Below, piece by piece: positions 1 through 36,755 of a stretch of DNA of 36,755 bases (the stretch's first letter is position 1; every line of letters begins with the position of its first letter). A program made the translations under genes and the position numbers. Source of the DNA: a virus. The notes beneath the pieces were generated by a model. That model was given only the letters and a program-made list of their open reading frames with translations. It had not been told where the DNA came from and searched no databases. Location of the stretch: positions 1 to 36,755 of the IMG/VR virus record IMGVR_UViG_3300031718_000028. One strand, given 5' to 3'.

Positions 1-778
1 CGAAAAGGATGTACCAGACATAGGACGGCACGGTCGTGAGATCGATCCCGCCCACGGTGGTCGCTGGTGCTGTGCAGAGACCGGTCGTCGGATCGGTCAC
101 GCATGGCGCGGCCGCGGTTGTGATCCCTGCCTGTTGCGCCGCGAGGATCTGAGAATCAAGACACACGCCGGTCGTCGGATCCACGTTCACGCAGGAGCTT
201 GCCGGCGGTACGATCGTCGAGCTCGCCGGCTGCGCGCCAGGCGGATACGCGCCCGCATTCGCTTCGCTGCACACGCGAGCTCCGGTCTGATCGATCGTGC
301 ACACCGTCGACGGCCCATAAGGTGTCGAGGTCGAGCTTTGTGTCTGCCCACGACGCCACCGCCGGCGATTCATTCCGTCTTGCACCTGGTCGACGCTCGT
401 CGGAGGAAGAACGGTCTGCGTTGCCGGCTGAGTCCCGTTTGTCAATTGCAACTGAAACGGTGTCGGAGAGATCGGCACCGAGACCGGATACTGCGGACCG
501 AAGGCTGCAGGTTGCGAGATCGGAGTCAGCCCTGTCGGCCGGTGAAACGCCGGCATCGTGTTTGCAGGGGTGTTTCCCCATTGCGCGACCTTCACCGGAA
601 GACCGAGATCGCGCACGGTTTTCATCGGAAGCCCGAGCCCGCGAAGACCGCGCAGTGCGCGTCGACCACGAGTCACCATCTGACCGCGGTAAGCACCGAG
701 CGTCGCTGGTGCTGTCGCCGGTGCCGGCTTTCCGTTTTTCGTCGGTGTAAGTGGGGGACCAGTGTAGAGATAACTCAC
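1..778 (-). CDS. Putative virion membrane protein, C-terminus cut by window edge
   Basis: At least 259 codons, running off the left edge. I chose the GTG at 778-776: it lies 5 bases after the upstream stop and is preceded by a GGAAACAGGTGA ribosome-binding stretch. The N-terminus carries LGAYRGQM and an Arg-rich patch, also present in the gene just upstream. The middle is Pro/Thr/Gln-rich with short repeats (VDPTTGVC, TDPTTGLC) and a YGP..VCTI..GARVC motif that recurs in the protein at 28208-28885. The last visible residues, TVPSYVWYILF, look like the start of the same membrane signal that ends the three upstream neighbours. Function unknown; a virion or envelope protein is inferred from context. 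Confidence 0.75.
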   Translation of the reverse strand, partial: MSYLYTGPPLTPTKNGKPAPATAPATLGAYRGQMVTRGRRALRGLRGLGLPMKTVRDLGLPVKVAQWGNTPANTMPAFHRPTGLTPISQPAAFGPQYPVSVPISPTPFQLQLTNGTQPATQTVLPPTSVDQVQDGMNRRRWRRGQTQSSTSTPYGPSTVCTIDQTGARVCSEANAGAYPPGAQPASSTIVPPASSCVNVDPTTGVCLDSQILAAQQAGITTAAAPCVTDPTTGLCTAPATTVGGIDLTTVPSYVWYILF

Positions 779-783
779 AATGT

Positions 784-1632
784 TCACCTGTTTCCTTGCG
801 AGAGATAGAGCACCAAAACGAGGCCGCCACCACCGACGAGCCAAACCCACGTTGGCAAGCCGAGCATGGTTCCGCTCGTGAGCGAGCTCAGTGCACCGCC
901 GATGCCACCAGCCGCCCCCGCTGGTGAGTAAGTCAGAGAGAAGCCGCTCGTGCCGGTGTAGCCGTAACCCGAGCTCCCGGTGGCCGGGATCGAGATCGTT
1001 CCACCGCTCGAGGCGAACAGCTGCTTGATCCGGCACACGGTGGGGATGAGCCACTGACAGAGCATGCAACACCCGACGGTGCACCCGCTGTCACACTTCT
1101 CGTTTCCGTAGCCGGCGCTATTCGCGCACGCGCCACCAGGTACCGGAGTGCAGGCTCGCATCGCGGATCCCGGTGTCGATGCGTACTGCTGAATCGTCTG
1201 CTGAAACCCCGCGACGATCTGATCGAGCTGAGAACTGGCGGTAGCGGTATCGAGCTGGCCGGCGTTGACCGACGCGACGATCGCCTGGATCTGCTGAATC
1301 GCCGCCGGCATGAGTTGATTGACCGCGGAGTTTTCCGTCTTCGCTTCCGCTGCCCGTTTTGCAGATGCACCGAAGAACAGCCCACCGATCGCACCGATCA
1401 GCGGACCGAGTACCGGTCCAACCACAGGAATGAACGTCGCCGCGGTGGCAGCTGCAGAGACCCCGGTCTGCGCTGCAACGTTCGCCCCGAGTGTGTGCTG
1501 TGGCCGCCGGCGATAGTTGCCGAGCGTGCAGGGTGCGCAGCCGCGCAGCGCGCGCTGTCGTTGTACTGGGAGATGCCTGGCCATCTGCCCGCGGTAAGCT
1601 CCGAGTCCGGGTTGTGCGACGACTAGATACAT
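784..1632 (-). CDS. Putative virion membrane protein with Gly-rich and Cys-rich segments
   Basis: 282 residues, ATG at 1632 with AGGTGA close upstream. Visible in order: LGAYRGQM and a basic N-terminus (about 10-45); a hydrophobic Gly/Pro/Val segment with PVVGPVLGPLIGAIGG (about 68-90); an Ala/Gln-rich helical stretch (about 105-150); a Cys cluster including CDSGCTVGCCMLC (about 175-195); a Gly/Ser/Tyr-rich linker; then GLPTWVW, a transmembrane segment and the tail SQGNR. The Gly-rich hydrophobic stretch resembles membrane-active or pore-forming segments in general form only. It lies in a tight minus-strand run (4 bases after the upstream gene). I do not recognise the family. Confidence 0.8.
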   Translation of the reverse strand: MYLVVAQPGLGAYRGQMARHLPVQRQRALRGCAPCTLGNYRRRPQHTLGANVAAQTGVSAAATAATFIPVVGPVLGPLIGAIGGLFFGASAKRAAEAKTENSAVNQLMPAAIQQIQAIVASVNAGQLDTATASSQLDQIVAGFQQTIQQYASTPGSAMRACTPVPGGACANSAGYGNEKCDSGCTVGCCMLCQWLIPTVCRIKQLFASSGGTISIPATGSSGYGYTGTSGFSLTYSPAGAAGGIGGALSSLTSGTMLGLPTWVWLVGGGGLVLVLYLSQGNR

Positions 1633-1636
1633 TCGT

Positions 1637-1969
1637 TCACCTGCGCATCGCGAGCACGAGAATCATCACCAGGCCGAGACCACCGAGGGCCCACACGTAC
1701 ACAGGCACCGTCGACGGTAAGCCGAGAGTGCTGGCGGTGGTCGGTGGTGCAACCATCACCGTCGGCGCTTTCGGTGCTCCGACGTTTTTTAGAAGATTGA
1801 CACCGGCGGCCGCGGCACTCGTCGCGGCCGAGCTCGCAACCGAAGTCGCGAAGTTCGACCAGTCGAATCCACTGCCGTCGTCTTGCCCGAGCCCGTTTCC
1901 AAGAGCAAGGGCGGGCGGGCCCAGAGAGCCACGGCGCTGTCGTCGGCGAACTGAGACGGCATAAGTCAC
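1637..1969 (-). CDS. Small membrane-anchored protein with C-terminal PxYVW signal
   Basis: 110 residues. GTG at 1969-1967 sits 3 bases after the stop of the transglutaminase-like gene, with a GGGGGTGATG stretch upstream. The N-terminus is basic (RRRQRRG), the middle is Ala/Ser-rich, and the end is TVPVYVW followed by a hydrophobic helix and AMRR. This is the smallest member of the four-gene set sharing the C-terminal signal. It may be a minor virion membrane protein; that is inference from architecture and neighbours. Confidence 0.75.
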   Translation of the reverse strand: MTYAVSVRRRQRRGSLGPPALALGNGLGQDDGSGFDWSNFATSVASSAATSAAAAGVNLLKNVGAPKAPTVMVAPPTTASTLGLPSTVPVYVWALGGLGLVMILVLAMRR

Positions 1970-1972
1970 CCA

Positions 1973-2800
1973 TCACCCCCGGGACACAGCCCACACAACA
2001 CCGACCAGCCCGACGAGCCAGATCCATGTCGGCACACCGAACGCGGCCGGTGCCGCGGTTGCGAACCCGGGCTGTCCAAAACTCCCCGGGTAAGTGCCCG
2101 GCTGCACAACGTTGCCACCATAGGCGAGCTGAGCCGCGCCCGCCTGAGCAAACGGTGCCGCCAGGTCGTAGAGCATCTGTTCCGTGGGACTGAGGCCTGT
2201 AGGTGCCGCTGCAGGCAAGGGCACGAGCGCCGGCTGATCACCGAGCGTGCGCCGCGGATTCGGATAAGTGCGTTGTCTGTAAATCATGGGGGGTTCCCAT
2301 CCTGCAAAACTTTGCCCGACGGTCGAATCGATCGCGATCCACTGGCCGGGATTGCGCTTGTCTTTCACGATCACGTAGACGTGGGAAAACTGTGGATCAT
2401 CCGGCCTGGTCGCGACCGTCTTGAACTGAGTCCGATAGCCGAGACTCTCGAGCATCGCCGCGATCAGCGAAGAGTGATCGTCACAGTCGCCGGCCGCAAG
2501 CTGCAACGTCACGACTGGCGACTGCAAGGTCTCAGCATGCTCGCCGCGGAATTCGATGTTTCGCTTCACCCACGTGAGCACGTGGTCGATCTCGTCGACG
2601 CTTTTGATCGCGCCGCGCACCGCTTCGATCGCTGCGATGCGCACCTGTGGGTGTCCGACGCCTTCAGGACCGAAGGCGAGTCGCTGCATGTGCTTGATGG
2701 TTTTAAAAATCGCCTGGTCGCCGTGCCCGATGGTGAAGCGCCGCATCTGGTAGGGATTCCCGCAAGTGGTGCACCCGAGTTGAAGCGAAGGCGAGGCCAT
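1973..2800 (-). CDS. Transglutaminase-like cysteine enzyme with C-terminal membrane anchor
   Basis: 275 residues. Residues about 65-165 match the transglutaminase-like (papain-fold) core: Cys106 in GDCDDHSSL, His140 in FSHVYV and Asp158 in AIDST, all three catalytic positions present at normal spacing. Two N-terminal Cys (CTTC, 10-13) could bind metal. A Pro/Ala-rich linker leads to FGVPTWIW, a transmembrane segment and the tail SRG. Family members are thiol proteases, amidases or crosslinkers; which applies here is open. As first gene of the minus-strand run of tagged membrane proteins it could process or crosslink virion proteins (inference). No strong Shine-Dalgarno precedes the ATG at 2800, so the start is moderately certain. 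Confidence 0.85.
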   Translation of the reverse strand: MASPSLQLGCTTCGNPYQMRRFTIGHGDQAIFKTIKHMQRLAFGPEGVGHPQVRIAAIEAVRGAIKSVDEIDHVLTWVKRNIEFRGEHAETLQSPVVTLQLAAGDCDDHSSLIAAMLESLGYRTQFKTVATRPDDPQFSHVYVIVKDKRNPGQWIAIDSTVGQSFAGWEPPMIYRQRTYPNPRRTLGDQPALVPLPAAAPTGLSPTEQMLYDLAAPFAQAGAAQLAYGGNVVQPGTYPGSFGQPGFATAAPAAFGVPTWIWLVGLVGVVWAVSRG

Positions 2801-3187
2801 TGTCGAGAAACATCGAAGAACTCAATTTCGCGCCCCGTCCTGGTCGAGAAAGCTCTCGAATGGCCCCCACGGTTCTCCGCTCGCTCTCCTGACCAGTTCG
2901 GGACGCGAAATTTCTAAGCCGGCGCCGTGAGGTGATGAAAAATCAGATCGGCGCCGGCGAATGGCCGCACTCAAGATCGGTTGGATCGAGCGCGAGCGCA
3001 CCGAAATCGTGCACGGAAGCAAGCAGAAGTGTCGAGGGAAAACCGCGCCGGTACCGTAGGTTAATTACAGTACATTCCGCGCGCTTTCCGTCGAGTTTCG
3101 GTTTTCGCTGCGGGAGGGTGTGCACAGCAGTGCCAGAACCCGCGAAACTCTTGCTTTTGCAACACAGTTCGAGGATTCTTGAGAGCA
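2801..3187. other. Divergent intergenic region, no confident gene
   Basis: This 387-base gap separates the leftward membrane-protein run from the rightward genes and must hold the two divergent promoters. A weak plus-strand promoter candidate is TTGCTT, 17 bases, GATTCT ending about 3179, directly before the gene at 3188. Small minus-strand frames exist (for example 2822-3022) but have no ribosome-binding site or recognisable motif, so I do not call them. The main visible structure is the inverted repeat at 2918-2958. Confidence 0.4.
2918..2958. repeat. Inverted repeat in divergent intergenic region
   Basis: GCCGGCGCCG (2918-2927) and CGGCGCCGGC (2949-2958) are perfect inverted copies around a 21-base spacer. 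Each arm itself contains the palindrome GGCGCC. On the minus strand the spacer includes TTTTT but no T-run follows the stem, so an operator or RNA hairpin is as likely as a terminator. Confidence 0.6.
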
Positions 3188-3565
3188 ATGGATCCGAAAA
3201 ACGAGGTCGAGATCCCCACCGAGCGCATCGAGGATGCCTTGATCCAGTGCGCGATCCCCGGTTTTTGGGGTGAGCTACTCATCGAGGTGGTTCTACTCTC
3301 GTCGGCTGCCTTCGAAGTGCAGCTCCGATCGCATCGCAAGACGACCACGCAAAGCGATCACGTGCGTGAGGAAGGTCCGACGATCCCGTCGAATGAGCGT
3401 GTGCAGAAAGTTCGCGCGAAAATCCCCGAGCTGCGCGAGAAGTACAAGCTCTATTGTCCGGTGTCGGAGATCCGCGCGACGTTTCGCGATGGCCACCTCA
3501 TCACCTTCACCGTCACCGAAGTGAAACCACTCCCACCGCCGCGGCTGAACGTCGTGAGCCGATGA
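3188..3565 (+). CDS. Hypothetical protein, first gene of the left rightward run
   Basis: 125 residues from the ATG at 3188; a TTG nine bases earlier is an alternative start. Mixed charged protein with a hydrophobic stretch (about 25-40) and a C-terminal half of predicted beta character (VSEIRATFRDGHLITFTVTE). No Cys motif, signal peptide or known catalytic motif is visible. Its stop overlaps the start of the next gene by ATGA, so the two are probably translationally coupled. Family not recognised. Confidence 0.7.
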   Translation: MDPKNEVEIPTERIEDALIQCAIPGFWGELLIEVVLLSSAAFEVQLRSHRKTTTQSDHVREEGPTIPSNERVQKVRAKIPELREKYKLYCPVSEIRATFRDGHLITFTVTEVKPLPPPRLNVVSR

Positions 3566-3783
3566 GTTGGTTCCACTGCGGTCGCACCTGGCACACCGTG
3601 ATCGACGGAGTCGAGTGGGTTCATCACTGCACTCGCCTTCGCTGGCATCTCGGTGATTGCAAATGCTGGTGCGGTCGCACCCCGATGTTTTCCTCCGGCG
3701 TCACCCCGCGGTCTGAAGGATGGCGAGACCACCACGTGAGCATTCGAAGACTGCCCAGGTTCGCGGCCAGGTTACGAAAGTAG
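3562..3783 (+). CDS. Small Cys/His-rich protein, probable zinc binder
   Basis: 73 residues. It starts in an ATGA overlap with the previous stop. The first 40 residues contain FHCGRTW, HHCT, RWHLGDCKCWC, a spacing of Cys and His consistent with one zinc site, and many Trp. The tail is basic. Such small zinc proteins are common in phage accessory regions, but I cannot assign a function. Confidence 0.7.
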   Translation: MSWFHCGRTWHTVIDGVEWVHHCTRLRWHLGDCKCWCGRTPMFSSGVTPRSEGWRDHHVSIRRLPRFAARLRK

Positions 3784-3877
3784 CCCTTGAGAAAATCCCG
3801 ACCAGGCTGTAACGTGGTTCGCGTTTCCCCCTTTCTCTTCGAATGATCCAAATCTAAAACTCTCGACCACCGACAAA

Positions 3878-3950
3878 CGGACTCGAGAGGTGTGTGCCGC
3901 ATCCGGGTGCTTCCGGATCGCCTCCACCTCTGCGAGTCCGTTTCTTTTTT
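3878..3950 (+). terminator. Large stem-loop with T-run before gene 3962: attenuator or terminator
   Basis: The outer arms 3878-3892 (CGGACTCGAGAGGTG) and 3925-3940 (CACCTCTGCGAGTCCG) pair over 15 bp with one bulge. Inside, ATCCGG (3901-3906) pairs perfectly with CCGGAT (3913-3918) around a six-base loop. TTTCTTTTTT (3941-3950) follows at once, then GGAGG and the start codon of the next gene. It has the form of an intrinsic terminator but directly abuts a ribosome-binding site, so it could attenuate or time expression of the downstream gene rather than end an operon. Confidence 0.75.
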
Positions 3951-3961
3951 GGAGGAAAAAA

Positions 3962-4525
3962 ATGCCGATAGTGGCGAACGTGCTGGAACTGATCGCCGAT
4001 GTGATCTGGTCACGTGTACCAGTCGAACCTAATCACCCCATCCGAGAAAACCACAAGTACGCAGCGAAACGCACCTCACTGTTCGTCGTGCCGATCGGTC
4101 TGTGGGGAGTTGATCGAATCGATACGAACATGACGAACGCGGGACAATTGCCGGTGCCTCAATCGTTCAACGTTCGGGCAGCTCGAACCCTGTTCCTCTC
4201 GATGGGAATCCCTCTGTCATTCAAACATCCGCTGTGGTGGAACTCGCTGATCGAGCTCCGTGTGGGGATGAAGACTTACATCGAATGCCCCACCTTCACG
4301 CTCATGGATCCGATTGCCCTGCTGACTCAGGATCGACATCCGAAAGTCGAAGAGTTACTAGCTCACCGAAGCGAAGGAATACTGCCCCACGTGATCAGTC
4401 CGGAAATCGAGATCGAGTGCGGGATGGGATTCAACGCTTTACTGACGCACCAGGTCGAAGATCTGCCGCCAGCATGCGAATTTTTGTTCGTGCTCGAGGG
4501 AGAAAAGAAACGGGGGATCATGTGA
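3962..4525 (+). CDS. Beta-rich protein related to the capsid candidate at 31828-32541
   Basis: 187 residues, ATG at 3962 with a strong GGAGG nine bases upstream. The middle has a pattern also seen in the right-hand capsid candidate: MTNAGQL..PQ, then VRA, and later ELRVGMKTYIECP, against MTKAGQL..PQ, VIRAIS and TLTVGKKPMLECF there. The alternation of hydrophobic strands and the length would suit a single jelly roll. It is placed away from the virion cluster, behind a long stem-loop, so expression may be separately controlled. It could be a minor capsid or vertex protein; this is inference from similarity by eye. Confidence 0.75.
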   Translation: MPIVANVLELIADVIWSRVPVEPNHPIRENHKYAAKRTSLFVVPIGLWGVDRIDTNMTNAGQLPVPQSFNVRAARTLFLSMGIPLSFKHPLWWNSLIELRVGMKTYIECPTFTLMDPIALLTQDRHPKVEELLAHRSEGILPHVISPEIEIECGMGFNALLTHQVEDLPPACEFLFVLEGEKKRGIM

Positions 4526-6000
4526 GCAGAAAAACAAAATCCGGCGGCCCGACGGTCGTCGACAACACTGTGCCCGTCCCGACCGCGCTCGAGGAAGAAC
4601 TCGATCAACTTGCAGCGTGGGAAGTCATTGCAGCCGACAAGTCGCTCGGGTTCTTCGATCTTCTGCGCGCGCTGCCCGAGGGTGCGTGGGATGAGCTGAT
4701 GATCTATCTCTACCGGCTCGAGCCCGCGATCGCGAACCGATCCGGCGAAAAAAAGTACATCGAGAAATACTGCAGCGCGATCGACGAGGATTCGGTCAAA
4801 CGGCAGTTCGGCGGTGGGAAATATCACTGCTATCTCAAACGCGACACGACCACCGTGCGCGAGCACAAGTTCTCAATCGATGGCCCGCCCATCCTGCAGG
4901 AAGGGCAAACCTACCGCGGAACCGGACAGCCGGCCGTCCCGCCGGCGCCGCTCTCAAGTGAGGAAGGAATCTCACGCATCGTCGGAGAAGTGATTCGAGC
5001 GACGAAGGGAGATCCCACGGCCGCGAACGCCGGGATCGAGATCATGAAAAAGGGAATGATGGACACGCTCGAGATACAGAAATCGATGTCCATCGCGCAA
5101 GCCGGATCCGCGACCGGAAACCCGATCGCGGATAAGTTACTCGATCGTGCGATCGCGAAGCTCGACGACAAGCCGCCGGCGTCAAATCTTTCCGAACAGT
5201 TGACCGTGATCCGTGAGCTCGCGAAGATCCTGCGACCAGAGTCGAGCGAGAAAAATCCGCCACCGCTGACTGATCAATTCACCGTGGTGAAGGAGCTGCT
5301 CGGTGTCGAGTCGCTGAAGGAAGTTTTCGAGATGACTCGAGGCGACTCCGGAGGAAAGCAGCCGTGGTGGGTGTCACTGCTCACCGGGCTCGTCGACAAG
5401 ATGCCGACGATGTTGAACGAGTTCGCGCGCATGCAGGAAGCGGCATTTCAGCGCGCACTGATCGCGGCTTCAGTCACCGGCCGCACTCTCCCCGGTACCA
5501 TCTTGCCGCCGGCGCCAGGTGTAGTGACCGCCGGCACTCCCCCGCCCGTCACTTCCTTCGCCTCCGCAACACCCACCCCGGCCGGCGCGCCTGGTCAAGT
5601 CCCCGCCGGCCAGATCTCCCAGCAGATGATTCAGTCGATCGTCGACACGATCTGTCGCACCTATGACGAGGGTTACGACGGTGATTTTTGCGCCGCACAC
5701 CTTCGCCTCTCCTATCCCGCAGTCGTCGAAGCGCTGAAGCCTCTACTCGGAAACGAGACACAGCTGAGCGCGTTCGTCGCTACCGTCCCCGAGCTGGCCG
5801 ATCGTGCGCGGGATCCCGAGTGGGCTGAGTTTCAAGGTGACTTTATAGCCGAGGTGATGCGCGATCTCGAAGCAATGCCGCCGCCACCGCCGGCGACGGT
5901 GTTCCCGACCGCGGCCGACGTCGCCGGCGAAACATCGGCGCCGCCACACAAACCGCCGGCGCCGTCGAAAAAGAAAGTCAACGGACACGGCGCCGCGTGA
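4522..6000 (+). CDS. Unrecognised 492-residue protein with FGGGKY motif and Pro-rich linkers
   Basis: The GTG at 4522 overlaps the previous stop (GTGA) and has GGGGGA seven bases upstream. The first 125 residues form a compact domain with WDELMIYLYRLEP, an Asp/Glu-rich helix and RQFGGGKYHCYLKRD, the last like a beta-hairpin seen in uncharacterised phage proteins. The middle (about 140-330) is helical with repeated TVIRELAK / TVVKELLG and PWWVSLLTGLVDKMP. Pro/Thr/Ala-rich linkers flank a C-terminal helical block (about 370-460), and the end is Lys-rich. No P-loop, nuclease or protease motif is visible. A scaffold, portal-vertex or DNA-binding role cannot be told apart from sequence alone. Confidence 0.85.
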   Translation: MSRKTKSGGPTVVDNTVPVPTALEEELDQLAAWEVIAADKSLGFFDLLRALPEGAWDELMIYLYRLEPAIANRSGEKKYIEKYCSAIDEDSVKRQFGGGKYHCYLKRDTTTVREHKFSIDGPPILQEGQTYRGTGQPAVPPAPLSSEEGISRIVGEVIRATKGDPTAANAGIEIMKKGMMDTLEIQKSMSIAQAGSATGNPIADKLLDRAIAKLDDKPPASNLSEQLTVIRELAKILRPESSEKNPPPLTDQFTVVKELLGVESLKEVFEMTRGDSGGKQPWWVSLLTGLVDKMPTMLNEFARMQEAAFQRALIAASVTGRTLPGTILPPAPGVVTAGTPPPVTSFASATPTPAGAPGQVPAGQISQQMIQSIVDTICRTYDEGYDGDFCAAHLRLSYPAVVEALKPLLGNETQLSAFVATVPELADRARDPEWAEFQGDFIAEVMRDLEAMPPPPPATVFPTAADVAGETSAPPHKPPAPSKKKVNGHGAA

Positions 6001-6069
6001 GGTAGGCTCGTCTCAATCGCATGCTTCTAACTTTGTGAAAGGATCGCAGAGTTCGCCAGAGCCGGAGGG

Positions 6070-6104
6070 CCCGCTTCCCGCAAGGGGAGCGGGTTTCCGC
6101 TTTT
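6070..6104 (+). terminator. Rho-independent terminator after gene 4522-6000
   Basis: CCCGCTTCCC (6070-6079) pairs over 10 bp (one T-G pair) with GGGGAGCGGG (6084-6093) around a GCAA tetraloop. TTT and later TTTT follow. It ends the left rightward transcript. The rest of the 6001-6319 gap holds only the hairpin at 6129-6153 and the leader of the integrase gene. Confidence 0.8.
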
Positions 6105-6128
6105 CGTAACTCGCTAAGGGTTTTCACT

Positions 6129-6153
6129 GAGTGTGCAATGTCTTTGCACACTC
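6129..6153. repeat. Perfect 10-bp hairpin upstream of the integrase
   Basis: GAGTGTGCAA (6129-6138) and TTGCACACTC (6144-6153) are perfect inverted copies with a five-base loop and no T-run. It lies 167 bases before the integrase start, so an operator or a recombinase arm/core site (attP) are possible readings. No repeat copy was noticed that would settle it. Confidence 0.55.
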
Positions 6154-6319
6154 GGCTCGGTTCCCGCCCCGATCTCGCCTAAATGCCGCACCCGGCGCGG
6201 TTTCTCACGTGCATTGACAATTCAGCCCCTTCCCTCTCCCGCCGGGAAGTCGGCGCTGTTCTGAATCTGTAAAAAATTCCGTCGCCCCCCTCACGACGAG
6301 CGAAGAGAAGCGATATCGT

Positions 6320-7420
6320 ATGCCCGCAAAGCGGCCCCTCTCCCCCGTCTCCGTCTCTCACACCGTTGGACACCGGCACTGTCCGGCTTGCGAGTTAGAA
6401 CGAACGCGCATGATCACTCCCGGTGCGCTCGCTTCGCTGCTGTTCGGTGAGGCGGCCGCAACATGGCTCGACGCGCACCGCCGATCGATCGGTGTCGCCT
6501 CGATTGCCGAATACGAGAAGAACATCAAGCGGCTGGGAAGCTTTTTCTCTGAGCTCACGCTGAGTGAGATCCACATCGGGCACCTCGAGACCTATCAGAA
6601 AATGCGCCTCGAGGGTGACGGGTTCTCAAAGAAGGCCGGCCCGTCGCGGATCAATCACGAACTCAACACACTCTCACAGATTCTCGTGCGCGCCGCGCTG
6701 TGGGCCCCGCTCGCGCCCTATTACAAACCGCTGAAGATGCCGCGACCGAAAGCCGGTCGCGCGCTGTCGTTTGAGGAAGAGACCACACTTTTCTCGGTGG
6801 CGATGTCGCGGCCGCGGTGGAAGGTCGCCTATCTCTGCTCGCTCGTCACCGCAAACACGACCGCGGGACCTGGTGAGATCCGCATGCTGCGCTTGCGTGA
6901 CATCGATCTCGCACCAGGTGCGTCGACTCCCTTCGGAACGATCACCGTCACACTCGGAGCGAAAAACGACACACGGGTGCGCACCATCCCTCTGAACGAA
7001 ACCGCGGGTGATGCGATGAAGGAACTGGTCCGCCGCGCGCGCGAGCTCGGTGCCGTCGCACCCGACCACTTCCTGTTGCCTCATCGCGCCGCGATCGGCC
7101 GAGATACCGCGGATCCCACGAAGCCGGCGACGTCGTGGAAAAAGGCGTGGGACAAACTCAGGAAGGCCGCCGGCATGCCCACACTGCGCATGTACGATCT
7201 GCGTCACCACGTGATCACGAAACTACTCGAGGATGAGCGCGTTTCTGAACGCACCGTGATCGAGCTCGCCGGCCACGTCTCGAAGAAAATGCTCGACACC
7301 TACTCGCATATCAGCATGAAGTCAAAGCTCGAGGGTGTGATGGCACTCGAAACACAAAAGCCGCCGAAGAAGCCGGCGGCCGTCGTCGGGTTCGTGTCTC
7401 AGGCTAAACGTGTGCAGTAA
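6320..7420 (+). CDS. Tyrosine-type site-specific recombinase (phage-like integrase)
   Basis: 366 residues, ATG at 6320 with a GAAGAGAAG stretch upstream. A SAM-like DNA-binding domain covers about 45-130 and the catalytic domain about 145-340. Visible active-site residues: Lys215 (LGAKND), Arg295 (YDLRHH), His319 (LAGHVS) and the nucleophile Tyr328 (DTYSH). At the usual Arg-I site, the sequence TTAGPGEIRML puts Gly183 where Arg is expected, with Arg188 nearby. Tyr292 replaces the box-II His. It should catalyse integration and excision; its 3' end overlaps a convergent membrane gene by 17 bases. A Cys pair near the start (CPAC) is unusual. Confidence 0.92.
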   Translation: MPAKRPLSPVSVSHTVGHRHCPACELERTRMITPGALASLLFGEAAATWLDAHRRSIGVASIAEYEKNIKRLGSFFSELTLSEIHIGHLETYQKMRLEGDGFSKKAGPSRINHELNTLSQILVRAALWAPLAPYYKPLKMPRPKAGRALSFEEETTLFSVAMSRPRWKVAYLCSLVTANTTAGPGEIRMLRLRDIDLAPGASTPFGTITVTLGAKNDTRVRTIPLNETAGDAMKELVRRARELGAVAPDHFLLPHRAAIGRDTADPTKPATSWKKAWDKLRKAAGMPTLRMYDLRHHVITKLLEDERVSERTVIELAGHVSKKMLDTYSHISMKSKLEGVMALETQKPPKKPAAVVGFVSQAKRVQ

Positions 7421-7751
7421 AGCGCGCCGCGGTGTTCTGTTCGATCTGCATCTGCAATAGCAATTGCTGTGCGCGGAATTTCAGCTCCCACGCCTTACGT
7501 CGACCAGCTTCGACTCCGATCATCGCCGCCACTGCGGTGAGGATCAGCATCCCGAGCGAAAGACTCTCGGCCGCGTTGTGGTCGACCAGGCGCGTCGCGA
7601 CCACCACGATGTAGATGAACCACGACACCGCGAACGTCGCGGCCGCATATTTCAGCGTGGTCATGAGAATGATCCAGCGCGCCTCGCGATAGAGCGTTTC
7701 GACGTAGGCCTGCAAGATGTTGGGATCGTAGATCACCGGTGTTTTCGCCAT
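7404..7751 (-). CDS. Two-transmembrane small membrane protein
   Basis: 115 residues, ATG at 7751 preceded by AGGGGGA. Two hydrophobic helices lie at about 30-52 and 64-82, separated by a short polar loop, followed by a basic and amphipathic C-terminal tail. The 3' end overlaps that of the integrase, and it is the only minus-strand gene at this spot. It lies in the lysogeny region, so a superinfection-exclusion or membrane-modifying role is conceivable, but nothing in the sequence proves it. Confidence 0.75.
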   Translation of the reverse strand: MAKTPVIYDPNILQAYVETLYREARWIILMTTLKYAAATFAVSWFIYIVVVATRLVDHNAAESLSLGMLILTAVAAMIGVEAGRRKAWELKFRAQQLLLQMQIEQNTAARFTAHV

Positions 7752-7874
7752 GATTCCCCCTTATGAGAAACCCCAGCATGCCGGGAAAATCCCGCGCTGC
7801 CGAGGGTACGTCGGTACTGTTACGAAAGTGGAACAATGCCCTGAACGCAGTCGACCCGAGGGAAAACGGGAGTG

Positions 7875-7880
7875 TAGAAT
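7875..7880 (+). promoter_or_regulatory. Minus-10 hexamer of a leaderless gene
   Basis: TAGAAT nine bases before the GTG at 7890, with TCGACC at 7851-7856 (18-base spacer) as a possible -35 box. No Shine-Dalgarno lies in between. Confidence 0.5.
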
Positions 7881-7889
7881 TCCGTCACC

Positions 7890-8078
7890 GTGGCAGATCT
7901 GAACGAGACCGATCAGAATCTCGTCGACCGGGTGCAGCGTCTTGAGCGCCTCGCCTGGAAGTCGGTCACGCTCGCCGCTCAGGTTTGGGAGCGCTTTACC
8001 AATCTCGAGCGCTGTACCTACATCGAAGAGCGGATCCGCACTCTCGCCTTCCTCGAAGCCACTCCTGCAAAGCGCTAA
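7890..8078 (+). CDS. Small helical protein, probably leaderless
   Basis: 62 residues starting at a GTG that lies nine bases after TAGAAT, so its mRNA probably begins at or next to the start codon. The protein is one amphipathic, coiled-coil-like helix with many Leu and Glu/Arg (VDRVQRLERLAWKS). It stands alone between two minus-strand genes and is closed by a hairpin terminator. It could be a regulator; no known family recognised. Confidence 0.6.
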   Translation: MADLNETDQNLVDRVQRLERLAWKSVTLAAQVWERFTNLERCTYIEERIRTLAFLEATPAKR

Positions 8079-8084
8079 AAAACG

Positions 8085-8130
8085 GGGCGCCGCCAGAGTT
8101 CACCTGGCGCCCAGCTCGGGGAGAGCTTTT
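8085..8130. terminator. Terminator hairpins between convergent genes
   Basis: GGGCGCC (8085-8091) pairs with GGCGCCC (8106-8112). A second stem, AGCTC (8113-8117) with GAGCT (8123-8127), is followed by TTTT. The plus-strand gene ends at 8078 and the minus-strand gene at 8129, so these stems can serve both directions. Confidence 0.65.
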
Positions 8131-9289
8131 ACCGGGCGTCCTCTTTGCGTTCGGCCAGGTTGAAGTCACACGCGAAACGGCCGTCGCGTGACTTTTGTGT
8201 CTCGCCTTCATCCGGATTCACCATCGCCTTGAAGCTGCAGACGTTCCCGTAGCTGTCGGTGGTGCCTTCCGATGAGTAGACGAGCGAGAGTGAGTGCACG
8301 CCGGCCGCGTCGAGTGTTGAGAGCTCGCTGTCGAGCGCCACACACGGCTCGTCGGGATGCAAGTGACAGTGTTTCGGCTTCCACAAACGAAGCTTCGACC
8401 AGATGCGATCCCGCTTGTCGATCACTCCGTCGAGGTTGCCGCCTTGTTCCCCGCGGTCGTACCAGGCGAGTGCGAGAAACCCGTTCGGGTTCGGGTGGTT
8501 TTTGAGTCCCCCATCCGAGTGCTCGGTGTAGTTGCCGAAAAGATCGTCGGCCCCGTCGATCACTCCGCGCGAGTCGTAAACGAGCCAAGCATTCTCGGTT
8601 TTCCAGTCCGGCCAGGAGACCTTTCGGATCTTCGCGCCGAACCGGAAACTCACATAGCCGTCGGGTGTTTGTGGATCGGTGAAGTGAAATCCCTCGTTCC
8701 GGGTGTCGATCAGGATCGGAGAGGGCCCGCAATTTTCCGGAGTGCAAACCGGGCACGGTCCCCCGCTCGCACCGACGCCGCACCCGCTGTTGACGATCCT
8801 TGCGGGACAGTTGTTCGTGTACGTGTGTTTGTCGGCCCACTTCGGAGATCCGCCGCTATAGCTGATACTTCCGCCAGGGGATGAGATCGTCATCCCGAAG
8901 CCACAAAATAGCGGACACTCGCGCACCGCGCCGGCGCCTTCGCTCGACGCGACCGCGCTCGACGGATAGGTCGCGCTCGCGGTCCCGTTCGCATCGTTCC
9001 ACGCGATCTCGTGCACGAAGCCGGGGATCGTGAGCTTTCCACTTTCCTCGACATAGGAGAACGACGTCGCGGTCGCGACTGCGGCACACTCACCGGGCCC
9101 GCCGGTGTAAGTGCACCACCCTCCCTGTTCGTTCGAAAAGATGTGATTCCCGGTGGAGTGATCGATCGAGTTGATCGAGCCGTAAAAGAACGGTCCGAGT
9201 CTGGTGTTGTAGATGTAGCAGTCTTGCGCCCACCCTGGCGAGGTCGCGAGAATGAGCACAGTTAGCGCTGAGAGTTTTTTCCACAGCAT
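8129..9289 (-). CDS. Secreted Asp/Gly-rich protein with calcium-binding-like domain
   Basis: 386 residues from the ATG at 9289, chosen because AGGAG lies ten bases upstream and the next residues form a signal peptide (KKLSALTVLILATSPGWAQ). The mature part has many Cys (CPVCTPENC). A C-terminal half (about 200-375) contains SPILID, LFGNYTEH, NGFLALAWYD, then NLDGVIDKRD and IWSKLRLW. This is the layout of EF-hand-like domains in exported bacterial proteins, where Asp-rich loops bind calcium. It sits alone next to the integrase on the opposite strand, so it may be a cargo (moron) gene acting outside the host cell. Substrate unknown. Confidence 0.8.
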   Translation of the reverse strand: MLWKKLSALTVLILATSPGWAQDCYIYNTRLGPFFYGSINSIDHSTGNHIFSNEQGGWCTYTGGPGECAAVATATSFSYVEESGKLTIPGFVHEIAWNDANGTASATYPSSAVASSEGAGAVRECPLFCGFGMTISSPGGSISYSGGSPKWADKHTYTNNCPARIVNSGCGVGASGGPCPVCTPENCGPSPILIDTRNEGFHFTDPQTPDGYVSFRFGAKIRKVSWPDWKTENAWLVYDSRGVIDGADDLFGNYTEHSDGGLKNHPNPNGFLALAWYDRGEQGGNLDGVIDKRDRIWSKLRLWKPKHCHLHPDEPCVALDSELSTLDAAGVHSLSLVYSSEGTTDSYGNVCSFKAMVNPDEGETQKSRDGRFACDFNLAERKEDAR

Positions 9290-9503
9290 AGGCTGGTTCT
9301 CCTCGTTCTGACCGGCGTCACGGAGAACCCGAAAGGTGAGAAAATCGGGATCAGCTCTCATCGGCTCCGTGTAGCCGGTGCGTGTTAGGGAGCGGCCCGC
9401 GTTTGCGCGCGAGCCGTTCCCGCTTTGGGGATCATACCCCTGTGAATTTCTGCGGTCGAGTGGAAAATCAGTCCCCCATCGAACCTATCTCTTTCCTGCA
9501 GTA

Positions 9504-9521
9504 AGGTGACTTCGGTCACCT
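9504..9521. repeat. Perfect dyad with TTCG loop, possible operator
   Basis: AGGTGAC (9504-9510), TTCG, GTCACCT (9515-9521). As RNA it would be a very stable UUCG tetraloop hairpin; as DNA it is a 7-bp dyad. It lies ten bases before a TTGACA hexamer, so a repressor site at the start of the early region is plausible. Confidence 0.5.
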
Positions 9522-9657
9522 AGAAGTAATCTTGACAACGGGTGTAGACTCACCCACGTCACAGCAGGGTTTTGGGCTGTGCAAATTCAATCGGTGCCCC
9601 GCTTTTTAAGTGCTCTTCGGTTGACCGACAGGGAAAGAGCAGGGGATGATGGTATGA

Positions 9658-9717
<60 letters not shown>

Positions 9718-9751
9718 TGTGGTTTCTCCCAAAGAGCAAGGGACGGAAACA

Positions 9752-9940
9752 GTGAGCGATGAACACATCGCGCGAGCTGAGAAGTTGCTGGATGAACTCG
9801 AAGAAAACCATCTCGGACAGAGAAGGTTTCGATCGGTTCGAGCTCAGGCAATTGATCAGATCTTGCGCGAGCTCATCGAGCACGTGAAGGAACTCGAGGA
9901 ACGCGCGAAAGCTGGTCGGTTCGCGTCCCGACACTCCTAG
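9752..9940 (+). CDS. Small coiled-coil protein, first gene of the early run
   Basis: 62 residues from GTG at 9752, with GGGACGG upstream; an ATG at 9719 would add 11 residues and overlap no known signal. Almost the whole chain is charged helix with Leu repeats (EKLLDELEEN, QILRELIEHVKELEE), so a coiled coil or dimerising regulator is likely. It is the first gene after the tRNA-like remnant. Function unknown. Confidence 0.6.
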   Translation: MSDEHIARAEKLLDELEENHLGQRRFRSVRAQAIDQILRELIEHVKELEERAKAGRFASRHS

Positions 9941-9975
9941 TCTCAAAAAAAAGCGGGACACCGGAAACGAGGAAC

Positions 9976-10401
9976 ATGGTGCGCAATCACCACACCCCTC
10001 CGTCTCCGGATCCCGCCGGTTCCGGAACCGAGTCGAAAGTAACACACCCCTTCTCACCGTCCCCGGAACCTTGGGAACTGAACGATCTCAGCAAATACTC
10101 GCTGTCGGTCTGTAAGCCAGGGCCCACCGGTCACCAGCTCCTGCTCGCAGAGTTTCCCCTGTTCACGCTATCGGTACTTGCGGATCTGCTGCCGGCGAAG
10201 GAGACGCACTCGAACGCTCGTCTGTTCATGGCCGCCCCGCGCATGCTGCGCGCTCTGCGTGCGATCTCCGAGGTTGTTTCGACGACTCCGATTCCTGAAT
10301 TCGATTCCGACTCTCGAGTCAACACGCTGCTCGAGCTGATCCACGGGTGGACTGATGGGATCAACGATCTTCTGCGCGAGCTCGAAGGCGGTGCGCTGTG
10401 A
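9976..10401 (+). CDS. Phage protein with NARL..AAP.ML motif, paralogue 1
   Basis: 141 residues, ATG at 9976 after GAGGAA. The central NARLFMAAPRMLRALRAI matches a motif common in uncharacterised phage accessory proteins (usually NARLIAAAPELLEAL). The N-terminal 30 residues are Pro/Ser-rich; the C-terminus ends GGAL. The next gene is a diverged copy sharing WELND/WNLKD, LLAEFP/LLAIFP, APRMLRA, VNTL/VNSL and the final GGAL. The end overlaps the next start (GTGA). Function unknown. Confidence 0.8.
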   Translation: MVRNHHTPPSPDPAGSGTESKVTHPFSPSPEPWELNDLSKYSLSVCKPGPTGHQLLLAEFPLFTLSVLADLLPAKETHSNARLFMAAPRMLRALRAISEVVSTTPIPEFDSDSRVNTLLELIHGWTDGINDLLRELEGGAL

Positions 10402-10787
10402 GCCCAGAACTCAAAGAGTGGAATCTCAAGGATTGGAAAATTGTCAACGTTGCGGACGTGACTATTGACCCCGACGTGAAAGGTGAAGCCGCTCTAGTCG
10501 GCGAGATCCCTGGCGAGAAACACGTAACCGAACTGCTCGCTATTTTTCCGGCACTGCCGATCGCAGCCGGCGAAGCGGATCACAAACGCATCGAACGGAT
10601 TCGGAACCTGATCGCACTAGCGCCGCGCATGCTGCGCGCCATCATCTCGATGGTCGGACAAGGTGAGCGCGGAGATTTTATCGGCCGCACTTCCCCGAAT
10701 GTGAACAGTTTGAACACGGAGGGAGAGAAGGGCATTCGCTTGGCCATCGAGATCCTGAACGAGATCGATCCGGGTGGTGCCCTGTGA
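10398..10787 (+). CDS. Phage protein with APRMLRA motif, paralogue 2
   Basis: 129 residues. The GTG start overlaps the stop of the first paralogue. Conserved with it: WNLKD, ELLAIFP, the central LIALAPRMLRAI, VNSL and the terminal PGGAL; it lacks the Pro/Ser-rich head. The DNA around APRML is nearly the same in both genes (CCGCGCATGCTGCGCGC), which marks a tandem duplication followed by divergence. Coupled by GTGA to the next gene. Confidence 0.8.
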   Translation: MSPELKEWNLKDWKIVNVADVTIDPDVKGEAALVGEIPGEKHVTELLAIFPALPIAAGEADHKRIERIRNLIALAPRMLRAIISMVGQGERGDFIGRTSPNVNSLNTEGEKGIRLAIEILNEIDPGGAL

Positions 10788-11026
10788 GCGAGCGCAAAGT
10801 CACCCGCACCGAACACGAATCCGAGAATCCCTTCGGGCTCGAACCCGGCGAGGAAATGCTCGCGATGTTCATGGTGGGTCGCGACGGCAAGATCCAGTTG
10901 CGCGCCCCGAAAGATGCGCTCGAGTGGTTTCGCCACGCCGATCCCCGCATGCGCGACTCTGTCGTCGAAGCGCTCGATCAGCTCTTTAAAGAGTTCCGGA
11001 GTTCACTCACAGGCGGTGTGCAGTGA
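10784..11026 (+). CDS. Hypothetical protein in early run
   Basis: 80 residues, GTG start in a GTGA overlap with the preceding stop. Acidic N-terminal half with LEPGEEMLAMFMVGRDGKIQL, a short beta-hairpin-like segment, then a helical part (RDSVVEALDQLFKEF). Translationally coupled on both sides. No family recognised. Confidence 0.7.
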   Translation: MSERKVTRTEHESENPFGLEPGEEMLAMFMVGRDGKIQLRAPKDALEWFRHADPRMRDSVVEALDQLFKEFRSSLTGGVQ

Positions 11027-11298
11027 GTTTCGGAATCGGTCCCCACGATCCCGGTTGTCCCTGTGCACGCTGTGAATCGCGCCGGCCGATGCGCTGCAAG
11101 TTCTGCGGGTGCACCGAAGACAATCCCTGTTTCGCGGTGCCTGGTTATCGCGAAGAGAACGGCGAGATCCTCGCCACTCACCTGTTGCCGTGCGCATGGC
11201 TGATCCCGAACGTGTGCACGAATCCCTCATGTGTTGACCAGGCTTACGCGGCTGCGAAGCTGATCGTCTCGACCGCTCTCTTCGAGGTGGTCGCATGA
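11023..11298 (+). CDS. Phage-type zinc protein, C..C.C......C type
   Basis: 91 residues, GTG start in a GTGA overlap. Cys groups CPCARC, CKFCGCTEDNPC, LPCAW and CTNPSC follow the order of a widespread phage family (CRVCGCT...C..C.W......C..C), probably binding one or two zincs. The remainder is a short helix. Function in phages is not known; DNA or protein contact is the usual guess. Its end overlaps a 30-codon membrane peptide gene. Confidence 0.8.
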   Translation: MSFGIGPHDPGCPCARCESRRPMRCKFCGCTEDNPCFAVPGYREENGEILATHLLPCAWLIPNVCTNPSCVDQAYAAAKLIVSTALFEVVA

Positions 11299-11387
11299 CG
11301 CCGCAGTCTCTGAACTGGCCCGAAGCGGCTGTCCTGGTCGCGGTTTGTTTCATGGTGGCGGTAATCGCCTGGTGCTCGACACGATGA
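11295..11387 (+). CDS. 30-residue single-TM peptide
   Basis: Sits exactly between two called genes: ATG at 11295 overlaps the upstream stop (ATGA) and its TGA at 11385-11387 overlaps the next ATG. The product has one hydrophobic helix (AAVLVAVCFMVAVIAW) with a short polar head and CSTR tail. Perfect coupling at both ends makes it likely to be translated. Small phage membrane peptides may act in lysis or host membrane control, but nothing specific is visible. Confidence 0.65.
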   Translation: MTPQSLNWPEAAVLVAVCFMVAVIAWCSTR

Positions 11388-11617
11388 GTCACGGATCAAT
11401 GGCGACGATCTACGAGCTGAACGGAGTCTCGAGCTGCCACACGTGCGGCGCCGACTCGCTCGTGATCTGCCGCGGCTGTGCGCACGGGTTCTGTCGCGAG
11501 CACTTTCAAATGTGCACCACCTGCTTCGAGTGGCTCTGTGGGAACTGTTTCGAGATCGCAGCGAAACACCGCTGCAAGCTGATCGTGGTGATCAAAATCC
11601 ACGAGGAAGGGAGGTAA
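11384..11617 (+). CDS. Cys/His-rich double zinc-finger protein (B-box/RING-like spacing)
   Basis: 77 residues from ATG at 11384; a second ATG at 11399 is also possible. The core CHTCG, CRGC, FCREHF, CTTC, LCGNC and HRC gives at least ten Cys/His ligands in the order of B-box or cross-brace zinc domains, so two zinc ions are likely. These domains usually contact protein. The C-terminus is a short beta strand. Last gene before the gap with the parS-like site. Confidence 0.75.
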   Translation: MSHGSMATIYELNGVSSCHTCGADSLVICRGCAHGFCREHFQMCTTCFEWLCGNCFEIAAKHRCKLIVVIKIHEEGR

Positions 11618-11636
11618 AGGTCGCGAAGGACCAGCA

Positions 11637-11702
11637 ATGAGCAAAACACGAGCCGTCGAAGTTGGCCCCTCCCCTGAGTGGCAGTCCGACGACGGCTCGT
11701 GA
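11637..11702 (+). CDS. Possible 21-residue leader peptide over a 12-bp inverted repeat
   Basis: ATG at 11637 with AGGA six bases upstream, stop at 11700-11702. CACGAGCCGTCG (11647-11658) and CGACGGCTCGTG (11690-11701) are perfect inverted copies inside the frame, so the mRNA of the peptide would fold into a long hairpin. It may be a leader, an RNA element, or just a terminator-like dyad. Translation is not proven. Confidence 0.4.
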   Translation: MSKTRAVEVGPSPEWQSDDGS

Positions 11703-11745
11703 TCCAGTCGGTTCGACGCTGGGCATGTGCATTCTAACCCGAGAG

Positions 11746-11761
11746 TGTTCCACGTGGAACG
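11746..11761. promoter_or_regulatory. Near-consensus parS (ParB-binding) site
   Basis: TGTTCCACGTGGAACG contains the perfect 14-bp palindrome GTTCCACGTGGAAC and matches 15 of 16 positions of the conserved bacterial chromosomal parS (TGTTNCACGTGNAACA). It lies 19 bases before the gene at 11780, downstream of the 12-bp inverted repeat. No parA or parB gene is seen in the window, so it would have to use a ParB from the host or from outside the window. Confidence 0.75.
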
Positions 11762-11779
11762 TTTCCGAAAGGCAGGACT

Positions 11780-11962
11780 ATGACACTTCCCGAAAAACTA
11801 TTCGTTCGCATGGTGGATTCAGACGACGGCGAGGATCCGTGGATCGATGCAGAAGAGAAGCTCGAGGATCTCGAGATCGATGAGCCGGAAGAGGTCGCGG
11901 AGTATCACCTGGTGAAAAAGTTCAGCGCGCGCAAACGCATCGAGGTCACCGAAAAGAAATGA
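11780..11962 (+). CDS. Small acidic protein downstream of the parS-like site
   Basis: 60 residues, ATG at 11780 with AGGCAGGA upstream. Residues 13-42 are strongly acidic (DSDDGED, EEKLEDLEIDEPEE), and the end is basic (SARKRIEVTEKK). Strongly acidic small phage proteins can mimic DNA or bind basic host proteins; here this is only a possibility. The stop overlaps the next start. Confidence 0.65.
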   Translation: MTLPEKLFVRMVDSDDGEDPWIDAEEKLEDLEIDEPEEVAEYHLVKKFSARKRIEVTEKK

Positions 11963-12327
11963 AAGAGTACGTGGGCTCTCGCGTCCGTGTTGTTGCCCTG
12001 GTCTCGGTCGTCGATCGCGACACCAGGCTCGCGTCGTCGCTCGATGCCGGCTTTCGTTACGTGAACCACTCGCCCACCGGCTTCGAGTGGGGATATGGGG
12101 GAAGCGGTCCGGCTCAGCTCGCTTTCGCGCTTCTGCTCGATCAGACGGGCAATGTCGCGACCGCCCGCGAGTTCTATCAGGATTTTAAGTGGCGCGTGAT
12201 CGCGAAAATTCAAAGCAACTGCTGGCATCTCGACGAGGAAGAGATCGAGCAGGAAATCCGCGCACTGCAGCTCGCGCGCAATCAGGGAGTTCAGGAAGGG
12301 GGAGGCGCGTGGCAAAGTTCAACCTAG
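11959..12327 (+). CDS. DUF6166-like protein
   Basis: 122 residues, ATG at 11959 in an ATGA overlap. The segment YVNHSPTGFEWGYGGSGPAQ and the following LAFALLLDQTGN, FYQDFKWRVIA carry the hallmark of the DUF6166 family, common in phages and plasmids and of unknown function. Length fits the family. The 3' end overlaps the next gene by 19 bases. Confidence 0.85.
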   Translation: MKEYVGSRVRVVALVSVVDRDTRLASSLDAGFRYVNHSPTGFEWGYGGSGPAQLAFALLLDQTGNVATAREFYQDFKWRVIAKIQSNCWHLDEEEIEQEIRALQLARNQGVQEGGGAWQSST

Positions 12328-12794
12328 AGCTCGACGATGCCGAATTGCTGGCGCTGCAAGTTCTGGTGAGCTTCGGTGTCAGCGTTTTCAATCTCCCGCC
12401 TATCTACAAAAGTTTGGCTCAGCGCGTGGCTTCCCTGTCGGGCGCCCGAGCCAATCCATCGCCGCCGGTGGGGATACCGGCTGCGGTGACCGCGGCCGCG
12501 CCGGCCCCTGTCTCTCCTGGACCGCCGGCGCGGTCGAAATCCGCGAAAAAGGAAAACGGGCACCTCGAGGGTGAGCTCGCCATCACTCCCGTAAAAGTCG
12601 ATCAGCCGACAGACGGGAAGTCGATGGTGGTGCACTACCAGATCCGCACCGCGGCCGGCGTGAAGATCCAAAAGATTCGCTGCTGGGATCCGTCGCACTT
12701 CGGCACGATCCTCGACACTGTCGGCCAGGCGACGACCTTCCTCACCAAAACGAACGCGCAAGGCTTCACGAACATCGTGGGGGTGAAACGGTGA
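12309..12794 (+). CDS. Hypothetical protein, possible nucleic-acid-binding C-terminal fold
   Basis: 161 residues, GTG at 12309 with a strong GGGGGAGG upstream. An N-terminal helical part (LDDAELLALQVLVSF) is joined by a Pro/Ala/Ser linker (about 50-85) to a beta-rich C-terminus: SMVVHYQIR, KIQKIRCWDPSHFG and TNIVGVKR. The alternating strands and length are compatible with a small OB-like domain, but that is a guess. The last 15 codons are duplicated 211 bases downstream. Confidence 0.75.
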   Translation: MAKFNLELDDAELLALQVLVSFGVSVFNLPPIYKSLAQRVASLSGARANPSPPVGIPAAVTAAAPAPVSPGPPARSKSAKKENGHLEGELAITPVKVDQPTDGKSMVVHYQIRTAAGVKIQKIRCWDPSHFGTILDTVGQATTFLTKTNAQGFTNIVGVKR

Positions 12795-12796
12795 AC
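12749..12796. repeat. 48-bp direct repeat, copy 1
   Basis: Spans the 3' end of gene 12309-12794 and the start codon of the next gene. Copy 2 at 12960-13007 differs at three positions only, and all but one of the differences keep the encoded residues of the gene end. Confidence 0.9.
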
Positions 12797-12961
12797 CTGC
12801 ACGCACCCGCGATCCTCATGCTCGCCCTTTTCCTCGTCGCACTGGTGTTCTCGGTCGAGCGGCACGGAAAAGAGAAAAGCGGAACCGAGAGCGCATGGAT
12901 CACTCTGATCGCTCTCGTGATCCAAGCACTGATTCTGTGGTGGGGTGGATTCTGGAAATAA
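12791..12961 (+). CDS. Small two-TM phage membrane protein
   Basis: 56 residues, GTG at 12791 in a GTGA overlap. Hydrophobic helix 1 (AILMLALFLVALVFSVE), then polar RHGKEKSGTES, then helix 2 (WITLIALVIQALILWWGGFW). This HGKEK..G...W and WWGGFW layout is found in small membrane proteins of many phages, sometimes near lysis genes; a holin-like role is possible but not shown. The gene lies exactly between the two copies of a 48-bp repeat, as if inserted as a unit. Confidence 0.75.
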   Translation: MNLHAPAILMLALFLVALVFSVERHGKEKSGTESAWITLIALVIQALILWWGGFWK

Positions 12962-13007
12962 CGAACGCGCGAGGCTTCACGAACATTGTGGGGGTGAAAC
13001 GATGAAC
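12960..13007. repeat. 48-bp direct repeat, copy 2
   Basis: Repeats 12749-12796 at an offset of 211 bases, with three mismatches. It recreates a non-coding copy of the final codons of gene 12309-12794, including its stop, and supplies the ATG (13002) of the next gene. Confidence 0.9.
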
Positions 13008-13832
13008 GAAACAGCCGACTTAGTTGCTTCTGAGACCTGCGGTTGCGGTCGACCTTTACACCACATCGGTCGATGCGCTGCACGACGCTTGCGCGCTGCG
13101 ATCCCGAATGTTGATCTCGAGTCCGACGTTCACCTGATCGCACGGAACCCGAGCGACATGGTGCTCGCGCAAGAGAACCTGAAACTGTGGCTGAAGGCGA
13201 AGATCCGGGTGTGTGATTCCGAGACCGACGAACTTTTCGAAGCCGCCGACGTCGCACGTACTTCCGGATGGCAGTTCGAAACCTACATCCGCCACGGAAA
13301 TCTTTCGAAGCGCCGCGGAGATTTTTATCGCAAGTGCCTGGCCGCAGTCGAGGCCGGATACACCATCGTGCCGAACTTTCCCGTCGACACCTTCGCGGTC
13401 CGCGTGAAGCGTGAGACGCCGCTCGCGAGACAAGGGAAATCAACCTACTCGCGCGAACGGGCCAGTGCCAACGCCCCCGACATCGCACCGCAAGTCTTGC
13501 CCGCCGGGGAAGGCAAGTACGTGAGTCCGACGCCGCGTGGAGTCAGTGGGGAGTTTACAGACACGGACGACAAGGGCAAAGAGATCCTGAAGTATTTTTT
13601 CTCCATCACCGATTACACAGACATCGCGTTCCCGATCGAGGCGGCACGTCCGGAAGTGATGAGTGCAGCGGTCGAAGCGATGGCGCTGAAGGTCTTCGAG
13701 TCGATCGGGATCTGTGGTGCGCGCCAGGCGGATCCGCTGATCATCGGAAAAATTCTCGGACCGAAACACGGATATTCGCAGAAGGAAGTGAGCTTTCTCA
13801 TCGCCTGGCACCTCGACCTCCGCACGCTTTGA
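13002..13832 (+). CDS. Hypothetical protein with N-terminal zinc motif
   Basis: 276 residues, ATG at 13002, lying in the second copy of the 48-bp repeat. The start has CGCGRPLHHIGRC, a likely zinc site. A central helical region holds RKCLAAVEAGYTIVPNFPVD, which looks like a segment seen in uncharacterised phage proteins; a linker (about 150-185) follows. The C-terminal block (about 195-276) has AMALKVFESIGI and ILGPKH, and ends in a helix. No catalytic motif is visible. Largest gene of this part of the early run. Confidence 0.8.
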   Translation: MNETADLVASETCGCGRPLHHIGRCAARRLRAAIPNVDLESDVHLIARNPSDMVLAQENLKLWLKAKIRVCDSETDELFEAADVARTSGWQFETYIRHGNLSKRRGDFYRKCLAAVEAGYTIVPNFPVDTFAVRVKRETPLARQGKSTYSRERASANAPDIAPQVLPAGEGKYVSPTPRGVSGEFTDTDDKGKEILKYFFSITDYTDIAFPIEAARPEVMSAAVEAMALKVFESIGICGARQADPLIIGKILGPKHGYSQKEVSFLIAWHLDLRTL

Positions 13833-13866
13833 GTTTCTCCCGGCCAGTCGTCACTGAAGGGAGAAA

Positions 13867-13929
13867 GCCGGCCGCGAGGATGTAGGAGGCCAAGGCCTTG
13901 AATACGCGAATCCCGATCCCGCGGCCGGC
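13867..13929 (+). ncRNA. Long stem-loop in leader of gene 13944
   Basis: GCCGGCCGCG-A-GGAT (13867-13881) pairs with ATCCCGCGGCCGGC (13916-13929) over 14 bp with a single bulged A. The loop contains AGGCCAAGGCCT, itself able to fold. AAAGGA and the start codon lie just 3' of the stem, so it may act as a leader element or insulator. There is no T-run, so it is not a typical terminator. Confidence 0.5.
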
Positions 13930-13943
13930 ATGAAAGGAACCCG

Positions 13944-14171
13944 ATGGCACCGTTCCCCAAAACTCTCGACGAGCTGAAGCATGCCGGTTATCGCTATCAC
14001 TCGACGCGGCGCTGTCGTCGCTGTCCTGCAGAGATCGAGTTCTGGTGGACGCCGGATAACAAGCTCATGCCGCTCGACGTCGACGGCAAGGGCAATGTGG
14101 TGACGCACTGGTCGACGTGTCCGAAAGCTGAGGCGTTTCGCAAACCCAAACAGGGAGCATTGTTCGCGTGA
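13944..14171 (+). CDS. Phage zinc-ribbon-like protein with CPxxxxFRK end
   Basis: 75 residues, ATG at 13944 with AAAGGAA upstream. CRRCPAEIEFWWTPDNK, KLMPLDVD, then THWSTCPKAEAFRK match a family found in many phages (C..C...I.....P..K.MP.......H...CP....FR). Three Cys and one His probably bind zinc. Function unknown. Its stop overlaps the next gene (GTGA). Confidence 0.8.
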   Translation: MAPFPKTLDELKHAGYRYHSTRRCRRCPAEIEFWWTPDNKLMPLDVDGKGNVVTHWSTCPKAEAFRKPKQGALFA

Positions 14172-14395
14172 CCGCACACGAGGAGAAAACAAGGCACGTT
14201 TATTTGCCCGTGCCCTGTGACTTTTCTGTGAACGCGGTGAACGCGATGCTCGACTTGGCTCGGCACTGTGAACTCGGGAAGGTTGAGCGCATCGACTATT
14301 ACGGAGAGTGGGACTGGTGCTTGCGCTGTGAACACGGTCTCGTTTGGAGCTACCGCTTTCCCGAAGGCTATCGTGCCGTCGGATCCGTTGAATGA
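14168..14395 (+). CDS. Hypothetical protein
   Basis: 75 residues, GTG start in a GTGA overlap with the preceding stop. The middle is helical (VNAVNAMLDLARHCE) and the C-terminus aromatic-rich with a Cys pair: YYGEWDWCLRCEHGLVWSYRFPEGY. No family recognised. Short gap (18 bases) to the next gene. Confidence 0.7.
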   Translation: MTAHEEKTRHVYLPVPCDFSVNAVNAMLDLARHCELGKVERIDYYGEWDWCLRCEHGLVWSYRFPEGYRAVGSVE

Positions 14396-14413
14396 AAAGG
14401 GAGGATTGTTCGC

Positions 14414-14647
14414 ATGAGAGATCACACACTCGAGGTTCCGAAGTTCGAGGGGGATATCGCGAACTTGCAGCTCGTGGCGATGGAGAATCCCAAGAGCGAT
14501 AACGAGCGAGTTCGGGTGATGTGTCCGCTCGCTGTCATGACGCGAGAGCAAGCATTAGTGCACGCCGCTTGGATCGTTGCCCAGGTCGACGAGAGTGAGA
14601 ACTACGAAGAGTTCCGCTCGATCCTCAAAGCGGTGCTCGAGACATGA
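14414..14647 (+). CDS. Hypothetical protein
   Basis: 77 residues, ATG at 14414 with GGGAGGA upstream. A beta-rich first half (ANLQLVAME, ERVRVMCPLAVM) is followed by a helix (REQALVHAAWIVAQV) and an acidic end. The layout is typical of small phage accessory proteins. Stop overlaps the next ATG. Confidence 0.7.
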   Translation: MRDHTLEVPKFEGDIANLQLVAMENPKSDNERVRVMCPLAVMTREQALVHAAWIVAQVDESENYEEFRSILKAVLET

Positions 14648-14835
14648 GAACCGCAGAGGTGAAGGTCGAATTTCACACTGCCTACGATCAGGAGAACCGA
14701 TCGCTTTGGGATGTGGCGCTCATTGGCACGGCGAACGGAAAACCCTTCAACGTGCACGGCATGGATTCCCACATTGAAACCGCACTCGCGAACGCCGTGA
14801 GTGCCTTGCTCACCATTTTCGGGATCTACGCATGA
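14644..14835 (+). CDS. Hypothetical protein
   Basis: 63 residues, ATG in an ATGA overlap. The strand-rich part VKVEFHTAYDQENRSLWDVALIG and the helix ETALANAVSALLTIFG suggest a small alpha/beta protein. Coupled to the 33-residue membrane peptide gene that follows. No family recognised. Confidence 0.65.
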   Translation: MRTAEVKVEFHTAYDQENRSLWDVALIGTANGKPFNVHGMDSHIETALANAVSALLTIFGIYA

Positions 14836-14933
14836 CGGAACAAGCGTGCAGGGAGCTCTTCGGCGTCTTCGCGTTCGTCGTGATTTTGGCCGGCTTCGTG
14901 TGCGCGTTTTTGCTCGGGAGATTCACGAAATGA
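14832..14933 (+). CDS. 33-residue single-TM peptide
   Basis: ATG at 14832 overlaps the preceding stop and its own TGA overlaps the start of the rusA-like gene (both ATGA). One hydrophobic helix (VFAFVVILAGFVCAFLLG) lies between a polar head with one Cys and an RFTK tail. Coupling on both sides supports it. Second such tiny membrane gene of the early run, after 11295-11387. Confidence 0.65.
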   Translation: MTEQACRELFGVFAFVVILAGFVCAFLLGRFTK

Positions 14934-15343
14934 GGTTTTCGGTCCCCATGCTTCCGCCGTCGGTGAACCACTACAAGCAGATGCGCCGCGGTGGTGGGAT
15001 GTATCTCACCAAGCAAGCGACGGCGTTTGCGGATCAGACGTTCTTACTCTCGCGCGGGATCATGATCACGGGGAACTTTTACGAGATCGATCTGACTTTC
15101 TATCTCGGACCGAAGCGCCAGAAACTCAGCTCACACGATCTCGATAACTTCATCAAAGTTGCAATCGATGCCCTGGCCCGGGCGCACGTGATCTCGAACG
15201 ACGGGCGGGTGATCGATCTGCACGTGCACAAACGCTTTTGTTCGACCGAGCGCGACGAGCGCACGGAATTCGCTGTGGAAGGGAAACAAATCGATGAGCG
15301 AGCGCTTTTTCAACAAGGGGAGTTACCAGCTCCGTCTCGATGA
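14930..15343 (+). CDS. rusA: RusA-family Holliday junction resolvase
   Basis: 137 residues, ATG at 14930. The N-terminal MLPPSVNHY, then HDLDNFIKVAIDALA and VISNDGRVIDLHVHK, follow the RusA pattern. The metal-binding acids Asp70, Asp72 and Asp91, and Lys76, are all present. RusA dimers cut four-way junctions formed by recombination or replication, as in lambdoid prophages. It is the clearest DNA-metabolism enzyme of the early run; no polymerase or helicase is visible near it. The 3' end overlaps the next gene by 50 bases. Confidence 0.92.
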   Translation: MRFSVPMLPPSVNHYKQMRRGGGMYLTKQATAFADQTFLLSRGIMITGNFYEIDLTFYLGPKRQKLSSHDLDNFIKVAIDALARAHVISNDGRVIDLHVHKRFCSTERDERTEFAVEGKQIDERALFQQGELPAPSR

Positions 15344-15974
15344 CATCCGGCCGAAAGAAGCCAAGCCGGCGAAACGGATTCACCTGAATTGTTCGATGGC
15401 ACTGAGTGAGGATGATCTCGAGTTCGCACCATCGCGGATCCGCCGCATCTGGGAGATCGTCGCGAACCCGAAACTCGACACTTTCCGGATCCCGATGTCG
15501 TCACAGCTGAAAGGGATCGACATCGAGATTTTTGCGATCGAGCCGACAAAGAACACACCGCTCGTGGTCTGCCTCTCGGGTTGCATCTTGCGCGACATTC
15601 ACCTCGATCGCGAGAAGGTCGATACCGAGTGGGAGGTGCGGCTTAATTTCTCCGTCGGCATCACGTGGGACAGTGCGGTCTGGAAGTGGGGAGAGAAGTA
15701 CGTGTTCATGGAATGTTTCGCGAAGTTCTCCCAGTCGCAAGCGGAACTCTTCGACGACAATCCCGCCGATGCCGCAATCGCGACTCCCGAGGCTCAGAGG
15801 CTTCGCGGCGCCGAAGTCGACGATCTAGCCAAGGATCTCGGCACGAACGCGGCAGAGGTCACGGAAACGCCCGCAGTCGACCCTTTACAGACTGATCTGA
15901 AGCCGCGCCGCGGGAAGCGGACCGCGCCGCTCGCATTCAAAGCTTCGAAGGGAGACTCTCGGCCCCATGCCTAG
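15294..15974 (+). CDS. Hypothetical protein overlapping rusA
   Basis: 226 residues, ATG at 15294 with GGAAGGGA upstream, starting inside the rusA-like gene. The first 150 residues alternate beta strands (KRIHLNCSMALSEDDLEF, DTEWEVRLNFSVGITWD) around a helix; the last 70 are acidic then Lys/Arg-rich, probably disordered. No known motif. Position beside a resolvase suggests a recombination accessory role, but sequence alone does not show this. Confidence 0.75.
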   Translation: MSERFFNKGSYQLRLDDIRPKEAKPAKRIHLNCSMALSEDDLEFAPSRIRRIWEIVANPKLDTFRIPMSSQLKGIDIEIFAIEPTKNTPLVVCLSGCILRDIHLDREKVDTEWEVRLNFSVGITWDSAVWKWGEKYVFMECFAKFSQSQAELFDDNPADAAIATPEAQRLRGAEVDDLAKDLGTNAAEVTETPAVDPLQTDLKPRRGKRTAPLAFKASKGDSRPHA

Positions 15975-16251
15975 GTTGCAGTGCCCAACATGCTTTCACT
16001 TTTTCAATCCAGAAGATCCGAAGTTAGATCCGGTCGCGGAATTTTGCAGTCCACGCTGTGCCGCGGTCTCGCAGAACTATTGCGATGCCGGCGAATGGCG
16101 CGTCTGCTTTCGTTGCCGGATCGTGTTTCAGGCACTCGAACCGGACTGGCGTCTCTGTGGGAGTTGTGCACGCGAGCGCACCCGACACTCACGAGATATC
16201 CGCAACTTATGCAAACGCGACATCGATGGTCGAGTGGTTCGGGATCAGTGA
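15967..16251 (+). CDS. Small protein with two Cys4 zinc sites
   Basis: 94 residues, ATG at 15967, overlapping the previous gene by 8 bases. Four Cys pairs, CPTC, CSPRC, CFRC and CGSC, give two probable zinc ribbons in the first 65 residues. The end is basic (RTRHSRDIRNLCKRDIDG). It is the last gene before the T-rich repeat region. A nucleic-acid contact is likely for such basic ribbons but unproven. Confidence 0.75.
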   Translation: MPRLQCPTCFHFFNPEDPKLDPVAEFCSPRCAAVSQNYCDAGEWRVCFRCRIVFQALEPDWRLCGSCARERTRHSRDIRNLCKRDIDGRVVRDQ

Positions 16252-16275
16252 CTTAGCAACTTTGTCCACCGATCC

Positions 16276-16320
16276 ACAGCCATCTACTTCTACGGCTGTT
16301 AGGTTTTGACTTTGTTTTTG
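16276..16320 (+). terminator. Weak terminator
   Basis: ACAGCC (16276-16281) pairs with GGCTGT (16294-16299) around a 12-base loop, followed by a T-rich stretch. It ends the run of genes from 13944 onward, before the 12-base repeats. Confidence 0.4.
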
Positions 16321-16349
16321 ATGTTGTTCTTGACTCTGTTTCTTGATTG
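16302..16349. repeat. Four degenerate 12-bp tandem repeats, T-rich
   Basis: Units start at 16302, 16314, 16326 and 16338. Each begins GTT or GGT and carries TTGA near its centre (TTTTGACTTT, TTTTGATGTT, TTCTTGACTCT, TTTCTTGATTG). This is the most AT-rich piece of the early run. Iterons, a regulator-binding array or a promoter region are all possible. The 125-base gap 16252-16376 has no other gene. Confidence 0.5.
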
Positions 16350-16376
16350 AGATTTTCGCGCGCGCGTTCTCTTTCT

Positions 16377-16574
16377 ATGGCCGACGAATTTCGCAAAGTC
16401 GCACTGAGCATCCGATGCCGGCACAAGCGATGCGATGCGCCACCAGGTCAGGAATGCAACCACTCCCGACCGGGCAATCTGCATCGAGTGCGATGGAACG
16501 ACGCAGCCGAGATCCTGAACAAACGCGCGCAGTTGCAGGACTGGAATCAGCTCTACGGAGAACGGCATGAGTGA
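16377..16574 (+). CDS. Phage zinc-finger protein, C..C....C..H type
   Basis: 65 residues from ATG at 16377, with no Shine-Dalgarno visible. Residues 10-38 carry [18 protein letters not shown] and LHRVRWND. This is the layout of a small zinc finger (C, C, APPG, C, H, R) found in many actinobacterial and other phages. The end is helical. Its last bases overlap the next gene. Confidence 0.7.
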
Positions 16575-16953
16575 TCTATCGGTCGAAGAACTAAACGCGC
16601 ACATCAGCCGACGCGCTCTCGAGACTTTGAATCCTCCGCGAGCTCGCCGGCGGCCGCCGGTCTCAACACTGGTCGACATCCCCGCGCCTCCGCCGGCGCC
16701 CGGATCCCTCGAGGAACATCTCGCGGCCGCGAAAGCGAACCGGATCGAGAACCCGGAAAAAACCCGCGTGCTGGATGAGTGCTATCGCCAGCTCGACATT
16801 TTGAATCTCGACGGGTGGAACTTCCGGATCCGCGACACCCACCACTTGAACCGTGCCGGCGTGCACGTCGACCAGCTCGAGCTCAACCGCGTCGTGCTCG
16901 AGACACTCGGGCGCAAAATTCAGGAAGTCATCACGGGGAGGGAAAAACGTTGA
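16567..16953 (+). CDS. Hypothetical protein
   Basis: 128 residues, ATG at 16567, overlapping the previous gene by 8 bases. Helical N-terminus, a Pro/Arg-rich linker ([18 protein letters not shown]), then a helical C-terminal domain with [20 protein letters not shown] and repeated Leu/Val. No known family. Coupled to the next gene by a TTGA overlap. Confidence 0.7.
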
Positions 16954-17225
16954 ACACACGACTTTTAGTTTTCTGCATCGCCTTCGCCGTGCTCTGCGGT
17001 CTCGTGGGCCCGTGGGTTGGTGGTCCTATCGGATTGGCTCTCGTGTACATCTCCGGTTTGTGGAGTGGAGGTGTTCTGCTGATCCTTTTGAACGTGCACC
17101 GCGAGCACAAGTTCCGCGAAGCCGAGCGTCTCGACGATGAACGCATCAGAACAGCCGAGCACGAGCTCGAGCACTTCCAAAAACTCCGCGTCGTGATCGG
17201 AGTCAGCAAAAAGAGGCAATCGTGA
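16950..17225 (+). CDS. Membrane protein with two TM helices and cytoplasmic coiled coil
   Basis: 91 residues. TTG start at 16950 (TTGA overlap) with GGGGAGGG upstream. Helix 1 (LLVFCIAFAVLCGLVGPWV) and helix 2 (IGLALVYISGLWSGGVLLILL) are separated by a short Gly-rich turn. A charged coiled coil follows (EHKFREAERLDDERIRTAEHELEHF). Such small phage membrane proteins occur in lysogeny and lysis modules; no function can be fixed. Confidence 0.7.
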   Translation: MNTRLLVFCIAFAVLCGLVGPWVGGPIGLALVYISGLWSGGVLLILLNVHREHKFREAERLDDERIRTAEHELEHFQKLRVVIGVSKKRQS

Positions 17226-17479
17226 GCGGCCGCCTGATGTCGCAGCGCTATCCCGCGGCTACGATTCAGATCGAGCCTGCCATGACCTTCGCGGAGATCG
17301 CGACCGTGCTCGGAGTCGACAAACAACACGTGTATTTTTGGTTTGTGAGCGGGATCAACAAGATCAGGAAGAACCCGGAAGCATGCCGGCGACTGCTCAA
17401 TTTGTACGAAGCGAAAGAAGCACTCCGAACACATCCGCGCGAGTGGCCCGGTGACGAAGATCCCACCGACACTCTGTAG
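17222..17479 (+). CDS. Small HTH protein resembling sigma factor region 4
   Basis: 85 residues, GTG start in a GTGA overlap. Residues about 20-52, MTFAEIATVLGVDKQHVYFW and INKIRKNP, match the form of an HTH like sigma-70 region 4 (mTfaEIA..lgvs...V......KLR). It is short, with no other domain, so a DNA-binding regulator is the best guess. C-terminus acidic (GDEDPTDTL). Confidence 0.75.
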   Translation: MSGRLMSQRYPAATIQIEPAMTFAEIATVLGVDKQHVYFWFVSGINKIRKNPEACRRLLNLYEAKEALRTHPREWPGDEDPTDTL

Positions 17480-17636
17480 TTCGTGTGGCGAGTCGGTCGA
17501 CGTTTGTAAGTGTCCCGGTCCGCTCGCACGACCGATCACGCCGGCGACGACGAAAGAACTTACCCCGGACGAGCTCAAGACTCAGTTGATTATTGCAATG
17601 TTGCGACTAGGATTCGAGATCTTCAGACGCCGATGA
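17451..17636 (+). CDS. Small zinc-ribbon-like protein
   Basis: 61 residues, GTG at 17451, overlapping the HTH gene by 29 bases in another frame. CSSCGESVDVCKC gives four Cys close to the start, enough for one zinc. A Pro/Thr linker then leads to an amphipathic helix (TQLIIAMLRLGFEIF). Coupled by ATGA to the next gene. Function unknown. Confidence 0.6.
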   Translation: MTKIPPTLCSSCGESVDVCKCPGPLARPITPATTKELTPDELKTQLIIAMLRLGFEIFRRR

Positions 17637-17860
17637 CTCCGGAAGAAAAAATCGAAAAGCGAATCGATGAGCTCGTCGCGATCTACGATCGCTCACCGGT
17701 AGAGATCAAGATGCTGATCACCGAGTGTCGCAAAGGGAATCTGAATCTCGGTCTCACTGCTTTCATTCGCGCACTGTTGACTCTTTCCCCTGTGCCTCTG
17801 ACTCCGGTCGAGATCAAGAATTACGCGATCCTTGCCGACATCCGCAAAAAAGCGAAATGA
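17633..17860 (+). CDS. Small helical protein
   Basis: 75 residues, ATG in an ATGA overlap. Entirely helical by eye: EEKIEKRIDELVAIYDR, then VEIKMLITECRKGN, LTAFIRALLTLS and PVEIKNYAILADIRKK. It may be a small protein-protein or DNA-binding helix bundle. Last gene before a promoter. Confidence 0.65.
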   Translation: MTPEEKIEKRIDELVAIYDRSPVEIKMLITECRKGNLNLGLTAFIRALLTLSPVPLTPVEIKNYAILADIRKKAK

Positions 17861-17917
17861 CACCTGGCCGGTTGGAGAGCTGCGCACTGTACCGTCGGCC
17901 GATGACCTTTCCGGCGA

Positions 17918-17945
17918 TTGACTCCCGCGGCCATTGCGCTAGACT
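17918..17945 (+). promoter_or_regulatory. Sigma-70-type promoter
   Basis: TTGACT (17918-17923), a 16-base spacer and TAGACT (17940-17945) form the best standard promoter in the window. It is followed by about 80 bases of leader before the gene at 18029. It should drive the block that contains the serine recombinase. Confidence 0.65.
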
Positions 17946-18028
17946 GGCCGCATACAAAAAAGCGAACCGAGCGAGTGTTATCAGCACCCACCCGGTTCTA
18001 ACCAGACCGACCTTCACTGGAGGCCAGC

Positions 18029-18262
18029 GTGGCTCAGAAGAATTTATCAGCATTCCTTCCTTCGGATTTTCCACAGTCGACACTAGGCGCAATTGAAACC
18101 ACGATCGGGCGCAAACTGATCGAGGCCGACGTCGTGCGCATGCAGATCGAAGCCCTGCAGTACAGCGCGACGAGCGACCGTTTCGGGCAGTTCATTGCGA
18201 TGGTGATGACCGGACTTTTGATCGGCGCCTGCATCGGTTGCGCGATCGTATCGAGAATGTGA
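18029..18262 (+). CDS. Small protein with C-terminal TM helix
   Basis: 77 residues, GTG at 18029 with CTGGAGG upstream. The N-terminal 50 residues are soluble and helical (LGAIETTIGRKLIEADVVRMQIEA). A single hydrophobic helix (FIAMVMTGLLIGACIGCAIV) ends the protein. First gene after the TTGACT/TAGACT promoter. Function unknown. Confidence 0.7.
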   Translation: MAQKNLSAFLPSDFPQSTLGAIETTIGRKLIEADVVRMQIEALQYSATSDRFGQFIAMVMTGLLIGACIGCAIVSRM

Positions 18263-18287
18263 GTTCCTCCCCCACCCTCCCCCGCGT

Positions 18288-18293
18288 TACACT
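18288..18293 (+). promoter_or_regulatory. Minus-10 hexamer for leaderless gene 18300
   Basis: TACACT six bases before the ATG at 18300, with no ribosome-binding site between. The same sequence stands six or seven bases before two other genes (19416, 19675). Confidence 0.55.
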
Positions 18294-18299
18294 CTCCGC

Positions 18300-18521
18300 A
18301 TGAGCGCGTCCCCTATCAACATCGTTTCGATCGCCTCACCTGGTCAGTGCTCGATCTGCCACCAGAACCCCGCCGCGTATGTGCTCGAGACGTCGGTGAC
18401 GCTCAAAACTTTCGGGTTCAATGGAACCCACTCGATCAAGGTCGCGTTCTGCTCGGTCTGCAAAAAGCAGCTGCAGGACTCGCTAGCCGCACTCGACGCG
18501 GCCGCCGCGCCGCCCGGCTGA
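18300..18521 (+). CDS. Small zinc-ribbon protein, probably leaderless
   Basis: 73 residues from ATG at 18300. CSICHQNPAAYV and, 35 residues later, CSVCKKQL form one probable zinc ribbon around a beta hairpin (VTLKTFGFNGTHSIKVAF). The end is Ala-rich. No Shine-Dalgarno; TACACT six bases upstream points to leaderless translation. Function unknown. Confidence 0.7.
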   Translation: MSASPINIVSIASPGQCSICHQNPAAYVLETSVTLKTFGFNGTHSIKVAFCSVCKKQLQDSLAALDAAAAPPG

Positions 18522-18570
18522 ACCATCCGCCTAACCCCTTCTCTTTCTCGATAACTGCATAAAAGTGCTC

Positions 18571-18576
18571 TAACCT
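18571..18576 (+). promoter_or_regulatory. Minus-10-like hexamer for leaderless gene 18583
   Basis: TAACCT six bases before the ATG at 18583, a weaker match to TAnnnT of the type seen at three nearby genes. Confidence 0.4.
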
Positions 18577-18582
18577 GTGGGC

Positions 18583-18738
18583 ATGAGGGACATTGTTCTT
18601 CAGGCCTTCGCGTTGGGGATCGTGCTCGGTGCCGCGCTCGCGGATGGACTCGGCCGACACGATCGGTTCGAATACTTCGGCGCCGGCGCCGTGATCGCTC
18701 TCGTCGTCGTTCTCCGGAGTACATCGTGGCACGACTGA
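18583..18738 (+). CDS. 51-residue membrane protein ahead of the recombinase
   Basis: ATG at 18583, stop at 18736-18738, overlapping the serine recombinase start by 13 bases. Two hydrophobic stretches (VLQAFALGIVLGAALA; GAGAVIALVVVL) flank a polar charged turn (DGLGRHDRFEYF). No Shine-Dalgarno, but TAACCT lies six bases upstream. Tight overlap supports expression. Function unknown. Confidence 0.6.
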   Translation: MRDIVLQAFALGIVLGAALADGLGRHDRFEYFGAGAVIALVVVLRSTSWHD

Positions 18739-19331
18739 GAGCTGGCCTCTACGCTCGTGTCTCGACCGACGAGCAAGACGAAGGGATGCAGCTCCGCGAG
18801 CTCCGCGAGTTCTGCCATCGCCGCGGCTGGTCGGCCGAGATCTTCGCGGATCCCGGTCATTCCGGCGCGAAAGTCAGCCGGCCCGAGCTCGATCGCATGA
18901 TGAAGTTGTGCCGCGGCCGAAAGCTCGACGTCGTGGTCGTTTATCGCTTCGATCGCTTCGCCAGGTCGACGAAGCAACTGGTCGACGCGCTCGCGGAGTT
19001 TGAGAAACTCGGGATCCAGTTCGTCTCTCTGCACGAACAGGTCGACACGTCGACCGCGAACGGCAAGCTTCTCTTTCACATCTTCGCCGCGATCGCGGAG
19101 TTCGAGCGCGCACTCACCGTCGAGCGGGTGCGGTCCGGCCTGGCGCATGCTCGAGCGAAAGGAAAGATCTGTCACCGGCCGCGCAAGGTTGTGGACGTCG
19201 AAAAGATCCGCGCGCTACGACGCAATGGCGTCGCCTGGCGCGACATCGTGAAGCTGGTGGGGGTTTCCCTTGCCACCGCGAAGCGCGCGCTCCTGATGGC
19301 TCAAAAGCCCCTCTCCGAACGCCTTCAGTAA
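18726..19331 (+). CDS. Serine recombinase, resolvase/invertase family
   Basis: 201 residues, GTG at 18726 with GGAG upstream. The catalytic domain covers about 5-140: Ser13 in YARVSTDEQ and the conserved Arg74 and Arg77 in YRFDRFARST are present. The long helix E follows, then a Hin-type HTH (about 155-190: KIRALRRNGVAWRDIVKLVGVS). Length matches small resolvases and invertases, not large integrases. It may resolve multimers or invert a segment; no pair of crossover sites was spotted. Second recombinase beside the tyrosine integrase at 6320. Confidence 0.92.
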   Translation: MARLRAGLYARVSTDEQDEGMQLRELREFCHRRGWSAEIFADPGHSGAKVSRPELDRMMKLCRGRKLDVVVVYRFDRFARSTKQLVDALAEFEKLGIQFVSLHEQVDTSTANGKLLFHIFAAIAEFERALTVERVRSGLAHARAKGKICHRPRKVVDVEKIRALRRNGVAWRDIVKLVGVSLATAKRALLMAQKPLSERLQ

Positions 19332-19368
19332 GTCCCCTGTTTTCAGTCGAGGGTGTCAAATAAAATTG

Positions 19369-19398
19369 ACGGCTCAAAAGGGGATGTTTTTGAGCCGT
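19369..19398. repeat. Perfect 11-bp inverted repeat after the recombinase
   Basis: ACGGCTCAAAA (19369-19379) and TTTTGAGCCGT (19388-19398) are perfect inverted copies around an eight-base loop. No T-run follows, so a terminator is less likely than an operator or recombinase site. It overlaps a TTGACG and lies just before the TACACT of gene 19416. Confidence 0.6.
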
Positions 19399-19402
19399 GC
19401 GC

Positions 19403-19408
19403 TACACT
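19403..19408 (+). promoter_or_regulatory. Minus-10 hexamer for leaderless gene 19416
   Basis: TACACT seven bases before the ATG at 19416, directly behind the 11-bp inverted repeat. Confidence 0.55.
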
Positions 19409-19415
19409 CTGCCCC

Positions 19416-19655
19416 ATGAGCTTCATGAACTACCGCACCGTGTGTGAGATCCACGGGCAATTGAACTGCCCCGACGCCGCCTGTCGCCGCACTCTTCTCG
19501 TGAAGCGAATTCTCGATCACGCGGTGATGGCACAAGGACAGATCGCGGACTACGACGCGGACAAATGGTCCGAAGATTTTAAGGATCGCGCGGTCCAGCT
19601 CATAGATGAACTCCGCGCCCTGTGCGAAGTCGATCTCGGCAAACGCAATCGCTGA
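19416..19655 (+). CDS. Small Cys-containing protein, probably leaderless
   Basis: 79 residues from ATG at 19416; ATG at 19425 is an alternative. CEIHGQLNCPDAAC near the start gives Cys and His for one metal site. The rest is helical (AVQLIDELRALCEVDLG). TACACT lies seven bases upstream, with no Shine-Dalgarno. Function unknown. Confidence 0.65.
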   Translation: MSFMNYRTVCEIHGQLNCPDAACRRTLLVKRILDHAVMAQGQIADYDADKWSEDFKDRAVQLIDELRALCEVDLGKRNR

Positions 19656-19662
19656 GCTGAGG

Positions 19663-19668
19663 TACACT
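19663..19668 (+). promoter_or_regulatory. Minus-10 hexamer for leaderless gene 19675
   Basis: TACACT six bases before the ATG at 19675, third copy of the same arrangement. Confidence 0.55.
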
Positions 19669-19674
19669 CTGCGG

Positions 19675-19941
19675 ATGACGTCGATCCTCGATCCCAAAAC
19701 TCCCGAGAAACCCGGATCACTTTGGAAGACTGCGTACGTCGTCGCCGGCCAGCGTGGTGCACCTGGTGAGGGGAAGGTGATCTTCGGCATCGTGCACTCG
19801 GAGATGCTGCAGATCACGACGCTGATGACACCCGACCAGGCCGAAGCACTCGCCGCGCAACTGATGCAGATGGCCGCGACGATCCGCTCGGGAATCGTGC
19901 TCGCTTCCCCTTCTACCCCGCACGCTGATGGAGGTCGTTGA
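19675..19941 (+). CDS. Hypothetical protein, probably leaderless
   Basis: 88 residues from ATG at 19675. A beta-rich first half (LWKTAYVVAGQRG, GKVIFGIVHSEMLQI) and a helix (PDQAEALAAQLMQMAATIRSG) make a small alpha/beta protein. No Shine-Dalgarno; TACACT lies six bases upstream. Its stop is directly followed by the next ATG. Function unknown. Confidence 0.65.
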   Translation: MTSILDPKTPEKPGSLWKTAYVVAGQRGAPGEGKVIFGIVHSEMLQITTLMTPDQAEALAAQLMQMAATIRSGIVLASPSTPHADGGR

Positions 19942-20328
19942 ATGTCACGTTTTCGCGGTGAGATTTTTCTCTTCCTGATCACCCTGATCATTTGCTTCTG
20001 TGTGGCGCGGGCACTCGGGGAAGATCCGAAGCCGAAGCCGAAACCAGGCGACGAAGTAAAAGTCACTGAGCTCGAGGCTGCGAAGCTGGGGAAGCTGAAA
20101 GCTCAGATAGATCACGTCGAGGCGCAGAAGGTCATTCTGCAACAGCAATTCGTTCAGCTGCAGTCCCAAGGCTTCCAGATCCAGTCGAAACTCGATGAGC
20201 TGGTGAAGACGATTCAGGCGCGAGTGAAAACTGAGAGTGCCGTCGACGTCGTTTATGACCAGCGCGCCGGCGAAGACGGAATGTTCCGGGTAGCGGCTCC
20301 ACCCAAATCCGCAGAGCCGCCAAAATAA
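19942..20328 (+). CDS. Exported or inner-membrane coiled-coil protein (i-spanin-like layout)
   Basis: 128 residues, ATG at 19942 with GGAGG upstream. N-terminal hydrophobic helix (IFLFLITLIICFCVARA) followed by a charged Pro/Lys spacer (DPKPKPKPGD) and a long Gln/Leu coiled coil (about 45-105). This layout fits inner-membrane spanins of phage lysis, but also other anchored coiled coils; no o-spanin partner was found. It ends convergently, one base from the minus-strand cluster. Confidence 0.7.
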   Translation: MSRFRGEIFLFLITLIICFCVARALGEDPKPKPKPGDEVKVTELEAAKLGKLKAQIDHVEAQKVILQQQFVQLQSQGFQIQSKLDELVKTIQARVKTESAVDVVYDQRAGEDGMFRVAAPPKSAEPPK

Positions 20329-20329
20329 C

Positions 20330-20596
20330 TTATTTCAATCGTTCCGAGTGGCGTGCGATCTTCGCGCTCAGCTCGCGCAGTATGGCGAGTGCCTCGATCT
20401 TCCTGTCCGGATCCTTCCACATCGTGATCAGCACGTCGACGAGATCCTCGAGGTTGTGCAGCTCGAGCTTCGCCTTCAGCTCTTGCAAACTGAGCTCGAG
20501 CATCTGATCCCGTTTCTCGTGCGGCTCGTCGGAGATCAACAGAGTTAGCCGGTGGATCACGTTTTGCGCATCGTGTGCTTCCTTCCACGGAATCAT
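20330..20596 (-). CDS. Small helical protein, last of the minus-strand cluster
   Basis: 88 residues, ATG at 20596 with a weak GAGAG upstream. All helix by eye with Leu-rich heptads (MLELSLQELKAKLELHNLEDLVDVL). Sits 7 bases after the PAS gene and ends convergently with the rightward run. It may bind the PAS protein or act as a late regulator, but no motif proves this. Confidence 0.65.
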   Translation of the reverse strand: MIPWKEAHDAQNVIHRLTLLISDEPHEKRDQMLELSLQELKAKLELHNLEDLVDVLITMWKDPDRKIEALAILRELSAKIARHSERLK

Positions 20597-20603
20597 TTCG
20601 CTC

Positions 20604-21032
20604 TCACTTTTCGAGTTGCTTCGGCGTGGTCGGAAAAACGATCGACACCAGGACCGGATCTCCTTCTGAGTCGAAGAACGGGAACTTTAGAACCGAGTGG
20701 CGGATCGGACGTCTCTCGGTCCCGAGCTGCTGAAAGAAAATGCCGGCGCGGTTGTCGGTCAGGACCTTCTTTTCGGTGCGCCGGATCTCGCGCGGAACTT
20801 TAGGATCCGCGATCTCGATGATCTTGTCGATCGTTTGTCCCACCATCTCGCCAGGCTTACGGCCGTAGAGTTTCAGCGCGACTCGATTCGCGTAGATCAT
20901 CCGGCCGAGTGGATCCTTCACGGTGGCCGCGACCGGGAGAAGCGCGAGGAAGGAGCACAGCAGTTGAAAGTTGCCATTCACTCCGGGGAGTGCCTCGAGG
21001 ATCTCGCTGTCGCTGAGTTTTTCCCAATTCAT
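20604..21032 (-). CDS. Stand-alone PAS-domain protein
   Basis: 142 residues. Residues about 35-135 form one PAS fold: VAATVKDPLGRMIYANRVAL, then LYGRKPGEMVGQTIDKI, then FQQLGTERRPIRHSVLKFP and a last strand VLVSIVF. There is no kinase, GGDEF or HTH domain attached, so it may sense a ligand or redox state and signal by binding a partner. Unusual next to virion genes. The gene lies 6 bases after the transglycosylase gene; the start ATG at 21032 has only a weak ribosome-binding site. Confidence 0.8.
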   Translation of the reverse strand: MNWEKLSDSEILEALPGVNGNFQLLCSFLALLPVAATVKDPLGRMIYANRVALKLYGRKPGEMVGQTIDKIIEIADPKVPREIRRTEKKVLTDNRAGIFFQQLGTERRPIRHSVLKFPFFDSEGDPVLVSIVFPTTPKQLEK

Positions 21033-21038
21033 TGCGAG

Positions 21039-21623
21039 CTAGTCGTTCAGGTACCAGGTGAGTGCGAGAACACCGAGAAGTGACCCGGCTGCAATAATCG
21101 GGACGCTTGAGTTCCCCCCGGGGATCACACTCGAGAGCAGATCGCTCGGAGAGAAAGACGCTTCGACAAAATCGGGAGTGGTAGGAGCTGTGCCGGCTTG
21201 CATCGCCGCGGCCGCATTCGTTCCGAGCACTCGGCCGATGATGCCGGCCGCGTAGTTATAGACCGACACCGGCCAGGACGTTCCCGCCGCGGCCGCTTTG
21301 TCGACGTTGCCCGGGCCCCAGTTGTAAGCCGCGAGCGCTTGTTCCCACGTGCCGTACTTCGAATAGAGCTGCTTCAGGTAAGTGATCCCGCCGCTGATGT
21401 TCTGATTCACGTCGGTGGGATCCACACCGAGTTGTGCCGCGGTCGCGGGCTCGAGCTGAAACACTCCGATCGCGCCGGCGCCACTGGTGACGACGTTCCC
21501 ATTCGGGGCCCACTGACACACACCGCTCTCGGTCTGAGCGACAGAGAGTGCGAGTGTCGGATCGACACCCTGGCGCTGTGCCTCTTGTGTGATCAGGTCG
21601 CGGAGATCGATTTTGCACGTCAT
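21039..21623 (-). CDS. Membrane-anchored lytic transglycosylase (SLT fold)
   Basis: 194 residues. SLT core at about 5-115: catalytic Glu32 in AQTESG, then GAIGVFQLEPATA, QNISGGITYLKQLY and ALAAYNWGPGNV. This enzyme cleaves the peptidoglycan glycan strand. A Ser/Pro-rich linker leads to a single C-terminal helix (VPIIAAGSLLGVLALTWYL), so the enzyme is held in a membrane. Membrane-containing phages carry comparable virion transglycosylases for genome entry. Start ATG at 21623 has no clear Shine-Dalgarno. Confidence 0.88.
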   Translation of the reverse strand: MTCKIDLRDLITQEAQRQGVDPTLALSVAQTESGVCQWAPNGNVVTSGAGAIGVFQLEPATAAQLGVDPTDVNQNISGGITYLKQLYSKYGTWEQALAAYNWGPGNVDKAAAAGTSWPVSVYNYAAGIIGRVLGTNAAAAMQAGTAPTTPDFVEASFSPSDLLSSVIPGGNSSVPIIAAGSLLGVLALTWYLND

Positions 21624-21629
21624 GGGGAT

Positions 21630-24600
21630 TTAGTGCAGGTTGCCGATCAGGCCGAATTGTGCGGACTGTCCGGATTCGGTCCAACTGCAAGTGTTGTCAC
21701 TGGTGACTGAACCGCCACCAGTGTTCCAAGTCGGTTGCGCTCCACCAGAAGTGCAGCCGGCGAGAACGGTTTGCCTGAAAGCATGATTGTCATCTGGCAC
21801 CGCGCACACGAAGTCACCGAAAAGAAAGGCAGTGTTGAGCGTCCAAGGGATGCAACCGCGGCCGCCCGTGGTGACGATCCATCCTGGCGACGCGCTCGCA
21901 ACCGGAGTGACTTTTAGAACTCTCTGGCCGAGCGACCAGATCCCGCCGATCGGCAAGGTGTCTGAGTAATGCGTGTCATCGCTGTAAGGAAAATTCGCTG
22001 GGATGGTTTCGAAGGCGGTGAAAGGGCAGTCGTTGTTTCCCGCACCGAGTAGGCCGGCTGCGGTTCCGTTCGCACCACAGTTAAAACGCGCGGTCAGATT
22101 CGATCGATAATTCGTGACCTGAAAAGCCGACTTTGGCACACCGCCGAGCAGAGTGATGTCGAGGTTACTCTGCCCGATTCCGGGCGGGGTTTTGTAATTA
22201 GTATTCGAGACGACAGCCGTCGGTCGTCGCCCGTAGAGTGTCCAGGTGACACCGCCATCCGTCACCGTGCACCCGACACCGACCGTGCACCAGTTCGGTT
22301 CTGTCGTTCCACTTGTCCCCGTCGTTCCCTTGTTCATATAGATAAAAGTGTTGTCGAGTGAAGGAACGACCACGCCGGGTTGAGTCGGAGAGCTCACGAG
22401 ACCCGCATAGCTGACTGAGGGTTGCCACTTCTGACCACTGAAAATCTTCGCACCGGAGAATGCTCCGATCGGTGCGACACAGGCGCCGGCGGTGCAGTCG
22501 TTGCTCGTCGTGCACGCAAAGGTCGGAGTGCCGCCGCAGAACCCGAAATTGAAACTGATGTTGTTCCCATCCCAAATCGAAGACTGCAGATAAGGCGATT
22601 GGTTTCCGTTGATCGAAAGTGCATAGGTCACCGGGAACTGCGCGCCGCTGTAAGTGAACCGGTTGTTCCTGATCGTGCACGTTCCGTGGATCGATGGGGG
22701 TTGCGGCCCGTAGACCACATTGTTCGTTTCGCGACCGGTCCCGCAGCTGATGCCGGCCGTGTCATCCATGATCTCGTTATTCTCGACCAACACGTCCCCA
22801 AGCATGCCGAGCACGTTCTCGATGTCGACGCCACTGTTCGCGATCGCGCGACTGTTGCGCACACTCCAGTTCCAGATCCCGTAGGTGCCCGAGCTGAGAT
22901 TCACAAACAGATGCGGGGACGGTGACGCCGAACTCTGAATGTCCGGACCGTGACCATCACACGTGTTGCCCTGAAAATCGTCGTCGTGGCCAGCTCCCTC
23001 CATGCATTGCCCATAGTCTTCGGCAAAGTTGTCGTGCGCCTGGCTGTAATTGCCGTTCATGTTCAGCGCTGAGTCAGAGGTCGAGGTGGCAGGACCACCG
23101 AGGCCGCACTGGTAGAAAGAATTGTCGTGCACATCCCAGTGCTCGCTCTGTCCGCTTTGATACAAGCACTCTGCCGAAAAGTTCACAAAGCGCGAGTGGT
23201 GAACTTTCACACCGGAGGTCGCGCCCAGATCTGAGACGGCCTTTAGTGCAACCGTCGGGTATTTGATCTGCTGAAACGTGATCCCCGAGATCTCGATGTT
23301 TCTAAGAGGCTGAGTCAGACTGCCAATCGGGTTATAGACTCCAGTTGCCGACGCACCTAAGTTGATCAGTCCCGGGTTGCCGGTCAGCGCATTGTTGCTC
23401 GTCGCGATGTCCCAGTTCTCGAAGACTGAGACGCCGATCCCATCGCCGCGAAACGTGATGTTGTTATAGGCGAGTGTGCAGTTCAGCAAACCGATTCCGG
23501 TGAAGTTGCCGATCTGTGAGCATGGCAGGTTGACTCCGTGCATCACATAGAGGCCTTTTGGCGCGAGGATCGCGCATCCGCCGAGTCCCGCGCACGCATC
23601 GACCGCCGCCTGCATCGTGGTGGTGTTGTCGGTCCCCCAGACCACGTGCTCACTGTGCCCGTCCGCGGTTCCACCGCCGGTGCTGGTTTGCGGCATCAGT
23701 GCCCAGTTCCCGACTGTGAACGTGTTCGCCGTCACCGAGCTGATCGGGAAAACTCCGCTGAAAGATGCGTCGGTGATGTTGGTCATCTGCACGTTGACCA
23801 TCTGTCCGGCGTGGAAGCCGTGCGCAGTCGCGTTGTACACCGTGCTCAAGGCTGATGCTGACAGAGTTCGAGTTGCACTCGTCACTGTGGCGATCGTGTG
23901 AGTGGTCGAGTTGCCGGCTGTGCATGACGTCGTGACCTGCGTCGAACTGGTGAACGCTGTGATCGATCCCGAGCATGGCTGAATGAAACCGTTCGTGGTC
24001 GGTCCGCTTCCATAGACTGCGATTTTTTTAGCGACATCGCTAAGAAGGAAGTGACCGCTCTCACAGGTGAGCACCGCACTTCCCGATGTCATGTAACAGT
24101 CAGTCGCGACCTGGCCATCGGACAGGACACCGAAAGCACCGACAGCAAGCACCGGGATGCTTCCGAAAACTCCGTTGTTATTGATCTGCGCTGAGCCATT
24201 CGGCCCCGCCGGCGTGCCACCACCACCGCCGCCGCATCCTGTGCTGACATCGCAAACGAAAACGCCATTCTTGCGAAGGATCAGATGCGCACTGCCGGCG
24301 CCCTGCACTTCGTTCGTGAGTGTGAGATTCGCGGTGTTCGGATCGAATGTGGTGACGGTGTACCCGCTCGTCGAATTCGACTGATCATTGAGCGGAAGAC
24401 TGGTGACGTTTGTCGCGACCGCGCAAGCACACGAACCCGACGGCATCGCCGGTGTGGAAGTCTTCAAGACATCGTAAGTGACTCCCGGATCGGATACCGG
24501 AGTGAAGTTAACGATCACAAAGTTCGAAACGCTGAGAGTGTTCGGTGCGTTCGTGATCGAAAACGGTCCCGCCGGCGTCGAGTTCCCGAGCGGGTAGCGC

Positions 24601-24824
24601 GACACCACCCAATAGAACAGCATCGCCTGACCAGGATTGCCCGAGACCCCGAGATCGGCGTTCGGCACCTGTTGCGGCATCGGTTGCGCCGGCGTGATCC
24701 AGATTCTGTTAGAGACGAGCTGCGTCGGCTGTGCCGGCGGTGGGCCCTGTGCGAAGCCGATCGCGGACAGGAAGAACAGGAAGGATCCTAGAATCACACT
24801 CGCCGAAAGCTTATACTTGCGCAC
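21630..24824 (-). CDS. Sec-exported spike protein with pectate-lyase-like beta-helix
   Basis: 1064 residues; GTG at 24824 with GAGGA five bases upstream. It begins with a signal peptide (ILGSFLFFLSAIGFAQ). Residues about 25-200 (TQLVSNRIWITPAQP, RYPLGNSTPAGPF, LTNEVQGAGSAHLI) are nearly the same as in the spike at 25494-27395. A Gly-rich hinge (CGGGGGG) follows. Then comes a tail-spike-type N-cap (TTTMQAAVDACAGLGGCAIL) and a right-handed beta-helix (about 500-760) with repeated NNxI / HDNxF turns. The C-terminal region is Cys- and Gly-rich. Probably receptor binding or glycan depolymerisation; the signal peptide is odd for a tailed-phage spike. Confidence 0.88.
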   Translation of the reverse strand: MRKYKLSASVILGSFLFFLSAIGFAQGPPPAQPTQLVSNRIWITPAQPMPQQVPNADLGVSGNPGQAMLFYWVVSRYPLGNSTPAGPFSITNAPNTLSVSNFVIVNFTPVSDPGVTYDVLKTSTPAMPSGSCACAVATNVTSLPLNDQSNSTSGYTVTTFDPNTANLTLTNEVQGAGSAHLILRKNGVFVCDVSTGCGGGGGGTPAGPNGSAQINNNGVFGSIPVLAVGAFGVLSDGQVATDCYMTSGSAVLTCESGHFLLSDVAKKIAVYGSGPTTNGFIQPCSGSITAFTSSTQVTTSCTAGNSTTHTIATVTSATRTLSASALSTVYNATAHGFHAGQMVNVQMTNITDASFSGVFPISSVTANTFTVGNWALMPQTSTGGGTADGHSEHVVWGTDNTTTMQAAVDACAGLGGCAILAPKGLYVMHGVNLPCSQIGNFTGIGLLNCTLAYNNITFRGDGIGVSVFENWDIATSNNALTGNPGLINLGASATGVYNPIGSLTQPLRNIEISGITFQQIKYPTVALKAVSDLGATSGVKVHHSRFVNFSAECLYQSGQSEHWDVHDNSFYQCGLGGPATSTSDSALNMNGNYSQAHDNFAEDYGQCMEGAGHDDDFQGNTCDGHGPDIQSSASPSPHLFVNLSSGTYGIWNWSVRNSRAIANSGVDIENVLGMLGDVLVENNEIMDDTAGISCGTGRETNNVVYGPQPPSIHGTCTIRNNRFTYSGAQFPVTYALSINGNQSPYLQSSIWDGNNISFNFGFCGGTPTFACTTSNDCTAGACVAPIGAFSGAKIFSGQKWQPSVSYAGLVSSPTQPGVVVPSLDNTFIYMNKGTTGTSGTTEPNWCTVGVGCTVTDGGVTWTLYGRRPTAVVSNTNYKTPPGIGQSNLDITLLGGVPKSAFQVTNYRSNLTARFNCGANGTAAGLLGAGNNDCPFTAFETIPANFPYSDDTHYSDTLPIGGIWSLGQRVLKVTPVASASPGWIVTTGGRGCIPWTLNTAFLFGDFVCAVPDDNHAFRQTVLAGCTSGGAQPTWNTGGGSVTSDNTCSWTESGQSAQFGLIGNLH
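24225..24760 (-). repeat. Spike N-terminal repeat, copy 1
   Basis: Codes for residues about 20-200 of the first spike. The DNA resembles 26841-27350 closely over several hundred bases in the same orientation, so homologous recombination between the two copies could delete or exchange what lies between. Confidence 0.75.
24812..24817 (+). promoter_or_regulatory. Minus-10 hexamer for the methyltransferase gene
   Basis: TATACT nine bases before the ATG at 24827, inside the first codons of the divergent spike gene. No ribosome-binding site between. Confidence 0.5.
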
Positions 24825-24826
24825 CT

Positions 24827-25513
24827 ATGTCCTCGTTAGCTGGGAGTCCCACCGAAAACGGTCAGCAGGGTGAACTTAGTTTCTGGCAGCATTACCCGGA
24901 AGCGTGGATCGATAACCTGGCGCACTATCGACCGGTGTTTCCCTTTGAGTCGATCGACTACAGTCGGGAAATTCTCGATGTCGGATCCGGCCCGAAAACC
25001 GTGTTCGAGGAGATCGCGCCGGCGCATGCCCGTATCATCCCCGCCGACACCCTGGCGGATGAGTTCAATCGCCTGATGCCTGACAAACGATTTCCCGTGG
25101 TCGCAACGATCCCCGCGCGAAAGTTCCGACTGATCACTCTCTTCAACATGATCGATCACATGGAACGGCCCGAGGAACTGCTCGCGCAGCTCGTCGAGCA
25201 TCTTGCAGAGGATGGGGAGCTGTGGCTCTACGTGCACCTGGATCGCCCGTACGATCCCGTCGAACACCCTCAGTGCTATCGGTTTTGGCAGGTTGCGCCG
25301 CTGATGCAAAAGTTCTTCACGATCAAAAGCTGCGGGATCGAAAACCGCATCCCGTCGATCAACGGTTTCTGGTGTGTGTGCACGCAAAAAGGAAAGAGTC
25401 GGGAAGTTCGATCGCTTCGCTGGTCTCGAACACTTGGAGGCATCTACGCTTCGAACGTCATCCGCAGATATGCCCAGGGCCTTCATCGACGGATCAGAAG
25501 CACTTCCAGATAG
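24827..25513 (+). CDS. Class I SAM-dependent methyltransferase-like protein
   Basis: 228 residues, ATG at 24827, only 2 bases from the start of the divergent spike gene. Motif I EILDVGSGP (49-57) and an acidic loop, PARKFRLITLFNMIDHMERP (motif IV region) and EDGELWLYVHLDRP give a Rossmann-fold methyltransferase. No DNA-methylase catalytic motif (NPPY, DPPY, PC) is visible, so a sugar, lipid or small-molecule target is more likely than DNA. It is the only plus-strand gene inside the minus-strand cluster and overlaps the second spike's end by 20 bases. Confidence 0.8.
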   Translation: MSSLAGSPTENGQQGELSFWQHYPEAWIDNLAHYRPVFPFESIDYSREILDVGSGPKTVFEEIAPAHARIIPADTLADEFNRLMPDKRFPVVATIPARKFRLITLFNMIDHMERPEELLAQLVEHLAEDGELWLYVHLDRPYDPVEHPQCYRFWQVAPLMQKFFTIKSCGIENRIPSINGFWCVCTQKGKSREVRSLRWSRTLGGIYASNVIRRYAQGLHRRIRSTSR

Positions 25514-27395
25514 TCCCGTTTGATACAGCAAGAGCAGTGTTGGTGCTGCTTCCCGCGCACGTCTGTCCTTCGGCCGCGATCGCGGTCGAGTCACTCACGG
25601 TGATAAAGGCCCCGATGTTCGAAGCTGCTGCAGGTAAGGCCACGACCGTTGTCGTCGCGGGGATGACCACGGGTTTTCCGGATCCAGTTACAGAGATCTT
25701 GCCGCTCGCGAACGTGAAGCAGTTGTTTCCCGTTCCATCGTCGCAGACTGGCTGCACCATGTAGACGTGAGTGCTGTCACTCTCTACGGTCTGCGAACCG
25801 TTCACCGTCAGCTTCCAAAAATTTCCAGCCGCGGCATTCATGTAGACCTGCCCGCCGCTTAATCCGACTCCGACGGTTGGTGCTCCTGCAAAAGAATAAG
25901 CCGGGGTCGTCTGGGAGGCACTCGTCGGACTCAACATCTGCGCGGTGCCGCAATTCGCTGATCCGTACTTCCACTGCCATTGCGTGCCGGCGGTACCGAG
26001 TCCCATCGCGATCGAGCCCGTCGCCGCGGCCGTGCATGTGATGTTCGAGACAATGTTTGTGAACGCGACACCGGCAGAGTTCCACGTCGCAGACTGGTTT
26101 AGTGCTGGGGTGCTGACCGTGATCGTGCCTTGCGCTTCGGTGATCGTGTTGGCCTGAAGATTCGCGAGACTGCTGTTGCTTCCGGCTTTCGCGTGGAATG
26201 CGAACCCACTCGCACCCTGATCGGAATAGAATCCGTCGGCTGTAACCTGATCGTCGCTGTAAAAACCTGCACTCTCCCCCGAGCCTATAATCCCGATGCC
26301 TCGTGCGTAGTAGCCCGCTGTGTGAACGGGAGTCACTGCGGTGTTGTTCACCATCGGCCAAGTCAGATATTCCGCGAGGGTTTGGGGAATCCCGGTCCCA
26401 CTGTTCAAAATCACCACAGAAAAGACGCCACCGACATAGCCATTGTTGAAGGTAGCGGTGTCGAGCAGAGCTATAGACTGGAATCCGTTCACCATCGGAC
26501 CGCCCCACCCGACCGCACCGTTCGCGGTTTGCAAACCTTCGGTCACTGCCGAGATTCCACTCGCCCCGAGTGAAGCATTCCCGACGTTGCTGTAATAGGC
26601 TTCGACTCCAAAGATCGCGTTGCTCGTGGCGTTGTTCACGTTGTTTCCCGTCACGAGTTGCACTGGCCCGAAAAATCCTTGAATGTCTGCTGGGAGACCA
26701 GACTCGGGAGGCCCGAGAGTCATCAGCGTGCCGTTGAATACAAAATTCGGTGAGCCTTTAATGCTGGTCGGGCTAGCAAAAGTGGCGACCTGGTTTGCCA
26801 GCGGAGATCCCGAAGTCGTGACTGTCCCTGAACTGGGAACACTGAGGTCCGCGACAAAAACGCCGTTGATTCTCAAAATCAGATGCGCACTGCCGGCGCC
26901 CTGTACTTCGTTGGTGAGTGTGAGATTCACCGTGTTCGGATCGAACGTGGTGACCGTGTAAGCGCCGGTCGAGTTCGACTGATCGTTGACCGGTGACGTC
27001 ACGTTCGTCGCAACTGCACACGCACACGCGCCCGTCGGCATCGCCGGCGTCGACGTCTTCAGCACGTCGTAAGTCACACCGGCATCACTCACCGGGGTGA
27101 TGTTGACGATCACGAAGTTTGAAACTGAGAGAACATTCGGTGCATTCGTGATCGTGAACGGGCCCGCCGGCGTCGAGTTTCCGAGCGGATACCGTGACAC
27201 CACCCAATAGAAGTTGGTTGCCGGTCCCGGGTTCCCCGAGAGCACCAGGTCGACATTCGACACCTGTTGCGGAGTCGGCTGTCCTGGTGTGATCCAGATT
27301 CTGTTAGAGACGAGCTGTGTCGGTGGTGAGGGTGGCGGTCCCTGTGCGAACGAGAGCGCGGTGAGAAGCGAAGCGACGAAGAGAGAACGTGTCAT
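25494..27395 (-). CDS. Sec-exported spike or fibre protein, second copy
   Basis: 633 residues, ATG at 27395 six bases after the upstream stop. Signal peptide (LFVASLLTALSFAQ), then about 180 residues shared with the spike at 21630. The remainder differs: strand-rich repeats with YYARGIGIIGSGESAGFYSDD, the fibre-like SLANLQANTITEAQGTI and a C-terminal cap with STAIAAEGQTCAG and NGTIWKCF. No beta-helix is seen. It looks like a fibre with the same particle-attachment head but a different receptor-binding part. Confidence 0.85.
   Translation of the reverse strand: MTRSLFVASLLTALSFAQGPPPSPPTQLVSNRIWITPGQPTPQQVSNVDLVLSGNPGPATNFYWVVSRYPLGNSTPAGPFTITNAPNVLSVSNFVIVNITPVSDAGVTYDVLKTSTPAMPTGACACAVATNVTSPVNDQSNSTGAYTVTTFDPNTVNLTLTNEVQGAGSAHLILRINGVFVADLSVPSSGTVTTSGSPLANQVATFASPTSIKGSPNFVFNGTLMTLGPPESGLPADIQGFFGPVQLVTGNNVNNATSNAIFGVEAYYSNVGNASLGASGISAVTEGLQTANGAVGWGGPMVNGFQSIALLDTATFNNGYVGGVFSVVILNSGTGIPQTLAEYLTWPMVNNTAVTPVHTAGYYARGIGIIGSGESAGFYSDDQVTADGFYSDQGASGFAFHAKAGSNSSLANLQANTITEAQGTITVSTPALNQSATWNSAGVAFTNIVSNITCTAAATGSIAMGLGTAGTQWQWKYGSANCGTAQMLSPTSASQTTPAYSFAGAPTVGVGLSGGQVYMNAAAGNFWKLTVNGSQTVESDSTHVYMVQPVCDDGTGNNCFTFASGKISVTGSGKPVVIPATTTVVALPAAASNIGAFITVSDSTAIAAEGQTCAGSSTNTALAVSNGTIWKCF
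26841..27350 (-). repeat. Spike N-terminal repeat, copy 2
   Basis: Copy of 24225-24760 in the same orientation. The reading frame is kept in both copies, which suggests selection on the shared head domain. Confidence 0.75.
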
Positions 27396-27401
27396 GACAG
27401 C

Positions 27402-28211
27402 TCAGCTCTGAATCTGCGCGTAACTGATCGAATAGCGAAGAGTGGTCCCGCTCGTCTGATTCCCGCACAGCTGCGCGGAGACCACACCTTTCGTAAGCGA
27501 TCCGATCCCCACCCCGAACGACACCAGTTGTGGCGTGTTCGCGGTGGTGTCGAATGCCCAAATGCTTGAAGTCGGAATCACAGTGCAGTCAATCGCCGGT
27601 GGTTCGTAAAACTCGACGATGCCCGCGCCCGTCGCCCCGTCGAAAGACACGGTGATCGAACAAACTGCGATGTATTGGGTCAGCACTCCTGCAACGATCT
27701 GGGTGATCGCACCACTTGCGAGAGTGCCGGTGATCTGCTGATCGCACGTGATCGGGGCACTCGCGCCGCCCGTGTTCATCCCTGTTGGTGCGAAGCTGAT
27801 CGGTCCCGACGTGGCCTGATACCAGGCGTTGATCGTTCCACCGGTGTTGTTCGCGATGCGAGCGCGCACGTTCTGGTAGTAGCCGCCGGCCTGGAGAACC
27901 GTGCATTGCGCAAGCAGCGTTCTACTCGAGATGTTGGCCGATCCGATCGTCACCCACGTGACTGCATCGAAACTTTCCTCGAGAAACATCGTCGCCGTGA
28001 AGTTCCCGATGCCACCCATGCAATAGGTGAGATAGTGCGCGGACTGGCCGATGTTCCGAAAGACCGCACTCGTCGCGCTCGCCGTCGAAACGTTGGTGAA
28101 GACTGTGGTCGCATAGGTTGCCGTTCCGGTATTCCCGGCATTCTGTGCCGTGAGCAGAATCACCGCGCTTGCGATCAGCGCGAGCAGTGCGACCTTGAGA
28201 GACTTTTTCAT
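27402..28211 (-). CDS. Exported beta-rich protein with signal peptide
   Basis: 269 residues from the ATG at 28211 (AGGAG upstream, ATGA overlap with the preceding gene); a longer reading frame upstream is not needed. Signal peptide MKKSLKVALLALIASAVILL. The mature part is Thr/Ser/Gly-rich and strand-rich, with FTATMFLEESFDAVTW, GYYQNVRARIANNTGGTI and VCSITVSFDGATGAG, and several Cys. Two beta-sandwich domains in tandem are likely. Being directly before the two exported spikes, it may be their partner or base (inference). Confidence 0.75.
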   Translation of the reverse strand: MKKSLKVALLALIASAVILLTAQNAGNTGTATYATTVFTNVSTASATSAVFRNIGQSAHYLTYCMGGIGNFTATMFLEESFDAVTWVTIGSANISSRTLLAQCTVLQAGGYYQNVRARIANNTGGTINAWYQATSGPISFAPTGMNTGGASAPITCDQQITGTLASGAITQIVAGVLTQYIAVCSITVSFDGATGAGIVEFYEPPAIDCTVIPTSSIWAFDTTANTPQLVSFGVGIGSLTKGVVSAQLCGNQTSGTTLRYSISYAQIQS

Positions 28212-28885
28212 TGCAGCCCGACTCCTGCGAGTGGTCCCTGTTTCGTCGCTTCGACCAGGGGATAAGTCCATCCGTGGAACCTGGCCGCGGTCGTGTCGCC
28301 CATTGGCAACGGTGGCTGTAGTGCGGGAACTTCCGCAGTCACGACGATGATGTCGTTTTCGATCAGTGCGATCGTGAACAGGTTGGGCGCCGCGTAGGTG
28401 CCCACCTGTGACGAGAGATTATTGAGGCCGTTGATCCCGGCTTTGTTCTTCAGCACTCGCCAGATCACATTCCCGGTACCGTCGGGAGGATTGCCACCGA
28501 CGTGCACAATCGAGAGTGCATAGATCACCGCGAGAAGACCTGGCGGAACCGTGTAGGTGATGACCGTGATCGGTCCCGCACCTGGCGCCGGATAGTTCGG
28601 GAAAGGGGATGGGGTGACGATGAAGGGTCTCGAGTCAGCCGGCGGATTGAACAGCGAGATGTCGCGGTTCAAAAACGGTGGCATCCCGAAAGCGTTTTGT
28701 ACTCGAGCTTTCGCGGATTGCTTCTGTGGATCCGTCCACGGCATTTTTTGCAGGGTCGGATTCTGCCAGCTGTCCGAGCTCGTGCACACGCGCGCACCGT
28801 TCGGTTGAATCGTGCAGACGTCCCCGAGTCCGATCGGCCCATAGCTCGAGAGGATCCCTGGTCCACGTCGCCGCCTGTAATTCAT
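28208..28885 (-). CDS. Beta-sandwich structural protein candidate
   Basis: 225 residues, ATG at 28885. The N-terminus is Arg-rich (NYRRRRGPG) with YGPIGLGDVCTI and GARVC, like the gene cut by the left edge. Residues about 100-210 alternate strands: ITVITYTVPPGLLAVIYAL, GNVIWRVLKNKAGI, LFTIALIENDIIVVTAEV and FHGWTYPL. This resembles single-domain jelly-roll or fibre-like virion proteins. Overlaps the next gene by ATGA. Confidence 0.75.
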   Translation of the reverse strand: MNYRRRRGPGILSSYGPIGLGDVCTIQPNGARVCTSSDSWQNPTLQKMPWTDPQKQSAKARVQNAFGMPPFLNRDISLFNPPADSRPFIVTPSPFPNYPAPGAGPITVITYTVPPGLLAVIYALSIVHVGGNPPDGTGNVIWRVLKNKAGINGLNNLSSQVGTYAAPNLFTIALIENDIIVVTAEVPALQPPLPMGDTTAARFHGWTYPLVEATKQGPLAGVGLQ

Positions 28886-28889
28886 CGCG

Positions 28890-29315
28890 TCACCGCCCTA
28901 ACCCTTTCAGGTACCCGAGTGTTGTTTCCGGGGTGATCGTGGCACCGAGATCCCGCGAGAGCCAGATCGCGACCTGGCGCGCGTACTGATCCGGATCGTT
29001 GTCGTCATCCGACGGCGCATAGATGTCGAAAAAGTTTCGCAACGTCGAATCGTCGGTGAGGTTGTGCGATCCGTTCAGCTTTGCCCTGATGTCCGATCGC
29101 AGCGCATCCCAACCGAGTGTGAGCGTGTCGAAAATCCGATAGTTCGCGCTGTCGGCCGGCTGTGCGACTATCCGCGGCCGCGGATCCGGTCGAAGGTTCC
29201 CCGGGTTGCGGTTGCGCCAGGACCGCGAGCCCGCCGGCATCCGCGGATCGACGCCGGGAGGGATCCATCCCTCAAAGCGTTGGATCGAGTCCGCGAGTGC
29301 TTCCACCAGATCCAT
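28890..29315 (-). CDS. Lysozyme-like virion protein with RNRNPGNLR motif
   Basis: 141 residues, ATG at 29315. IQRFEGWIPPG, SRSWRNRNPGNLR, FDTLTLGWDALRSDI and FFDIYAPSDDDNDPDQYA follow a phage muramidase-like family defined by the (R)NxNPGN box and a late APxxDnN box. Glu14 is the probable catalytic acid. It should cut peptidoglycan and is the second such enzyme in the cluster, without a membrane helix. Lysis or genome entry are both possible. Confidence 0.8.
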   Translation of the reverse strand: MDLVEALADSIQRFEGWIPPGVDPRMPAGSRSWRNRNPGNLRPDPRPRIVAQPADSANYRIFDTLTLGWDALRSDIRAKLNGSHNLTDDSTLRNFFDIYAPSDDDNDPDQYARQVAIWLSRDLGATITPETTLGYLKGLGR

Positions 29316-29360
29316 TCCAGAAATGCCCTTTCCCGGCGATTAGAGCCGCGCTGGCGCGTT

Positions 29361-29921
29361 CTAGTCGAACTCGCCTCCGTACAGCACCACCTGCACGTGA
29401 CAGTTCCCCCCAGCCGGGTTCGCCGCATTGTTCGACAGGTTCGCGACCTGGCATTGCAGTTGATCGCCTTTCAGCACGACGTAAGGCGATCGGAAAATGT
29501 GCAGGAACTTCCCACTGCCGGCGATCTCGCCATCCGCCACCGCTTTGTTGAAAAACTGTCGCTGACTGCCCTGGTGCGAGTGGAAAATCTGCAGGTTGTA
29601 CCCGACATAGGGAACCGTCGCATCGTCGTCGAAGCCGGTGATGCCCCAGATCATGAATGGCCGCTCGACCTGGTAGTTCCGATCCTGCACTTCAAACGGT
29701 CCGAGACCGAGATCCCCGAGCTGGCCGAGCTGGCCGGCGTTGAAACCGAAATCGAAAACCAGGCCTTTGAAGTCGAACCCGCGCGAAGGCAGATCCCGAA
29801 CCTTCGGGACATAGAGCAGATTGAGCAGACCGTGCTGCGGGAAAAAGTACGGTGTGACCTTCACTTTGCCCGGCGCGTCTGGTCCCGACAGATCTCCCGT
29901 GCCCACCCAGATCGATCTCAT
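29361..29921 (-). CDS. Structural beta protein, relative of 31290-31757
   Basis: 186 residues, ATG at 29921 in an ATGA overlap. After a Gly/Leu-rich middle (QLGQLGDLGLGPF) come strands in the order ERPFMIWGITG, PYVGYNLQIFHSHQG, QRQFFNKAVA, FLHIFRSPYVVLKGDQLQ, VANLSNNAAN and VQVVLYGGEF. The same order (RSFRWMLLAG, YTVLIKDSRNKRPFSN, FTFERRGSILADF, TDLSGAQN, VRLNFIGVEL) appears in the protein at 31290-31757. A capsid-type jelly roll is likely. Confidence 0.75.
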   Translation of the reverse strand: MRSIWVGTGDLSGPDAPGKVKVTPYFFPQHGLLNLLYVPKVRDLPSRGFDFKGLVFDFGFNAGQLGQLGDLGLGPFEVQDRNYQVERPFMIWGITGFDDDATVPYVGYNLQIFHSHQGSQRQFFNKAVADGEIAGSGKFLHIFRSPYVVLKGDQLQCQVANLSNNAANPAGGNCHVQVVLYGGEFD

Positions 29922-30232
29922 GAAGTTTTCCCCGGATCCGGTTTTGCCGGTGGCGCCGCGGGCGCTGTCCCGATAACCGGATCCTTCGGAGGCGGTGTTG
30001 GGAGTGGCGGATCGATTCCCACCGCTACACGCCAGGCCGCGATTTTCGATTGAGTGTCTTCGTCGACCGCGATCGCGTCGTTAATCGCGTTTGCGATGTT
30101 CGCCTGGTCGTCGGCTGAGAGCTGGCCGATCGCGGTGAGCTTGAGATAGAGCTCAGTTCCGACCTGGCCGGCGAGTTCGATGAGGCCGATAATTTCGGCC
30201 GCGAGATTCAGACCACCGGTGAGGCCGCTCAT
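29918..30232 (-). CDS. Small helical protein with Pro-rich tail
   Basis: 104 residues, ATG at 30232, overlapped by ATGA on both sides. A hydrophobic/amphipathic helical part (LAAEIIGLIELAGQVGTELYL; ADDQANIANAINDAI) is followed by PPLPTPPPKDPVIG and a Pro/Ala tail. Its position between two structural candidates suggests a minor virion protein or assembly factor. No family recognised. Confidence 0.7.
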   Translation of the reverse strand: MSGLTGGLNLAAEIIGLIELAGQVGTELYLKLTAIGQLSADDQANIANAINDAIAVDEDTQSKIAAWRVAVGIDPPLPTPPPKDPVIGTAPAAPPAKPDPGKTS

Positions 30233-30789
30233 TGCAACACCCCCGCCGTTTGCAGACTCGCGAGGATCACGTCGGTGAAGGAAAAGATCGAGTTCACGTC
30301 ATTCGCGAAGGTCTGCTGTGACGTCGGGTTTTTGATCCCGAGCCCGGCGTTCTCGAAAGTCAGCGAGTTGACTTGTGCACGGATCGCGTCGAGTGACGCC
30401 TTAATCTGTGTCGCCTGTGCCGTCGCACCTGACTGCCCGAGCTGCAAAAGCTTCGTGAGCGCCTCGTGGTCGATCGCGATTTTCGATTGCGCCGTGAGCA
30501 TCGTCTTCGCCTGGTCGACGGTGATCAGCCCTTGCTGTTGCGCTTCGATCACACCCTTCGCGATCGAGTTGTTCGTCTGCGCGAGCATGTCGGAGTAGGT
30601 CACCGCCTTTTCGAAAGGTGTGACCTGACCCCCACCGGCTTTGTGAATGCAGCCGAACGTCACCATCGCCAGAGCGACGAGAATCCCCATTCCGAGGTAT
30701 AGCTTTGCAGTTTTCCGCACCTGGTCGACGAGCTCGCCGGCGAGCTGAGGCCTCGACACTCGAAACCGCGTAAAATCTGGTGTTCCCAC
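30229..30789 (-). CDS. Membrane or lipoprotein-like helical protein
   Basis: 186 residues from the GTG at 30789, chosen for the strong GGGAGGA upstream; the longer frame further upstream only shadows the next gene. Residues about 25-50 form a signal/anchor helix (LYLGMGILVALAMVTFGC) whose final Cys could be a lipid-modified residue, then KAGGG. The rest is helical and Gln-rich (MLAQTNNSIAKGVIEAQQQGL). It could be an anchored virion protein or an outer-membrane spanin type; undecided. Confidence 0.75.
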   Translation of the reverse strand: MGTPDFTRFRVSRPQLAGELVDQVRKTAKLYLGMGILVALAMVTFGCIHKAGGGQVTPFEKAVTYSDMLAQTNNSIAKGVIEAQQQGLITVDQAKTMLTAQSKIAIDHEALTKLLQLGQSGATAQATQIKASLDAIRAQVNSLTFENAGLGIKNPTSQQTFANDVNSIFSFTDVILASLQTAGVLQ

Positions 30790-30836
30790 GCTATTCCTCC
30801 CGGTTAAGCGACCAAGAATAATTTTTATTCCAGAAC

Positions 30837-31220
30837 TCAGTTCGGTCGTGGCGGTGCCGGCGTTGGACTGTTGTCGGGAGGTGCGAGTTCCGGCACCTCG
30901 ACACGTAGGCCGGGAATGAGGCCGGTCACCTGGTAGAGCAAAGCATTCGCTGCGAGACCACTCACGCCGGCGACACCGTAAGACTCGATCGAGAGGCCCG
31001 CGGCCGCGATTTTCGCCGCGGCCTGTTGCACGAGGAAACCGTAAAAACACGCGGACAGGAACGCGCGGATCGCAAGATCGATCACGTGCATCTGAAACCA
31101 CGCGAACCAACCGGCGCGGCCCTGCAAACCGTTCGAGTTCGATCGAATCGAGTTCTGCGCTTGCGCGAGCATGAACAGCACCCACCCGATGATGAAGAGC
31201 GCGACGTTCAGTTTTGACAT
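30837..31220 (-). CDS. Integral membrane protein, 2-3 TM segments
   Basis: 127 residues, ATG at 31220 with GAGGGAA upstream. Hydrophobic helices about 5-20 (VALFIIGWVLFMLA), 45-68 (MHVIDLAIRAFLSACFYGFLV) and 82-100, with a Pro/Asn-rich tail. A candidate for a virion membrane protein or holin; a second small membrane protein follows it in the same run. Confidence 0.72.
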   Translation of the reverse strand: MSKLNVALFIIGWVLFMLAQAQNSIRSNSNGLQGRAGWFAWFQMHVIDLAIRAFLSACFYGFLVQQAAAKIAAAGLSIESYGVAGVSGLAANALLYQVTGLIPGLRVEVPELAPPDNSPTPAPPRPN

Positions 31221-31289
31221 GGTTCCCTCGTGAGAATCGAAGTGGGGGAGAGGTGCACGTGACCACGTACACCTCTTTCCGATTCCGAA

Positions 31290-31757
31290 CTATTGCGCCG
31301 GTCCGTCGTTCAGCTCGACACCGATGAAGTTGAGCCGCACCGTGTTCTGTGCCCCGCTCAGATCCGTGAAGTCGGCCAGGATCGATCCCCGCCGTTCAAA
31401 CGTGAACGGAGTCAGAAGCGGAAACGGATTCTGTGCGGTGCCGACGATGTTCGACGATTGCACCTGTTGATTCGAGAACGGACGCTTGTTCCGCGAGTCC
31501 TTGATCAGCACGGTGTAGAGCGCTGAGGTCTGCACACCCGCCAGCAACATCCACCGGAAAGAACGATCGAGGATCTGCACTGAGAAATTCGAGATGGTTC
31601 CGTTCATTGGAATCACGACGGGCCCCATCTCATAGGTGAAGAACAAGCCGGGATCAAACGCCGCGCCGCTGCCTTCACACATCGGGCACCGTTGTGTGCC
31701 CGCGGGCCCGTTCACCATCCCGCCGCCCGCGCACGCTTTGCACGGTTGATCAGCCAT
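31290..31757 (-). CDS. Beta structural protein with DnaJ-type zinc knuckles
   Basis: 155 residues, ATG at 31757 with GAGAGGG upstream; an earlier ATG lacks a good site. The first 30 residues hold CKACAGGG and CPMCEGSG, two CxxCxGxG repeats of DnaJ type, probably one zinc. The rest is a strand series (GPVVIPMNGTISNFSVQI, RSFRWMLLAG, YTVLIKDSRN, FTFERRGSILADF, VRLNFIGVEL) that resembles 29361-29921. A capsid-type protein with a zinc-stabilised head is proposed from this. Confidence 0.78.
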   Translation of the reverse strand: MADQPCKACAGGGMVNGPAGTQRCPMCEGSGAAFDPGLFFTYEMGPVVIPMNGTISNFSVQILDRSFRWMLLAGVQTSALYTVLIKDSRNKRPFSNQQVQSSNIVGTAQNPFPLLTPFTFERRGSILADFTDLSGAQNTVRLNFIGVELNDGPAQ

Positions 31758-31827
31758 CGGAAACCCTCTCTGAAAAAAGTGTGCGGGGAAGGGGTGCCAT
31801 GTCGACACCCCACCGTCCCCGACTTGT

Positions 31828-32541
31828 TTACTGCACGCCGCGATAGAGCTCGCCGTCGAGAATCACGTACACCGTGGTTCCGACGCCGTTCGGCCGCGCC
31901 GCTGTCGCCGCGAAATTGAAAGCGGTTTCCGGGTTCAGCGTGACGCTGAAACCTTCACCACCTTCTATGACTATCGGTTGATTTAACGTAAAAACCGATC
32001 TTGGATCGGGAACACCGTTCGACGTGGAAATAAACTGCACGTCGCCGGCGGCCGCCGTTCCGAGTTCGGTTGTGCTCGTCGCGATCGCACCGCGACCGGC
32101 TGTCAGGTTCCCGGCGAAACACTCGAGCATCGGCTTTTTGCCGACGGTGAGAGTGAAAGAAACGTTCGTCAGGAAGTTGACCAGGTCGATCAGTGCGGTG
32201 TTGTTCGCGAAGAAGAGCGAGATCGCACGGATCACGAGCTTCTGAGGTTGCTCGAGCTGACCCGCCTTCGTCATGTAGGTCTGCGCAAGAGTTTTTCCGC
32301 TCTGACCGATCGGTGTCTGAAAGAGCACCGTTTTGGTCATCGCGGCCGCTTGCGCAAAACTCGCGGAGTCGTACACGGGTTGGTTGATGACTTCCATCAG
32401 GTTCGCCACCAGGGGATTGCGCCCCTTCACTTTCGGCATACGACCGAGGTCGAATGACGAGATCAGCGAAGGATCGAAACCCTCACCGCGTACCGCACGA
32501 TTGAAGCGATCGAAACGACTCGCATCGAATCTCTGCAACAT
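31828..32541 (-). CDS. Candidate major capsid protein, jelly-roll-like
   Basis: 237 residues from the ATG at 32541 (GAGG eight bases upstream); a TTG 25 codons earlier is possible. Strand-rich from about residue 75: QKLVIRAISLFF, VSFTLTVGKKPMLE, DVQFISTS, SVFTLNQPIVIEGGEGFSVTL and TTVYVILDGELY. It shares the GQL..PQ and VGxK...EC pattern with the gene at 3962. The size and strand content suit a single-jelly-roll capsid protein. It lies centrally in the virion cluster. No tailed-phage capsid motif is visible. Identification is by inference. Confidence 0.75.
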   Translation of the reverse strand: MLQRFDASRFDRFNRAVRGEGFDPSLISSFDLGRMPKVKGRNPLVANLMEVINQPVYDSASFAQAAAMTKTVLFQTPIGQSGKTLAQTYMTKAGQLEQPQKLVIRAISLFFANNTALIDLVNFLTNVSFTLTVGKKPMLECFAGNLTAGRGAIATSTTELGTAAAGDVQFISTSNGVPDPRSVFTLNQPIVIEGGEGFSVTLNPETAFNFAATAARPNGVGTTVYVILDGELYRGVQ

Positions 32542-32627
32542 AGGACGCACCTCATCTCCGGAGAAATTTTTTGGCGTCCGCTCGTCTCCATCGAGCGGAT
32601 CGTCTGAACTTGCCAATCAACAGGCGA

Positions 32628-33407
32628 CTAGAACCGGGACGCGAAACGAGTCAGTCCCGCAGGGTTCGCGGGCTGAACGTTAACGGCCGGTGCTGTGCTG
32701 CCTTGAGGTGCCAGAGGCGCATTCGCGGGTGACCCTACCGGGCCCCACGACGCCGTTGCGGGAATCGAAAGATAATTCCCGTTCTGACCGCTCACCGTCG
32801 GCAATGGGAAACCGGAGTTGATGTAAGCTCCGAGCCCATCCCCTGAGAAGTCGATGTCACCGAGATAACCGCTCATGGCGGCCGGCGACGTCTGCGAAAC
32901 CTTCTCCGACCACAAACGCATCAGCACTGCGGAAATTCCGCCAGCTGCTACGCCTGCCGCGATGTCACGGCCAGCGAATTTCGAGGCCGCCCATGCCAGC
33001 GCGATCGCTGCCGCGATGTTGGCTCCGTACCCCATTGCACCCGTGTTCTTGTCGCCAAGAACCGCTTGGGTGAGATACCGCGAGCCGATCGCACCGCCGG
33101 CCGCCCCGAGACCGAGCGACAACAGCTCAGATCCGGAGAAACCGCCGATCGGATTGCGACGACGACGACGACCGTAATTGCGGTGACGTCTCGAGCGCGT
33201 GCTCATGAACGGATTGCGTGCCCGTCTGCGATTGCGCGCGCGTGACCGATGATGCCGGTTGCGACGCTTCCTTTTCGGGTTCGTCATAACGAGTAACTCA
33301 CCCCCTCCCATGTTTCGTTTTCTCGGCCGTGCTCGACGGCCGGAACTTTTGCGCGTACTGCGCTTTTTGTGTGGATTGACCAGGCGAACAGTTCTCATTG
33401 AAGGCAT
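32628..33407 (-). CDS. Arg/Lys-rich NP-repeat protein with hydrophobic Gly-rich domain
   Basis: 259 residues from ATG at 33407; ATG at 33287 (Arg-rich from its third residue) is an alternative start. Residues 1-95 repeat basic blocks separated by Asn-Pro: NPHKKRSTRK, NPKRKRRNRHHRS, NPFMSTRSRRHRNYGRRRRR, NPIGG. Then follows a hydrophobic Gly/Ala-rich part (LGLGAAGGAIGSRY; AAAIALAWAASKF; GVAAGGISAVL) with membrane-like helices and a Pro/Ala tail. The basic head should bind nucleic acid and the rest may sit in a membrane or core. No family recognised. Confidence 0.8.
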   Translation of the reverse strand: MPSMRTVRLVNPHKKRSTRKSSGRRARPRKRNMGGGELLVMTNPKRKRRNRHHRSRARNRRRARNPFMSTRSRRHRNYGRRRRRNPIGGFSGSELLSLGLGAAGGAIGSRYLTQAVLGDKNTGAMGYGANIAAAIALAWAASKFAGRDIAAGVAAGGISAVLMRLWSEKVSQTSPAAMSGYLGDIDFSGDGLGAYINSGFPLPTVSGQNGNYLSIPATASWGPVGSPANAPLAPQGSTAPAVNVQPANPAGLTRFASRF

Positions 33408-33626
33408 AGGTCGACCGAAGGAAAAATCAGGTGGGGGCGATTCGAGAAAAAGGATCGCGGGAAAGCTACGTCACTTCATTCGATGTGCGCGCGCGGGCAG
33501 AGATAAGGCAGGACAGAAAAAAAGGGGTGACCCCGAGACGAGGGAGGGACTGAGTCAGCAGTTCACCCTCGAGGATCACCCCTTCCCGCGGATCGAACAC
33601 CGGAGGGAGTCGACCGCGCGGAACTC
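33408..33626. other. Gap with terminator and probable promoter of the capsid run
   Basis: This gap holds the terminator described at 33516-33583 and then, on the minus strand, about 100 bases that should contain the promoter of the run starting at 33407. No clear TTGACA/TATAAT pair was seen in it. Confidence 0.45.
33516..33583 (-). terminator. Rho-independent terminator, minus strand
   Basis: On the minus strand AGGGGTGA pairs with TCACCCCT (33576-33583 with 33523-33530) as the outer 8 bp, extended by CTCGAG-type inner pairing, and is followed by TTTTTTT. It ends the gene at 33627-34007 and separates it from the capsid run. Confidence 0.85.
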
Positions 33627-34007
33627 TTACGTGTTCAAATTGTCGAGGTCCTCGTCCGAGTTGCCACCGTCGGCCGCGTTAGCCGCTGCATCATCCGCCG
33701 CGGCATCGGGATTCGACGCCGTTTTCGACGAGAGCACTTCCTCTGCGTTCTCCGGAGTGATCTCGATCTTCGATGCGTCTTCGTTTGACTCGAGCACATC
33801 CTGACAGAACGTGACGAGATCCCCGAGCAGCTCGCCATCGGCTGAGCCGGCCGCGGCATGCGCACAGAGCTCCGGATCCGTGATGTGTACCTGCACGGTT
33901 TTTTCTGCACTCTGAATCGAGAGCTTGATGTCGGTCACATCGGTCGGATCGATTGCGGGAGTAGCCGCGACAGGATCGTCGGCGGCCGCTTTTTTCTTTT
34001 TCGCCAC
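33627..34007 (-). CDS. Small acidic protein with basic head
   Basis: 126 residues, GTG at 34007 with AGGAGG upstream. It starts AKKKKAAADD; the middle has VTDIKLSIQSAEKTVQVHITDPELC; the C-terminal third is nearly only Asp, Glu, Ala and Asn (SDEDLDNLNT). Acidic proteins of this size in virion clusters are often scaffolds or assembly chaperones; that is a possibility only. It is followed by the strong terminator at 33516-33583. Confidence 0.75.
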   Translation of the reverse strand: MAKKKKAAADDPVAATPAIDPTDVTDIKLSIQSAEKTVQVHITDPELCAHAAAGSADGELLGDLVTFCQDVLESNEDASKIEITPENAEEVLSSKTASNPDAAADDAAANAADGGNSDEDLDNLNT

Positions 34008-34010
34008 TTC

Positions 34011-34916
34011 CTACCTCCTGGTCTGAAGATTCAGCACACCACCGATCAAATAAGCGCCGGCGCCGGTGCGATCTTCCTCGAGCAGTAGCACGAGGTGTTG
34101 CCCGTTCGCATCCGCGACGACGTCGTACACCTGCGGAGGATCTCCCGACCCTCCGACAGACTCGACCACAAAGCGGACAATCGGACCGAGCGCGATCATC
34201 GAGCCGACACGCGCGTTCACGAAGTCATCGATCCGCTGTGGAATATTTTTGTGATTGAACTTCGATCCGCCGCACGTCTCACACGCCGGATCCCGCCAGT
34301 TCAGACTCCCGCCGCGGATCCCCGTCGGCCGGCGCTTCGTTCCGCGACAGCTCGAGCAGATCATTTTCCCGCTGCCCTGGCACATCGTGCAGTCGTGGAA
34401 TGGGACGTAGTTCCCCGAGCCCTTGCAAAGTGCACACTGCAGATTCACTTTGCCGGTGAGCTTGAGACATCCCTTCCGCGGACACGCTTCGGTCGGACCT
34501 GGTACCTTGCCACTCCCGCCGCACTTGTACCCCTCACACGCTTTTTTCCCGGTCGCGTTGCACACGTCGCACGGGGCAAGACACGCGGGACAGAACTCGT
34601 CGGTCGAGTCCCATTTCTCGGGCAGACCTTGCCAGGGTGACGTCACGATCAGTTGATCAGTGCCGGGGATCTTCCCGAGCACTGGTCCGTCTTTTCGGAA
34701 GTCGATCGTCTTCACACGGTCGGGACGCTGGATGTTCACGATCGAGAGCCGGCCGAGCAGTGCGTACTGTTTCGTTCGCGCGACGTCGCGCAGTTGCGCG
34801 AGCACTTGCGCGATCTCCGCGGGAATGAGATCGACGTGCTCGGTGCGAACCATCTGCCCGCTCGCCGGGGGTTGCGTAATCGGCCGGCGTGGTCGCCTGG
34901 TCGGTAGATCGGTCAT
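34011..34916 (-). CDS. J-domain-less DnaJ-type zinc-cluster protein
   Basis: 301 residues from ATG at 34916 (AGGAG nine bases upstream). Residues about 105-225 carry at least eight Cys pairs: CPAC, CDVCNATG, CEGYKCGGSG, CALCKGSG, CTMCQGSG, CSSCRGTK, CETCGGSK. These are the CxxCxGxG repeats of DnaJ zinc clusters, more than the four of DnaJ. No HPD J-domain motif is present, so it is not a classical Hsp40. N-terminal basic part, C-terminal beta domain (GQHLVLLLEED). It may be a structural or assembly chaperone for virion proteins (inference). Confidence 0.82.
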   Translation of the reverse strand: MTDLPTRRPRRPITQPPASGQMVRTEHVDLIPAEIAQVLAQLRDVARTKQYALLGRLSIVNIQRPDRVKTIDFRKDGPVLGKIPGTDQLIVTSPWQGLPEKWDSTDEFCPACLAPCDVCNATGKKACEGYKCGGSGKVPGPTEACPRKGCLKLTGKVNLQCALCKGSGNYVPFHDCTMCQGSGKMICSSCRGTKRRPTGIRGGSLNWRDPACETCGGSKFNHKNIPQRIDDFVNARVGSMIALGPIVRFVVESVGGSGDPPQVYDVVADANGQHLVLLLEEDRTGAGAYLIGGVLNLQTRR

Positions 34917-34930
34917 CGTGTGCGCTCCTG

Positions 34931-35206
34931 TCATCGCGGCCGCCACGCATCGCAGCAACCGCGCCGGTCAATCATCGCCATTCTGCGAGGAACTCCATAC
35001 TCGGAATCGAACGCCTCGATTTTTTTGCGCTCTTTCGTCGCCACCAGGCTCGGATGGATGCACGGTTGCGACATGCTTTCCGGTGAAAGCTTTCGAATGT
35101 GCTGGCACGTGTTGCAAGCTCGGCCGGTGAGGGTGCCCCCGAGCTCCGGTCCGACATAGTGAGCCGGTCCGACTCCGACGGGTGCGAAATTCGGTTCGCT
35201 AGCCAC
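34931..35206 (-). CDS. Small Cys-rich protein
   Basis: 91 residues, GTG at 35206, overlapping the upstream gene by 8 bases. CNTCQHIRK, SQPCIHPS and GCCDAW provide five Cys and two His; a zinc site is likely. The rest is basic. No family recognised. The stop lies 14 bases before the DnaJ-type gene. Confidence 0.7.
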   Translation of the reverse strand: MASEPNFAPVGVGPAHYVGPELGGTLTGRACNTCQHIRKLSPESMSQPCIHPSLVATKERKKIEAFDSEYGVPRRMAMIDRRGCCDAWRPR

Positions 35207-35453
35207 GACGCCGGCGAGCTCCTGGCGGTCCCGCTGGTCCCGAGATGTTCGGTGGTGGATCGGGGATCGGGATCGGTCCCGGTGGTCCGAACGGGAGACC
35301 GCCGCCGAACATCGTCATCAGTTGTTTCTCAGCTTTCGTCGCGCGCTCGTGTTCCCACGCGATGTGTTCGCGCACGAGCTCGAAGTGCTTCGTTTGCGTC
35401 TCTGCAATCTGATCGAGCGCGCTCGCGATTTTTTCCGCCGTCTCCTGATTCAT
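35199..35453 (-). CDS. Small coiled-coil protein with Pro-rich, Arg tail
   Basis: 84 residues, ATG at 35453 with GGGAGGTG upstream. One long helix (EKIASALDQIAETQTKHFEL, then AWEHERATKAEKQLMTMF) is followed by a Gly/Pro stretch (GLPFGPPGPIPIPDPPPN) and RRRRG. A trimeric or dimeric assembly protein is plausible. No known family. Confidence 0.72.
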   Translation of the reverse strand: MNQETAEKIASALDQIAETQTKHFELVREHIAWEHERATKAEKQLMTMFGGGLPFGPPGPIPIPDPPPNISGPAGPPGARRRRG

Positions 35454-35463
35454 CGCACCTCCC

Positions 35464-36534
35464 TTAGTTAACGATGCCTTCCGGCTTCACCACATAGGCA
35501 CCGCCCACCAAGTGTATCCGCTTCTTCACGCGATCATAGACAGCGCGGGGTGACTCTCCCGACTCTTCTCCTAAGTCGTGGTAGTAGGTCACCGGCTGGT
35601 GATTGTCGAACGCTTTGCGCGTGAAGTATTCGATCTGGTACGCGAAACCGAGATCGATCATGTCTTTGTCGGTCGAGATCGGAAGACTCTCGAGTGAGCC
35701 GTTCAAGCTCTGATTTCCACCCACGAGATAGAGCTGTCGACCACCAGGCTCGGCCGCGAGATCCGGCGCTTCCGGTCCGCCCCACGTGATTTTTTTGCAC
35801 CAGGGTTTTTCTGCATCCTTGTCCCCGATCGTGAGCGAGACGAGTTTCCCGAGCTGGCCGAGCTCCGCATGCGAGCCGTAGTCCGCGATCGGCAGACCTG
35901 TGTCTGACACTCTTCCCGCCTTTCTGCCGTGGAATTTTTCGTAGAGCTCGCCGGCGTCCTGATAGTTGCGCTTGCGCTTCGTTCGTCTCTTCGCCTTCGC
36001 TCGCGTGTTTTTCTTTTTTCCGTTCTTCCGAAGGCCCGCAAGCGTTTCCATCTTGAGTTGCTGAGCGCGCTGCAGAACCGCAGACCGTTCGAACGGAGTG
36101 AGATCCTCGAATTTCTTCCCCGGCGCGATCTCACGCATCGCCTTGTGCACGAACTTCGAATCATCATTCCGCTTGCGGCGCGGTCGACCTTTCGGATTTT
36201 TCCCGAGTCCGCGTCGCATGCGCGCCAGGAGAGCGACGCCCTGGTCCTGCGTCATGTTGTAAGCCGCGACACCCTTCGTTCTCGTGTCGAAGACGAACCA
36301 CTTCCGCTTTGGATCGTGGCGAAGCACGTAGCGCGATCCCTTGAGGTTCTGTTGCCGCGGTGGGATCTTTCCGGCACGTCGTAACTCGGAAAGCAGAATC
36401 GCCTTCGCCATTCGTTTCGATCGCACCTTGCGCCCCGAGCTCGAGCGCAACGTGCGCCGGCGGAACCGCGGCATCACCGTGCCGGGTTTGTAGGGTGGAT
36501 TCGCTTTTTTGCGTTTCGAGGTTCTTCGTTTCAT
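35464..36534 (-). CDS. Basic NP-containing protein with C-terminal conserved domain
   Basis: 356 residues from ATG at 36534, in an ATGA overlap with the upstream stop; longer frames upstream are shadows. Residues 1-60 are very basic (KRRTSKRKKANPPYKPG, RFRRRTLRSSSGRKVRSKR); a second Lys-rich block (KKKNTRAKAKRRTKRKR) lies near 185. The last 150 residues, with ELGQLGKL, PGGRQLYLVGGNQSLN, VTYYHDLGEESG, IHLVGGAYVVK and EGIVN, resemble a conserved domain of uncharacterised phage proteins. Probably a DNA-contacting virion protein. Confidence 0.8.
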   Translation of the reverse strand: MKRRTSKRKKANPPYKPGTVMPRFRRRTLRSSSGRKVRSKRMAKAILLSELRRAGKIPPRQQNLKGSRYVLRHDPKRKWFVFDTRTKGVAAYNMTQDQGVALLARMRRGLGKNPKGRPRRKRNDDSKFVHKAMREIAPGKKFEDLTPFERSAVLQRAQQLKMETLAGLRKNGKKKNTRAKAKRRTKRKRNYQDAGELYEKFHGRKAGRVSDTGLPIADYGSHAELGQLGKLVSLTIGDKDAEKPWCKKITWGGPEAPDLAAEPGGRQLYLVGGNQSLNGSLESLPISTDKDMIDLGFAYQIEYFTRKAFDNHQPVTYYHDLGEESGESPRAVYDRVKKRIHLVGGAYVVKPEGIVN

Positions 36535-36737
36535 GGTGTCCGTCCATTGGTGGCGTACACGGGAACGATCTTCGACGTCTGCCCCATCCGGATGCGCTGT
36601 TGGAATCCGAGCGCTTTGTGCAGACGCGGGAACGGCCGGCTCTGCTTCTGTCGGCCGTTCGCCGTCCACACCACCCGATAGCCGGTGATCGATGCGACCG
36701 GGCTCGCACCGTCACTCCCGAGCGTCACATAAGTCAT
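36531..36737 (-). CDS. Small hypothetical protein
   Basis: 68 residues, ATG at 36737, overlapping the next gene by ATGA. Strand-rich start (MTYVTLG, ITGYRVVWTANGR) and a basic helix (RLHKALGFQQRIRMG). No Cys, no TM. No family recognised; no Shine-Dalgarno visible. Confidence 0.65.
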   Translation of the reverse strand: MTYVTLGSDGASPVASITGYRVVWTANGRQKQSRPFPRLHKALGFQQRIRMGQTSKIVPVYATNGRTP

Positions 36738-36740
36738 TTG

Positions 36741-36755
36741 CTACTTGACCCGGAC
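36741..36755 (-). CDS. Last codons of a gene cut by the right edge
   Basis: GTC CGG GTC AAG TAG on the minus strand would end an upstream gene in VRVK just before the next start. Only four codons are visible, so the reading is weak. The basic ending would suit the tail of the membrane protein cut at the left edge. Confidence 0.3.
   Translation of the reverse strand, partial: VRVK

Follow-up and report, generated by a model that had tools for sequence, protein, structure and literature searches.

Four adjacent genes at the left end of the window analysed here, an IMG/VR virus record of 36,755 bases, probably encode C-tail-anchored internal-membrane proteins of a tailless icosahedral phage with a single-jelly-roll capsid, a distant relative of Salisaeta icosahedral phage 1 (SSIP-1). 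What is conserved among these proteins and their homologues is the anchor, composed of a C-terminal transmembrane (TM) helix and a basic tip. The strict motif that precedes the helix in the window, P.[WY][VI]W, is not conserved. The coordinates of the four genes, their tails and the other features discussed are listed in Table 1.

Table 1. Positions of the tail-anchored genes and other features in the window.
Feature	Position	Strand	Description
Gene 1	1973..2800	(-)	275 aa, C-tail anchored; transglutaminase-like (papain-fold); C-terminus FGVPTWIWLVGLVGVVWAVSRG / VPTWIWLVGLVGVVWAVSRG
Gene 1 tail	1976..2035	(-)	VPTWIW-LVGLVGVVWAVSRG
Gene 2	1637..1969	(-)	110 aa, C-tail anchored, without known domain; C-terminus STVPVYVWALGGLGLVMILVLAMRR / VPVYVWALGGLGLVMILVLAMRR
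Gene 2 tail	1640..1708	(-)	VPVYVW-ALGGLGLVMILVLAMRR
Gene 3	784..1632	(-)	282 aa, C-tail anchored; conserved late-module family with Cys-rich CC..C segment; C-terminus LGLPTWVWLVGGGGLVLVLYLSQGNR / LPTWVWLVGGGGLVLVLYLSQGNR
Gene 3 tail	787..858	(-)	LPTWVW-LVGGGGLVLVLYLSQGNR
Gene 4	2..787	(-)	Cut by the window edge, runs off at base 2
Gene 4 tail, beginning only	2..31	(-)	VPSYVWYILF, remainder outside the window
SLT lytic transglycosylase	21039..21623	(-)	PF01464, E 6.6e-21; C-terminal TM helix
Second small capsid-type protein candidate	31290..31757	(-)	Conserved beside the capsid candidate; alignments
Major capsid protein candidate	31828..32541	(-)	Single jelly roll in predicted model
Very basic protein with hydrophobic middle	32628..33407	(-)	Directly upstream of the capsid candidate
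Late-module protein	35464..36669	(-)	BLAST to relatives G001, L008 and L009; after the tail-anchored genes in relatives

Genes 1–4 are packed head-to-tail on the minus strand. The original prediction of VPTWIW, VPVYVW and LPTWVW near the ends of three adjacent proteins, with a hydrophobic helix and then a basic tip behind each motif, was verified in the sequence; the tips are only modestly basic (SRG, MRR, and GNR). For the fourth gene the prediction held in part: VPSYVW is present at the edge (TTVPSYVWYILF), and the helix and basic tip lie outside the window. As reasoned from the sequence, this gene starts with a GTG codon at position 787 that overlaps the stop codon of gene 3. Recent DNA duplication was ruled out as the origin of the tails, as the last 90 bases of the genes match at only 8–12 bases.

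The genes matching the two ends of the window adjoin each other in a colinear relative, IMGVR_UViG_3300009700_000004 (37,418 bases), which has the late module and many other genes in common with the window. The genome is therefore probably circular, with the cut of the window lying within gene 4 and some sequence possibly missing there. The genome also encodes a tyrosine integrase (PF00589, positions 6320-7420) and a serine resolvase (PF00239, positions 18726-19331), which suggests a temperate or plasmid-like life.

Conservation of the operon was assessed in all relatives for which the transglutaminase homologue and the genes downstream of it were inspected together. In 15 of the 15 viruses (window included), the transglutaminase-like gene was followed by three to five more genes encoding a TM helix and a basic tip, so that the clustering with a transglutaminase-like gene that had been proposed as a check was found for tails of this TM and basic-tip kind. 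Each operon thus encodes four to six mostly unrelated proteins. When the last 40 residues were removed, proteins in slots 1, 2, and 3 formed mainly separate families, and those in slots 4 and 5 partly cross-matched; tail-less profiles placed gene 1 of the window in slot 1 (E 6e-32) and gene 3 in slot 3 (E 1.1e-32). In the relatives in which the module was traced further, the tail genes are followed by a homologue of the late-module gene at 35464..36669, other late genes and the capsid gene. In a circular genome, this late-module gene of the window would come after the tail genes by way of the joined ends.

The tail proteins possess a single TM helix at the extreme C-terminus (gene 4 being cut at the edge). 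Lysine or arginine was found within the last eight residues of 70 of 71 complete tails (mean 2.1 per tail), and aspartate or glutamate in one. Glycine accounts for 14.7% of the helix in the viral tails versus 7.7% in E. coli helices. N-terminal signal peptides, sought with a simple hydropathy measure of the first 40–45 residues rather than SignalP, were not detected in the tail proteins save for one borderline case.

A second short motif, [GAS][LM]G[DEQ] (GLGD or GLGQD, often after Arg), recurs in these late-module proteins. It was found 26 times in slots 1–5 versus 5.2 expected (0 of 200 shuffles) and 0 times in the early genes of the window. Instances include RRTLGDQ in the product of 1973-2800 and GLGQDD in that of 1637-1969, as well as late-module proteins of relatives L006 and L008-L036. 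In most gene 1 homologues, SSIP-1 gp34 among them (RGMGEP), the motif lies just past the catalytic domain. Possible roles are those of a processing site or docking motif.

The strict motif P.[WY][VI]W is present in four of four tails in the window but at only one of 333 TM-helix starts in E. coli K-12 (four stretches, 200 kb; one of 308 when helices were called in a slightly different way). Its recurrence in the window is thus far beyond chance, and the suspicion that it might be no commoner than at the starts of unrelated TM helices did not materialise in this comparison. Among the other viruses, it was detected in one of six tails in relative G001, one of five in relative L039, and none in the remaining 12. 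The original prediction had named absence of the motif from homologues as evidence against itself, and this is what we found: the motif is absent from 14 of 14 gene 1 homologues tested and from seven of eight aligned gene 3 homologues, while the TM helix and basic tip persist. Gene 1 homologues have tails such as NISTTALLCLLAIGGG or SALPWLLIGG instead. Of the gene 3 homologues, that of the nearest relative reads LPIWIW, and those of distant ones finish in SLLPL-type sequences.

A looser element, [ILVM]Px[WYF] directly before the helix, was detected in 29 of 72 tails and in 14 of 15 viruses, compared to 11 of 333 helix starts in E. coli (Fisher p 4e-16, a value that is overstated since the viral tails are mutually related and the pattern was picked after the data had been seen). 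In more distant viruses, this element is found mainly in slots 2 and 4, whereas in the window it is carried by all four proteins. Proline is favoured in the first helix turn, and tryptophan and tyrosine in the lipid headgroup layer; these preferences explain the element without a reader protein. It is better understood as belonging to the anchor than as forming a code.

The combination of motif, TM helix and basic tip had been likened to C-terminal sorting signals, whereby a sortase- or exosortase-like enzyme would recognise the tail, cut it and attach the protein elsewhere. The three-part form is indeed that of such signals, the looser element is enriched over E. coli helix starts, and it is carried by otherwise unrelated proteins. 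However, the tail proteins lack signal peptides, the anchor outlasts the strict motif, which is lost in every gene 1 homologue tested and in every gene 3 homologue but one, and the SLT protein of the same virus possesses a C-terminal TM helix without the motif. NCBIfam, a library that names CTERM and LPXTG signals, yielded no match at E 0.05, although short motifs can escape its models. Finally, no sortase-type gene was recognised among the selected ORFs of the window that were scanned. We consider a sorting signal of this kind highly improbable, and the LPXTG/PEP-CTERM part of the original prediction is not supported.

The proline-aromatic element could also be a docking motif through which the anchors bind a common membrane partner (a viral assembly protein or each other) that gathers them into one patch, such as a genome-delivery vertex. 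Occurrence of the element in separate protein families of one virus (four of four in the window, two to three in most relatives), mostly in slots 2 and 4, would be in line with docking, and the glycine-rich helices fit helix–helix packing. On the other hand, the element shifts between slots and is lost in homologues, no binding partner came to light, and much of its occurrence is explained by general helix-start and interface preferences; we regard docking as unlikely. Quite unlikely, in our estimate, is that [ILVM]P-x-[WYF], the glycine-rich helix and the basic tip together form a shared address on otherwise unrelated virion proteins, by which a viral or host membrane factor picks anchors for a viral membrane patch. 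If true, this would be the first virion-membrane sorting code of its kind in a phage.

Next, we turn to the evidence for a virion with an internal membrane. A profile built from four sequences of the major capsid protein candidate led to approximately 20 uncultured viruses. The AlphaFold2 model based on 23 sequences was a beta-barrel (pLDDT 72.4). A first model, based on four sequences, was too poor (pLDDT 45), and the Foldseek search was redone with the 23-sequence model; P23-77 VP16, Sulfolobus polyhedral virus 1 (SPV1) and SH1 were already among the matches of the poorer one. In the VIA-align ranking, SPV1 (Z 8.4) came ahead of satellite panicum mosaic virus and P23-77 VP17 (6.9), SH1 (6.8), HCIV-1 (6.4) and HHIV-2 (6.2), where Z scores of 6–8 are moderate and near the common jelly-roll level, with some unrelated jelly rolls scoring alike. 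Single-jelly-roll viruses of the SPV1/P23-77/SH1 group occupied five of the 11 best rows. In its predicted model, the capsid candidate folds like the capsid proteins of internal-membrane viruses with vertical single jelly rolls.

By sequence, the capsid candidate showed no similarity to PDB entries, and when profiles of the capsid candidates were compared with the virion proteins of SSIP-1, none matched significantly. Searches of 50,697 phage records and 72,556 plasmids with the capsid proteins were negative, as was a search of 84,980 genomes with the capsid pair. The top match in BFVD, I1ZBH9, has 211 aa, the length of SSIP-1 gp46, and may be this protein. The very basic protein encoded next to the capsid candidate is 79% identical to that of the nearest relative over the C-terminal 150 aa.

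The product of an ORF at 3890-4525 on the plus strand resembles the G001 capsid candidate (32% over 128 aa, E 4e-12), which points to another, diverged copy of the jelly-roll protein in this virus, far from the late operon. CxxCxGxG zinc-ribbon repeats, like those of the DnaJ central domain or Anti-TRAP (weak Pfam matches), are present in the products of 31290-31757 and 34011-34958; in the former, the repeat precedes the capsid-type segment and is missing in distant homologues. The long proteins encoded at 21630-24824 and 25494-27395 have a similar N-terminal part of approximately 190 aa; in G001, the two counterpart proteins likewise resemble each other there. They probably combine a common attachment domain with exchangeable C-terminal parts, in a spike-like manner.

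Gene 1 matches the transglutaminase-like family PF01841 (E 2.7e-9; 37.7 bits versus a curated cut-off of 23), and the triad Cys106-His140-Asp158 is invariant across all 13 aligned homologues. Apparently catalytic, the domain might act on cell-wall or virion proteins by cutting or crosslinking them. Among 50,697 phage records, the only isolate matched by gene 1 was SSIP-1, via gp34, which is annotated as a structural protein; the transglutaminase of a more distant relative also matched only gp34. Single-protein searches of viral and genome collections with gene 1 yielded no match. SSIP-1 also gave a match to a serine resolvase, to which we attach no weight because this domain is widespread. In the literature, we found nothing joining a transglutaminase with these viruses, most subscription journals being outside the search.

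The SLT protein provides an internal contrast to the tail proteins: it lacks the P-x-W motif, and its end (LND) is not basic. Its homologues have an acidic or neutral end in all four cases seen. A packaging ATPase with a convincing Walker A motif was not found among the ORFs of the window or of G001, with the reservation that the window ends may miss sequence. A HerA-type ATPase (PF01935) was detected in relative L009 and, by similarity, in L034 and L035.

The place of the genes in the operon, the fold of the capsid candidate and the annotation in SSIP-1 lead us to infer that the tail proteins are located in the virion, their structural status being transferred from a single SSIP-1 homologue at approximately 30% identity. 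The tail proteins might instead be membrane proteins of the host cell that serve lysis, superinfection exclusion or membrane remodelling outside the virion, and the SLT domain could likewise serve lysis. Nevertheless, the tail genes have a fixed place in the capsid operon of the relatives, and both gp34 and gp53 of SSIP-1, the latter a protein with a C-terminal TM helix, are annotated as structural; a role outside the virion is very unlikely in our view. Of the virion-membrane targeting tag that was originally proposed, the virion-membrane half is thus supported by the late-module position, the internal-membrane type of the capsid fold and the structural annotation of the gene 1 homologue, whereas the sorting-signal half is not.

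For the C-tail anchors in a virion membrane that we favour, we picture the topology, the way of insertion and the tasks of the soluble domains as follows. The tail proteins would be made without a signal peptide, and their C-terminal helix would enter the host inner membrane after translation. A capsid protein assembling on this membrane would bring them into the virion, whose internal lipid membrane is suggested by the tails and the capsid fold. The proline would begin the helix, tryptophan or tyrosine would lie in the headgroup layer, and the glycines would permit tight helix packing. The lysine or arginine tip would be on the far side of the membrane, probably toward the packaged DNA. Since a basic tip on the far side goes against the positive-inside rule for an N-in anchor, the topology could be reversed. 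The soluble parts, including the transglutaminase-like domain, would occupy the space that separates membrane from capsid, or else a vertex, with possible roles in assembly or cell-wall crossing.

Tail anchors and internal-membrane virion proteins are already known. What is new is a transglutaminase-led anchor operon in an uncultured group of single-jelly-roll viruses, together with a recurrent helix-start element. At least 15 uncultured viruses share the conserved membrane-protein module that is recognisable by these tails; they are apparently single-jelly-roll internal-membrane phages, a kind with very few bacterial isolates (P23-77, IN93 and SSIP-1). This module bears on how such viruses select their membrane proteins and pierce the cell wall. 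With four to six mostly unrelated proteins per genome sharing one anchor style, the choice of membrane proteins is testable by tail swaps.

Among known systems, LPXTG and PEP-CTERM signals have a short motif, a TM helix and a basic tail in common with the tails described here. They differ in the motif itself, and the viral tails come without a signal peptide, motif conservation or an NCBIfam match. The tails are most like those of ElaB, a tail-anchored protein known from E. coli, and YqjD, which are anchored by a glycine-rich TM segment and, behind it, a positive patch with a di-arginine end (PMC5525287). Like the viral proteins, they lack a signal peptide and have their glycine-rich helix at the C-terminus, and ElaB possesses Pro-Trp ahead of the helix (C-terminus KPWQGIGVGAAVGLVLGLLLARR), but the N-terminal parts are unrelated and Pfam gave no family match. 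PRD1 P7 and PM2 P7 are muralytic, membrane-associated virion proteins (PMC5380687). They resemble the SLT protein as membrane-associated cell-wall enzymes of internal-membrane virions, although the capsid lineage of PRD1 and PM2 is double jelly roll and P7 has no shown homology to the transglutaminase-like protein.

By structure comparison, the Sphaerolipovirus-type viruses P23-77, SH1, HCIV-1 and HHIV-2, together with SPV1, have the same single-jelly-roll capsid fold, and an internal membrane is present in P23-77, SH1 and HCIV-1 (PMC4958249). The papers retrieved contained no report of a transglutaminase operon in Sphaerolipovirus-type viruses or SPV1. SSIP-1 is a tailless phage that has been grouped with the vertical single-beta-barrel membrane viruses (PMC4958249; PMC6356626). 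It differs from the virus of the window in genome size (44 kb), in capsid proteins that cannot be aligned by sequence, and in the absence of a P-x-W tail from gp34, which shows approximately 30% identity over half of the gene 1 protein; the sole other match is the common serine resolvase. What SSIP-1 has in common with the window is a transglutaminase-like structural protein, gp34, with a C-terminal TM helix and a lysine end.
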